Positions 1 to 64,000 of a stretch of DNA of 64,000 bases are shown here, piece after piece. The DNA comes from Craspedostauros australis (Eukaryota > Bacillariophyta > Bacillariophyceae > Mastogloiales > Achnanthaceae). The stretch is taken from contig JAMXDE010000054.1 of assembly GCA_026770025.1 (NCBI GenBank), forward strand, positions 186,001 through 250,000, given 5' to 3'. The notes under the pieces are model-generated. The model was not told where the DNA came from and did no database searches. It saw only the letters and a program-made list of their open reading frames with translations. The first letter of the stretch is position 1. Every line of letters begins with the position of its first letter. The translations under genes were made by a program, and so were the position numbers.

Positions 1-1371
1 CCTGCGCTGTTCAAAAGCGTGGCCAAGTACATGGTCGAGAATCCCCATCGCATGCACGAGTTCTCTCCGCAGGGAGTGGGCAACATGGCCTGGTCCTTCG
101 CCCGGCAGGCACAGCTTTCGGACGTAGTCCTCCAACGACATGGCTCCAAGGTGAGGATGCCGCACACGTCCGGCAGATTGGCCGTGTACACCACAAGCTT
201 CGTGGATGTCGGAGAGGCACTGCTGCAGAAGCTCTTCAACGGATTGGCGTCGGTACATCTCACCACGTACAACAAGCTCTCGCAGCTGTCGGCGCAGGAT
301 ATTTCCAACACGGCTTGGGCGTTCGCTGTGCTTGGCATGAAGCATCCTGAATTCTTGGACAGCGCGTTGGAGCAGACTGTTCAGCGGCTGCAGGCCACCA
401 TCGAGAACACGGACTCCAGCAACCGCCCCGTGCAGTACATGAAGGGGCAGGAGATCTCCAACCTCCTGTGGGCCGCTTCATTGTTCAACCAGAAGGTGCC
501 GGAGGGATTGCTGGAGCAAATTGCCACCTCCGTCAGCACGTACGTCAGAGATGAGGAGACTGGCAAAGTGACAGCAGAGAATGTGTTCCGCCATTTCAAG
601 GCGCAGGAACTGGCCAATATCGCCTGGGCCTGTGCCGTGCAGGGTGAGTACCCACCAACTCTCATCGAGATGATCTACGTGGGTCTGATGGGAGTCGGCG
701 AGAATCCGGATCCCGAATATTTGAAGAAGATCCATCAGTCGGAGGGCATCCAGACGAGCGCCGTCATCAGTATTCTCTACTTGCAAATCGTTATGGATTT
801 GGAAGGCAAGGCTGTGCCTGGGTTGGAGTTGCCACCCAACTTCCCCGAAGGTTGGGAAGCGCCGTATGACGAGATGTCGCGATTGTCGCAGAACCTGCTG
901 GAGAATGGATTGGACCTGAACCCGTCGGGTTTGCAGCGCAGCGTGGAAGACGGATTGGCGCGCGTGGGCTTCCACGGCGTGCAGGAGTACTGCATCACGA
1001 TGGAGCACCTGGCCTCGGAGGAAGTCGGCTGTCGCATCGCACCGTTCAAGAAGGAGCTGCTGTCGATCGACATTGCCGATCCCGAGCGCAAGATCGGAAT
1101 CGAGGTGGACGGGCCGGCGCATTGGGTGACTAGGATAGATCTGGGCATCCCATCGAAGGGCGGGTACACCGTGACGCCCCACAACAAAATCGACTATCAC
1201 TTTGGTTGGGGTGAGTCGCAGGAGGTGAATGGTTCGTCGTCGCTGAAAGTGAGGCTGCTGGAGAGTCTGGGATGGAAGATCCTTAGCGTACCGTTTTGGG
1301 ACTGGTACGCACTGCAGAGCTTGGATGAGCAGGACGAGTACTGCCGGCAGTTGCTAAAGGATGCGCTGTAG
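1..1371 (+). CDS. RAP-domain protein, 5' end cut by window edge
   Basis: The frame is open from base 1, so the start lies outside the window; the first in-window ATG is at 31. The protein carries repeated helical segments with the signature 'AQDISNTAWAFA', 'GQEISNLLWAAS' and 'AQELANIAWACA', typical of the octotricopeptide/FAST-like repeats that precede RAP domains. The C-terminal 100 residues contain 'IGIEVDGPAHW' and end in 'LGWKILSVPFWDW', the hallmark of the RAP domain (a restriction-endonuclease-like fold). Proteins of this family bind RNA and act in chloroplast or mitochondrial RNA processing and translation. The targeting peptide would be in the missing N-terminus, so the organelle is not known. 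A GTGAGT at 1210 could be a donor, but the frame through it reads as continuous RAP domain, so no intron is called. Confidence 0.9.
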   Translation, partial: PALFKSVAKYMVENPHRMHEFSPQGVGNMAWSFARQAQLSDVVLQRHGSKVRMPHTSGRLAVYTTSFVDVGEALLQKLFNGLASVHLTTYNKLSQLSAQDISNTAWAFAVLGMKHPEFLDSALEQTVQRLQATIENTDSSNRPVQYMKGQEISNLLWAASLFNQKVPEGLLEQIATSVSTYVRDEETGKVTAENVFRHFKAQELANIAWACAVQGEYPPTLIEMIYVGLMGVGENPDPEYLKKIHQSEGIQTSAVISILYLQIVMDLEGKAVPGLELPPNFPEGWEAPYDEMSRLSQNLLENGLDLNPSGLQRSVEDGLARVGFHGVQEYCITMEHLASEEVGCRIAPFKKELLSIDIADPERKIGIEVDGPAHWVTRIDLGIPSKGGYTVTPHNKIDYHFGWGESQEVNGSSSLKVRLLESLGWKILSVPFWDWYALQSLDEQDEYCRQLLKDAL

Positions 1372-1803
1372 GTAAGGCAGATGCGAATACGGCGGAGGAG
1401 ACTTCAGCAGTGCAATGGGTAGTCGCAGTCGCAGCCGCAGTCCCAGGTACCGTCGCATGGTACTCCGCGTCGTTGGAATAGAGTGCAAGCGCGAACATTC
1501 AATAGCTTTTCCACTTTGCCACGCCGATGCCCACAACACACGACTTTGTCATACACAATTCTCCCGCGGTTTGCTCGGTACGCCTGTTATGGTCGTGGAG
1601 AGTAAGAACGTGCGGGTAATAGCTGTCGCGCTACGATTACGATTATGGCGTGAGCTTGTGTCATGACTTGTCTGTTGTTCCATCGTTATCGCAGCGCTAT
1701 GAGTTGTCGCAGTGCGCTGATTTCCATGCGTGGCATTACACTCTTCATTTCCCTCCCTTCATGACATCCTGCAAACCATCGCTGGTGCCGCGCAGATGAC
1801 AGG
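1372..1803. other. Intergenic between convergent genes
   Basis: These 432 bases separate the 3' ends of the RAP gene (+) and the Dsc3-like gene (-). No ORF with protein-like composition was seen. It should hold both 3' untranslated regions. Confidence 0.6.
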
Positions 1804-3069
1804 TCACCCCATACCGGCATAATCCTGTTCAAAATTGGTTTCCTCCATGAGATTGTTGCCATCCGCGAAGTTGGAGGACGATATGGGACCGGCCTGATCG
1901 ATATCCTCCTGCTGCTGAAAGACGTTCATGGCGAGCTGGAAGGATATGCCCGTGAGGATGCCGATCTTCTGCTTGTGCGGCACCGTCGGCATCCAGACCC
2001 ATAGCAGCATGATGAATCCGAAGAAGAATCCCAGGAAGAATCCCCACACGAAGTCCCGGTCGTTGCCGACCGCCGTGGAACGCATGCGCGTGTCGTTGTT
2101 ATTGTTGTTGTTGTTGGAACCAGAATACCTTAGAAACGCCGCGGATTGATTGAGATTGATACGAAAATCTGACGTGGGCCCCTGCAGCGACATCCAATCC
2201 TCCTCCATGAGAAGACGGCGGCGCATGAGATCGGGCTCGTCGAGATGATCGTTGGGATGCTGCTGGATGTGACGATCGACGCTGCGCGAGAAGTAGGTCC
2301 GGATGACGCGGATCTGGGCGCGGCTCAATCCCGACGTGCGCAGGCGGTCGAATCCCATGTGGCGCGATGCATTGCGGTTGCTGGATGATATGGCGTTGTT
2401 GCGGCGGCGGCTTGTGCCAGCGTGGTTGCTGTCATCGCTGTCGCTGTCACCGTCGTCGTCGTCATCGCTGTCCCCGGCACGATGCGTTCGCAGGACCCTG
2501 CCGCCGGGGCCAATGACGACGCCCGTCCTTCTGCGTTGCGTGCCCGTCAGGATCGAGGAGGCTATGGATTGGGCCATGGAGGTTCCGTTGGTTCTGCCGC
2601 TGCTGTTGTTGTTGCTGCTGCTGGTGTTGTTGTTGCCGTTGTTGTTACTGCTGTTGCGTCCACCACTGATGGCGGAGACCTCGCTGGCGGCAAGCGGCGT
2701 CGCCCTCGACAAAGCAGCCTGCTGTCCACCCCGCACACCCTGCGCCGCAAGAACCGCATGCACAACATCGTCGGACTGCATCGAGAACTCCGAAAGCGAG
2801 GCGGAATCGGGCGCCAGCAGCTTGCCTTTGCAGATGAGACGGATGTAGCGGTCGCTGTCCTCTGCAGCCTGCGATTTGTTGGAATCGGCCTCCATCTGCA
2901 GCAGCCGCCGCTTGACGATGTCCTTGAGGATGGCGACCTGCGCCTGCGCATGCACGCGGATGGGCAGATCGCTGTTGGGGCCCAAGATGAAGCTCTTGAT
3001 CCTCAGTTCCAACGTTTCCGCTGGTCCCATCTCCAGATCGAATTCGTCATCGCTGTCTGCTTTCAACAT
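1804..3069 (-). CDS. Ubiquitin-like membrane protein, Dsc3-like
   Basis: Single-exon gene of 421 residues starting at the ATG at 3069. Residues about 18-120 form a ubiquitin-like region ('LELRIKSFILGPNSDLPIRV' followed by 'YIRLICKGKLLAPDSASLSE'). The middle (about 120-270) is Asn/Ser/Asp-rich and disordered. The C-terminal part holds a hydrophobic segment 'FVWGFFLGFFFGFIMLLWVW' and a second one ending 'GISFQLAMNVFQQ'. This order (UBL, linker, Gly/Phe-rich TM pair) is that of the DUF2407/Dsc3 subunit of the Golgi/ER Dsc E3 ligase, which is related to animal TMUB proteins. Role by analogy: adaptor in membrane-protein quality control. The exact orthology is inferred from architecture only; a generic UBL-TM protein is the alternative. 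Confidence 0.75.
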   Translation of the reverse strand: MLKADSDDEFDLEMGPAETLELRIKSFILGPNSDLPIRVHAQAQVAILKDIVKRRLLQMEADSNKSQAAEDSDRYIRLICKGKLLAPDSASLSEFSMQSDDVVHAVLAAQGVRGGQQAALSRATPLAASEVSAISGGRNSSNNNGNNNTSSSNNNSSGRTNGTSMAQSIASSILTGTQRRRTGVVIGPGGRVLRTHRAGDSDDDDDGDSDSDDSNHAGTSRRRNNAISSSNRNASRHMGFDRLRTSGLSRAQIRVIRTYFSRSVDRHIQQHPNDHLDEPDLMRRRLLMEEDWMSLQGPTSDFRINLNQSAAFLRYSGSNNNNNNNDTRMRSTAVGNDRDFVWGFFLGFFFGFIMLLWVWMPTVPHKQKIGILTGISFQLAMNVFQQQEDIDQAGPISSSNFADGNNLMEETNFEQDYAGMG

Positions 3070-3172
3070 TGTCTGTTGTTGCTATTGTTGCTATTGCTGT
3101 TGCTATTGCTGTTGCTATTGCTGTTGCTGTTGCTATTGCTGTTGATATTGCTGTTGATATTGTTGCGAGTGT
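3070..3172. repeat. Degenerate CAACAGCAATAG-type repeat next to start codon
   Basis: About 100 bp of GTTGCTATTGCT-like repeats on the plus strand (CAACAGCAATAG on the mRNA strand of the Dsc3-like gene) abut its ATG and so probably lie in the 5' untranslated region or core promoter. The plus-strand Leu-rich reading of this tract is an artefact. Confidence 0.85.
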
Positions 3173-3974
3173 TGTTGATGTTGCCTGGCGACTTCTGTCA
3201 GAATCGAATGCTATGCTTTGCTATGCTGTGCTATGCTATACTCTGGTGCAATCTGTACTCTAGTAAGTCTAGTAAGTCTAGCAGAGCGATGGTCTCCCAC
3301 GATCAACCTGTTTTCGCGTTTGGTCTTGCCTCAATCTGTCCACTCAGCTCAACTCCACTTGTTGTTCAGCTATTGTCTCGCAAGTCTCGTCACAGGGGAT
3401 GGTACGATCTGTTCTATGGTCTGCGAAGGCTCCTCCAGTTGTATTGTGCTGTGTTGGATGATGGCAATGGTCTCAATGGCCCAACGCTTGTGCTTATGAG
3501 TAGTCGTAGAGTAGTTGTGGAACGGTAAGTATGCTGCCTCCTCCTCTTGTCATTGTACACGAATGTCTGCTTGACCTGGTTTCTCGGTTGGCTTCTTCAT
3601 CAACTCGTGTTGTTTTGCGCCTTTCCGTTTCGACACTTGGGTACCACAACAATGGTATGTATGTGCAAGCCTGAATAGTATCTTTACAGTGGTATCGTTT
3701 ATTTTTGTTTTCAGCCTATCTTGTTGTGGCAAGTCCAAACTGATCACCCTCTCGCTCTACTCTGCACGCTGCACAGGCAATGCCAACCAATCCAATCCGA
3801 CACACAGAAAGTAAAATGGATTGTATAATAGCTGTATACACTCAATGATGTTCTATTATACAATTGTTGCAGTGCCCTATGCGAACTCATGGCGCACCAT
3901 ATTGTTTGCATCCTTTCCCTCTTGTTTGTGACCATCGAGGCCGAAATTGATTCCCCGTCTCGCAGCATGCTCGT
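3173..3974. other. Intergenic, no gene seen
   Basis: About 800 bases between the 5' end of the Dsc3-like gene and the 3' end of the LGDNP-motif gene, both on the minus strand. No convincing ORF; a short run of TATGCT repeats occurs near 3210-3240. Confidence 0.5.
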
Positions 3975-4748
3975 TCAGCGACTGCACGCGTACAGAGGAT
4001 GCAACGAAGCGAGGCGCTGGTGCGTCTTGGGCGAACCGGTCCTTCTCGATATGCTCGTGCGATTCATCCTGTGCTGCAGGACCAGCATCTGCTTTGCGTG
4101 CGATGTGTTCTTCACGGGCGTTGCCGTGCATCGTTTCCACACCAGCTGCGCGTTTGCGTCTCGTCGTCTGCGTTCGATGAATGTCATGGTGGGTTTGGAG
4201 GATGCTGCGGAGCCATGTCGCGACCGCGCGCTGCGCAATCCCAAACAGAGACCCGGCACGCGGCGTTGGGCCCGGATCGAGGTGAAGCGCTGCTTCTGCA
4301 CGCGCATCGCCGCCTGCATGCTGGCCTGCATCTCGCTGGCCGTCACGCCGGCACGCATCAGAATCTTGCGGCGGCCCGCGGCGGAGATGCGCAGCTGGGC
4401 CTTGCAGCGTCGTTGGGGGCGGTGCGATTCGAAGTAGTCCAGCGGGATGCACGAGCGTCGTTGCGGCGTCCAATCGATCGTGATGGGGCAACCGCTCGAC
4501 GCGCAAGGGTTGTCGCCCAGGATGACCGGCATTTCGAAGACTTTGATTGTGGAGAATCGAACGCATTTGGGACGGCGCGGGGGTTCCTGCTGTTCCTGTT
4601 GCTGGGTGTATGCGGGTGCGGGCTCTTGGGAAGGTCTTTGCGAAGGCGTCTTCTGCTTCGGAGACTTGCGGTATGTGGGCACCGGCGACAGCGGAGCGCT
4701 CATGCGCACTTGCTTGGGCTGAGGGATGGGGGACAGGTGGTGGATCAT
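3975..4748 (-). CDS. Diatom-type LGDNP-motif protein of unknown role
   Basis: Predicted 257 residues from the ATG at 4748; a later ATG at 4703 (MSAPLSP) is an alternative. The N-terminal 50 residues are Pro/Gln-rich. The centre reads 'VRFSTIKVFEMPVILGDNP' followed by 'SSGCPITIDW'. This '[VF]xFxxVxVxExxxxLGDNPxxSSGxPxTIxW' block is one I associate with a family of uncharacterised diatom and other stramenopile proteins. The remaining C-terminal half is Arg-rich and basic, with many Arg, Gln and Met residues. No enzyme domain, signal peptide or membrane segment is visible. The motif looks like a docking or substrate-like segment, but that is inference; no function is assigned. Confidence 0.75.
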   Translation of the reverse strand: MIHHLSPIPQPKQVRMSAPLSPVPTYRKSPKQKTPSQRPSQEPAPAYTQQQEQQEPPRRPKCVRFSTIKVFEMPVILGDNPCASSGCPITIDWTPQRRSCIPLDYFESHRPQRRCKAQLRISAAGRRKILMRAGVTASEMQASMQAAMRVQKQRFTSIRAQRRVPGLCLGLRSARSRHGSAASSKPTMTFIERRRRDANAQLVWKRCTATPVKNTSHAKQMLVLQHRMNRTSISRRTGSPKTHQRLASLHPLYACSR

Positions 4749-7546
4749 GGTGATGGTATGTATAGGAGAGTGCAAAATGATTGTGTGTGCGAGGATTGAG
4801 GTGTCAAAATGGAGCTGATTGTGTTGTGACTACGAGTGGAGGGAGCGCTGTTGTTGATGTGGCTTTGGTGGAGTTGGATTTTGTGATCGAAAGCTGCCGT
4901 CGATGATGGTTCTCGTTGAGCCAAGCCAAGTTTGTGTCACGTGATCGTTACCGTTCCAGTTGATGTGGGCGCCTTGTTTGTGTGGGTCGGGTTTGGTGTG
5001 ATTCTTGGTGCCTGTTTGTGACCGTTTGCGCCTGTTCTGTGTCGTGGCTGATTGTCGACCAGCCACGAGTCAAACGAAACTGTCGATGCGACACACCGTT
5101 CACTTAACGACAGACATACAGCACGACATCGATCTCTCCATTCTAGTACTGGTGGCGCAAACGAATAACGCAGCTGAATCCTCCCGCAATCTGTTTTGTG
5201 CCTCGTTGATTAACGACTGCAACATGTGACATGATTCTCAGCTCAGATCTGGATCGTGAGCGAAAATTGCTACCTCGTGAGCAGAATTCTGATCAAGAAG
5301 CTCATTTTTTCCTCCTTTTGGGGGTCCAAAAAGAAAGAAACGAAGATCCATTTCGTGATGCTGATGTCCAGACACGCACTCTCTCGACCAAGAACAGGAG
5401 CGCACTCCCGGTTACTATTCCAGCGCACCGCGCACTTCGCTTTTCACCTGTGCCTGCTCTCTGGTATCATGGAGCACGCGTACGCCCACGTGGGTGGGAG
5501 TTGACAGAGGTGGCGATCCTAGTCGTATCCTTCACATCGTGCGATCCGATCAAATGTGATTGATTGGTTTGGTGATTGTGTCAGATCAGCGATCTTTTGG
5601 TATCTGAAGTCGTTCTTCTCTGTGAAGTCGGCGTGGATATGCTTGTGAATGCGATTCTAGCGAACGATATCCAATTGGCGTCGGGGATTGAAAGCACGAC
5701 AGCATTCGACGGTGATCTGCCAATCTGAGCAGACAGGCATCCATGTGATCGTGCGAATTCGCAGGTGCGCGGCAAATCACAGCACGGGACGACTCTCACC
5801 ATCCATTTCACTTTCACGACAATGGTGATGGACATCCTCTTGGCCATCACAGCAACCTCGGCACGATTGATGGCAGAGATGATTGATCTGCGAAGAACAG
5901 CCCTCGTGCGAGTCCTGTCGTGCCAAACTTGATGATCTGGTCCTCTACTGATACAATAATATGTATTCCAATAGAATACAATACTCTACCATCAAAGTTT
6001 GATGCTGCCATTTCCGAGCGCCATGGCGATGCGGCGTCCATGGAGCTTTTGGGCTCCGCAGCAATCCTTCTCTCCATTCATCGTGAGCTCATCATATTCT
6101 GTGGTGACGTAGTACACGCTGTGAGGTATAATATGTTAGGCATCGCAAGCAGTACTCGCGTACCAGCGTGCGCAAATTGTGGAGTAAAATATCTCACTTT
6201 TGATATCGTCGACGGCGTTCGGAGTCTTCGCTCAATCGAAGCATGTTGTGGATCTCCCGTGTGCACTGTGTCGCCAAACGAGCGCCGTCGTCGTTGATGT
6301 CGTTCCTGGTATTATCGCTGTTGATTCTTGTCGTAGTGACCAACGCGATGCCAGTTCACAGTCCCTGGTTCGTCTGCCACGGTGGTCGCATTGGTATTCT
6401 TCCGAGGGAGTTCCCTGCAACGTGGTTTCGAGTGACATCCCCATCCTCGTCATAGCACAGCATTTCGCTGAACCTCTGACACCCTTGCTTGGAGTTCAAC
6501 CTGTTGGCGTTCTACCTCTGCGAAGGTTCCTGCTGCTCGTGTTGTTGGTGCTTCCGCCAGTGTGACGTAACAATGTGCAACGCAACAATGTGTACTACAA
6601 TCCAACTCGTCCTCACATCGAAGACACGCTTGTTTCGAGTGGCCACGAAGAGAGCCTGGATGAGCCAGCAACCATGTATGTGTCGAGCTTGTGCGACACC
6701 TGTCGCTGATGTGTCGAGAGTGAGAATTGCGTTTTGATCGTGGTCGAATAGTTTGCTTCCTTCTGTTTGTGTATTGCACGAAGAGCACAAGAAGATGGGG
6801 ATGGAGCATGGCAGGCTCGCCTACAACTTTGGAATAGCGTTTTCACGGTTTCGTACGTGAGTTGGGGCCTTGCTTCGTTGTCGTTGGCCACGGCGACGCA
6901 TCGGCAACACATCAGACATGACCGAAACGACACCGCACCAGCTTGCAGATGGTTTCGTGGCTGCGGGTGTTCTGTGTCTGTTGAGACATGATGACGTCGA
7001 TGTTTGGACGTATTTGATTGGTGCGTCGATATGACGTGTACAAGCACCATCCGACGTCATATTTGATTTATTTAGTTCAACTAAGCCATCCAGCACTCGC
7101 ACCATAACAAGACCATGTCGTCTGGTATTCACAAAAGAATCCAATCCATTTCGAAAACTTGAAGTCGTGCCACCTCCGCGTGTGATGGGAAAACCCGCAA
7201 CAGTGACGGATATCCATTTTGTGCTGACATGAGGCGCCAACATCGTCCAAGAACCTTGCATCGTCATCACCATCATTGTGTACCAATGCTTGGTGGAGAC
7301 TGTGTCGGCAACAACAAAAACCTTGCAAATTGCTTGGTTGCGACGCGGACGATGATGACGACGACGATGTGATCGTCGTGTTGCTGGTGCTCCTCTCCAA
7401 AGCACAATGACCATTGCTTCTGGTTTTGCATTTCCTTGATGGCATTGGTGTTTCTCGCCACATCAGCTGCCTCCCATCACACATCAACCTGCATGCCGAT
7501 ACTCGCAAACAACAGGAGAACTCGTATCAGCACATCCTTGTGATAA

Positions 7547-7582
<36 letters not shown>

Positions 7583-8044
7583 AAACAACAACAACAAGTA
7601 CTCCTGCTACTGCTACTTCACGCCCACGATTACCAGCGTGAACTTCGGCACGAACACAATCGCAAGCATCATTACCAGTGACCATCGAATTGATTCCTGA
7701 TGCTGCTTTCCGTACGAGAAATACCAGGAGAAACAGCAGCGTGTAGTTCTCAGCACCATCAATAGCACACATCACAACAATAGCTGGGCACACCGAAATA
7801 GCAACAGAGCAACACAAAAATACACGGCGCGACACATCAAGACGCACATCAAGACGCACAATCCCATCGAGCAGAGTCGAGTACAGGGACCTACTCGCAC
7901 TCGTCAAGTGGCGACCAACGAAACGCAAAGAAGATCATCACATCCACCAGTCATACTCGTAGGCTGCTGTTTGTGCACTCGCCTCGACGGTCCTCAACGC
8001 TATACTGTATGCTACACTCGACATGAGATCATCAGAACGTCCAA
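4749..8044. other. Long intergenic region, no gene supported
   Basis: About 3.3 kb without a convincing gene. Open frames here are below 200 codons, overlap one another on both strands, and show no domain, motif or clean splice pairing. The only clear structure is the CAG/CAA microsatellite near 7550-7597. The 3' end presumably contains the promoter of the PAS-like gene. Confidence 0.5.
7548..7597. repeat. (CAG)n(CAA)n microsatellite
   Basis: About ten CAG units followed by CAA units about 450 bp upstream of the PAS-like gene. A plus-strand frame through it would give poly-Ala and poly-Thr, but it has no support as a gene. Confidence 0.9.
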
Positions 8045-10114
8045 ATGCCATCAGTCCCCAACACCAAGAAGAACAAGAAGAAACATGCAAAGCGGACAAG
8101 GGGCGATCTTGAACGTGCAGGGGCATCATCTGCCGAGCAGGACGCCAGCCATCGTACAAGGACTGGCAGTCAAGGCGAAGATGATGAGCACGTCGTGGGC
8201 GTCCAGAGCCACCAGCACCAAGAGCACCCAGTCGCACAATTGAGCTTCTTGCCTCATGAGGTTCATCAGAGTCCATCGCGGGCTGCAGGACTACCGGCTC
8301 ATTCTCACTCTCAAACCCAACGGCACGCTGACAACCAAGCGTCTTCGTCTTCGTCAGCGGCTACGGCTGCGACTGCGACGGCGAGTCACCACGCCAGTAC
8401 GGACGATGCAAATGTCAAGAGAAGACGAGCACAACCTGCCTCTCAAAATTTCTGGATGGAGCAGTTGCTGTTGCTGACGAGCGAACAGATCAGACAGGAG
8501 AAAGTGCAATCGCAATCAACACCGTCAGAGACGCAGTCGGCAATCAATCTCGCCCATCCACAACGACCCACAAAGCCAGCAGCACATCCCAGTCCAACCG
8601 CTCCCATCCAACCGAATCACCCACCCACAGGATCGATGCCTCCACCGGCTCCCATCTTGCAGCAAGCACACCATCCGGCTCAGATGCAAATGCAGACACA
8701 TCGGCATGAGGCTGAAGACAAGCACGAGCGCGAGCAAGGACACGGACACGGACACGGACATACACACGTGCATAGCCATGGTCAAATACTTCCTCATCCA
8801 CAATCACAAGTATCCACGCCGCCGCGACACGTTGCATCATCACAACACCATCGTCAACAACAAGAACAAGACCAAGAACAACAGTCACTCCCGTCGGCGC
8901 TCGCCCGGATGCAGCCACCGTTGCCGTCGTCACCAGGAGCACCGGCATCACTGCCCGAACAACCATCGCCACCGCGATCAGGATCAGCCCTGGCTGCAGC
9001 CAGCGCAGGGTCACCATCCGCGCCCGCGGGAGCTGCAACTCCAATCCTACTGCACAACACGCTCAATCTTCTGTCGCAGCCTCGACACGCACCACCTAAT
9101 CACTTCCTATCCTTGGCCAATCTGTCCAACAGGATACCGTCCAATCAGCGGGCCAACTTGCTTTCGTCAGCTCCTCGTATCACGAACAAAGAAGTTCAGG
9201 AGATGCAAAAGCAGGGGTCAATGTAAGTACTCGCATGGATGTCATACGATGTCCTTTGCGTCTCGTCTCAATCACCTCTTCTGCACAGCGGTTGTGCAAT
9301 TCTATCCATGCTGCTGGGCGCACTTGACACATCATTGTTTCTGGGATGCGTGGTCAGCATTGGTGTCATTTGCCACTGCCAACTCGGAATGCAGGGTTTC
9401 TTCCTCATCTCTACCTTAATATTATATGGCACATGATTTGTATGCGCTAACACTCTCATTGCACTCCATCATTTGCGATGATTCCACTCTACACGTTCAA
9501 TTCTTCATTCGAACGACACACTTGCATGCTCCACTATCATTGTGTCCGATTGGTATGCACGTGCACCGCCATTGCGCTCATTCGTTTCGTGTGTCTCGTC
9601 TCCATTCACACCATTCATTTTCTTTTTTGTTATTTCATTCAACCATCATTCACCTAATCTGAATGCGCGCTTCCACGACAATGCCCCAACTTCCAGACTG
9701 CTCACACTCAGCTCGTTTCCGTACAGGGTCTGGATGGCAAGCGCCGGTGCCACGGCGCTTCTTGGGGATGACGTGGTGGGACAAACCTTCTTCGATCTGA
9801 TCGTCCTCGATGGTTGCATACGTCCGACGATGGTCTCATGTCCCACCCTCTACGGCATTTTTAGTCGCGAGGACATTGTCAAGTTCAAAGTGCGAAAACG
9901 AAATACCACATCGCACATTTTCTGCCAGATCGAGGTGCTGGTCGTCATGCAAGACGCGAAGACGCCACAACAGGGCGTGAGCTCCTACGCGGTGCGTCTG
10001 CATCCAGTCAATATCTCGATTGGAATGGGCATGGGAGCCCAACGATCCAACTTCACTGCGGCTCCAGGCGGAAGCGGCAATACTGGCAAGCACCACGCAG
10101 CATCTGAGCGATGA
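8045..10114 (+). CDS. PAS-like domain protein with long disordered N-terminus
   Basis: Two-exon model: 8045-9222 and 9727-10114. The intron 9223-9726 has a GTAAGT donor and a TACAG acceptor, and the join keeps frame (AT|G). The product is 521 residues. Residues 1-340 are His/Gln/Ser/Pro-rich with a basic start (KKNKKKHAKRTR), a likely nuclear localisation signal. A segment 'NFWMEQLLLLTSEQIRQE' is the only ordered part there. Residues about 393-495 read like a PAS domain: 'VWMASAGATALLGDDVVGQT' then 'LIVLDGC' and 'FKVRKRNTTSHIFCQIEVLV'. A second acceptor-like site near 9290 leaves an extra internal exon possible. Role: sensor or transcription-related protein, inferred from the PAS-like segment; no DNA-binding domain is seen. 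Confidence 0.65.
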
Positions 10115-11025
10115 AGCTCAATTTGAGTCGAACTGCGACAATTTTGAGAATGAACCATACAGCAGCACAGGCCTCTGACATACGGAGGCAACTCGATTGA
10201 TTGTTGCGGATTTGCTTTGCTCTACTAGTATAATACTATACGAACATGCAAGAGGTCAATCGCTATCGAAACCTGACTTCATTGCACCTTATAAACTGCA
10301 ATATAACAATAGAAAACTCTTGTAGGAGTACCATAGCTCCGACGTACACCTAGCAAGGATATTGCTGTTTCCGCATCCTTGTAGAATAGTTGACAAGATG
10401 GGTGGCTGACAGGGGAGAATGATGCGATGAATGATCACTCGGATTTTGTGAGCATGCATGCGCTTCGAGTCTGCACGGACTACGTACGCGAAGATTGGAG
10501 AGAGTTCTTGCTCTATCTTATTTCAAGTCTATGCCGATAACAGGGCTTACTTAGGCCTTATATTCTGAATGGGACGAAATATCGAAATGTTCAGATTTCC
10601 TGAAATTATTTCATGGTTGTCACGGCACGCTATGAACATAAAGCTAGATATGGCTTGTTGTTGTGCGTTCTGTGCGCAGCGCAGAGAGAAAAGGCAAAAG
10701 CACGTAGCTGGTGCAGGTGCCAGCACTACTGTGACGAATGAGTAATGAATCGCAACGGTAGGATGCACCGATGAGGAGGGGTGTCTACTCTGGTACATGG
10801 TATTTCGCGAGACCTGGAGGCACGGCTGTACAAGAACTCCTGGAGGTTAATTTCAAGTTATTCGGCGTTCAGCGGCATGCTGCGTGTTGCCGCGATGGAT
10901 TGCATTCGTCCAATTGTAGTCACTGGCGATCGGGCGCCATGCAGAAACTCTACTTACGAGCATAGATACCTACTATACGTATGGTTGTGTGTGGGTGTGC
11001 TTTACGAGAAGGTTCGGCGAACCAA
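10115..11025. other. Intergenic between convergent genes
   Basis: About 900 bases between the 3' ends of the PAS-like gene (+) and the first LRR gene (-). No ORF of note; it contains several TAC/GTA-rich palindromic stretches such as the one at 10224-10240. Confidence 0.5.
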
Positions 11026-14000
11026 TTATGCGCGCTGCGTGGAGTTGTTTTCGGCGCCGTCGAAGCAGATGGTGCAGCACCGGCATCGAACGCGCGCGTT
11101 GGGACCTCCGCAGTCTGCTGCAATCAGAGGCTTGGGCGTGATCTCGCACAATCCCTCAATTTCGCCCTCCATCTCATTATCATACAGGTTGACCAGATCT
11201 GCACACGGATAGTCGAGTGCGGTGCCGGGGGTTTGTGTGCGTGTTGTACGGGTGCGTGCGAGGAGAATGGGCAGAGATTGGATGCGTTAGCGATTGGAAT
11301 GTACGACGTGGCATCGTAGTTGTGATGGGACGAGTGCCGATGCATGCGTCTCAGCTTCATGCAGGGATACTCCAGCCACAGCATCAGGCAACGCGCTCGG
11401 AATGAAAACCACGAAACTGTACAAAAACTCACTCAAACGGGCCAACCGTCTCATCTGCGGCGGCGTGCTGCCGGTCAACTTGTTGCTGTTCAAGTCAAGC
11501 TGGGTCAAACGATTCAAATTTCCAATCTCGGAAGGGATCATGCCACCCAATCGGTTCGACGACACGTCCAGACGTTCCAACTCGTACAGTTCTCCAATGG
11601 CCGTGGGAATCTCGCCGGTTATCCGATTGCGCGACAGCTGCATGGTCTTCAAGACCAGCAACCCGCCAATGGATGATGGCAGCTCTCCCGTCAGGTGATT
11701 GCTTTCAAAGTCAATCTCCTGGAGGGATTTCAGCGCGCCAATGCCCGACGGAAAAGACCCTTGGATGTAGTTCTCTGCGAGTGTGACGTGTTGCAACGCG
11801 GCTGCCTCGGAACCGGCCGATAGGAAGCTCTCCCACGGAAATGGACCCGTCATCCTATTCCTGTCACCGTGCAGCTGCTTCAGGTGTCGCAGCGCACCGA
11901 CGGCATTCGGCAAACTCCCAGCAATTTGGTTTTCAGCAAAATTAAACACCTTCATACTTGCCAAGCCGCCAAGGGTCGCGGGAAAGCTCCCAACGAAGCT
12001 GTTCGATGAGATGTCCAGCGTCTCAAGTTGGCTTGCCTCCGCATCGACCATGGCGAGACCTTCAATCAGCGTTGATACGTTGCCGCCAAACAGGTTGTTC
12101 GTGGCGTTGAGCACCTGCAGCTCCTTGATGCCGTTTTTTGTGCCCGATTGGAACAGAGCATCCAAAGAACCGCCGAGGCGGTTGTGACCGACCGAGATTG
12201 ATCGAAGTTTCGTGAGGGTGTTGATGTCGGACGGCATGGTCCCGGAGAAAATGTTGGAGGAGAGATCCAGCGTCTCCAAATTGGTGATGGTCGTCATCAT
12301 CAATGCAATCTTTCCCCGCATGAAGTTGTGGCCAACATCCAGCGTCGCCAAATTCGGGGTTGCTTCAAAAGTCGGCAGGGTTCCCACCAGTGTGTTGCTC
12401 TGCACCACCAGAGCCTCCAGCGTTGCAATGTGTGATATCTCCTGCGGCAGTTCTCCGTTGAGACCGTTGTTGGCTGTGAGGTCAGCATTAGATAGTATTG
12501 ATTGTATCATAGTATGATAGTGGTAGAAGTTCACAATGGGCGCATCAGCAGAGTTTGCAGTGTGAGGATTTTGTTGTGCAGTAAAGTGCAGTGCAATGCA
12601 GTGCGAGGATGTACGACACAAAGGAGCACAGCTTCGCATAGCATGGCGCAGTGTAACATGACGCATCTCGGTCCACAACGTACCCAATCGAATCCCAGTC
12701 ACGTAACCATCGTCGTCGCATTTGATGCCGCGATCGTCATCCAAATACCAGTCACATTCGTCCGTGTTGGAGAGGAAGCCGTAGGACTTGTCCCACGAAT
12801 CTCCGGAGGTCGCATGCCACAGCGATGCCAAGGCGTAGCGTTGCAGGAATCGATCGTTGTTTCTGTTGACCCGCTGTTTGGAGATGCGATCGCCCTGGAC
12901 CCAATCGAGCGCCAATTTCTGCGGCGACGCTGGCTTACCAAGAACGCTGGTGCCAGCGCTGTTGGCGGTGGAGAGGAAGGATCTCACTGTGGAGTCAATG
13001 TCCTGTTCACGGTTCGTGCGTTTGCCGTTGGCGCCAAATATCACGAGTACGCACACCGAGATGCCCACCGTGGCAGTGACGAACATCAATAGAGCCACCA
13101 AATACACCCAAGTTTCGTTGGTCTTGGGATTCCGTGGTATGCTCGTCGTGAAAAGGCTATGGTTGGACAGCGCGCTTGTGAGCAAGAATCTACGTCCTCC
13201 GGTGACGCTGTTGGAATCGTTTGCCTGTCTGGATGCATCCTGGTGGGTCGGTGCTGATTCTGCGGAGCGTTTCAGCGTGCTTCCTTTGGCCGCAGTGGCG
13301 TTGTTGGGGCTCTTATTGCCGCCGCCGCCGCCAGTATTGTTGTTGCTGTTGTTTGGATTGTGCCTGCGTGGATACGACGCAAAGGTGCCCGCATTGAATT
13401 GACCGGTGTACAGCTTCTGCCGTTGACGCGATTTGGAAGTCGATTTTTCAGACCGGAAGCTCGCAGGTCTGGCGACAGAGTTGTTGACGCTATGAGAGGA
13501 GTAGTCCATCGATAGGAGGCGGGGTGGCGGCGTGAAGGCTTGCATGATGGTCGTCGTCGTGTGGTTGTGCTTGCCCGTGCTGCGGCGGTGATCGTTGCGA
13601 AGATGGCTGTCTGGAGATGATAGTCTGGGATACCGACCGACCGGGCTGCTGTAGTCCGGCTTGGTCTTTTTGACCTGGACGAAGGACTGCTTCCTCTCCT
13701 GTGTGTGACTTTGGAGAGACAGGCTGCGCCGTTCGTGTCCGCTGTGATGATGTCCCGGCATTTCGTTGATCCCTTTGTCCTCCGCGGCCCTGGCCGGTCG
13801 CAGTGATGGAAGCGACGATGACGATTGCACGGCGCTTTTAACGTACATGTTCTTGCGATCCCGCGGTGGCGACGGCGACGGTTCCAAAAGGCTTGGCATC
13901 GTGCTGTTGCCTGGTGACATGGTGGATGCCATGCTGGTGCTTTGGATGGACCCAATCCGCCGCACGTCCGATCGTTGGGGCGATGGATGATGCTGTTGCT

Positions 14001-15987
14001 GCTGCAAGTCGCTCTGCTGCTGTCTGCGCTGGTGCATCAGCAACATGGCATCTTCCGTCACCATCGACGAGGTGGCCGTGTTGCGGCTCTTGCCGTCATC
14101 GCCGGTGTCTATCGATTCGAAGCTTGACAGTTTGGGGACACTCTCGCTTCCTGCCATGCTGAGTTTGGAGGATTCGCACGAGCGCACATCTTCCGATACG
14201 ATGCTGGATAATCGTGGCATGCCGACGGTCGTGTCATCTTCCTCAGTGCTATCAATGTCTGTGTTGTTGTCGGTGATGTCGTTGTTGTTGTCGGTAATGT
14301 TGTTGTTGTTGTTGCCAACAGTGTTCTTGTTGATGATATTCGCCGCGGTGGTGGTGTAAGCGTACGGATCTTGATGGTTGTTGATGTTGTTGGAAGGATA
14401 GTCGCCCTCATCATCGTTCATGACATCGTCTTCGTCATTGATTGGAACCATGTAATCGTCATCAAGATCATCATTATCATTATCGCTGTTGGCGTGAGCA
14501 TTGCCAATGTCGATATCGTCATCCATACGGATCATCTCTCTATGATGGCTGGTATCCTCAATGCGGCTATCGCCATCGTCAGTATCAGGGTCGTCCATTT
14601 GCATTTGCATTCGCATTTGCTCGATATCATTGGGAATATCGCGATGATGTACTTCCTGCTGATCCGTGAGGTACTGCTTGGCAATGCGGAGGATGGAGGA
14701 TCGTTGCGCGCGAGGTTTATCCTGATCCTGTTGCAGACCGCGGAAGGAGGCTTCGGAGGACGCCCTGCTGGGTGGTTCCTTGCTGGTGTTGCGCGTTGGC
14801 AAGGTGTGGCTCGAGGCTTGAAAGGCGTGCGACGATGGGTAGTGATCTGCCGCGTCGATGTTGGACGGATCCCGCAGGCTCTGTGACAACGACATGGATT
14901 CGGATGTGGATGAAGAAGTTGAGGGTGAGATGGAGCGTTTGTTGGCCAAGGGTGGCTCCGTGATGGCGAAGTGATGGTCGTGGGTGGAGGATTGCATGGA
15001 GCTGTCCATGGAGACCGTGGCTGTGCTGGCGATGTTGCGGTTGGTGGAGGATGACGTCGTGGTGTTGCCATTTCTGGAGCTGTCCAGCGTGTTCGGGCTG
15101 TTGTTGGTGAAGCTCTGGCTTCTGGTCCCGGAATGCGAGTTGGATTGGGAATGGGAGCGGGAACGAGAGCCGAGGCCGGATGGATTGTCAAGACCGATGA
15201 TGTGGTAGCTGCCTGGGTCGTTTTGGTCTTCCCCGCTCGGCTGGGTCATGTTTGTCAACTGGAGCACGTCGTTGGGGACAGTGGGCGTGACGGGAGGTGC
15301 CATGAGGCCTGATGCGTCGAGGTTCTTTTCCTTTCGTTGTTGCTGTTGTTGCTGTTGTTGCTCAGACTGCTGCTGCTGCTCTTTCAATTTCCTTTGCTGC
15401 TTCTGTCTCTTTTCCAACTGCTGCTGCCTCTTCAAGTCCTCAAGATGCCGGATGACACCAGAGCTGTCTCCAGTTTCCACCGCATTTTCCAACAGCTGGA
15501 CCAATCTCCGTTGCGCCGACGACGACGATGTGGAACGGGACTTTGACATATTCTGACTGCCATTGCTCCTGCTCTTGGATCGTTGGCTATCGTTGTTGAG
15601 GACGAGCGTGACCGGAACAGACGGCGTTGATGCCGCTTGCTGCTGGGGATGATCGGAATGGCGCTGCAGAGGGTTCTCCTGCGCAACCCCAGCAGAGATC
15701 TTGGCGTTGTCTATGGTGTGTGCGGATCTACTGATCGACAGACGATCTCGCAGTCCCTGCTGCCTCATTCGTTCCTTCTCCAGCCTGGCAAAGAATTCAT
15801 TCGATGACACGGACGATGCGGATTTGCGCACAGTTGCGGCATCTATTTGACTGCTGGGTTGTCCAGGAGCTGATTGCGTATGTGCGTGTGCATGCGATGC
15901 CGGTTGATGCAGTCTATGCTGCGCTGGATAGACGTCATCTTCAGCCGTGTTGGAAGTGACAGATGATGGTGATTCAGGGCTGTCCAT
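11026..15987 (-). CDS. Type II membrane protein with extracellular LRRs (LRR-1)
   Basis: Three exons: 15987-12684, 12473-11433 and 11198-11026. Introns have GTACGT and GTGAGT donors, both joins keep frame, and the first restores 'GIRLANNGLNGELP'. The product is about 1505 residues. Residues 1-955 are a disordered cytoplasmic region rich in Ser, Gln, Asn and Asp. One TM segment lies at about 960-985 ('WVYLVALLMFVTATVGISVC'). The extracellular part begins with a cap ('ALDWVQGD', 'RYALASLW', 'ECDWYLDDDRGIKCD') and continues with about 12-14 plant-type LRRs ('LETLDISSNSFVGSFPATLG'). It ends 'LCEITPKPLIAADCGG' plus a CRCCTIC cysteine cluster. No kinase domain is present. This is the diatom LRR receptor-like architecture; ligand and partners are unknown. 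The first intron is stop-free and a multiple of three, so read-through also gives an open frame. Confidence 0.88.
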
Positions 15988-17353
15988 GGTCGTCCGGGTA
16001 CTGCGAGCGTGGATATGCTTTATGAACAGCGTGGACTTTCACAGCCTGGACGTGAACAGCGTGGGTATTGCTGTGCTCTGCTGTTGAACCACCGGTCAAT
16101 GGAGGTTTGATGGTCGAATGGTTGGGCGGCTCTTCGATGAGGAACCGGTCGTCCGCCTTGGGCAGTGAGGGGAATGAGGGAATGGTGCAGGGAATCGTTC
16201 TTCCTTGCCCTGCTCCTCTCTATTGCTTGCTGCTCTTGCGTCTGTTCTTAGCTTGGGCACTTGCTTTGCTGGCTTGTGAGCTCAGAACCGAACAAATGAG
16301 CGCACAAAGCAGAGCAGATCCGTACCCAATCTGTGGCTGTGTGCGTGTTCGATCGGTACTGCGACAATTACCTCTCGATTTGTGCACAATGAGATCACAA
16401 AAGTTGGAAGAAGAGTCAAGAGAGTAAATTTGGAGGCGATGGATAGTAGTACGATGGATGCAGTTGAAGTGATGAAGACAACCTCTCCAGTGGATGACCC
16501 TGCCGATGACGTCAACAGACTCAAGCAGGAGGGTTTGTCAATGTCGATCTCTTCCTCTTGACGTTGACGTTGACCTTGACGTCGATGCCGGTGCTGGTGC
16601 CGATGTTCTTCCTATCCTCTGACCTGCTGCTGTCTCACTCCTCCTGTTCTTGCTCGTCGTCTTTGTTGTCTCTCGAGATGTGCGGTTATCACCATCGTCG
16701 TCGTTCCCGCTCTTCTCCGCCCTTGTCGAGCTTCGTTGCCGCCAACACGGTGTTTCTGGTTCACACGTTTGTGGTGCACACGTTTGTGGTGGAGCACTTC
16801 ATGTCCAACACACATGAGGAAGGCAAGGCGCAAAGAGCCGAAATCTGTCCCCAGCCAATCAGTTCTGTCGCAGCTGCGCACGCGGGATATTCTCGGACGC
16901 AGGTGGTCATTTGTTGGACTTCTTTGACATTTTGTGAATGTGCAACCGGCGCTATGCCTAGCGTTTTTTCAATCGCTTAATCACAATGTGACATCAACAC
17001 TTCGCTCACATGCTAGGGATTGGAAAATAAGTCCGTTCTGTCCCTTCCGACTTTGCCCGAGTTCTTTCCAGTCGTGTGTCGGCTAACCGTCCTAAAAAGT
17101 CCTTGACTCCCGCCAAACCGAATCCCAAAACCTCAAATCGTTCGCTCCTCACATCTTCATGCGTTCGTTCATTCAGATGCGCATCCATGCTCGTTGTCCA
17201 ACCAACGCAGAGCGCACCAGTATTGTGTTATTGTGCAGACATCCTGCGAGCAGGAGGAAGAGCACTCCGCAATTGCAATGCTACTATGATACGATATACT
17301 CTAATGAAACTAGAGAATGTTCTGCTCTAACTCTATTACGTACATACACATTG
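15988..17353. other. Promoter-side intergenic region of LRR-1
   Basis: About 1.37 kb upstream of the LRR-1 start and downstream of the four-TM gene. No gene supported. Short overlapping plus-strand frames, including one near 16558-16980, have no recognisable features. Confidence 0.5.
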
Positions 17354-20300
17354 CTAAACGAAGGATCTGTAGTTGGTGTCGCTGCCACCGGCCGCCAGAT
17401 CGCGTTCCATCAGCACCTCCGATCGTTTCCTCGGACTGGATCGCAACGCCCTGCGGTTCAGCGACGGCAGCTCCTCCGGCAACGAATCGTCATCGTCCCC
17501 CACGACGCTCGCGGCCACGCTCTGCGGCACGATGCGTCGAACGAACGCCCTGCTGGCCTGGTTGAAGTCCGTCAGCTCCAGCTGCGCCACCAGCACGTTC
17601 GACTCGTCCATTGCCGAAGGACTGGCATCGCCGCGGGATCGGAATGTGGGGAGGGCGAGGTTGTTGTCCATCTCGACGTATCCAACGGGGCTGGTGGGAA
17701 CGGATCTCGGCGATCCGATCACGCTCGCGGGCGACGTCGGCATCAGCGTGTCCTGGATGTACTCGCTTGCGATCTTGCCCGTTGGCTTGTTGTAATGCAT
17801 CTCGAACGCCATGATGATCCACACCACGCTCACTGCGAACGAGATGATGCCGCCGGGACCGATGGTGCACTCATCGCGGCTGCACACATCACCGGCGAAG
17901 ATCTGAAAGGTCGACAGCTGCAGCACCGCCGCCAACGCCGATGCTCCGACGGCGTACTTCCAGGCGGTCTCGGAGGCGCGTCCCAGGATCAGGTAGTACC
18001 ACAGCACGCACAGAGCGTACGTGCCCAGCAGCATGGCGGCGCAGGAGCACCATCTAGAGATCATCGGCGCGTCATTCGTGTACGAATCGTCGTACGGGTA
18101 GCAGTACGAATAGCCCTGGAAGACGGAATCCATCGGCGTGTACTTCCACAATCCGTAGTGCAGATCGAACGTCTTGCTCTCCTGCCCCACCTGAACTTCG
18201 GCGGACACGAAGTGGCACGACGATTGCACCACGAAGGAGCCCATGAAGCCGACGCAGAACGCCACCAATCCCATGATCAGCAGCTGGACGACGCGGACGC
18301 GTTTGCGTGCCAGCACGGTGTTCACAATGAACATGTCTTCATCCTCGCTGATTTGAATCATCGTTGGGGTGCCTGCAGTGATATCATCGTGGTGGAATAT
18401 AGAGCATGGTGGAAAGGAAGGCGCGAAGAAGGCAATGGAATGTGTGTGTGTGAGAGAGAGAGTGCGTAAGGGAGTGAGTGGAAGGACAGCAGGTGTTCCA
18501 GCTTTGGTTGAAGAGATGGATCGACGTGGATACATCTGATTTCAATGACAGAGAGAAGAAGTGCCTTCTGTCTAATCCAACGCATGCAACACAGAACGAA
18601 CGAACGAACGAATATGCGAACGAAGGGAACGTACCGGACTTGGCTTTGCCTGCCTCCGCGGTGGCCGACATGTTGAGCAACGCATCAGGTTCGGCCCGCG
18701 ATCTGGTGCGCGCCATGAGGGATTCGGTAAACTTGTTGGCACGACGCGGACTGGAATTCTCCTGCGCCTCCGCCTTCGCTGTCTGCCACAGGCGTCCACC
18801 TGGCGCCGCCGATCCCTCGTTCCCAGAGAGTGTGGAGTTGGTCTGCAGCATGCCAGATTGATCCTGCTGTTTTTGCAGGTGCTGGTGATGCATGTTCTGC
18901 TGATGGCGTTCCTGCCGTCCTGGATTGATGACATGCTGCGAGGTGTAGGACGATGCGTCGCTGCTGCTTTGCGCCACCGAGTTGAAGGTGAACTTGGAGG
19001 GTGAATTGGCGACGCTGGGGCTGCTGTCCCTGTTGTGCTGGTTGGGATCGGGACCGCGGACATGACCTGAAGGACTGGCATTGTTCGTCTGCTGCGTGGC
19101 CTCGCTCTGCAGTGAATCCTGTTCCGCTGCACTTGTATTCATGGTGACGGAATCGTAAACAGAGGTGGGCGAGATGGTAGACTCAACGTTGTGTGCTGTG
19201 CTGGATGGGGAAACGCCGAGGGTGCTGTTGAGCGAAAGCACGATGCGGTCCACAGGATCGAAGCTCGCCGATTCCTCCGTTCCAACTGCTGAAAGCTGAG
19301 CCAGAACAGATGGCTCCGCAGCATCACCATTGTTGTTGTTGCTCTTGATGTCGACATTGGCGTTGTCACCACTTGTGGATGCTGCTGACTGTGGTGCAGG
19401 CGACGGGACAGTTCCTGTTCCTGTTTCGGGTGCTGCTGCCGCTGCTGCTTCTGCCTTATCGCCATCTGTTGCCTTGGAATCATCCTGTTGCTGCGGTACA
19501 TCGCTTGGCTTATCCGCCGCGCCATCAGCGTTGTTCGATTCTTGCTTTTGAGATTCATCCCCCTGGCTCCCCAAATTGACCAACTGATCACTCCCGCTTG
19601 CTTTGGGTGTCGTTGCGGATGGATGAGGAGCATCAGACCCAGCCGCCGATTCCTCAGCGTTATCGTTCTTAGCGTTGTTCTGGTTGTTGTCTTTGTTGTC
19701 TTCATTGCCATCGTTGTTGTCCGCATCCTCCGCATCCTTGGATGGAGTGGACAAGGCATCGATGGCCGCCTTCGTCATCTGGATGAGAGCGTCCGCCTTG
19801 GCTTTGGATTCACGTTCCTCCTCGTCCTCCTCATCCTCTTCGCCTTCCTCTGCCACTGACGTGATAGGACCGAGGATGTCATCAAGGTTGTCGTTGGGCG
19901 TGGCCTCTTTGACACTGGTGAACATGGAGCTGGCGTCATCGGGCACGAAAGTGGTGGCCGCAAAATGCGACACGAAATCGCTGATGTCCGCCGACAGCAT
20001 GGATCCGGTATCGTCCGATCCAGAGTTCATGCTGGGTCCTCTGCGTGTGCGAGGGGGGCTGGAAAGCGATGATGTCTGCTTGAGATCGTCGCCTGCAGAC
20101 TCATCTTCTCCTTCTTCTTTATCCGTTTCTTTGTCGCCTTCTGCTTCAGCAGTGTCCGCAGTGGCCGATTCAGGCTGAGGTTCAGATGCGACAGTATCTT
20201 CTTTCGTCTCCGCTTCAGCTCCTCCAGGTTCCCCACCTCCCCCAGCATCTTGCATCACCGTCGAATCATCAGACAACACACTTCGAATGGGTTGATCGGG

Positions 20301-20786
20301 ATCCTTGGCTTTAACTGCCGCCGCCTTTGCTTTCTCCTCAGCCTCAGCTGCTGCTGCTGCTGCCGCCGCGAATTCAGCCGCCTCTTCTTCCTCCGCCTTG
20401 GCTTTGGCTCTCGCCTTTTCAGCTTCCTCCTCTTCCTTGGCCTTCTTCCGCTTCTCCTCGTTCTGAATCACGGCCTTCTCAGCGGCCTCAATGTCGTCAA
20501 TTGCAGCTTCCCAGCCGGTCCCCACCAATGTGGAGGCCGTCGTCGATCCAACTTCGTCCATGATATTCGTCTCAGCATTTGCGTCTTCGTTGGCATCTGC
20601 GTCTTCACCATCGTCGTCATTGCTGCTGGAATTGTGAATGATGCTGCGAGCAACGTTGTTGTTGTTGTTGTTGTTGCTGGTCGCGAGGAACCCATCCAGG
20701 TTGGCTTGCGTCAGCTGAAAGAGATCTGCTGCGGGAGATGACGAACCAGCACCTTCCTTCGAAGTCTGCTTGTCCTCGTCACCCAT
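17354..20786 (-). CDS. Acidic disordered region fused to diatom four-TM domain
   Basis: Two exons: 20786-18635 and 18372-17354. The 262-bp intron has a GTACGT donor and a CTGCAG acceptor, and the join reads 'AKSGTPTMIQISEDE' in frame; the product is 1056 residues. Residues 1-717 are disordered: poly-Asn, poly-Asp, a helical Ala/Glu/Lys-rich segment at about 125-195 ('EAAEKAVIQNEEKRKKAKEE') and many Asp/Asn/Glu stretches. The second exon encodes four membrane segments at about 745-767, 815-840, 847-868 and 880-902. The first long loop has conserved Cys and the block 'LHYGLWKYTPMDSVFQGYSY', which I know from a multi-copy diatom membrane family. The tail is Ser/Pro/Asp-rich. Function is not known; topology suggests a tetraspan surface protein. 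If the first exon were a separate gene, the second could start at the Met of 'MIQISEDE'. Confidence 0.78.
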
Positions 20787-21665
20787 GATGATTGCTCTGT
20801 TGTTCGCTATTGGGAACGAAGACGAATGGAGAGTCAAGTTAAGGCAAGTTAAGTCAACTTCACTTCAATTGAGATAGGGTTGAGGTGGAGCCGAGCTAAT
20901 GGAATGAAGTGAAGTCCTTCAGGATTATGTTGGATGGGCAATGTGCATGGATCCTGAGAAAGGACTGGCATCAGCATGGCACCAACACGCGCACAACAAG
21001 TGAGTGTGTGTCGTTGCGTGTGACAAGGATCCTCGCCTGTCACGACTTCTCTTTGACGAACTGCCGCCAACGCACGGATAACCCACGAAGACCAACCAAC
21101 CCATCTCCCACCAATTGTCGGCATCATTTTTCTTCGTGAGCGTGACAGGAGTTGGCGATCGCTTGGCTTGCATTGAATATTATTTATATACAAGTACCAA
21201 TATTATATAAGATAGTATCTTCGACAATGGAGGGAAGGAGTCGCCGGACGAGGTTCACTTCCGACTGGTGTGACCAATCAAGTGATCAATTTGGTCGAGT
21301 GAATCGATCGTCGGAACAAACATGAAACGCGATGACAACGACGACGAAAACAACGGAACAAGAACAAGAACAACAACCAAGAACAAGACAACAAGATACA
21401 GTCGTCTGTCTTGTTTGGATCCGCGCAGAAAGCAGATGTTCGCCAAGACCACACAGGGAGCCTGTGTCTTTGCCCCACTCGACTCGTATCGACGATTGGT
21501 TTCTTGGTTGCGTGTCGTTCGTGGTTATGGAGGTGATGTTGCTGCTTGAATTGCGAGCAGTGGATTCACCACGATGAGCTCACAAATGGTTTCTTGGCGC
21601 CAAAACCAAGCCTTTGAATCACTCCATCGCCTTTGCCATCTCCTGAATCCCATTTGTATCCGTAC
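20787..21665. promoter_or_regulatory. Bidirectional intergenic region
   Basis: Separates the four-TM gene (-) from the coiled-coil gene (+), so it should contain both promoters. It includes an AT-rich stretch (about 21176-21212) between them. No defined promoter element was identified. Confidence 0.45.
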
Positions 21666-24080
21666 ATGCTCTCCAACCGCAGCATTCGGCCAGCACCCTT
21701 TCTTCATCCATCGTCAAAGACAAGCAACAGCTGCGCAGGAAGTCCATCATCCCGCACGCCGAGCAAGAAGATGGATGGCGCCAAACACGATCATGACGAT
21801 AGCCGCGGCGCAAGTGGAGCGATCCAACCAAGCGATTCAAATGCAGCTGCGGCTGCACCAATGCATGCGAACGCCAATGTGAATGCGAATGCGAGCGGCA
21901 ACAGAGAACGCGGCCATGCACCCAAGGCCGTTGGAAACAGAACCTTCGTCGAGAAGCTCCGTTCTGGTCTGCCACCAGATCCTTCGCAGACATTGACCAA
22001 AACTTCACACCGACAAGAAACACGACAGACGCAACGCAGTGATCGCGATGGAAGAGATCGAAGCATGACAATGACCAGCACTCGACCGTCAGCAGCAATG
22101 CCAGCGGAAGATTCGACGGTGACGGCGGCAGTGGCAGACGCGATGGAAGAAGCGGCGGCAGCAGTGGCGGCAGCACCAGTCCCTGCTCTCAAGACAGCAT
22201 CCCATCATGCTCGTGTCACGCCCAACAAGCCAACTGCTGTGCTGGGGACAGCCAACGGGCAAGCATCGAATCACGTTCACCCTCCTGCTCCCCACGCTCG
22301 CTCTCGTTCTAGCTCCATTCCCAGATCCAAGTCAAATTCAAAGTCGCAACAAACTACTCACCTTGAGCCCGATGGCGAGATTGACAAGCCGAACGAGTCT
22401 AGCAAGAAATCGATTGTGCCAACCGAGTCGCAAGAGTCCATCACGCCCGCCACAGCATCCGATGCACGGGAGACAGCCCAGGTGCTTGGTGATGGCATTC
22501 CGACTTCCCGCCACGGTGACGATGGATCCGAACAGCCAACTGTTGTGCCATCCTTCGCTTGCGAGCTCAACAGCATCTTCAATCGACTGGAACGGCTGTG
22601 GGAACAGGACGGAATCAGCTCAGATCAGGTTTGCACTCCTACTCGAAGTTCCAATTCCACAGCCGATGCCTCAGTCAATGGTGACGACAAGAGCAAGGGC
22701 AGTGGCAACAGCAACAGCAATAGCAACAAGAATGACCGTGGCAACAGAAATGACAAGAATAGCAAAATCCGAGACACGCTCATGCTCGTTGCGGAGGCCT
22801 TCCATCAGCTGATTACGATCGGCAAGGAGGCGCAGCTGCGTGATGATTCGAACCGTATTCAGATGGAGCAGTTCAAGGCTTTGTGCGAACACCAGAAGCT
22901 CGAGCTCAGCATCTGCCGCGCCAAGGAGAAGTCCAATCATCAGGTCATGGAGGTGAGATGACAGCCGATGCTCGCGATTTTATGTGGTTTCTGTTTCAGC
23001 ATTCTCTCTGTTGCCCGTGTGCTCGTCTCTGGTCATCCAACTTGTCATGCCATGCCTCTCTCATCTTTCATCACATTTCACCATCTTCCGCTACCCTGCG
23101 CAATCTTCGACAATCCATCACGCACAACAACAACAACAACAACAACAGAACTTGTGGAAGAGCACGGAAGTGGCCAATGGACACTCCGACGATTCCATCC
23201 GACTGTCCAAGGAGGCGATGCAGCTGCGGCAGCAGATTCGGAAGCTGCAACAGCAGAACGACACTGCAAAGGAACACCAGGAAAAGACGCACCGCACCGT
23301 CACTCTCCTGCAGCAGCAAGTCCAGCACTTCAAGGGCAAGAGCCGAGCTCTCACAAAAGAAGCGGTGCTCTATCAGAAGCGGCAGGACAAGTTGGTCAAG
23401 TTCATTGAAGAGCACTGCGCTCTCGACGACGACGACGACGACGACGACAAACAGAATGGATCAAAGCGCAAGGTTGCACCTTCATCCGTTCAAATCCAGG
23501 TCTCCGACAAGTCCGCTCGTGGCTACAAGCGGAAGGTGAGATCTCATTTATGTGTTGGCGTGAGCCTGTGGTGTGTGAGCGGCGGCATTATTGATACAAG
23601 TCGGAGCTTGGCATGATCGAGGCTGTCATGTGTATGTGTGTGCGTGTGCGAACGTACATATACTTGCCCTGTCGTTCGTCCTTTTACGCATCCCCTCATT
23701 CACCTGCTGTTTCACCCACTCATTTCCTCGACCATACATTCCTTGCGAATGCAACATCTCAGGCATCTGCACTGCAAAGCAAAGTCGACGACATGTCTGC
23801 ACGGCTGTCAGAGAAGGATCGGGAGCTGCGTGATTTGCGCAAGCAGCTCTCGCGCGCCCAAAGTGAGGGACGACCGGATGCAGGCAACCGGCTCCAAGAC
23901 GCCGCGACCAATGACGATGAGAGCAAGGGTGACGGGAAAAGCACCTTGCATCATCAATCAATCAACGCCGATCTCGATTGTGGCATCGCATCCGCCGGAC
24001 ACGGCGATGGCGACGGCGACGAAAACCTGCGCCGGGACGGTACCGCGGAGATTGGATCGACGAATGTCGGAGGATCGTAG
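21666..24080 (+). CDS. Coiled-coil protein, three exons
   Basis: Exons 21666-22952, 23149-23535 and 23763-24080, joined in phase 0 through GTGAGA donors. The product is 663 residues (ATG at 21771 is an alternative start). Residues 1-350 are disordered with Ala, Asn and Ser runs. From about 355 a coiled coil begins ('DTLMLVAEAFHQLITIGKEA', 'EQFKALCEHQKLELSICRAK') and continues across both exon joins ('IRLSKEAMQLRQQIRKLQQQ', 'LQSKVDDMSARLSEKDRELR'). It is interrupted by an eight-Asp run and a basic patch (KQNGSKRK). The C-terminus is Gly/Asp-rich. The continuity of the heptad-like pattern across the exons supports the model. It resembles cytoskeletal or centrosomal coiled-coil proteins in composition only; no function is assigned. 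The acceptor of intron 1 is embedded in a CAA repeat. Confidence 0.78.
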
Positions 24081-25282
24081 TTTTTGGTTGGAACAAAGAG
24101 ATGGCGGATGCTCTCTCGGCGGCGCTGGCAATCCCATCAAAACCTCCAAAAAGCGGGCAAGGCTGCGGAACGACGTCATCCGCCGGTTTCCTCACATCGC
24201 CGGCAGAAAACCTTCTCCTTGTCGTCGCCAAGGGAATCCGCCGAACAAACAAGTGCCAACCATGATTGAGAGTTACCACCAACAGCCCACCCATCATCAC
24301 CATCATCATGCAACCAATCCAGTCAAGCACACAGAGAAATTCCACGTCACTCCGCCGCAACCCCGTTCTTTCGCATGCATCACAATGCGTCCCCGAAAGT
24401 AAGAACGAGACTATCAGATCGCAAGTCCTCCAAAGTATTGTACCGCACTCGTATGTACAGTGCGCTGTGATGGTACGTGCTTTTGCTCGCATGAAGGTAC
24501 CATCGGCTTTTGCCCTGGTTGCTGATCCTGGTCTTGTTGTTTTTTTTGTCTGGTGACAGGAACTCGGTGAAGTAACAGCGGGGTACGCGGATGGCATGGG
24601 AAGGCAGGAAGCATCCTCTCGACGTATCAGTGTTTGTTTGGTTCTTGTGATGTGCGCGGGACGGCGCCGAGTTGGAGATGGTAGGCTATCTTGGGAGACC
24701 ACACGATTGTGTCCATGGTACCTATCGACCATACGAGCGACAAGCATCAACGACTCGACCAAACATAGAGCGTGCTTCGTTCTGATGCCAGTACTCTGCA
24801 GGTACTGCACATGTGTCGTAGAATATTTTACTTTATACTACCTCGTGGCTCAAGAAGGCAACGTTTGCATTTCGCATAGTCGTACGTCCCGACTTCGTTA
24901 GCCTGTTTGTGGTTCCGAATGGATCAATGTGGAGTTTTGTGAGGTGTTTGGTGGCAGAACAGCGCGCGAGTGGTCCAAAAGCGCTCCACACGATGTTCAC
25001 AAGGTGGCTGAGGCGGCCTCTGCGAGATGGGCGAATCCTCGTTTCGCACAAGTTGCCATTCCACCATTCTCCAAGGCGTACACGTACGCGTGGCGCTGGC
25101 TGGGATGACCATTCTCCGAAACAATCCCTGTGGCTGTGTTTCGTGCCTCCCGCATCCTTCACATTCCGGACGAGACCACCGAGACGACGGATCATGAGAA
25201 TCGTGATGTTTCGACGAGGCCGTACTCGCGTGCGTAGGTAGAGCGGCAAAAGTGCGTTTTGGTAAAGATGTGTTTCCTCTTG
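24081..25282. other. Intergenic between coiled-coil gene and transposon
   Basis: About 1.2 kb with no supported gene. Open frames on both strands reach 175 codons near 24833-25360 but cross the transposon end and show no domain. Confidence 0.5.
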
Positions 25283-25313
25283 GGAACCGCGGTAAAGACC
25301 ATATATTGGTCGG
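25282..25313. repeat. Left terminal inverted repeat
   Basis: A 32-bp sequence starting GGGAACCGCGGTAAAGACC, the exact reverse complement of 31602-31633. The inner part (GACC-ATATATT-GGTC) is itself nearly palindromic. Similarity does not extend further into the element. Confidence 0.92.
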
Positions 25314-25481
25314 TTTGCCGATGGGACTCCAATAGTAGTCCAAGTAATCCGTTGCAACAAATTAGACTATCTAGAAGGTACTACCGTAGACAACAAATCG
25401 TCCTAGTGTGATCATGGTGATTAGAGTTATTCGTTAATAGTGTTATTCTTGTTCGTGTGTTCAGGGGTGGTCGGGATAGTC

Positions 25482-27420
25482 TCACTCGGTCTCTGTGCTG
25501 TCGTCATCGCCCTTTTTCAAGTTCGCAGGTGCTGGTGTGGCTTCGAAATCGCTGTCGCTATCGCTGTCCATGTGGAGGTCGATCAACACAGCCTCACGCT
25601 TTCTACGCTTCGTTTTAGCGATGCGCGGTGCGCGGGCGCAGGAGGGGACAGGAGGCGGCACCACAACCGAGACGGGGACAGGAGGAACAGCCGCTGGGCT
25701 GGAACGGCATGCCATGGCACGGGGAGCACGTTTGCGAGAAGCAGAACGGCGCGCGCGACGAGCGACTGTCATCCTGTGCACGGACGCACGAGATGGCGAA
25801 GGAGCAGACTGGCCAATCGGAAACAAAAAGAAAGCAGGTGTGAGTGTGCAAGTTGATGTCATGCGCAAGAGGCGAGTGTGGCATCGATGGGGCTTACCTC
25901 GTAGCATTCTCCGAATCCGGTTCCTCGGCGGCCTTGTGGAATCGGGGGACGAGCAGCAGAGGACGGAACAAATGTGACTTCGTCCTCCCCAAGCGAGGAG
26001 TAATCATCCCCATCCATTGTAATGCCCGCGGAATGCTTAGTTGTTTTATTCTCCGCCTTGCGCCCGTAGCGTGCCAAGTTGGTGGCACTGTGCACCACTG
26101 GATTCGCGGAGTACACCGGTACCAACCGAACAATCAAAAGAGGCGCATCAGCCTCCACCTCGCTGTCGCGGTCATTGAGATTGACGGCCGGATTGAGGAA
26201 GTCGACGCCGTGCATCGCATGATCTGTGGTCATCTCAAAACGATCACTCACTTGGATGGGGAGAATCTCCCTGTGAATGCGGTAGGGTTGGGGGTGTCCG
26301 CGACACATCCTGCGAACAGCAAGCGCGTACGACTCGCCCCGCTCGCGTTGTCCCTGAAAAGAACGCATGTTGAAGTGTGTAGGCAGCTTCTCGTTCAGGC
26401 GGTCAAGCAGCTCCTTGTCCGTAGCTGCAGTGGATCCGAGTTCGTGGTTCTGCTTCAACCCCACCTCCAAAACGCGTCCTTGCTCCTTGATCGACGCTTT
26501 GACGTCGCCGTAGCAAGTCCCACCTGGCAACTCGAAAGTAACTTCAAGCACCTCGCCATGCCCTTGCGGAGAGTACACGTGACGCACAGCAGGTAAGAAG
26601 ACCAGGGTGTTCTTGTTCATCCAATCAGAAATGGATTGCGCACGACTCGGACCCTCTTGGAAGGGTGTCCCAGATACGGCATTGTTCACGAGCATGCTGG
26701 TAGCAGAGGCAGGACGAACAGCAGCAGGAGAAGCCACAGGAACAGACGAGGGCTCAGGAGGAGCAACAGTCATCATGCTCGCCGCGTTGTATGCAGGTCT
26801 GGGGGTTGGTGGCGGATTGGTGGGGACAGGTGGCAGATGGGTGGGGACAGGTGCCGCGACGTGCGCATGGATTGGTGGGGCGGACGGACGGGCAGTTGTC
26901 CCAACTTCGGTTTCGCCGGTTGGTGGGGAGGCGTACGCCAAACGAGAGAATGTGTCCATCGTTTGCTTCGCGTCTTCGGGTTTCTGGGTTGATACTTTTG
27001 CGATGGTGTTGTCGAATTGTTGTTTGTATTGTACAGCATTAGCGACAAGATCAGAAACGTTCGGAGAGTTTTTGGTGTCCATTCGCACTGGATAACGGGT
27101 TAGTAACGGTTTCAAATTTGTTCATTCAGAAATCATGTGTCTGGTTCACAAACACGCAGTGACGTACCAGCTTTTGCTTCTTTCTTGGCGCGACTTCGTT
27201 TCACAGAATTGCGCAGATTACGCAGGTTCCGAGCAAAGTTGCGCTTCGACAAGAACGCCAAGTCGCCGTTTTCGCTCCAGACGAGTCTCGCGGGCTTATC
27301 CATGGGGATGACACCGCTCTCGAGCTGTGCCCTGAGTTCGCGGATCTGCGGGTACAGTGACTCGTTCCATGCGACCCCATCGGGACTGTCCTGTTTCTCC
27401 GCAGTAGCTTTTCTTGGCAT
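25482..27420 (-). CDS. Transposon accessory protein, three exons
   Basis: Exons 27420-27168, 27087-25898 and 25808-25482. Donors are GTACGT and GTAAGC, acceptors are CCAG, and both joins keep frame. The product is 589 residues (the frame is also open upstream to about 27618). Exon 1 is basic ('LVWSENGDLAFLSKRNFARN', 'KRSRAKKEAKA'). Residues about 115-235 are Pro/Ala-rich. Residues about 250-410 form an ordered domain: 'VFLPAVRHVYSPQGHGEVLE', 'VTFELPGGTCYGDVKASIKE', 'QPYRIHREILPIQVSDRFEM'. The alternating beta pattern loosely recalls HSP20/p23-type sandwiches; I have seen similar blocks in unassigned diatom proteins, so this is inference. Exon 3 adds clustered basic residues (RRARRSASRKRAPR, KTKRRKRE) and an acidic Asp/Ser tail, suggesting a nuclear protein. 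It sits where PIF/Harbinger elements usually carry a Myb/SANT-like partner, but no Myb/SANT signature is visible. Confidence 0.75.
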
Positions 27421-28192
27421 GTTGCAGTGGCACTTACTGTTGAATGGCGGATCAGCAACAAGTACACGTCTGTCAATGTTGAATCCAAGGCGATTATGAG
27501 ATGAGACTGCAGCTTGACTTCGTTGCATTCCGCAGAGTAGAGGTTGCCGCGCGTGATCAACATGCGGCTTGTGATGTGCAGCATCCGTGTTTGAGAGGAT
27601 GAGGGAGCCATCAATCAACGTGTCGCAGCGTGGTAACAGTCAACGCGAAACATCGGCAGGAGAAACGCTGTACAAAACACGTGTGGTGTAGAGCTCTACT
27701 CTGCCCATTTAGTTTTCAACGCATGCTGTTTGCCTGGCCAATCCCACGTTCAGTATGGCTTGCTTTAGCTGTAATTAGAATGAATGTATACATCTATTAT
27801 ATATATATGTTACTATTAGCATCTTATACTATATCCCTAGGCATATAAGTGTATACCTACCGTTGGTCTAGACGCAACGCTCAACGTACGAAAAAGGACG
27901 GCTCCGGTGAGTCGACGATTGTGGAGGCACATGGTTCTTCTGTCGTGTGCGACACTCGCCCGGCGTATTCGCCGGCCACTTGTCTTCCTCGTTGACTTTT
28001 CACCATGTGCTTCATGGCGCACGACGTGGGGAGCTGGTATCTGGGGAGCCGTTGGAGCACCGATGTTTGACTCGCGTGCGCTGCACCATGTGCCTCTAAA
28101 CGTCAAGCATCGGAATAGACACCGACACGACATGGAATAACCGCAGACACGAACCAGGATCTTCGTGGGCGTAACATAGAATCGTGATAGAA

Positions 28193-28282
28193 ACGAGCCA
28201 GGACGTCCTCAGACACGGCACAGAACCGCACCAGACACGAGCCAGGACGTCTGGAGACACGGCACAGGACAGTCACAGAGAA
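28193..28282. repeat. Two copies of a 44-bp direct repeat
   Basis: The block ACGAGCCAGGACGTC followed by AGACACGGCACAG occurs at 28193 and again at 28237. A weaker third copy (ACGAACCAGGATCTTC) lies just upstream near 28149. Confidence 0.7.
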
Positions 28283-28661
28283 CACATCGACACGAAATGA
28301 GCACCAAATGAGCATCCAATTACCGCAGATTTGTCGCTGTGACAAGCGCTCAATCTGTACCATGCTACGTTATCGAGTCAAGTTGTGTTGTAAACAGCGA
28401 TATAGTGCATAAACTACAATAAGCTTCGATGGATAACGGCATACTGTCGATACCATTCAGAATATTTGGTTGCTGTTGATTGGTTACAGCATTTACAATC
28501 ACAATTAGCATGAGAGTTGTACTCCGCAGGATTTGAATACTAGGAACGTATGGCATTGTGACAAATTCGTATAAGTTATAGTGTCGTATGTGACATGTTG
28601 ATCTCGCAGAGATGGACACCAAAAGGGAATGCAAACGACGTGCAATCGACATCATGCGAGC

Positions 28662-28990
28662 GCGACGTGAACACGATGCGAGCGCAACACGAACGTGACG
28701 CGAACACGGCGTGAACACGGCGCGAGCGCAACACGAAAGCAACGTGAGCGCAACATGCACGCATCGTGAACGCGACATGGACGCATCGTCAACGCAACAT
28801 GGACGCAACGTGAACACGACCTGGGCGCATCGCCAACGCAACATGCACGCAACGTCAACGTGAGTTGCACGCGACGTGCACCCAACGTAAACGCGACATG
28901 AACACGACGAGAGCACGACGCGAGCTCCACATGGACGCATGTGGACGCAACGTAAACGCGACATGAGTGCGACGTGAACACGACCTAGTC
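28662..28990. repeat. 11-bp minisatellite, about 30 copies
   Basis: The consensus unit is close to GCRACRTGRAC. Units follow each other with 11-bp spacing for about 330 bp, with one 10-bp unit near 28935. Units are diverged at R/Y positions but keep the CRAC core. Because 11 is not a multiple of three and the unit rarely makes a stop, long open frames arise through it by chance. Confidence 0.9.
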
Positions 28991-29656
28991 CCGACATCGG
29001 GCAGGATTTCAAATGCGTTGCGAGGTTCGGTTTAGTGTAATCATGGCTGGTGATCAATTATCTTCTGACTGTGTGGAAGTCCACTCGGAAATGGAGTAGT
29101 AGTAGAATGCAGTACCGTGTTGGCAAGGATGAGACTTCACAGAGGATGACTCCTGCTCGAAACATCGTTTCTCCGCCCTCCGCAGCGTGCCTTGCTTGCA
29201 AACGCGTACAAAGGGCACAGCGCACTCGTTCGTCCATGACAGCCCCCACGCTGTCATGAAGACGCAGGGATCATAACAATATTCAGCGACGAAGAATAGA
29301 ATCTGACGTATTGGTCCGTTGAATTCTGTCGTTTCTGGCATCTTGGACATGATGAAGCGCCTTGACAGCGGCGTTGTGGGACAATAGTGCGCGTTTGTTG
29401 CGTTCTCTGCTGTCTTGCGTGCTGGGTAGCGCACCCATGAGAACAGCTCCCCAACGGCAAAAGGAGACAACAACTGGTCTACCAGGAGTCACGCAGAGTT
29501 CGCGGAGAAATGCTGTTTCCTCCTCTTACCAAGTTGCAGTTTGCTTGCGCACTATTTCTACTATTACAACGGTTACTTTTTGACATTGTTGGTTTTCGCC
29601 TCATTTTGATATTTGAAGAGGAACAAAGAGCTCACAAATTCGCAAGAACGCAAACC

Positions 29657-30669
29657 ATGTTGCTCCCACGCGGAACTTTCGCTGCTTTGGGGTTCGGACT
29701 GATTGGGTCTCGCCCAAGGGGCATGCTGGCGAACGATCTTTCCGTGGAGTCGTTGCGACAGTTCGCGTCTGTGTTCGGAACGCATCCTGACATTGTGCAC
29801 ATCTTGTGGAACGAGCTCGTAGACGCTCGAGCTCTCCCGCGCGGGGCCAAACCCAAACATCTCCTTTGGACGTGCGCGTTTCTTCGCCTGTACGTGTCGG
29901 AGACTGCGCTCGCTGCAGTGTGCAAGTGTTCGGCCAAAACACTTCGCAAATGGATGTGGCTGATGATGGCAGCCGTTGAAACCGTTAAGGATCGCATTGT
30001 AAGTACTAATAAATTCGCACACCCGAACTGCGACACAAAATTATTTTCACTCCATTCACTCACACATGGTCCTTTTTTTCGTGGTACCGCTCCAATTGAC
30101 AGATTGTCTGGAACCGTCGTTTCGTTGGCGCAAGTCAAAATGCAAAAGCTCTTGTAACGGTTGATGGGACGGACATGCGAATCACCGAACCGAAACCGTT
30201 TGACAAGAAGTGGTACTCGTTCAAATTTCGCGCTGCTGGCTTGCGTTACGAGTTGGCTGTTGCGATTTCTACTGGCGAGATTGTTTGGGCGAATGGGCCT
30301 TTCCCGTGTGGCCTGTTGAACGATCTTTCGATCTTCCGCCTGGGCCTGAAGCCGAAATTAGTGCAACACGAAGTCATCGTCGCAGATGCCGGATACCGTG
30401 GGGACCCTTGTGTGTTCCCCCCAACTTTTCGCGCGGATGGCATCATGCGGTGCCGCCACGAAACGGTCAACAGGCGAATCAAGCACTGGCAATGCATGCA
30501 CCTGAAGTGGCGGCACCACGTCAACAAGCATCGCCTTGCATTCAACGCGGTTGCCATCCTCACCCAAATTGAATTGAGCAACGGTTTCCCCTCGTTTGAC
30601 GTGGTTGTCGCGATGCAAGAAGCACGCGAACGTGCCATCGCCCAAGCAGATGAACAGCACACACACTAA
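29657..30669 (+). CDS. PIF/Harbinger DDE transposase
   Basis: Two exons: 29657-29998 and 30103-30669. The intron has a GTAAGT donor and a GACAG acceptor and is phase 0; the product is 302 residues. The N-terminal part has a helical region with 'PKHLLWTCAFLRLYVSETAL' and 'CSAKTLRKWMWLM', the helix-turn-helix-like segment seen before the catalytic core in these transposases. The DDE_4 core follows: 'VTVDGTDMRITEPKPFDKKW' (first Asp at about 135), 'VIVADAGYRGD' (second Asp at about 209) and 'CRHETVNRRIKHW' (Glu at about 234). The motif 'ANGPFPCG..NDLSIFR' is also typical of the diatom branch. The protein cuts and joins DNA at the element's ends. All catalytic residues are present. The frame is open upstream to 29510, so a longer N-terminus is possible. 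Confidence 0.92.
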
Positions 30670-31601
30670 TTAGCCTGTCCCACTTAGTAGTAACAAATAG
30701 CCCAACTTTAGCAAGCACAAAAGGTTCATCCCACATGCCCCCCTTGCCTGTTTGAGTGAGTGTTGTTAGGGTGTCCTGATTACGGGGTAGTAATTTTAGT
30801 GCTATGTTTTGCTGTTGGAGGTTTGAAGGACTTCCTTGTTGTGGTTGCATGTGGGACGCACTGAATAGCCAGTCCAGGAGGACGAAGGAGACGAGGAGAC
30901 ACCAACGCTTGCCCAAGAGAGTCCCGGTTTACATCATGGACAAACGAAGGGCAACATCAGCAAGGCATCTTGGGCATCCAACCACAACGACGTTGAGCGG
31001 AGGGACGGGTTTGTGGTCGCCACCACTGCCCACAACGGTAGCGATGCCAGCGCCATGAGTCCTCAGCAAAGAATGCGGTGAACATCGCGAGGAACGTTGG
31101 GGAGTCACGCGACGCTCAGGCAGGCAGGAACAAAGAGAGTGTGACCTTTTCTCGTGTAGAGTTCTGCAGTTGGCGAATCAAAGCCAATGACTCTCCGGAG
31201 CACGAGGCATGGCGCATATTGTTGGGAGCCCTCACCTGGATCAAAGGTGGTGTGAACAGGAACCGCACGGAGGAGGAACCGGAAGAACACAAACGGCTGT
31301 TGCGAATCAAGGTTTGTGCGGAAAGCGAGGCTGTCGTATGGGCCATATTGACAAGAAGACAGCGATGTGATGTCGTGGGTCTGGAAATTGGCATGTCTTG
31401 GAGCAGACACGACAGGGGTGGAACGAGCGCAAAGCGGACATCATTGGCATTGGCACACCGTGCACGACATGTCGAGCACGTACGTAAATAAGCGCAACGT
31501 CAAGTCAACACGGGAAAGGCGTGCTCTAGTAATACCATTAGTGGTTGACTCGACAGATCCCAAAACCGTACAACACGCCTCAAGCGTGAGTAAAGCAAAA
31601 T
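30670..31601. other. Transposase 3' flank within element
   Basis: Between the transposase stop and the right inverted repeat. One plus-strand frame (31078-31491) is listed separately; the rest shows nothing definite. Confidence 0.5.
31078..31491 (+). CDS. Possible third transposon ORF, weak
   Basis: A 137-codon frame with somewhat protein-like composition in its middle ('HEAWRILLGALTWIKGGVNR', 'EEPEEHKRLLRIKVCAESEA', 'RQRCDVVGLEIGMSW'). No motif is recognised, and opposite-strand frames of similar length overlap it. It could be a genuine small protein, an exon, or chance. Confidence 0.25.
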   Translation: MNIARNVGESRDAQAGRNKESVTFSRVEFCSWRIKANDSPEHEAWRILLGALTWIKGGVNRNRTEEEPEEHKRLLRIKVCAESEAVVWAILTRRQRCDVVGLEIGMSWSRHDRGGTSAKRTSLALAHRARHVEHVRK

Positions 31602-31633
31602 CCGACCAATATATGGTCTTTACCGCGGTTCCC
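31602..31633. repeat. Right terminal inverted repeat
   Basis: Ends GGTCTTTACCGCGGTTCCC and matches the left end over 32 bp without a mismatch. Confidence 0.92.
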
Positions 31634-33049
31634 TTGTTCCTCCCATCACTCGTGTATACAGCATAGTAGTACTGTCGACACATTTGACAATGTCCAGGAT
31701 GGTACTCGCAGCATGGATGCAGACGTCAGCAACAAACCACGGAGGATGGTAGAATAGAACGCTTCGTAATCATCCACGTGTATGGTACGAGTAAGACAAT
31801 TCGTGCCACGCCCACCACTGTGTATCTATTTCATTCTCGTCCGCATCACGCATCTGCTTGGTTCAGGCGCCATGATTTTCCATGATCCATCACGCGTGAT
31901 CCTCGATTGTTGAGATTGGAATTGATCGTGGACAAAGGAAATCGAAGAAAAATGAGTTGATGTCCTGCCACTTCGTCCCACGCACGTACTAATACGCTAC
32001 ATACTTCCAGACTCTGCGTGGATCACCCCAATAGCCGAAGTGGATACTCTGCACCAGAACACAATGGTACGAGCATTGGCCACCTTGGAATTCCAGAGAG
32101 AGAGAGAGAGAGAGGGAGAGACGAAACGCAGGTTTACATTCGATACATCCGTAGGAATTAGGATGGCGGCATTCCAACTTTGCACGAGACGAGGTCAACC
32201 TTTGGCGACGAAACAGCGAGAAACATTCTGTGGGCATTGCCCCTTGGATAACTTCGTCCACACTCGATGCGAAACCAGGTGTACATATTATTAGTAGGTA
32301 TTCTACCATTAGGGCACGACTTTCTCTCTCTCTCTCTCTCTTGTGCCAGAGCCCTTGACATAACGTCCTTGGTGCTCGTTTCCTTTTGCGAGTACGGTAC
32401 GGTACTCATCTGCCGTACGAGGCAGAGTACCTATGGAAATAGTTCGGTGGCTGAGAGTCAACGGATGCAACAGACTTGCATTCAGCGGTATTGCAATTAA
32501 ATCTCTGGACCGCCGTTGCATCGAGCATCCTGTTTCTCGTATGTGCGTATAGTACATTGGATCAGGATGCCCTGTTGAAACTAGAGGGAGGAGACAAGCA
32601 AGTGGGTTGAGCTCCTGTCAGGAGAGTCTGTCTTGCTCAGTTTCTGCGCTATCATGGACCAACGATGACAGAAGCGAGAGAGAGAAGGAGAAATAGAGAT
32701 GAGCCGTCCACAGCCATCCATTCGTACTTCGCCACGGAGATGTACGCACCAATCCGATAGCTTTCTGTTCGCTGCTGGGATAAAGGCATGCGACGTCGGG
32801 ACAAAGGGAGTGTTGTGTTATTTCTCTTCAGAGTACATCTATTTCACTTTGCGTTACTTTACTTGGCATTGTATTATATCATATTACATCATATTGTGCA
32901 AATGTATGTGTTGGCGTGGACTGTCAGCTTCTCGTTTGGCGAAAGTCCCTTGCCGTGCCTTCGGTTCTTGTGCCTGGGTCTTGACTTGGCAACATGCCTC
33001 ATTTTGGATGGTGGTAGTCACCGAACGTCACATGGCATCACGCTTGGGC
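31634..33049. other. Intergenic with simple repeats
   Basis: No gene supported. Holds a (GA)n tract at 32095-32118, a (CT)n tract at 32323-32341, and a GTACGGTACGGTAC cluster near 32393-32430. Confidence 0.55.
32095..32341. repeat. Paired GA and CT dinucleotide tracts
   Basis: A (GA)n run of about 20 bp and a (CT)n run of about 19 bp lie about 200 bp apart in opposite sense, so the transcript could fold back on itself. Flanking bases are not complementary, so they are not transposon ends. Confidence 0.75.
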
Positions 33050-33556
33050 TCACTGCCTCTTTGGCGAGAAGGTTGAGGAGTCAACGAGATCGTCCTGGAT
33101 GATCTCCAAGGTCATATCCAGCAGGTCCATCAGCCGTTGTTTGTCGAACGACGTGGATTGGTTGTGGCGGGGCTGTTGCGGAAACTGGAGACCTGTCCTG
33201 GCGGCAATGGAGAAAGGGCGATGCGACGCGCCGCGTGCTGAGGGATTCTGCAGCAGCGCCGTTGCCGTGATGCTACGACCCACCAAGCCCCTGCCTTGGC
33301 TGCAATCGGATCCAATGAGGCCCTGAGCCGCAGCGGCGTGTCCAGCGAAGGTCATCCTTTGTGGGATCGATCGAGGCTGCGTCATCGATCGAGGTGACGA
33401 GTTGGGTTCGTCAGCCTGACGCTGTCGTCGTTGTTGTTGCTCCTGCTGCTGCTGGTGCGGCTGATGATGACGAGGATGCTGCGATCCTGGCATGTTCGTT
33501 GGGTTGGCGGCCTGTCGCTCACCATCCTTGTTGTGTTGTTGCTGTTGGGTGTTCAT
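33050..33556 (-). CDS. Small Gln-rich protein
   Basis: Single-exon model of 168 residues from the ATG at 33556; a longer in-frame reading through a hexamer repeat gives only Thr-Leu repeats and lacks an ATG. The N-terminal 60 residues are Gln/His/Arg-rich. The C-terminal 100 residues look more ordered: 'MTFAGHAAAAQGLIGSDC', 'GLVGRSITATALLQNPSARG', and a terminal helix 'DKQRLMDLLDMTLEIIQDDL'. No domain is recognised. The absence of overlapping longer frames and the non-repetitive C-terminus favour a real gene, but this is uncertain. Confidence 0.5.
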   Translation of the reverse strand: MNTQQQQHNKDGERQAANPTNMPGSQHPRHHQPHQQQQEQQQRRQRQADEPNSSPRSMTQPRSIPQRMTFAGHAAAAQGLIGSDCSQGRGLVGRSITATALLQNPSARGASHRPFSIAARTGLQFPQQPRHNQSTSFDKQRLMDLLDMTLEIIQDDLVDSSTFSPKRQ

Positions 33557-36500
33557 TGTGGTGACAGTGGTGGGCGGTATTGTTGGTGTGAGTGTCAATG
33601 TCAATGTTAATGTTAATGTCAATGTCTGTGTCAATGTCTGTGTTGTTTATGGTTGTGGTTGTGGATGTGATGATGGTCGTTTTATGAGCTTATTCAAGTT
33701 GATGCTGTTTCAGTTGATGTTGCACCTTCTGATGATGTTTGTGATGTTTGTGATGTTTTTTGGTGGTTGGTGTTGATGAATGGTGAGGATTACAGATGGG
33801 TGGGTTGGCTCGGGGTGTTTGTGATTTGCCCATGCGAAGACTACGTGATGAATGAGATGTTTGTAACCAATCGCGACAAGTTCCAGTGTCTGAGTGAGAG
33901 GATGGGCACCATCATCTGCATTTGCGTTGGTGCTTCCGTCAGGCTTCCTTCAATTTGGTTTGGGGATGTTGAGGTTGAAGGAAGGCAGACAACGGGTCAC
34001 CACAACTCGCGATCGTGGATGGGAGTTGGCGGAGCGGAGGTTGTAACGCGTTGTCATGTACGGTGCTGTGGTAAGTGGTCTACTAGTTGTATGCCGACAT
34101 CAAACAGAGCATCTGTATCCACTTTGCGCGATCAGCCACGGTCGTTGCCGCCTTCGACTTTCGTGTTCCTTGCGTAAATGTGGAACTTCTCGTCAGAGGT
34201 TTGGTTGACGTCACGTTTCTGTGGATCGAATCGCGAACCTTGCGCCGTCGCAGCGCCGCGCAGCAATCACAAATGGGGAGAATCATGTCTCATTCAAACC
34301 GATAGTGCCTCGTGGATTCGAAACCGCGGTATTCAGTGTGGGTCTGAAGTTCTGTCCAAACACGATGAATGACAAGAAGCGAGAAGGACTGGTTTTCGTT
34401 CCAACAGAATGCAACCGTCATGATAAATCTGGCCATGTCCACCCATTGGAAGAGCGAGTCCTGAGTCTTCCTTCGCAGTTGGACCAGAACTCGTGCAGAC
34501 AGAATTGAACAACATGGCTGAATTCTACGCCTTCGGTGTGTTCGTGGTGTGGCACTACCACGAGTTAGGGCAATAAACCCAAGAGTACACTCGAGAAGGA
34601 TCACACACCCACATACGCCAACAACGTGATTCAATTCTACCTTGAAGATTCATTTTCAGATGCGAAGCCATTGTCTTTTGTGACGGAGGCTGCGAAGGGT
34701 GTTGTTCAATGTGCACTTCTTTCCCACTATTGTACTCAGTGGCATCCGCAATGTCGCCGTGTTGGCGTGAACTGCCGATGGGTCACAACGTTAGCTGCCT
34801 GCAAAGGTGGAGGCATGGGCGGAGGCATGGGCTGCTCGTGGTTGTTGGCCTTCCCATCCGTTGGGACCGATGTATTCGGAAGGTTTCTACATTGTTCGTA
34901 CAGTATAGTACTATTGCTGAAGCATCTACACTTACGTACGGGGCGTTGGTAAGGGTATGCACGCCACGGACGACCATAACTCGCGCATCACCGTCGAAGC
35001 TGTTTCAGGAAGCGAACGGTGACGGAAGTTGTGGCAACCTGGTGGTCGGAGCGGTCATGCATCCGGCAATTGCCACTATGGGTGAGGACAGCGGACGAGC
35101 GGCCACGATAGACGCTCGACTAATGGCGGAGAGTAAAGCATCTGCAGGCGGAGAGGAGTTTGGTGGTGTTTGGTGGCGGGATGCTGAAAGGTGTAGCCAT
35201 CCACCACCCTTCCTCTTGATGGTTTTGCAATGGCAATGTCGCTGATGATCGATCCATGTACGAACCGACATCGACATCACTGGTTCGAAAAAGAGATCTT
35301 TGGGCAGGAAAGTTCAGCTCTGGCGACGAAACAGGTTCACTGTAATTCGATTGTGAGGATGAGGATGAGTATGGGATGCAATGTAGTGGCCATTCGAACA
35401 TTCGTTTCCTGTCGTCCACCAATCCCTGATGATTCTTCCCTCCTTCCCCACAGCTCAAGATATATGCAGGTATAGGTGACGCGTATGCGAACGAGTACCA
35501 TCCGAAAGCGAAGTTGTTGAAGGCACGGTACTCGAAAGGAACAGGAAGCGCGGGCTCTGTACTTCCTGGTCGGCACCTCCGGAAGCATCCACCGAAACAA
35601 CTGCATTTGCTGCATGAAGATGCTCGCACCTGGTGCTGATAGTGGTTGGAGCAGGGGCAGGGAATCGCAATCGTCTTCACTCACATGCTGTGGATCGTGC
35701 TTCCCTCTTCAACATCGGTAGTTCGGCGACCAACGAAGAAGTGAATACTCGTACATGATGTGCACATAATCCTTCCAAGAATGCTTCATCAACACGATCT
35801 GTGATCTCTTGCTCAAGGGGCCGCATGAGAGACGGTGGGAGGAGATTGATCGACGGACAACAGAAAGAATGATCGTCAGAGGATGCAGATGGTTCCGTCC
35901 GAGATGCGGTGTGCAAGTGCCAGAATCGTACTAGTACGCGAACTTCGCGATCCGGATGGAACGATCAGAACGCACTCACTTCACCGTCACGAGAACATTA
36001 TGCGTATGGTGGTTTTACATTCCAGCCGCTGTCACGCCTCTCGCCAGAGAGAGAGAGATTGTGCCATGCCACATGCACCTGCTTACCGTATGAGAGCACA
36101 GCGCGAGCGATCTCGGTTGTTCCTGTGGATGGTAAGACGTTCGTGTGTTTTCGCATTCGAATGTCGCAGTTTTCAGACTTGGGCGTGTCGGAGGAGGTGG
36201 CAACCAAGACAGCGGAGTGTCCAAAAAAGTGAGCACGCGATTTAACCTTTACCAAGAGCGTTCGCGTTTCAGTTTGTGAAGGTTCATTTTTTGATGCCGA
36301 CGCCACCTTCGGAGGGCGGAAGTCGACGCAGCCGAAACGCCTTGTCCCTTGCCATCAGTACGTGGCCAATCGCTCTCCTCTTCTCGCGTCAGGGAGCATC
36401 CGTTGGAAGGGAGAGTCTGTGCACTCTGTCTGAATCGATTGGCACTCGGGTGACTTTGCGATGCTGATGATTGCTGGAACACGAAAGAGAGGGTCGAAGT

Positions 36501-37487
36501 TCAAGGATGTGAACTTTGGAGGCCTCGCGAAATGTCGCATCGGTTCATCGGCTTTCTTTTGATCCATCGATCCGGTTGCTGTTTTACAAATGTTCCGTGG
36601 CGCGCCACAGACAGGAAGCTCCCCTGTGAAGCGCGCTTCGCTGGCGTCGCCGATCTTCCTTCATCTCACTTTCTGGTGGAGCCTCTGGTGCCGTCACGAT
36701 CGTCGTCACTTTCGCCACCTGTACGATTGTTGCAGCACCAACATATCGTATTGCATGGCACTCGCGTGTCTTGAGCAGCGCAGCGCAGAGTCTTCCGCAG
36801 AGCTTCAAATGCAAGTGCAGCTGATAGAACGGTGTTCTGGGATGCGGACTACCAGAGAGTGAAGTGCACCATCCAACAGGGCAGCAGTGGAAAATCATGC
36901 CTTCGGCTTCAGCGGAAGTTGACATCCTCTTCGCGGCTCCATCCGAGAGGTCTGATGGAAGCCTGGTTGCGGATTGGGTTTGTCATCGCGCACATTGGAG
37001 GCGTTGGATGCCTTGAGCTGTTCGTCTTCATTCAGGATCGGCAGACGGAATGGAAGAGAGATGCGAGTAGAGTGTTTAGTACAATGTAGAGTACATTGGT
37101 TGATGTGAGGAAGGTGGGCGTCGCGATTGCAATCATGTCGTGATACCAGTCTGGACCAATTGTATCCAAGCCGACTCCAGTCCAGTCCCATCGAATCCAG
37201 TCCAATCCAATCCGATTGAATTCAGACTGCTTGCTCATCCACCAATACTTACCCATCCAATCCGCACATGCCAATCCGCACGTGCGCATGTGTAGATGCA
37301 TCCTATCTACCCGGAGATTCGCGCTCGTATCCTCACATCCACATTCATGCTCACTCTCACGCCCATGCATGTGCCTCCCCATGTAGGTGCGTGTGTGCCA
37401 TGCAAGGGCCTGGAATTCAGGTTCGTGAATGCGCTTCACACGCATGTCGGTGACGATCGATTGGTGGAATCGCGATGCCGAGCTCAT
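33557..37487. other. Long intergenic region, no gene supported
   Basis: Almost 4 kb between the Gln-rich gene and the ferredoxin gene. Starts with hexamer repeats (AATGTC/AATGTT, about 33593-33650). Frames of 100-190 codons near 34709-35680 occur on both strands without motifs. An ATCCA/TCCAA-rich stretch lies near 37140-37225. Confidence 0.5.
33593..33650. repeat. AATGTY hexamer repeat
   Basis: Tandem AATGTC, AATGTT and TGTGTC units directly upstream of the Gln-rich gene's ATG. On the minus strand it would encode Thr-Leu repeats, but there is no start codon for that reading. Confidence 0.8.
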
Positions 37488-38504
37488 TCATTCGAATGGA
37501 ATGAAATCCATGAGGTTGTTGGATCCCTTCGGGATCTTGAGCACCAATCCATCCAGCTCCTTCGTCATCTTGACCTGACAGGCCAGTCGCGACGTCCGTT
37601 TGGGGTTGTACGCCAGATCGATCATGTCCAACTCCGCCTCGCATGGCTTGCCGACTTTGGGGAACCACTTGTCATCGATGATCACATGGCACGTCGAGCA
37701 CGCCATGATGCCCGCGCAGGCGCATTCGATGTACTCGCCCAGCGTGTTGGCACCGTCGCCCGTACCGAACTTGGCGATGTCCGTGACCGACATGCCCTCC
37801 AGTCCTCTGACCTGGAAGGCTTTGGACATGTCGACGCGCGTCGCGTCATCTCCGTCGGTGACATCATCCTCACCAGACACCCAACCGTTGGGAGGCACGA
37901 CATGAAATGTGACGACCGCCTTGCCATCTTCCGCAGCCAGCGTTTGCTGCACGGCTGCCGCGAGCGCTTCCAGGCCTTCGTCGTCCCCAACCTCCCAGCG
38001 TCCCGCCATGCCCTTGACGGCAGACAGCAACGACGTGCCGGACATGCCGGAATCCTTGAGCGCCTTCACCACGCCCTTGGCGACGGCGGCCGAGTATCCA
38101 ACCTCGATCACGAAGGCTCTGGCCTTGATCTCTGCCGCTTTGGCCGGATCCGCGGCCTTTTTCGGCGCTGCCGCCGCTGTGGCAGTTGCTTTAGAGGACA
38201 TGCTGCGTCTGTTGCCCGCAACGTCAGAGTGCGAATGGGTGCCTCCCTTGCCCGGTCCATGGAAGGTCGTCATTGGCATTGGGAGATGTGACGGTACAGA
38301 ACCGAACTTCAGCGGCCGCGTGGACAGCATGCGACGTTGCTGCGCCTGGAAGACGGCGATGGCCGATCTAGCTGCGCTGTTGGCAACGCTCTCGCGGCAA
38401 TGACCCATTCCGAAGGCCTCCTTGACTGCGTTGTTGCAGATGATGGTGGCTTTGCGGGCCAATCGCCTTCCGACCTGATCGCTTCTCATGGTCATTCTCT
38501 TCAT
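37488..38504 (-). CDS. Adrenodoxin-type [2Fe-2S] ferredoxin, mitochondrial
   Basis: Single exon, 338 residues. Residues 1-60 are Arg/Ala/Ser-rich with few acids ('RRLARKATIICNNAVKEAFG'), consistent with a mitochondrial transit peptide. Residues about 230-335 are the ferredoxin domain with 'YIECACAGIMACSTCHVIID' and 'TSRLACQVKM'. Cys 263, 269, 272 and 309 give the C-x5-C-x2-C-x36-C spacing of adrenodoxin/Yah1-type proteins, which supply electrons for Fe-S cluster assembly and haem/steroid hydroxylation in the matrix. Unusually, about 70 residues (120-190) of Ala/Lys-rich helical sequence ('GYSAAVAKGVVKALKDSGMS', 'GLEALAAAVQQTLAAEDGK') lie before the ferredoxin fold. The domain also carries an acidic insertion ('SGEDDVTDGDDATRVD'). 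The ferredoxin call is firm; the role of the helical part is unknown. Confidence 0.92.
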   Translation of the reverse strand: MKRMTMRSDQVGRRLARKATIICNNAVKEAFGMGHCRESVANSAARSAIAVFQAQQRRMLSTRPLKFGSVPSHLPMPMTTFHGPGKGGTHSHSDVAGNRRSMSSKATATAAAAPKKAADPAKAAEIKARAFVIEVGYSAAVAKGVVKALKDSGMSGTSLLSAVKGMAGRWEVGDDEGLEALAAAVQQTLAAEDGKAVVTFHVVPPNGWVSGEDDVTDGDDATRVDMSKAFQVRGLEGMSVTDIAKFGTGDGANTLGEYIECACAGIMACSTCHVIIDDKWFPKVGKPCEAELDMIDLAYNPKRTSRLACQVKMTKELDGLVLKIPKGSNNLMDFIPFE

Positions 38505-39107
38505 CTTTCCTTTCTGCCGATGTTGCTTGCTACCGGTGTTGCCAAGTACTACTCTAGAGATGTGTAGGTATGGTAGAGTGCCCTTGCTTGCTGAGTGTTT
38601 GTGTCCCCAGCTACTTCATGAAGTGCGAAGTGATGTGCAAGTCGCAATGCCGATGCGTTGTGTTGTGTTGCTGGCGTCATTGGTGTTGCACATCAACGTG
38701 TTGCCAAATTCGGGAGGAATTTCTGTGGTCATTGTTCTGTCGGTTCCTTCCACGTGGAAGCTTGATCGTGATTGCAAATCACGAACGACAAGAGAACTAG
38801 TCTTGTTCGGACAAGTCGACATCAATCGCTTGCGGTTCCGTACTACTACACGTCAAGCAGAGCACTTGACTCTCCTCTATCTCCATCGTCATCACCCTGG
38901 AATGCATCATTACATTGAAATATACTGTTCTGCCATATATTACTGTTTTCTAACAAGGTAGAGGACTCTACTCAACGCTTCATCGAATTTCACATTGGGA
39001 AGACACGAGGTTGGGTGCACTGCCTCCACGATCTGTGAGGCGTGCTCGTGCAGGACGTTGCGATTCAGTCTGCCGCAACTTTAATGAGCAGACGATCGTT
39101 CAGCTCG
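38505..39107. other. Intergenic
   Basis: About 600 bases between the ferredoxin start and the 3' end of the second LRR gene, both on the minus strand. No gene seen; presumably the ferredoxin promoter. Confidence 0.5.
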
Positions 39108-41954
39108 TCACAGCATCTGGCAGCAACTGCAGGAGGGGGTCTGCGACTGCTGCACGATGACCTGGAAGATGGAGGGGATGGAGCAGAGCAATTCAAAGTC
39201 TCCCGTGATGTTCGTGAATTGAAACAGGCCCGTGACGAGGGAGTTGAGGTTCGCCAACTGGGTTGGCAGGACTCCGCCCAGGTTGACGTTGCCGTCAACG
39301 AAGAACTGCTGCAGCTTCGCCAGTCTGCCAAGATCCGTGGGCAGCGATGACGTCAGCTCGTTGCTTCCCAATCGCAGCGCGGTCAACTTGGCCAGGTCTC
39401 CGAGCTGCGACGGTATGGCGCCATCGATCCCGGCTGCCACCAGATCCAGCAGCTCGAGATCCTTCAGCAATCCCAATTGAGATGGGATGTTGCCTTCAAA
39501 GTCATTCTCGCTCAGTGCCAACGATTTCAGGTTCATCCAGCTGGAGAGCTGCGTCGGCAGATTGCCGGTCAGCTCGTTGCGTGACAGATCCAAACGTTCC
39601 AACGACAGCGGGAGGTTATCAGTCAAGTTGCCGCGGATGTTGTTGCCAAAAAGCAGGGCAGTGCTCAGTTTCGATGACGGTTGGTTGAAGCTATCGAATG
39701 GAAACGTGCCCGTCATGCTGTTGCTACGTGCGTTGATGATCTCGAGATCCGTGAGCAAGGTGCCCATGTCGGACGGGAATGATCCCGACATGGAGCAGCC
39801 TTGGAAGTTGAGCTCCTCCAGTTGCGTCAGTTGGTTGAGGTCGCTGGGCATCTTCCCTTCGGCATCGCGGTTGGATGAGATGACGATCGTCTTGAGCTTC
39901 GTGAGTTTGGTGAGCACCGTGAATGGGTTGCCCTGGATGATGTTGGACATCGCGACGAACTCGTCCATCGAATTGGCAAAGTGCTCCAGCTCGGATGGAA
40001 TGGTGCCCCTGAGGTCGTTCGAGGACATGCGGATGATCTGGACGTTGCCCTTGGGGTTGCATTGCACTCCCGTGATGACCCCGTCGTCGGCCACGCCGTT
40101 CCAATCACACTCGGGCGTGCCGGCCGAGAGAAAGTTGTTGGACTGGGACCAGTTTTCGCCATCCAGGGAATAGTAGAAGACAGCCAAGACGTAGCGTTGC
40201 GACATGACGTTGGTGGATTCCAAGAAGGAATCCGATGTGACGATCCAATCCAACGCCTTGGACTGCGCGGATTGCGGGTTGGCCCAGGCTGGATGATTGG
40301 GCGGTGTGATTGTTGACAGCGTGGCTCTCAGGTCCGCCTTGAGTTCACCGTTAGACACGCTGGGAGGCGACGTCGGTGGGTTCGTGGACGATTTTTGCGG
40401 ACTACTGTTGGAACCGCCCAACCCCACCACGGCTCCAATGATAGCACCGATGACGATGACCAGCACCACGATGCCAATGTAAATGTAGTTCTGCGACGAT
40501 CCCTCCTTGGTGGGCGAGGAGCTTTCCTCGTCACCGTCGTCGCGGTAGGCAGATGTCTGGACCGACCCCCGAGAATCATCAATCCTCCGACCGCTGCGAT
40601 CCATCTGCGCGCTGGTATCGAGACGATCAGTGCTTGAATGCGGGTTGTTGGGGGAAGCAATTGTCATGGTGGTGCCGGGCGCGTGTTCCATATTCTGAAT
40701 AGACACGGTGTTGGCCTGGCTCGTATCGATGCGCGGATTCGTGACAGCGCCTTCTTCGTGCATGGTCGCAAGCGGCGCATGCGATAGACGATTGGGACGC
40801 ACAGCGCTTGGACGACTGGGCGTGAGGCGACCTTTGAGACGGCTCTGGGAGATGGGGTCGTCTGGATTTTGCGGTCCCGCGATCGCCATGGCACCAGGTT
40901 GCGCTACGAAGGTAGTGCGTTGGCGACGCAACGACATGGCCCTGGCGTCGGGAGACAGCAGCTGATCCGCCTCATCCTGATCGGGACCGCGCGTGAACCG
41001 GGTGGGCGTGGGTCTGTAGAATGCTTGGTTGGGCGGAGCTGCCGCCGTGTCCGGTGCAGAATGCGCGTGAGCGGATGGTTGCGATATGGCCTCGTCTCCT
41101 GCTCGTGTGGATGGATGGATCTTTCGTTCCAGCGCCAAGTCCGCAAGCCACGCGGCGTTTTGTTGCAAAGCGACAGAGTTTGTGGCAGAGGTCGCATCAG
41201 CCCGCATGGTGCCGGAGTGCGCTGAACTCGATGCAAGATCGGATGGCTCAGTCATATCGGACAACCGAACGCCCGCCGTGGCGAAGGAATCCTGGCTGTA
41301 CATCGAATCGCGGCCTACCTCGTTCTGCATCGACGTTTGCATCACATACTGCGCCGCCATCTTCTGATTATAGTCCAGCTGCGCCTGCGATATGCGGTCG
41401 TCCGCATGCGGTGTCGTGTCGTCGTTTGTGATGACTTCGCGTTCATAGTGATCGTGGATGGCCTGCAAGACGGGTTGGGTGGATGCATCCGATACAAAGC
41501 TGCTGGTGGATATTCCCACACTGTGCATGCTGGGTCCGCGCAGTTCGCCCCGGTGCGGTTGCGCATTGTGGGAGAATCCGTCATGGTGATCACTGTGGAA
41601 GTGCTGCTGCTGATGTTCATGCTGCTGATGTTCATGCTGCTGATGTTCATGGGCATCGAATTGATTTTGATTGATGGGCAACATTGATCCTCGGTCTGGT
41701 GCCATTGGTTGTGAGACAACGGAATGTGAGGCCGAGGGAGCTGAGACCAGACTTGGTGGTCGCACGGATGCCATGCCTCCTGCTGCTGTTGCTGCTGCTG
41801 TTACTGTTGCTGCTGCTGCTGCTGCTGATGACGACCCTTGAGCGGCAGGAGTAGACCGCGCTGGGTGCTGCTGATGCAGCTGCTGATGCCAGTAGCGACC
41901 GTCCTCCTCGTCGCCATCCCGCCCATTCACCGATTGCGGAGTTTGATCGTCCAT
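39108..41954 (-). CDS. Type II membrane protein with extracellular LRRs (LRR-2)
   Basis: Single exon, 948 residues, from the ATG at 41954. Residues 1-485 are a disordered cytoplasmic region with an Ala/Ala-Thr stretch and 'HEHQQ' repeats (about 100-120). One TM segment follows at about 490-512 ('YIYIGIVVLVIVIGAIIGAV'). The extracellular part starts with the same cap as LRR-1 ('SKALDWIVTSDSF', 'QRYVLAVFYYSLDGENW', 'ECDWNGVADDGVITGVQC') and then about 11 plant-type LRRs ('LERLDLSRNELTGNLPTQLS'). The C-terminus is 'SCSCCQML', equivalent to the CxCC cluster of LRR-1. It is a paralogue of LRR-1 with a shorter cytoplasmic part and no introns. Likely a cell-surface recognition or adhesion protein; no kinase or other signalling domain is attached. 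Confidence 0.9.
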   Translation of the reverse strand: MDDQTPQSVNGRDGDEEDGRYWHQQLHQQHPARSTPAAQGSSSAAAAAATVTAAATAAGGMASVRPPSLVSAPSASHSVVSQPMAPDRGSMLPINQNQFDAHEHQQHEHQQHEHQQQHFHSDHHDGFSHNAQPHRGELRGPSMHSVGISTSSFVSDASTQPVLQAIHDHYEREVITNDDTTPHADDRISQAQLDYNQKMAAQYVMQTSMQNEVGRDSMYSQDSFATAGVRLSDMTEPSDLASSSAHSGTMRADATSATNSVALQQNAAWLADLALERKIHPSTRAGDEAISQPSAHAHSAPDTAAAPPNQAFYRPTPTRFTRGPDQDEADQLLSPDARAMSLRRQRTTFVAQPGAMAIAGPQNPDDPISQSRLKGRLTPSRPSAVRPNRLSHAPLATMHEEGAVTNPRIDTSQANTVSIQNMEHAPGTTMTIASPNNPHSSTDRLDTSAQMDRSGRRIDDSRGSVQTSAYRDDGDEESSSPTKEGSSQNYIYIGIVVLVIVIGAIIGAVVGLGGSNSSPQKSSTNPPTSPPSVSNGELKADLRATLSTITPPNHPAWANPQSAQSKALDWIVTSDSFLESTNVMSQRYVLAVFYYSLDGENWSQSNNFLSAGTPECDWNGVADDGVITGVQCNPKGNVQIIRMSSNDLRGTIPSELEHFANSMDEFVAMSNIIQGNPFTVLTKLTKLKTIVISSNRDAEGKMPSDLNQLTQLEELNFQGCSMSGSFPSDMGTLLTDLEIINARSNSMTGTFPFDSFNQPSSKLSTALLFGNNIRGNLTDNLPLSLERLDLSRNELTGNLPTQLSSWMNLKSLALSENDFEGNIPSQLGLLKDLELLDLVAAGIDGAIPSQLGDLAKLTALRLGSNELTSSLPTDLGRLAKLQQFFVDGNVNLGGVLPTQLANLNSLVTGLFQFTNITGDFELLCSIPSIFQVIVQQSQTPSCSCCQML

Positions 41955-43027
41955 CGCAGGTAGTTACAACCGACTGCTTTGATTGGTTGTTCGGCTTCTC
42001 CAGGAGATTGAGGAATGCTCGTTGGAATACGATCGATACGTACGATACGAATGGAGGGAGAGACGTTGTGTGGGGGAATCAATAGAGGAGTTGAAGCTTC
42101 TCTCTCTTTCTCTCTTTGTCTTTGTCTTGAGCGGTTTCGGGAGCAGCTGAAGGAGTGGCTGAAGGAGCGACCGATCGAAGATGAAAGGAGGAATCTGCGA
42201 TGCTTTCCTCAGCGATTTCTGCACTGATTTCTTCAATGCTTTCTGTGATGCTTTCTGTGATGCTTGTTTCGTTTCTTCCTTTGCGTGCCTTCTATCTTCT
42301 ATCTTCTGTCTTCTGCCTTCTGTCTTCTGTCTCCTGTCTCCTATCTCCTGTCTCTCTGCCTCTCTGCCTTGCTTGGTGTCAATCAGTCCTGAGACGACTA
42401 ATACTATATCTGCGTTTCTGACTGTGTTCACTTCAACAAGAGCATCCATTCCATTGACGCACCACTCTCATTGGGAGGCACGATGCAATGCAATTCGAAC
42501 CCGTGCTGTTCAAATGATCAATCAATCTGAGCGAGAAAGCAGATGCACCAGTTTCATTCACCTCAAGAGTTATTGTGTCCGGCGCAATCGGTTCCTCGTG
42601 CCAATCGGCGTGGTCATTGCGGCTAATTATACATTATCTTCATTTCATTTCAACATTTTTTCTATTAATAAATATGTGTTTTATATTTAATTCACCGTGG
42701 CTTACAAGGCCTTCGATGAGCGGTTTCCTCATGGCATCCAAGCAGGATCACCAAGACTCCTTCCCAAACCAGTACCATGTGAAGAGATGGCGCCAAGCAG
42801 GATGCCGGGTATCCCCCATTCACCATGATGGTGTCAGTCTTGCATGGGATGCTCTGCAAACCTGCACGATGACAACCACACGCGCTCTGATGCAGAGGGC
42901 ATGATGACTTTGTTCAAAGAGAAGACCAAACTTTAACGTTTAATGTATGCATGCGAGGTACATGCATTACGTGGTACTCATCAAGACTGCGTATTCTGCA
43001 CAGCAACACTCTACCCTGCATCATCGA
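41955..43027. other. Promoter-side intergenic region of LRR-2
   Basis: About 1.07 kb between the LRR-2 start and the 3' end of the glycosyltransferase-like gene. No gene seen. It is strongly pyrimidine-rich on the plus strand and contains a 7-bp repeat at 42289-42351. Confidence 0.55.
42289..42351. repeat. 7-bp polypyrimidine minisatellite
   Basis: Nine consecutive units of CTTCTGT/CTTCTAT/CTCCTGT, degenerating into CTCTCTGCC repeats up to about 42371. It lies about 335 bp upstream of the LRR-2 ATG; on the mRNA strand it is polypurine. Confidence 0.85.
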
Positions 43028-45931
43028 TCACAACTCCGCTGGATGAAAACCAGCCGGACTCGCGTGCTCGTTGTGCTTGGCGTATTCTCTCTGCAGGTCG
43101 GCGTCGATGCCCGTGCAATACATTGCTTCTGGTCGGCACTGATCCGCCCCAATGTTGCCGCAAAGCTGCTTGGTATCCTCCTTGCGCCCGAGTCCCCTGT
43201 GTCGAGATCCGCCATACGCTTCGAAGATCGGCGGACTGGTACTTCCTGAATCAGATGGCCGCGGTGCAGCCTCGGTCAGATTGTAGTCGCGAAAGGCAAT
43301 GCCGAGGAGCCTGTCGGGGATTCAAGCATGGCGCGGTGCGGTGGAACACATGGAATGGAATGAGTGAATGGTGGTCTCTCTCATACACATGGATACCACA
43401 CTCCCATTGCTGATGCGTCAACGATAACACAGCATCATGGCCACACTCATACGCGCACTTACCAATTCATTTGATAGCAACCAAGCGCATCGGCCGTGAT
43501 GTCGCCCGTCCCACCATCCACGGTCGTCGGTCCACGATTCGTCATTACCATGGCGCAGAATAATTCGATCAAGGACATGCCATCCTTGAAGTACGCTTGC
43601 TCATTGAATTGATGGGTGTCGACGATATGCGTGCAGAATGGATGCCGCCGCTCTGCCGTGGAGCAGACGATTGGCTGATTCAGGATCTGCACCAATCCCT
43701 TGCTCAGCACCAACCCGTATTCCGTTTTGGGAATCGGGCATTGGAAATCGCTGGGTATCCTTCGGATGCAGCCGGATAGAGACCATGGTATCGACGACGA
43801 CAATGCAGGGATGTGATTCGACGATTGCGACGTCAAAATGGAATGGCTTGCCGTGTCAGCGTCATTGCCAATACCATTATCGCTGACATTGTCATTCTCG
43901 TCATCTTTGGCTTTGTCGCGTAATTTGTGATGGTACAGCAATTCCCAGTAGTATGCTTCGATGTTGATGTACGTCGTGTCATGGATGATGAGCAGGTAGT
44001 CGGGATACTCCTGCGGTGATGAACCACCATGGCCTCCACTGCCGTTGCTGCCGCTATCATCTTTCTGATTGCTGTACTGCTGCAGGGTCCGAAGCAGAAC
44101 TTCCGCCAACACCTTTTGCTGGCAAAATGATTCCGGGCTCATCGCTCCTTGCATTTGCAGGAATACCTTGTAATGCGGCATGTTGCTGTCCGCACACTTG
44201 GTCTTCAAGTTGCGAAGATCAAGCTGCGACATCTTGTCGAAGCAGTTCGTCTGCAGCGATGGCGAGAACACGGAATGTTCATTGACCGGAATGAAGTTGC
44301 GGACCGACTTGTGCCGTGCGATGGTTTGTTGCTGCGCTGCGTGATGCTCCGGACGAGTCAGAGAACCAATCGACAGAACGTCGATCTTGAGTTGTCGTGG
44401 CAACGCCGATTGTGAATGGCCGTGAGCGGGCGTTCTGTAATTGGTTGGATTGCGTTGCCGTACCACATTCGTCAATGCGTGCATGCGGTCGGGCGTGGAG
44501 TAATGACAAACAGGCGACAAGGAATGGCAGTAGGACTGCATGTGATTGCAATTGCCTCTGCCCCCTTGCTTGGGATTCCCGGCGTACAGCGTCGATCCAT
44601 GGTAGGCCTCCATTCGTTCCTGCGGCACGTTGCGGAAGTTCTCATCGTCGAATGCATTGTGCCGTGAGATGTTGTAAAAGTTAGTGATGACGCCCCACAG
44701 CCTGATGAGAAAAGAGTGCATAGAGAAGAGCATGCGGTATTGATGGAGTGTGGTGAGACATGGTATGGTATGACATGGTGTGTTGGATTATTCTTTGATC
44801 CAACATTACATATATACACATCGCAGCAATGCCAACACGCATATCGCGGCCTCACCAATCGCTGTGCAAACAGAACCCCACCGTCCAATTGCGGTAGTCG
44901 GCGTAGGGTTGATTGGTGGCGTAGGCACGCACCAGGTCCGCGATGTTCATGCCAGGCCGCAGCAAAGACGCCTCCTTCAACGGCGCAACATGTCGTATGG
45001 TATGGCACAGCGACCGCATGTTCGCGCAGTCGATGGGTTGCAAGACTTGGTGCAAGTATCCTTTGGAAAGGATGATGCCGTAACCTCCAAAGGGGATGGT
45101 GAGATGGATGTCGCGGATGGGACTGCGGACCATGCAACCGGCGATGGCCATGGGGATGGAGGAGTTGCGGTACAGTTCGTGTCGTTCGTGACGGCTGCTG
45201 TGACTGCTGCGAGGATCAAAGTAGTCCTGAAAGAGATCCATGTTGAAGTAGGTATCATCATCCATGATGATGAGGTAGTCCGGTGCCTCCTGCAGTTGCA
45301 GTTGCTGTTGCTGATGTAGTTGCTGACGATGCGGAGTTTGATAATGCTGCACAATGGAATGAAAGGCCTGCGCCGGCCTCGTCTGCGCGCACATCCATCC
45401 CGCCGGATTGGCCTTCTTGGCAATCCACTTGGCCCTCGCAAAAGGCCCCTGCCAATAGGTCATGACGAACTGGTTGGTTGGATCCCACAGGCCGGGGCGC
45501 TTGCAGAAGCTGCTGATGCCGGCCGTGTCCTTGGTCGTGATCTTGGTGGCGCAGTTAGGGTCCGCATCCGTGCGTTCCGTGAAGTTGAAGAAGTTGCGCA
45601 CGGTGATGTGTGATCCGAAGGTGTCCATCTGCGCTCGGATGTAATCGAGGCGGTGGATCGATCCGATGGAGGCGATGTCCACCACGAGCGGTCTATCTAT
45701 CTTAGCATTCGTAGTAGCATGATTGTTTGGTTGAGCATTCCTTTGCGAATCGCGCTGATTGAAGGACGCATTGAAGGACGGATTGAAGGACTTTGGCTGA
45801 TCATCATGAAGGCCGTGCGATGCCAACCGAAGAAAGAGGGATACCTGCGACGCCGCACAAAGGAAGATGGAGACAGCGAACGCAAGCAGTCGCAGATCAG
45901 GTCTGCGTTTGAACCATTTCCTCTGTTTCAT
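43028..45931 (-). CDS. Fused double glycosyltransferase-like type II membrane protein
   Basis: Exons 45931-44856, 44701-43463 and 43310-43028. The introns (154 and 152 bp) have GTGAGG and GTAAGT donors, and both split a Trp codon (TG|G). The product is 865 residues. A signal anchor lies at about 14-34 ('LRLLAFAVSIFLCAAS'). Unit 1 (about 75-430) contains 'DIASIGSIHRLDYIRAQ', 'PDYLIIMDDDTYFNMDLF' (DDD at 224-226), 'AIAGCMVRSPIRD' and 'FGGYGIILSKGY', the layout of Fringe/GT31-like Golgi glycosyltransferases. Its Cys-rich tail is encoded at the start of exon 2. Unit 2 repeats the order ('DVLSIGSLTRPEHHAAQ', 'YPDYLLIIHDTTYINIE', 'LSGCIRRIPSDFQ', 'TEYGLVLSKG') and its tail is exon 3. Unit 2 has HDT in place of DDD. 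Two separate genes is the alternative, but the exon 2 start aligns with the exon 3 tail, which favours one gene. Sugar donor and acceptor are unknown. Confidence 0.8.
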
Positions 45932-46562
45932 CTGGCAGCGCACATGGGTCGTGATGGAGGCGCGCTTCTCTCTTGAGAATGTGAACTCGTTGTGTCTTCT
46001 GTTGCGGATGCGGTTGTGAATGTGTCAGACCCATCGTAGAGTGGACGTTAGTAGTATTATACGATCCACTACACACAGCCGTTCGACTATTCATCGACCG
46101 GCAACTTCGCCATGGTCATCTTGCTCCTTCGTTTGGCGCGAGTTTCCTCGTTTTGTGTTTGCCCTCGAAATGGAGATCGATCGAGTTGGTCAACAAGAAA
46201 CAACAAAGTGTGAGTATCAGTTCACGAGTTCAGTCTTGTGGAAGCGCACAGACTTTTCCGTTTTTGAGCGCATGGTTCTATGTCTCACTCATGTCCTCGT
46301 GAAGTCTGTTTTATAAATGATATATATCAATAGGATGCTACACATGTCAACCGCCAAATCTGTCGCAATAAGTGTTGATGTGTCTGGTGGTCGTGGTAGT
46401 AGTAAGACTGTGCGTCGATACTGGTGGGAGACGACGATTTGGCGGGGGGGCGATTGCGGTCTTGGAACTGGGCAATTAGCGCCGTGACCGTTTTTGTGTT
46501 GACGGCCAAATTTGAACTGAGGCAACCACGACCAGGTTGTGTGTGTGGTATCGTGAGTGGCG
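45932..46562. promoter_or_regulatory. Bidirectional intergenic region
   Basis: About 630 bases between the divergent glycosyltransferase-like (-) and giant coiled-coil (+) genes; it should hold both promoters. It contains a short AT-rich stretch near 46312-46335 (TTTTATAAATGATATATATC). Confidence 0.45.
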
Positions 46563-49500
46563 ATGCAAACAAGGCAAACAAGAACGCAAGCAGAGAGAGC
46601 AAGAAACGGAGGGCAACGGAATTTCGAACCACCATTGTCATCAACAGAGAGAGTGAGAGAGAGAGTGGAGGTGTCTGTAGTTGCCGTTCACGCCGATCCT
46701 TCCAATCACAACGGTACCGCCTCTTGCGCCGCGCATCCGCCGTTGGAGTCCTCCATCCACAACATTCACATTGGACAAAAGCTGATTGAGAGAGTCATGG
46801 AGATGCCCATGACCGCAATGATGTCAACGACGATGTCCCATGAGACGAGCAGCAAGACCACCATCACGACCATCAATGGAGTTGTGCCAGCGTTTCCCAA
46901 CCAACATCCAATGAAGGAACTTGTTGGAAGCAACAGAAGCCTGGACAACAAGGCATCGCTCGATGAGACCTGCAGCACGGCCATGAGTTCGACCTCCACG
47001 GAAGACGGCCGCAGTTCCAGTCCCAACAATGCGGAGGAACCGGAGATGCATGCTCACATGCTGCAGAGCGCGCATTCCAACTGGCGGGATCACAGCATGG
47101 ACGAGCATGAGCATGGACATGGACATGGACATGGAGATCACAACATTAGTCTTCTTCAGGAGTATGATGAAGAAGACGACCTTGAGGATGATAACCTTGA
47201 GGATGATAACCTTGAGGATAACCTTGAGGACAGCATCGACATCGACATGGATGTGAGGGACAACGTTGGGAACAGCGACGAAGAGGACGACGACATCATA
47301 GATGAAGATGAAGACGATGAAGATGATGAAAACGAAGATGATGATCAAGATAGCGATTCTGGGGATCATGATGACGATCAGCACTCTCAGGATGACACCA
47401 GTCATGTGGATGATGACGTTGATGATGATGATGATGATGATGATGATGACAACAGCGACATTGACGATATGGATGACATGGACGAGGTCTACTCCCCAAA
47501 GAGGCGATCTCACCTGCACCGGCAGTCGCAGCAACAAACGCAGTCACAGCCAACGCACTCGCAACCAACGCACTCGCAACCAACGCACTCGCAACCAACG
47601 CAGGCACAACTCGTGCACCAGCTTGAGGACATGGTGGTTCAAATGCAGAGGCAGGAGAGGCAGAAGAAACAAGAGCAGGAACAGATCCTCATCCAACGGG
47701 TGGAGCAGATCGCCAAGCAGATGAACCTCACTCATGTCCTTGCCACGCCAGATCTCAAGCACCAGTTGCTTCACAAGATGAAGGACGTCACGCACCAGCT
47801 CCGTGACTCCAACCCGGAGCAGTACGAACAGCTGGCAATGTATCAGCGTCAGATTAGAGACAGCGAGGCCTTTCATCAGATCGCAAACACTCAAACACGC
47901 CAGATGTCTACAATCCATGTGGATAATGCTGCTTCTGCTCATGTCCACAGTCATGCTCGTACCACCGCAGGTCATCACGAGATGGACGCAGGCAGCGACG
48001 AAGAGGAGTTCCTCATGCCCCTGCAGGACGAGCCCAGCCTCAGTCGTGCGGAACGCCTCTCGACTCTCAAGCGCAAGCCTTCACCCTATCTGCCCACACC
48101 ACCACCACCACCGTCCGATATGGTTTCACCTGCCACCAGTCACAAGACGCCAACGAAGGTCAAGTGCAGTTCCTTGCAGGATCACTTCGATGCGACCGCC
48201 AATAAGGAGCACATCCACAGTAGGACTGAAGATATCAAGGCAGGGCATTTGGACACTCATCAACAGTCTCAACAACAGCATCCGTCGGCCCGTGCCTCGC
48301 AATCCTCCATGCTCCAAAATGCCAATGATCACAGCCGCATCCGTCCATTCTACTCATCATCGTCAGTGGATGGCAGCATGTTCAGCTCCAGCACATCCAC
48401 GCCCACCAACGCCAGCGATCATTCCAGCTCATTCGTCCATGGCAGTCCACCATCCACGCGTCCTGACCGAGCCAGCAAGAGGGCATCCAAGCACAAGCGT
48501 CTCTTCTCCAAGAAGGATAAACCACCCAAGGAGGCCAAGCACAAGGAGGAGAGTGGACTGCAGCGTTCCTTGCGTGGCGCCAGGTCCATCTTCAAGAAGA
48601 CGCTATCCGTTTCGACGGATTCCACGCACAAGGACAACAGCACCAGCTCGCATTCCAATATCAGCTTGAGCCAGGAGCAGAAGGAGGAGCACTGGGAGCG
48701 TGCGCGTACCGATGCCCAGCGCATCAAGGAGGCCAGGATCGCGCAGCGGATCAAGCTCAGGGAGAAGCGTAAGCACAAGGAAAAGCAGAAGCAGAAACAC
48801 AAAGACAAGGACAAGCACAAAGACAAGGAAAAACACAAAGACAAGGAGAAGCACAAAGACAAGGAAAAGCACAGGATCGGTGGCGTGGTGGGCAAGCTCC
48901 TCCACAAGAATCGCAAGCTCAGTCCTCGATCGCAGAAACGTGCAGACCTCCTGGCGGCCAGACGAGAGTACCTCCAAAACAAGGTCAAGCAGGCGCATGC
49001 CAACGCGATGGATGGCAGTCGGGAGGAAGATGACAGCGAACTCTCAAAGCCCTCCAGTCAGCGGTCTCTGCCCACGACAACTCGGCAAGGACAGCCACCG
49101 CTGCGGCGCACCATGTCCAACTCGCCACAGACGTTCAAGACGATCCTGAAGCAGGCTTCACCAGTGCAGTCCCAACCCAGCAACGATGAGGTCTCAACAT
49201 TTCCCCAACCTCCGCCGTTCCAAGACGACGAAGAAGAAAAGACGGAAATTGAACCAGATCACCCAACTCAATCCACGAATGTGCGCGAACAGCACTACGA
49301 TCAAGCCAGAGACTACGTGCAGAAGATCAAGCAGCGTAATCTCTCTCGGCGTCGTGCGGCAGCGCAAAAGATGGCGCAAAAAGAAGCCAACAATCGTGTT
49401 GAGCAGGAGGTGGTGGTGGAAAATAAGGATGAAGTGAAAGTGAAAGAACCGGTGGAGAGAGAGCCGCCACGCAGGTTGGTGTCACCCATTCCAAGACCAT

Positions 49501-51407
49501 CGACGATGATTGGGGCACCGCTCGGTCTTCCCAGTGTTCCAGAAAACCAACCCATCGAAACGACGGAAGGATCTATCAAGCGCAACAGCTTTGACAACCC
49601 CTCTCATGAAAGCAACGATCAAGATATCATCAAGGCGATGAAAGCAATTGTCGCCAAAGATTCGGGAGATCACGATCTCAAGTCTACACCGACAGAAGCT
49701 GACGCGTTACCAGAGCAAGAACTCGAAACTCAGGTTCCAGGGATCCAGCTGGATAGCGCACAACACAAGGAGCATCAGCGACAGATGATGATCGCTTCCG
49801 ACCTTAACGAGAGCGCCACAAGCAACGATGGTTCCTTCAGCAGCCTTGGCAGCGGACAAGTCTCCTTGCAGGATCGTCGCAAACGCCTGCAGCAGCAAAA
49901 GCAGGATCTGCACAAGATGGTCAGGAAGATCGCCACCACCCGCGACGACAACCGCACCAAGATGCTCAGGTGCCAGCTGCAGAACCTGCAGATGGCGTAC
50001 CAGCACAAGGATCAAGAGCTGAAGCGGATCGTCAAGAAGACCAACAGGAAGAGAAGGAGCAACAACAGGGAACAGGCCGTACCAGCAACCATAACGACAG
50101 CAAAAACGGCAGAACCCCCTGTGGCAGAACTCCGAACGAAGCTGGCGGAAGAGCAGAACAAACGGGAGAAGCAAGTTCGCACCATCCGGCAGCTGGAAGT
50201 TCAGATCCGCAATCAGGAGGATGAAATCAACACACTGCACGACAGTCTGGCGCAGAAGTCCAAGCGCATCGTGGAGCTGGAGGTTGATCTTGAGACGCAT
50301 GACATCCGATACACAAGCTACGAGGTCGAACGTGAACGGCTGGAGGCCATCGCATTCAACGAGATCGACGCGACACTCCGCAACCGAAAGTCTCCGTCTG
50401 ACAAACCATCACCGTACGAACTGATCTCGAAGATGATGGTCGATTATTCGGACCTGGTGGACCAGTACCGTGCTGAGAAGCTGTCGTATGCAACCAACAA
50501 GGGCGAGTGGGAGCTGAAGGAGAAGGATTTCAGCAACACTGTCGCCGTGCTGGAGAATCGTCTCAAGGATGCATCGGCATCGTACCCAACCGCCTTGCCA
50601 CCAACAGATGAATATTACTCCCAGAGGATCTTCCACCTGGAGAAGATGATGGTGGAACATCGGCGCAAGCAGCATGAGTTCGAAGATCAGCTTGAGAAGA
50701 ACGAACGGACCATTCAGAAGCTGCAGTTGCAGAACGTCGCCATCAAGAACGGCATGCAGAGCTGGAGTAAGACGAAGCAGGTTGTTGGCCACAGGCACAG
50801 CCATAGCGGCAGCGGGGAGAATGAGACTTCCAGCAAGCCCGAGGCTGTGTCGGCACAACTACGCCGCGTCAGCTTCGAAGATGACAAGGATGCGCGATTG
50901 CGTGAGCAGACACAGCGCATCGAGAATCTGGAGTCCATCGTGGAGGAGAAGGACTTGAAGATCGCCGCATTGCGAACGGAAGCACTGCACGCCTCCTGGA
51001 AGAATATGGGACGCGAAAGCACGAGCACGCAGACCACCGCCACGCCATCGTCATGCGCCAGCGACAGCAACCGAAGCGCGCCGCTGCAATCCGTGACTCT
51101 GAATGGAAGCGGACACCTGCAGCTCGCCACGTCACACGACTCCACTGTGGATTCCACGGTCGCCGCCGCACTGTCCCTATCGATTGGCTCGGACGTGGCC
51201 GATGATTCCAATCACGGCTGCACCATCGCCCAGCAGCAACGCATCGAGGCGCTGGAACGTAGGCTGCGAGACAAGGAAGATGAGATGAAGCGCCAACGGG
51301 AGGCATCGCGCGAGAGAGAACTGATGCTGTTGTCACTGCTGAAACAGCAACAGCAGACGAGCAATTATCCATTGCACAAGCAATTGGAGCATCAGTTCTT
51401 CCTGTAG
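46563..51407 (+). CDS. Giant low-complexity and coiled-coil protein
   Basis: A single open frame of about 1614 residues from the ATG at 46563; a later ATG at 46797 is also possible. Residues about 180-330 are extremely acidic, with LEDDN repeats and Asp/Glu/His runs ('GHGHGHGHGD', 'DDDVDDDDDDDDDDNS'). Residues about 325-345 hold four copies of a four-residue HSQP/THSQ repeat. A basic block at about 735-770 repeats KHKDKE. From about 1100 to the end the protein is mostly coiled coil ('LQQQKQDLHKMVRKIATTRD', 'IRQLEVQIRNQEDEINTLHD', 'QQRIEALERRLRDKEDEMKR'). No catalytic domain or membrane segment is seen. Such alternation of acidic, basic and coiled-coil blocks fits scaffold proteins of the cytoskeleton or centrosome, but this is only an impression. 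The codon-rich continuity over 4.8 kb makes it a real gene. Confidence 0.85.
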   Translation: MQTRQTRTQAERARNGGQRNFEPPLSSTERVRERVEVSVVAVHADPSNHNGTASCAAHPPLESSIHNIHIGQKLIERVMEMPMTAMMSTTMSHETSSKTTITTINGVVPAFPNQHPMKELVGSNRSLDNKASLDETCSTAMSSTSTEDGRSSSPNNAEEPEMHAHMLQSAHSNWRDHSMDEHEHGHGHGHGDHNISLLQEYDEEDDLEDDNLEDDNLEDNLEDSIDIDMDVRDNVGNSDEEDDDIIDEDEDDEDDENEDDDQDSDSGDHDDDQHSQDDTSHVDDDVDDDDDDDDDDNSDIDDMDDMDEVYSPKRRSHLHRQSQQQTQSQPTHSQPTHSQPTHSQPTQAQLVHQLEDMVVQMQRQERQKKQEQEQILIQRVEQIAKQMNLTHVLATPDLKHQLLHKMKDVTHQLRDSNPEQYEQLAMYQRQIRDSEAFHQIANTQTRQMSTIHVDNAASAHVHSHARTTAGHHEMDAGSDEEEFLMPLQDEPSLSRAERLSTLKRKPSPYLPTPPPPPSDMVSPATSHKTPTKVKCSSLQDHFDATANKEHIHSRTEDIKAGHLDTHQQSQQQHPSARASQSSMLQNANDHSRIRPFYSSSSVDGSMFSSSTSTPTNASDHSSSFVHGSPPSTRPDRASKRASKHKRLFSKKDKPPKEAKHKEESGLQRSLRGARSIFKKTLSVSTDSTHKDNSTSSHSNISLSQEQKEEHWERARTDAQRIKEARIAQRIKLREKRKHKEKQKQKHKDKDKHKDKEKHKDKEKHKDKEKHRIGGVVGKLLHKNRKLSPRSQKRADLLAARREYLQNKVKQAHANAMDGSREEDDSELSKPSSQRSLPTTTRQGQPPLRRTMSNSPQTFKTILKQASPVQSQPSNDEVSTFPQPPPFQDDEEEKTEIEPDHPTQSTNVREQHYDQARDYVQKIKQRNLSRRRAAAQKMAQKEANNRVEQEVVVENKDEVKVKEPVEREPPRRLVSPIPRPSTMIGAPLGLPSVPENQPIETTEGSIKRNSFDNPSHESNDQDIIKAMKAIVAKDSGDHDLKSTPTEADALPEQELETQVPGIQLDSAQHKEHQRQMMIASDLNESATSNDGSFSSLGSGQVSLQDRRKRLQQQKQDLHKMVRKIATTRDDNRTKMLRCQLQNLQMAYQHKDQELKRIVKKTNRKRRSNNREQAVPATITTAKTAEPPVAELRTKLAEEQNKREKQVRTIRQLEVQIRNQEDEINTLHDSLAQKSKRIVELEVDLETHDIRYTSYEVERERLEAIAFNEIDATLRNRKSPSDKPSPYELISKMMVDYSDLVDQYRAEKLSYATNKGEWELKEKDFSNTVAVLENRLKDASASYPTALPPTDEYYSQRIFHLEKMMVEHRRKQHEFEDQLEKNERTIQKLQLQNVAIKNGMQSWSKTKQVVGHRHSHSGSGENETSSKPEAVSAQLRRVSFEDDKDARLREQTQRIENLESIVEEKDLKIAALRTEALHASWKNMGRESTSTQTTATPSSCASDSNRSAPLQSVTLNGSGHLQLATSHDSTVDSTVAAALSLSIGSDVADDSNHGCTIAQQQRIEALERRLRDKEDEMKRQREASRERELMLLSLLKQQQQTSNYPLHKQLEHQFFL

Positions 51408-52847
51408 CCGTGGTGTAGATGTAGAAGCCCTTTTGGAATGGAACATCGCACATGCGTGCGACTCCTAATAGTGTGGATGTAAGCCCCATTGAACGATAGA
51501 GTCACATTATTGTCTACCGCTACAGGATGAAATGTTGGATGCGTCGATGCTGACGGAGCACGAGCTCCAACAGACGTTGTTGTACTCATAGCATTTAATG
51601 CACAGGATTGTCTGCACCGGGGTAAAACTTGACCCTAACAGAAGAAACAACTTCAACGAACACCCGGTCCGTCTTTTCCCATCTTGATGTTCCGGACTTG
51701 TGACCCGGATCATTGGAAGATGTTGCGATGTGTGGTTCGATCCAACGCAACGATGGTAAAGAGCACCATCCTGAGTGCAAGCCAGGCAGTGGAGGTGATG
51801 CGAATAGTGCGAGCTTTGGTTTGTTTGGGTGGCCTTGTGCACATACGCTGTACTCGAGTACAGCCGATTGGCGCGGAGCGGGGCATTTGAAAGTGGTTCT
51901 TGTTGTGCTTCTCCTGTTTCGCTTGTTTCGTGTGGTTCGTTTTGTTGTCATTCGTGTGCGTTCGTGATTCGTTGTGTCGACGCTCTTTTTTTGTGCACAA
52001 AGAGACTCCAACGGCGACATTCGAGACAGAAGTTCTCAAAACTGCGAGCGACTTTGCATCCGAAGTTGGTGGTGCTTGTTGTCTTCGGCGTTGGAAGTCG
52101 CGCTCTTCTCCATGCCAACCAGTGTGCTCATCTCCATGCCCATCTCCCATGCTTCTCTTGATGTCCATGGGTTCACAACAGAGAGCATTGGCAGAGAACA
52201 GTGCCAAGCACCAAGGAAGCAACGTGTGCGACCTATAGTATTGTGCCAGCAAAGCAACAGCAACAGCAACAGCAAGAGCAACAGTAGAAAGAATATAACA
52301 TCGATGCAGCCGATTGGCCAGCTCTGTTGTTAAGACAGCGAACAGAAAGGCGGCGAAGCGACGAACCTCAAAGGCTGATAGATTCGAGCTTGAAGGTTGA
52401 AGAAGAACGGTGCCATCCCGCTGGTTGCTTCGTCCAGCACAGGGTGTGGTGCATCCATCGAAGCGCAGAGCATTCTGGCTGCGGCTGCGGCCGTCTCTGA
52501 CTCTCAGGAACGCACAACAGCGAAGGATAGAGGAGACTGCTGATACTCTTGAGGTCATTCCGTCCTCTCCTCTCCGCGAGCATCAATACGAGTACAACAG
52601 AGTATAGCAGAGACAAAACGGTGTTCGTCACATCTGTTGGGTATTCTTCCTGCACATTCAGGCATCAGAACCAGCATCGGCAACATCAAGAGTACTCCAC
52701 CATCCTTGCATTCCGCAAGTTACAAACACGTTACTCGTACAAACACGCTGGACAAACCGCAACGGAGGAATCTGCTCTAGTGTCCTCGCTCTACTCTACT
52801 ATACTCGCACCTGCAGTACCGGGCGTCCCGTTATTCGTTACGATACC
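51408..52847. other. Promoter-side intergenic region of the GPCR gene
   Basis: About 1.44 kb. A 282-codon minus-strand frame (51710-52558) overlaps several other frames and shows no features; it was rejected. CAACAG repeats occur near 52255-52285. Confidence 0.5.
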
Positions 52848-54626
52848 ATGATGGAATCAAGATGGCTGGAAACGCTGAGTGACACGCAAGAGGAGAGGGA
52901 AGGGATGCAGACGTCCAACCTCACGGATGCACAGCAGATAGCACTGTCCATCATCCCGATCGTCTCCTGCCTCTTTTCCATCGTGGGATCGGGCCTCATC
53001 ATCTACATGGTCCATGCGCAGAGCATCCAGACAAAGCGGGGAGGAGCCTCCCGGTCTGCCACGCCAAACAGCCGAACGAGCCTGTCCTCGCATCACCAAT
53101 CGAACTCGCTTGCCCGGCCGTCATTCTCCACTTTGGTATCACCATCGTCGGCCTTATCAGGGGGGACAGCAGACGAACCGAACAAGGTCAGGTGGACGCC
53201 GTACCAACGCATCATGGTGGCGATGTCGGTGTGCGATATCCTCATCTCTTTCGCCTTTCCCTGGTTCTCGCTCCTGGTCCCCTCATCGTCGGAACAATCG
53301 TCGGCCGATTCCATCTCCAACACGAGGGTCTGGGCGATCGGCAACCAAGCCACCTGCACGGCTGTCGGGTTCCTCAACCAGCTGGCGTTCGCGAGTCCGC
53401 TCTACGCCGCGTCGCTCAGCTGGTTCTTCCTCCTCTCCATCCGCTTCGGCAAGTCCAACGAGACGATCGCCAAGCGCTACGAACCTTGGATGCACGCCAC
53501 GAGCCTCGGATTCCCGTTGGTCACGGCCATCCTGGGTGCCGCCTTCGACGTGTACAACGAGATGGAAGTTGGGAGGGGGTGCTGGGTCACCAGCCCGCTG
53601 CTGGCCACCCTCGCCGGCGGTCTGCCCTTCCTCATCTGCATGCTCAGCGTCTGGGCCAACCACTACCGCATCGTCAGTCACGTGCGCCACACGACGCAGC
53701 ATGCCCGCCGGCACTCCACCTTGGTCTCGTCCATGGGACCGGATACGCAGACGAGACGCGTGCAAGCCGTCGCGACGCAGGCGGCGTTTTACGTCGCGGC
53801 TTTCTGCATCACGTACGTCTCCGTCTTCATCTTGCGTATCCTGGAGTCCGCCATCTCGTCGCATGCCGATCAACGTCAGTCGACCTTCGTCGTGCAGCTG
53901 TTCCAGTCGGTGCTGTTTCCAATGAACGGCTTCTTCAACTTCCTCGTCTTCGTGCGTCCCAAGTACCTGCAGGCGAGGCGGCAGGTGGCGTCCGACGCGA
54001 TGAGCCGGTTGAGTTGGACTGCGGGGGCGGACAGCGGCGACGCGCAGCGCAAGGGCGGCAGGTGCTGGGCGCTGCGATGCGCCGTGTTTGGCTCGCCCAA
54101 CGATGTTGGTGGTGGAAGACGGAGGAGGAGAAGGAGCACCTACGCTGCAGGTAACGCTGCGGACGGTGACACCAACGCCAATGCCAACCGCGATGTCACC
54201 AAGGTGCGGAATCACTTGGATTCCAGCATCCTGCGCGAGATCGCCGCGGATGTCGCCAGCGACGATCACTTCACCACCAGCCTCATGGACGATGAGCACA
54301 ACCTCGATACTCCTGCCACCAGGATCAGCAGCGGCGAGATGCGCTTTGTTGGCAATAGCGACACGGGTTCCGTTGATCATCATGCGCACGAGCTGGACTA
54401 CCAGTGGCAAATGCAGTCGCCGTCGCGTGCGAATGAGTCGAGAGATGAAGCGGATGGTGTTTTTATTGAACCATCGGCGGCAGCAGCGGGAAGCGAAGCG
54501 GAAGACGTGAATGCATCATCGCAGCAGCATCAGCAGCAGCAGCAACCTCCTGCAGTTGCAGATCCAGCTGCAGCTAACGAAGCAGTATCATTGAAGATGG
54601 AGGATGAAGGATCGGTGGCATCGTGA
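52848..54626 (+). CDS. Seven-TM G-protein-coupled receptor, CAR-like
   Basis: Single exon, 592 residues. Seven membrane segments are visible: about 31-57, 121-146, 168-199, 215-233, 248-270, 309-333 and 346-370. Cys170 (start of TM3) and Cys245 (second extracellular loop, 'GRGCWV') are placed for the usual disulfide. The third segment and following loop read 'LYAASLSWFFLLSIRFGKSN' and 'IAKRYEPWMH', the pattern I know from diatom receptors distantly related to cAMP-receptor-like (class E) GPCRs. The first intracellular loop is long (58-120) and Ser-rich. The cytoplasmic tail (about 371-592) is long, with an Arg-rich patch (RRRRRRST), acidic stretches and a Gln run. It would signal through heterotrimeric G proteins; ligand unknown. 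Confidence 0.88.
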   Translation: MMESRWLETLSDTQEEREGMQTSNLTDAQQIALSIIPIVSCLFSIVGSGLIIYMVHAQSIQTKRGGASRSATPNSRTSLSSHHQSNSLARPSFSTLVSPSSALSGGTADEPNKVRWTPYQRIMVAMSVCDILISFAFPWFSLLVPSSSEQSSADSISNTRVWAIGNQATCTAVGFLNQLAFASPLYAASLSWFFLLSIRFGKSNETIAKRYEPWMHATSLGFPLVTAILGAAFDVYNEMEVGRGCWVTSPLLATLAGGLPFLICMLSVWANHYRIVSHVRHTTQHARRHSTLVSSMGPDTQTRRVQAVATQAAFYVAAFCITYVSVFILRILESAISSHADQRQSTFVVQLFQSVLFPMNGFFNFLVFVRPKYLQARRQVASDAMSRLSWTAGADSGDAQRKGGRCWALRCAVFGSPNDVGGGRRRRRRSTYAAGNAADGDTNANANRDVTKVRNHLDSSILREIAADVASDDHFTTSLMDDEHNLDTPATRISSGEMRFVGNSDTGSVDHHAHELDYQWQMQSPSRANESRDEADGVFIEPSAAAAGSEAEDVNASSQQHQQQQQPPAVADPAAANEAVSLKMEDEGSVAS

Positions 54627-56255
54627 TTCATCAGCATGCGCTGAATCCTCATTGCAGCTTGTGCACTAGTATGTAAAGTAGATAAGATTGGAGTAAAGTG
54701 GAGAGAGGTCCACGTGGAGAACGGAATGATGACACAATCCTACCATCGAGCAGTGCAAGTTATGCTACTCGTGTGATTGCTTGAATTCAATCAATCGGTT
54801 GGCTGCGATGATCAGGCATTTCATCATATTGTATTATGCTTTGTCTCAATTATCAATCAATCGCCTTGCAATAGGACGAGCCGCGACGATCTTTCAATGT
54901 TTGCGCTGCTCAACGAGCGTGGTGCGGATACTCAGCGACCCTCACGTTCCACACCAAACGGAAAGGACAAACACTCGATGAATCGATGACAATTGATGAT
55001 GTCTGCAATGTACGGTGCGATAAAGTATGTATCGTATGGTGTAGTGTGGTGTGAGCACAGATCTTCCAGAGTATGGTATTGATAGTCTACCTGTGAGGGA
55101 GTCTCATTGGGAAGCGCAACGCTTCACTCCGCACGGCGCATCCACGAGTGAGATGGTCGGAACATAGTTGCGGATAGGGACACAGAGGCAGCGCAGAGAG
55201 CGTGGATGGAGTATGCACGTCCAATAGACACTTCATCATTCCACGCTCTATCATGTTCAGGTGCCTGTCCATGTCCATCCAACACAAGCCCAACAGAGTG
55301 ATGAACGGCAACTCGCCACACCATATTTCTCATCGACGACACAGCACAGCACACCACATCACATGACATCACATGGAGTCCCATCCAAGTTCCTCTCTGC
55401 GACAAGGTCCATCTGCCTCCGCCCACATCTGCCAGACACTGCTCAGGGAATTGCAGGTATTGTGAAGCCAAGAGCGTCGTTCCATCGGTGCTTTACTGTC
55501 GTACGACCATGTGCTCGGCGTCACTTTTCGTCCTTTGGCTTTGGCGCCATCTTCCAAGACTTGCGTCGCGATCTTTGGCAACGAGAAGGGCCGATCTCCT
55601 GTCCGCAAAATGTGACCAGACATCACAAATTTTCACCTCTTTCTGCGACACGCGTGCTGTTTTCATTAAGTATTAATCTCTGAATATATATATGAACTTG
55701 ATTTGCTCGTGGCGCGTGCATCAATCGTCACAAACTGCCACGACTTGTCCGCCTGCCTTGTCGTATGTGACACGGCCTGCCAATCTATCCCGGTTTCGTC
55801 AAGCAAGACGAAGCGAACGCACCCAAAAAATCGTCCAAGACGGTTCTTCCGTCTCTTACGAGTTTCCCCTGCTTTCGCCACTGCCCACCAAAAATCGGCA
55901 CGGTTTTGCGGATTGCTTTTGTTGTTTGGGTCGCCGGCATACCGCACCGCGCCACCACAATGCGGCAAGGACCACAACACGACAACCTTCGCCGTTCTGC
56001 GCTGCGCGCTGCTGTCGCACGTGGAAATTCCCATCGCGGTGGTCGTCGTCATTGCCATCAAAACGACAAGACCACGTACACTCACTCGCCTGGAGGAGCG
56101 CAGCAATCTACCGTTCTTCCGCACAACATCGAAGACCTTCAGCACATCCACCAGCACCATTGATTATTCCACAGAATCGCAGAACACAGACCATCAGAGC
56201 ATCACAGAGCAGCACACGATAGAGCACCAAAGGAGACGACAATAGCACTTCCACC
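54627..56255. other. Intergenic
   Basis: About 1.6 kb between the GPCR stop and the next gene's first exon. Overlapping frames up to 180 codons (55692-56245) lack motifs; no gene is called. Confidence 0.5.
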
Positions 56256-58340
56256 ATGTTCGGCCACAACAATCAAGGAACGGCGGAGGATGTTTCAGTG
56301 CGATGCGTGAGTTGTTGTTGACATCATCGATGCAATTTTGTTTCGTGCATCGGACGTGGCCGTTAGTGCACCGTTACCTGATTGCCGATTCGTAACGAAG
56401 TGCGCGGGAAACATGCCGACCATGGTGCTCACATCCTTTGGCGATCGGTGTGCCATGCCGTCACCACATGACATGCTGGGACCTCGTGGGATCATCTCTG
56501 CTATGCACACGCAACAAGTATTGGTGTACACGAACCCACCATACTAGTACGACCTGTAGCTCATTCGATGAACCCTTCACTCATTCGTTTATTCTTTCAT
56601 TCGTTCAATTTTATACTATTATCATGGTCCCTACTCTCTCTCTCTCTCGTATGTTATGATGGATGATCACAGCGAATTCGACGATCGGCGTTTGCCTCGA
56701 ACAAGGAGTCAGCGCAGGAGGAGGATGCGGTCTGCACCATGAGAGTGTGGCACAGTGCGGGCACCAGCTTTGTGGATCTGACATCGGCTGTGCCTCTTCG
56801 GTTGCGAAAGAATAAGAGCCAGGAGTATAAGTCGGAGAGCAAGGAGAATGGATGCTGGGGCAGTGAGACGCATGATAGTGATTCTCAATCAAGCCGCAGA
56901 TCGAGTTCGAAGAAGCAGCGCAGACAACAGCAAAAACAAAAGCAGAAGCAACAGCGGTTGCAGCAACAACAACAACAGCAGCAGCAACAACAGGAACAGA
57001 TCGACCAGCGTTCCAGAGCTCTGGGGCCACAGCTGATATTCACCACAATATGCCCCGTCGGAACCCTGGATAACTCGAATCTCAGAAACAGCCGCATGGT
57101 CAACGCCTTCACTGACACCTCCAGCTTTGGCAACGAGAATGGTCGCAGGATGGGAAGACGCCCATCGGCGTTCGGTGGCGATCAGGCAGAATGCAAGCTC
57201 AGCGAGCACCATGCCAGACAGATGGAGCAACAAAGTTGGCACGATGAGAGACATCGCGGAGGCAGAGAGAGTCCAGCGCAGACAGCGGCAGCGGCAGCGG
57301 GTGCAACTTCAGCAGAGCCTGTGATTGTACCAACGCGCGACATTATGCTGGTGGAGACGGCTACGGCTGAGAATCACGAGACGATGTGTACCATCACCAC
57401 GATTTCGCATGGCTTTTACGAATGCGTATTTGACAGCAACAACGGCAAGATGGTCTTCGTGGCCTTCCTGCAGAACTACCTGTCGGAGAACCGTTTCGTC
57501 GATCCCACCAAACGTGCGCGACGAGCCAACAACGCTGTATCGCCATCGAGCAGTTCCCTGGCATCGACGGATGGTGCGAGCTTTGACGTGGAAGCTTTCA
57601 CGGCACACCGTATGGCCGAGAGAATCCAGACCGAGACGACCACGGAGAAGGTCCGAAGGAAGATCGGACGGATCGCCTCCAGCTTGGATGAATGTAAGTG
57701 TGGAGTACGAATTGTGTTTGCGTTGTGTGTTTGTGTACGTGATTGCGCAAAGTGCGCACGAGCATGAAGAATACAGTAAAGGATGGAAGATCAGGGTGTC
57801 ACCATGTGGAGTTGTATCGATGTCAAGCTCTTCAACGTTGTCGTCTCTGACAGGTTTACATCGCTACTCCTACTTGCTTTCTCATTGCATCTTACTTGTT
57901 GGAACTTGATGACAATCACCTCATGGGAACACTCAGTTGCATCGCTGTTCACTGACTGCGTGTGCTGGTGCGGAAACCCTGCCACTGCGTCAGACAAGCG
58001 CTCCAAGTCGAATCAGGAAGCCGCCGAAAACGATGCGTACTGCGGTCAGATGGGCGGTGGCTACGACACGACGATGTGCGGCCGCGGGATGGAGTTCGAC
58101 ATGTCGCCTGAGGAGAACACGACGATCGCCAGCTGCTTCAACGCACACTCGGCGGACATGAGTCGGTACAAGATGAAGATCTCTCCTTTGCCGTCGTCGT
58201 CACCAGGTCGGCGAAGAGGAAGCAATGGCAGCCGCAGCCAACAGGAGTCCGCGGAATTGGACCCGGCTGTGCTCAGCAAGGAGTACAGCAGTCCGAAATT
58301 GTCGTTGGAGTACTCGGCTGACTTGACGTCGACGATATGA
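56256..58340 (+). CDS. Diatom-type protein of unknown function, three exons
   Basis: Exons 56256-56306, 56673-57693 and 57994-58340. Donors are GTGAGT and GTAAGT, and acceptors are CACAG and GTCAG, with both joins in frame ('SLDEYKRSKSNQ' at the second). The product is 472 residues. Residues about 85-125 are Gln/Lys-rich. An ordered segment begins with 'TITTISHGFYECVFDSNNGK' and 'MVFVAFLQNYLSENRFVDPT', then 'DVEAFTAHRMAERIQTETTT'. Exon 3 has 'YCGQMGGGYDTTMCGRGMEF' and 'DMSPEENTTIASCF', with Cys-Gly motifs, and ends near 'KMKISPLPSSSPGRRRGS'. I recall similar 'FYEC...VDP.KR' and 'TTMCGRGMEF' blocks in diatom proteins, but no function is known to me. No TM segment or signal peptide. The tiny first exon (17 codons) is the least certain part. 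Confidence 0.72.
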
Positions 58341-59533
58341 TGATGGGTACTGCATGATGCATGGCGTACCATACAAATATATTACAGTAGTATGGTATGG
58401 ACCATGGAGGATACTGCCATACAAGGCGGAAGAGAGGGGCAAGGTCCTTGGTTGATGCGCCGTGGCGTTATGGCACTGCTCAGCACGGACCGATGAACTG
58501 GGTTGTACCGGAGTGTATTCTTTGGTGCTATTGTGCTCACTCTTGTCATCTCCGCCAAAGCTCATTAAGTACTATAAGGGAGAGCTGGCTGTCATGTTAC
58601 TATACCGTAGCTACACAACCATGAAGATGTTGCTTCGCTACGACAGTCGCCCATCCACGATAGTCTTTGATTTGTTGCAGCGGTATCATCGGTGTGTCCA
58701 TGCGCGTCTTTGGATGAAGCTCTGATGCTGCGTATGTTTCATTGTTGTTATGCTCGATTGCATGCAAGTGAAGCACTCCTGTTGGGGGCGTGAAGCAATG
58801 TGCTGGGCTCGTAGCTGGAAGCGTTCACCTTTCATCGTGCAGCTCCTCCACATGTGCATATCTCACGGGTACAGTATGGATACTGAATGACATAGCTCGC
58901 AAGAGAGCAATCAACAGTGACAACACTGGTAGAATACAAATCAAGACGATGTTGACGAAGATGGTTGCATTAGTAGTTGGCGGTGGTGAGTGCGAGAGCA
59001 GGTCGTTTGGGCAAGCACAGCGCAATAGGCACAACGGCAACACTCATTGTCACTGAATGCTCCGGCCAACATCTCACATTGATAAGAAGCACTGCCATGG
59101 TCAGCGATTGCCTCTCTTGTGTGCGCTCCTTCCTCTTTGGCTTTTTGCTCAGATTGCAGTTAAAAAGTTTGTTTGAACCCACAGATTGGGATTCAGGTTG
59201 TGATACGTAAGAATTGTTACGTCTCTTCATCATTGCAAAGACCCAAAATCAGAGGGGCGGGTAGAGAGAGAGAGAGAGGGTATCTCTCGAGGCATTTGTG
59301 GCAGGTTGAGTGCATGGCTTTCATCGGTATAGGTTTCGAGAGATCTTACCTGACGTTGCTTGTATCGTATAATCACATATGTGCAATAGTATTATAGATA
59401 GTAGAGTGTCTGCACATGGATGAATGATGTCATTTGCCCTTTTTTGAATCTCCGCCTCTGTTCTTCATCCTTCATTGACTCCAACCTGCAATCACAGCCA
59501 CTGAGATGACTGTGATGAGCATGCTAGCCATGA
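58341..59533. other. Intergenic between convergent genes
   Basis: About 1.2 kb with no gene seen. An 8-bp inverted repeat (TACCATAC ... GTATGGTA, about 58368-58398) just 3' of the gene above could form a hairpin. Confidence 0.5.
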
Positions 59534-59785
59534 TCAGTTGATCTTCTTGGAAGTATGATGCTGCGCTGCATCAGGACCAAGAGTGGACGCTTCCTTGCCC
59601 GCAACCACCGAGACATCTTCATCGCCTTGACGCAGGTAGATCTCCATGGCGATCCAGTGCACGATCATGAAGGCCAGCATGGGTGGCGCGAACTTGATGA
59701 GATCCAATCGACCATGAACCCAGCTGAGCGGGATCGTTAACAGCATCGCCAAGGCGATCACGATCAATGCAATCCCCTTCCACAT
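59534..59785 (-). CDS. Small membrane protein, two TM segments
   Basis: Predicted 83 residues from the ATG at 59785; the frame extends further upstream but the Met of 'MWKGIALIVIALAMLL' begins the first hydrophobic segment and is the natural start. TM1 is about 3-21 and TM2 about 30-50 ('FAPPMLAFMIVHWIAMEIYL'). The tail is hydrophilic with 'DEDVSVVAGKE'. It could be a small mitochondrial or ER membrane subunit, but no family is recognised. Its short length makes it uncertain. Confidence 0.55.
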   Translation of the reverse strand: MWKGIALIVIALAMLLTIPLSWVHGRLDLIKFAPPMLAFMIVHWIAMEIYLRQGDEDVSVVAGKEASTLGPDAAQHHTSKKIN

Positions 59786-61653
59786 GGTGATTGGATGGGT
59801 GTCTCTCCTTCCGGATAGAATAGGTCGTACTAGTATACGTAGGAGTTGATGTTCACATGGACGTTCACATTGGCGTTCACGTTGTTGCACCGTAACTCAT
59901 CCTACCAGTATCATGGAACAGAGTGGAGTCGAGTAATCTTGCCTTCGTTCTTATTCTTGTACTGATGAGTTGGCAATCGCTTGCAACAAGGAGGAGTTGT
60001 GAGATGTGGTTGGAGTGTTGCAAAACAAGACCTGCGATCTTGGCCATTCCCTCTTTTGTTGGTCTCCTTTCTTGGTCTTGGTGTTGGTCTTGCGGTGAAC
60101 TGTTGTGTGCTTCTCAACAGATCTTTGCGTCTGTTGAGTTCCTCTCTGTTGTGTGTGTTTGTGCCCATCGTCACGGGAATGGACATCAGCCAACAAGATG
60201 CGACACAAGAAGTGACACAAGACGGGACCAAAATAGTAGAGTCACGAACAAGATTGATGTGGATTAAGCACAACCGCCGTTTATGGAAACGAGATTGGAA
60301 TCGGAGCCAACTCGAAGGAATCAAAACGCGATTGGGGCGGATTCCAGACACGAGGAGAAGGGCTGTAATCCGATTTTGGTTGGATTTGTTGTTTCGGTTC
60401 AGGACCTGAGAAGAACCACGACCAGGGTGTTTGTATGTGGACGGTACGCTCCCTTCCGCTTGTGACGGTCACAACCACTTTGATATATGGCCCAAGATAC
60501 TGGGAAGAAGCAACATTTATGCAGCGAAAGGGCTGGTCGTGCTTTTTGGTGGTGTGTAAATCTGTTGTTTGGGGGCTCGCGCGTGATGGAGGTGGCTGTG
60601 TCACGAGGCTGTGACATTGACATATCACTGTAAGTACTATCTGTGAAGAAACGCTTATGGGCTTGTTTGTGACGCAAAGGCTTAACCGATGTGAGAGAGT
60701 GAGTGTGGTTTCGCGTGTCCACGGCGCATCTTCGCAGCTTAATTGTGAAGTCGACACTGAATAAATGTTCTGTGGGAGACCGCAAACATGCGTTCGAAGA
60801 ACTGCCCGATGATTCTTGTACGAATGGGCATTGACAAATATGGAGAGCCCAATAACGACTGGGCGCCCATGCTCGCGTCGTCGTGATACATCAAGCGAGA
60901 AAGCCGCCCCACCGCGAAGGCTGCACGCGGTTTTGCGCTGGTTCTGTTGTGCGTGTCGCTGTGTTTTGTCGCGGTGATGGCGGATGATGCGAGGATGTGG
61001 CGAGTTGTGATGTATTTGGGCCCACATGTTGTGCGTGCACTGTACGGTGATTCGCACCACACCGTGCGAGCGGCACATCGCGGGACAACTGGAAGATGCA
61101 CACACATGAGATGGCAACAAGGATGCGTGCAAAACCGTACGGCAAATTGTGACGCAGTACATCGAACCGCGTACTCAGCGTTACCGTGCTGCGCGCGTCT
61201 GTGTGCATTGCTTGCAGAATAATCGTACCACTCTGGGCACAACAGAGAGGCTGAGTTGTTGGGTGATCCAACAGAGAGTCAAAAGAAGCAAAACACAAGA
61301 AGACCGAAACCGAAACCTCAACGAAAGTGAAAGCCACAAGTCCGAGGCTCCAAAAGTCAACCAAAGAGGGAACGGAAAGAGACTCAAGCCACATTGCATT
61401 GCTTTGCATTACGATACATCACATTGCATCACATCACGAGTTAAACCTGACCAGTTGGAGAAAGACAATCAGCTCAAGTCAAAGTTCAAACTCGAGGAAG
61501 TCAGTTCAAAGCATCATCGACCTTGTTCGCACTCCATCACTTCCTCACAACCCAGCAATCGATACCAATCCATACCAATCAATAGCAGCAATCAATAGCA
61601 GCAACATAAGCAGCAACATAAGCAGTAGCAGTCGCAGAAGAACGACGGCCGTC
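59786..61653. other. Intergenic, divergent flank
   Basis: About 1.87 kb between the small membrane protein (-) and the His-rich gene (+). Several frames of 90-290 codons on both strands overlap without motifs; none is called. Ends in CAGCAATAG/AGCAACATA repeats just before the next gene. Confidence 0.5.
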
Positions 61654-62349
61654 ATGATTCAAAGAAGAGCTCGTCCAGAGATGATGGAAGAACGGATCAA
61701 GAGCACCGCACCCACCGCAAGGACGTCTTCCAAGAGCAAGTCCATCACCTCCGTCTCCTCGCAATCCTCCTCCGTGGCTCCCACAGACTCCTCCTCCTCC
61801 TGCGATGATGGACAGTACTCGGAGACCTCGTCTCAGGTGGATGTCATCACTGCGACGCCCACCAGATCGCGGCCCAGAGTCCGCCCTCGTCCTGCCACCG
61901 TCGTCACCACTTTGCAGGCTTCCGGCATGGATGTCGGTGACATGGACATGGACGATGATGAGCATCATCAACATGAGCACCAGCATGACCACCAACAGCA
62001 TCATCAACACCAGCATGAACACCAACACGACAACAACGGCAGCAGTAGAAGTCGAAGCAGCGATGTGAGCGCAACCACCAGCGCCTCATCTGCCGACCAG
62101 CATGTCGCCAACGACGCTCCTGCCAGACGGATACGCCCCACACGACGTGGCGCAAACGGAGGCGATGGCGGCGATCCTGGCGATGGTGCGGACGGCAACG
62201 CAAGAAGCAGCGGAGGCAGGCAACGCCAGCGACCCAAGCGACAGGCGCCACGCAAGTCCAAGCCGCAGAGATCCCATGCCATCCTCATCTTGGACTCCGA
62301 CAAGAATCCCTACCACCAGAAGCTCTCCTCCACGACGCATACTGAGTGA
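61654..62349 (+). CDS. His/Gln-rich basic protein of unknown role
   Basis: Predicted 231 residues from the ATG at 61654 (the frame is open upstream to 61327 without an ATG). The sequence is low in complexity: Ser/Thr-rich start, then Met/Asp ('GMDVGDMDMDDDE') and a His-rich tract at about 103-126 of alternating His with Gln, Glu and Asp. Next comes a Gly/Asp stretch and a basic C-terminal part ('RQRQRPKRQAPRKSKPQRSH'). It ends 'AILILDSDKNPYHQKL'. The His tract could bind metal and the basic tail nucleic acid, but this is inference. It may be nuclear. No domain is recognised. Confidence 0.55.
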   Translation: MIQRRARPEMMEERIKSTAPTARTSSKSKSITSVSSQSSSVAPTDSSSSCDDGQYSETSSQVDVITATPTRSRPRVRPRPATVVTTLQASGMDVGDMDMDDDEHHQHEHQHDHQQHHQHQHEHQHDNNGSSRSRSSDVSATTSASSADQHVANDAPARRIRPTRRGANGGDGGDPGDGADGNARSSGGRQRQRPKRQAPRKSKPQRSHAILILDSDKNPYHQKLSSTTHTE

Positions 62350-62768
62350 AGGCCCTGCGCAGCGATTAGACTCCACAGCAGAGACGGTACTCTAGTGTGT
62401 ACGGCAAGCCAGCCATACGCTATTGCTATTCTGCTGCTATTCTACTGCTCTACGGTGTTGCACAACAGCACATGTTGCAACGCAGCAAGAGCAAAGGAGC
62501 AAGAAACGAGCATCGGTGCCACACCAACATCGAGAGAGAGGATTGGATTCTCACATCTCTCGCTTGGTGCATCGTACCGTACCACATCTTGTTCGCAGAC
62601 GGCAAGGCAAGCGACAAAGATTCGTTTCTCTTGTCATGGCTGCCTGCCCATCAGCAGCAACAGCAAGGAACCACTCACGCATAGTAGCTCGCACTGTTGC
62701 GATTAACCACTAACGACCAACCATGACACGACACAACACAACACGATACTGCAACAAGAAGCAGAAAG
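62350..62768. other. Intergenic
   Basis: About 420 bases without a supported gene. Confidence 0.45.
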
Positions 62769-63113
62769 ATGCGAGGCGTCGAACCTCACGCAGCTTCGTG
62801 TCGTTTGGCTCAGGAGAAACCGACGGGACCGATTGCCAAAGTCAACGAGAACCGGCCAGACAGGCTTGGCAAATCTCCTCCCCATGTGCCTCTTTCCGCT
62901 TCGTCTCACGATTCGTGCGCGCCCAAACGTTGCTTCGCTGGCATTCAGCGGCCATGGTGCAAACGACGACCACAAGGGAAGCAACACCAACATCAAGCGC
63001 AACTGCAGCCCAAGACCTCAACAAGACACGCACAGGAACACTCATCCATACATGCATCCAAACAGTCCGTGGCCGAAGTCTCGCAACTATCCAACACAGC
63101 GGCCACACCATGA
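62769..63113 (+). CDS. Possible small protein, weak
   Basis: A 114-codon frame with composition closer to coding than its neighbours in the middle ('KPTGPIAKVNENRPDRLGKS', 'PWCKRRPQGKQHQHQ'). Two other plus-strand frames of similar length overlap it, so the choice of frame is not secure. No motif. Confidence 0.25.
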   Translation: MRGVEPHAASCRLAQEKPTGPIAKVNENRPDRLGKSPPHVPLSASSHDSCAPKRCFAGIQRPWCKRRPQGKQHQHQAQLQPKTSTRHAQEHSSIHASKQSVAEVSQLSNTAATP

Positions 63114-63202
63114 TACTCGCACGGCATAGGTAGGTCGTAGAGCACAGTACCATACAGTGCAACCCATTGCATAGCATACACGTAGCATACATACGACTAC
63201 GA

Positions 63203-63640
63203 CTACTCATAGCATACCCGTTCCTGTAGTCGTATGGCAACAACACCAGCAATGTCAAGGATCAATTTCTCCGCATCGCGCCAAGCATCTTTCACCATCT
63301 CGCGACACGATGTTGGTCTTTTGTCATCCAGAACCCAGCAAACACGAATCGCGTGAACCATTCCGACTGTGACCGGAGTCGCTGGTCCTTTGAGGACACA
63401 GGTCAACACCATCAGCGGTCTCCTTCGTTCTGCCGAAGTTTCGTCACGACCGCACACTGTTGGACTTGTACCTCACGTACGACCACAGCGACTTCACCAG
63501 TCTCCACCGAAGACCAAGATGCCATCGATCAGCATGCGACCACCAGCGCTGTGTGGGACGTCACCCTCATGTATCACTGTGATGAGAAGCGGCTTTTGGC
63601 GGTTTGCCTCATCGTGTCACCGGACACTGATAGAAGCTAA
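63203..63640 (-). pseudogene. Coding-like fragments in shifting frames
   Basis: Three consecutive stretches read like protein but in different frames: 'KPLLITVIHEGDVPHSAGGR' leading to 'MLIDGILVFGGDW'; 'GEVAVVVREVQVQQCAVVTK'; and 'RPLMVLTCVLKGPATPVTVG' to 'CREMVKDAWRDAEKLILDIA'. No clean splice sites link them. This is either a decayed gene copy or a gene whose introns I could not resolve. No family is recognised. Confidence 0.35.
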
Positions 63641-64000
63641 TCCAGCATACTGCATAGATCACAAGGTGCAGTATCATGCACACACCACGAGGTCGAAGAT
63701 TGGGAATGACACAAGGCGCTGTGTTCCTGTCTGCCTTCTGTTTCTCCCACCCATTTCTCTGTGGTATCGGCAAACCATGTCATAGCTCGCGCTTGGCCAA
63801 GGTGGGGACACTCTGGAGCAGCATTGCTCTCCGTCTCTCAGTATTGCCTGATAATGCGTACCGTGTCCTGGTGCTAACACAAGATCTGGAGATCACTGCA
63901 TGAAATACTCCACCATGTTCCAACATCCATGTAATTGTATTATTATCAGACGCACCGGAGATTCTTGAAGCGCTCAGTTGGAATCTCTACACCCTGCACT
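63641..64000. other. End of window, nothing definite
   Basis: No supported gene; frames are short and lack motifs. Confidence 0.4.

Follow-up and report, generated by a model that had tools for sequence, protein, structure and literature searches.

A probably recently active PHIS transposon with four-base C-N-N-G target duplications, and a three-base relative, in the diatom Craspedostauros australis

The window, a 64,000-bp stretch of contig JAMXDE010000054.1 from Craspedostauros australis, contains a complete DNA transposon in which two divergent genes are enclosed by terminal inverted repeats (Table 1). The transposase gene encodes 302 aa in two exons without internal stop, and its catalytic residues D135, D209 and E234 were placed by motif with spacings of 73 and 24. 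The protein matches Pfam DDE_Tnp_4, which we take to be a mark of the PHIS superfamily (PIF/Harbinger-ISL2EU-Spy), at 29.4 bits (cut-off 24.8), and exon 2 does so in 11/11 copies, confirming the open two-exon DDE transposase with three catalytic acids described in the first-pass annotation. No match was found in NCBIfam, a PDB sequence search with the catalytic exon returned two matches at E 0.8, and the AlphaFold model of this exon was of very low confidence (pLDDT 36). In addition, one pattern-based scan of viral contigs matched 53 stretches and one of bacterial and archaeal genomes, reaching fairly close relatives only, matched 85, none of which encoded a relative.

Table 1. Positions, within the window, of the transposon and its parts.
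Feature	Position	Strand	Remarks
Complete transposon, 6,350 bp	25283..31632	+	both ends common to 9 complete subfamily copies
Left target-site duplication copy, CTTG	25279..25282	+
Right target-site duplication copy, CTTG	31633..31636	+
Left terminal inverted repeat, 31 bp perfect	25283..25313	+	first 14 bp GGAACCGCGGTAAA; across subfamilies GGAASCGCGGTAAA
Right terminal inverted repeat, 31 bp perfect	31602..31632	-
Second gene, exon 3	25482..25808	-	basic nuclear-localisation-like stretch (by eye)
Second gene, exon 2	25898..27087	-	conserved region; homologues beside related transposases
Second gene, exon 1	27168..27420	-
Degenerate direct repeat, non-coding middle	28656..28859		78% self-match over 160 bp, 44-bp offset
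Transposase exon 1, 114 codons	29657..29998	+	frame intact in 9/9 complete subfamily copies
Transposase intron, 104 nt	29999..30102	+	GTAAGT...CAG
Transposase exon 2, DDE domain	30103..30669	+	codons D135 at 30163, D209 at 30385, E234 at 30460

The second gene predicted beside the transposase is also present: it is intact, comprises three exons encoding 589 aa, and is intact in 8/9 complete copies of the window's subfamily. Its product contains no Pfam domain, and no Pfam Myb/SANT match was obtained with the full-length protein at E up to 1 or with exon 1 of 6 copies at E up to 10, a range in which the HMMER filters drop most matches above 0.1. Exon 2 found no match in a PDB sequence search, and its AlphaFold model was of very low confidence (pLDDT 33). 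Of the 27 transposases of 55-65% identity among the matches listed, 23 have a homologous second gene no more than 8 kb away on the opposite strand, a count that takes in all 27 and uses 30 of 75 second-gene matches (relatives only, typed by hand). Around the 43 transposases of 43-53% identity among the matches listed, no second-gene match was seen by eye within 8 kb, so this gene is either too diverged to be seen there or does not belong to the wider lineage.

The inverted-repeat arms (25282-25316 and 31599-31633) match at 34/35 positions, with a perfect run of 32 bp when 25282 and 31633 are taken as the outermost positions. The perfect repeat reported at first therefore stands, with its length corrected from 32 to 31 bp within 25283-31632, because the outermost G/C belongs to the CTTG duplication, itself found on both flanks as reported. 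Nine complete copies of its subfamily, at least 93.9% identical to the window copy and with both ends in common, support the element as complete, and the host genome yielded 52 end pairs across three subfamilies. Genome-wide, 106 occurrences of the 14-bp end motif stand against 3 of its backwards control. Neither of the outcomes that the first-pass annotation named as refuting the element was encountered: the repeats are paired around both genes rather than scattered singly, and the boundary as called is also where the paralogous empty sites of related copies end.

Exact 4-bp duplications flank 51/52 end pairs, and 49 of these 51 follow the pattern CNNG, which fits 6.4% of window positions. 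The sole miss, L023/L024 (CAGG/CTTG), is probably not a true pair, since it combines a window-type end with a decayed-type end about 29 kb away. The 52 pairs exclude a copy on C78 for which the match lacks the left end (L022), the single ends L073 and L077, a copy on C47, L076 (flank GCTC, probably a chance match), and L028, where the motif found no end. When the 51 pairs were compared in other registers, 1, 3 and 5-8 matched in 0/51 and register 2 in 1/51. The reading that the element is canonical PIF/Harbinger, with a misread boundary and in truth a 3-bp duplication, can hence be given almost no credence: the transposase does belong to the same superfamily and a relative family makes 3-bp CNG duplications, but the 3-bp register matches in none of the pairs and the 4-bp register in all 51. 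The earlier remark that the flanks depart from the usual 3 bp is thus upheld. Empty sites, which that annotation had advised seeking, were recovered by 6/28 joined-flank queries for copies of a subfamily related to the window copy's; they are paralogous, lie at seven places and each contain a single tetranucleotide. The seven leave aside shorter junction-crossing matches (e.g., C1:3850749, 63 bp at 97%).

At CNNG sites, neither the sequence nor the empty site would look any different if only the two central bases were duplicated, by insertion at C|NN|G of an element ending in GGGAA...TTCCC. PMC4482050 uses such notation for ISL2EU (A|AT|T) and NuwaII (C|TNA|G), and the inverted repeat indeed runs one G/C pair further into the flank. 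Only 2/51 sites can separate the two readings, CACA/CACA (L046) and ATAG/ATAG (a C2 copy, L088a/L086); at both, which are the exceptions to CNNG, the whole tetranucleotide is repeated, indicating that all four bases are duplicated. A mutated end base in L046 is most unlikely, because this copy shows no difference over 6,091 bp from L043, which has CTCG. A 2-bp duplication is consequently considered unlikely, and the two exceptional sites also disfavour the suggestion that the oddity is one of boundary convention only.

The same genome harbors a relative that has related ends, a transposase about 60% identical and a second gene homologous to the element's. Nine of its end pairs, chosen by an exact end motif (33 matches versus 6 for a control), were read, of which 8/9 show 3-bp CNG duplications and 7/9 CWG, while pair C3 reads CTG/CAG. 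Seven of the nine flank a transposase of 59-60% identity among the matches listed, and C8 and C28 do not. Four more single ends, unpaired and outside the nine, read CTG, CTG, CTG and CAG. For a family at 64-65% identity (C40, C50, C8), only the left ends were reached, and each of two pattern tests returned 2 matches; this family and that of C21/C5 are left out of the duplication-length counts. We infer that the 4-bp lineage and the 3-bp relative have the target's outer C and G in common, and that the stagger would differ between them by one base.

Recent movement, proposed previously for this element, is borne out for the family. L043 and L046 show 0 differences over 6,091 positions, and L012 and L013 show 4 over 6,347, with different flanks and duplications in each case. 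Identity over 6,091 bp at different sites indicates very recent transposition and suggests, from the sequence comparison, that the family is a natural, working transposon. It might be argued that the element is a fossil, complete yet no longer mobile, given that several family copies are split or partial, that the genes are decayed in both fully read copies of a 4.7-4.8 kb subfamily (n = 2), and that 34 of 6,348 positions separate the window copy, itself not one of the youngest, from the copy closest to it. This is very unlikely in view of the identical copies, of the 8/9 complete copies in which both genes are open and splice-site dinucleotides are kept, and of the excess of synonymous over non-synonymous changes in the transposase (20-23 versus 5-8, raw counts, in the four most diverged copies).

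In PMC4482050 the target duplication is what defines each PHIS group, canonical PIF/Harbinger elements having a 3-bp TWA duplication and, in most cases, a Myb/SANT second protein. For PHIS together with IS5/ISL2, the range over the whole set is none or 1-4 bp (PMC10045372), and a 2025 paper describes Harbinger relatives with 0, 2 or 3 bp (PMC12730594). With its DDE_Tnp_4 transposase, 31-bp inverted repeats and a duplication within 0-4 bp, the element is assigned by sequence to the PHIS superfamily and not to canonical Harbinger, because TWA is absent (0/51 pairs in the 3-bp register); the second protein gave no Pfam match to Myb/SANT. The Harbinger label given at first accordingly holds for the superfamily of the transposase and fails for the canonical group. 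Listings of the literature on 4-bp Harbinger duplications, PHIS groups and diatom Harbingers showed no 4-bp CNNG duplication for any eukaryotic PHIS family. Odd lengths are already on record, since fungal elements with a Harbinger-type transposase have a putative 6-bp duplication (available part of PMC3627910).

Taken together, the element is most probably (roughly 0.87) a complete, recently active, autonomous cut-and-paste PHIS transposon with 4-bp C-N-N-G duplications and a 3-bp CNG relative. The transposase would excise it at GGAA...TTCC and insert it into a C-NN-G target opened with a stagger of 4 nt; the duplication would then arise as the gaps are filled. By analogy with ORF1 of PIF/Harbinger, the second protein may help the transposase in end binding and nuclear entry. 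What is new here, as judged from sequence, is that a PHIS lineage of eukaryotes makes a 4-bp duplication alongside a relative that makes 3 bp. We lean towards regarding it as a eukaryotic PHIS group not described in the literature consulted, marked by the 4-bp CNNG duplication and by a family of second proteins that would have no relation to Myb/SANT and would accompany the transposase down to about 55% transposase identity at least; the stagger would have shifted by one base, from CNG to CNNG or the reverse, while the contacts to the outer C/G and the end motif's core would have been retained. With a young 4-bp family and a 3-bp relative in one genome sharing end motif, transposase type and second gene, the pair could reveal what sets the spacing of transposase cuts, namely which protein and which residues. 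As an apparently natural, working transposon in a diatom, the element is also a possible gene-transfer tool.

Among bacterial elements, IS5 itself has a 4-bp YTAR target. IS5/ISL2 are counted with PHIS (PMC10045372), whereas the element here differs in its spliced genes, its second protein and the lack of an NCBIfam match. Canonical PIF/Harbinger elements (Ping/Pong, Harbinger) resemble it in having a transposase of the same superfamily, a second gene and short inverted repeats, and differ in the TWA duplication; their Myb/SANT second protein found no Pfam match here. ISL2EU, Spy, Pangu and PHISTA share the transposase superfamily and differ in their duplications, being AT, none, ANT and TA (PMC12730594; PMC4482050); Pangu, reported from one heterokont and two algae, has a second gene without known motif. 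None of ISL2EU, Spy, Pangu or NuwaII fits a CNNG target duplicated as 4 bp. By description in the available part of PMC4482050, NuwaI and NuwaII share with the element the transposase superfamily, G-rich ends and a C...G-flanked target; NuwaI, given there for animals only, duplicates CWG (found in 0/51 pairs of the window's family), as the 3-bp relative duplicates CNG, and NuwaII is given for animals, fungi and plants. Unlike Nuwa, the element has the 4-bp CNNG duplication and a second protein without Myb/SANT match. The TP of the name Harbinger4_TP presumably denotes Thalassiosira pseudonana. Harbinger4_TP, with 3-bp duplications, has been placed near Nuwa (PMC12730594).

The 6,350-bp element reported by the first-pass annotation is present in the window at 25283-31632, and CTTG is seen on either side of it as described. 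The perfect inverted repeat claimed for its ends exists, with a run of 31 bp inside these limits and of 32 bp only when it is extended by a single flanking base on either side; the two arms agree in 34 of 35 positions. A count of the 14-bp end motif GGAASCGCGGTAAA in the host genome (74.8 Mb, 90 contigs) gave 106 occurrences, versus three for its backwards control. The flanking tetranucleotide had been noted as differing from the usual 3-bp duplication, and a check of the duplication length proposed. Among 52 end pairs, formed from flanked copies and separately fetched end fragments, 51 carry an exact 4-bp duplication; in these, the flanks match at 2 bp in one pair and at 1, 3 and 5-8 bp in none. 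The tetranucleotide is CNNG, a pattern occurring at 6.4% of window positions, in 49/51 duplications, with A or T at its two middle bases in 44/51 and 36/51, and the base just outside is C in 27/51 (left) and G in 21/51 (right). The exceptions are CACA in the fetched copy L046 and ATAG in a copy on contig C2, each on both sides. These two sites discriminate a 4-bp duplication from the rather improbable one of 2 bp only, inside a GGG...CCC element, because an exceptional outer base that recurs on the opposite side is predicted by the 4-bp duplication alone. In addition, L046 is unchanged relative to its twin L043, whose site is CTCG.

Duplications of the PHIS (PIF/Harbinger-ISL2EU-Spy) groups are given as TWA, AT, nothing, ANT, CWG and C|TNA|G (PMC4482050) or as 0, 2 or 3 bp, with TA elements added (PMC12730594), and those of PHIS elements and their prokaryotic kin as none or 1-4 bp (PMC10045372); on the last account, the 4-bp length of the duplication lies in itself inside the published range. 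Harbinger elements of the brown alga Ectocarpus have ANT or TNA duplications (PMC12477816), and for the diatom Thalassiosira pseudonana Harbinger-like elements have been noted (PMC2806351). Literature listings of open-access papers showed no PHIS family of eukaryotes that duplicates 4 bp as CNNG.

Related transposases at 43-65% identity are present in the host genome among the matches listed. One relative, with a 60% identical transposase, sits nested inside a copy of the C-type subfamily; its ends, GGAGGCGCGGTAAT...ATTACCGCGCCTCC, resemble those of the element, and its duplication is CAG, the uninterrupted site being seen in the C-type copy L089. Nine end pairs with the motif of this relative comprise eight CNG 3-bp duplications (five CTG, two CAG, one CGG) and one CTG/CAG pair; at 4 bp no pair agrees. 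For 23/27 listed transposases of 55-65% identity, the second gene has a homologue within 8 kb, on the opposite strand and in the same divergent order; the count follows a nearest-match rule that skipped C64:248843, the partner of a 24th such transposase (C64:242983). By eye, no second-gene match lies within 8 kb of the 43 listed transposases of 43-53% identity. In the family at 64-65% identity, the left ends read GGAGTCGAGGTAA and are flanked by CAG, CAG and TTG. In a related family (L120-L123), C40:381900-390100 and C50:289226-297426 are 99.8% and 100% identical over two compared stretches and differ in their left flanks; judged from sequence, this family appears to be another recently mobile one. 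The host genome is rich in DDE_Tnp_4 transposases, with at least 150 matches of varied lengths (150 of 227 candidates scored, the window copy absent among them).

Exon models of both genes were built from splice signals and open frames. The transposase (plus strand, two exons, 104-nt GT-AG intron, 302 aa) exceeds the cut-off of Pfam DDE_Tnp_4, and its catalytic acids were located by motif as D135, D209 and E234 (spacings 73 and 24), in agreement with the open two-exon DDE transposase described earlier. The second gene (minus strand, three exons) encodes 589 aa, with one weak Pfam match, far under its cut-off, and nothing above. At the level of sequence profiles, no Myb/SANT domain was found in its first exon (Pfam at E up to 10, six copies), and structure prediction yielded no usable fold for either protein, the question of a Myb fold included.

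Whole-element search, also proposed earlier, revealed at least ten near-complete matches of subfamily A, to which the window copy belongs and in which it is counted, the one on C64 having an interruption close to its right end; the matches listed also include related copies as well as split and partial ones. Nine complete copies of subfamily A, 18 of the related subfamily B and two of C (L027 and L089, 4.7-4.8 kb) were compared. In subfamily A the transposase is intact in 9/9 copies and the second gene in 8/9, being frameshifted in L010. As raw counts without a rate model, the transposases of the four most diverged A copies differ from that of the window copy by 20-23 synonymous and 5-8 non-synonymous changes; for the second genes of the three equal-length copies among them, the corresponding counts are 29-30 and 22-23. 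In subfamily B, tblastn detected a stop in transposase exon 2 in 1/18 copies and in exon 2 of the second gene in 2/18. The window copy is 94-95% identical to B in the catalytic exon (10 of 18 copies aligned) and 63-67% in the large exon of the second gene (9 of 18). Ends like those of subfamily A occur on copies of other subfamilies (left in L039 and L027, right in L043 and L046), as if from recombination or conversion between subfamilies.

The recent movement claimed in the first-pass annotation is borne out for the family, since L043 and L046, at separate sites with different flanks and duplications, show no difference in 6,091 bp, and L012/L013 and L040/L041 differ at four positions in 6,347 and 6,212, respectively; the window copy differs from its nearest match at 34 of 6,348. 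Empty sites had likewise been suggested as a check. Searching the joined flanks of 28 copies against the host genome recovered them for six copies, all of subfamily B and none of the window's own, at seven paralogous places that run across the junction for 84 to 89 bp at 92-100% identity with a single tetranucleotide each. For L092, L095 and L096 this is at least one base off the duplicated one (CGCG, CTTG and CCAG).

Ends, open genes, duplication, empty sites and identical copies are directly seen. By comparison with the superfamily, the DDE protein would move the element by cut-and-paste transposition, cutting the target at C-NN-G with a stagger of 4 nt. A helper role may fall to the second protein, as it does to ORF1: in Harbinger3, ORF1 binds the ends and carries the transposase into the nucleus, and in Ping/Pong it is required for transposition (PMC2836001). 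Both genes are decayed in L089 and L027, and C-type copies presumably move with proteins from intact A or B copies. The C-type duplications recorded, from 13 end-fragment pairs, a nested pair and L027, are all CNNG; of the copies concerned, L027 and L089 alone were read over their whole length. Besides L089, twelve of the end-fragment pairs have its ends, one of them, on C52, with a nested insert.

The silicon-transporter family PF03842 marks silica-forming algae. It has 88 matches in the host genome, 32 nearly full length and 28 of these stop-free, an apparent large expansion, and the host is probably a diatom judging from these matches. Further features are listed in the table.

Coordinates of a C-type copy and of other features in the genome and window
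Feature	Position	Strand	Remarks
L089, C-type copy (4.7-4.8 kb)	C1:1012703-1017538		Intact ends, CNNG duplication
Example silicon-transporter gene	C11:710408-712021		PF03842
Example silicon-transporter gene	C9:2024068-2025684		PF03842
Long open frame	window 11287-16038	-	Look of a leucine-rich-repeat transmembrane protein, by eye
Long open frame	window 39108-41963	-	Look of a leucine-rich-repeat transmembrane protein, by eye
Open frame	window 43459-44787	-	Adjacent and seemingly related to the next, by eye
Open frame	window 44852-46024	-	Adjacent and seemingly related to the preceding, by eye
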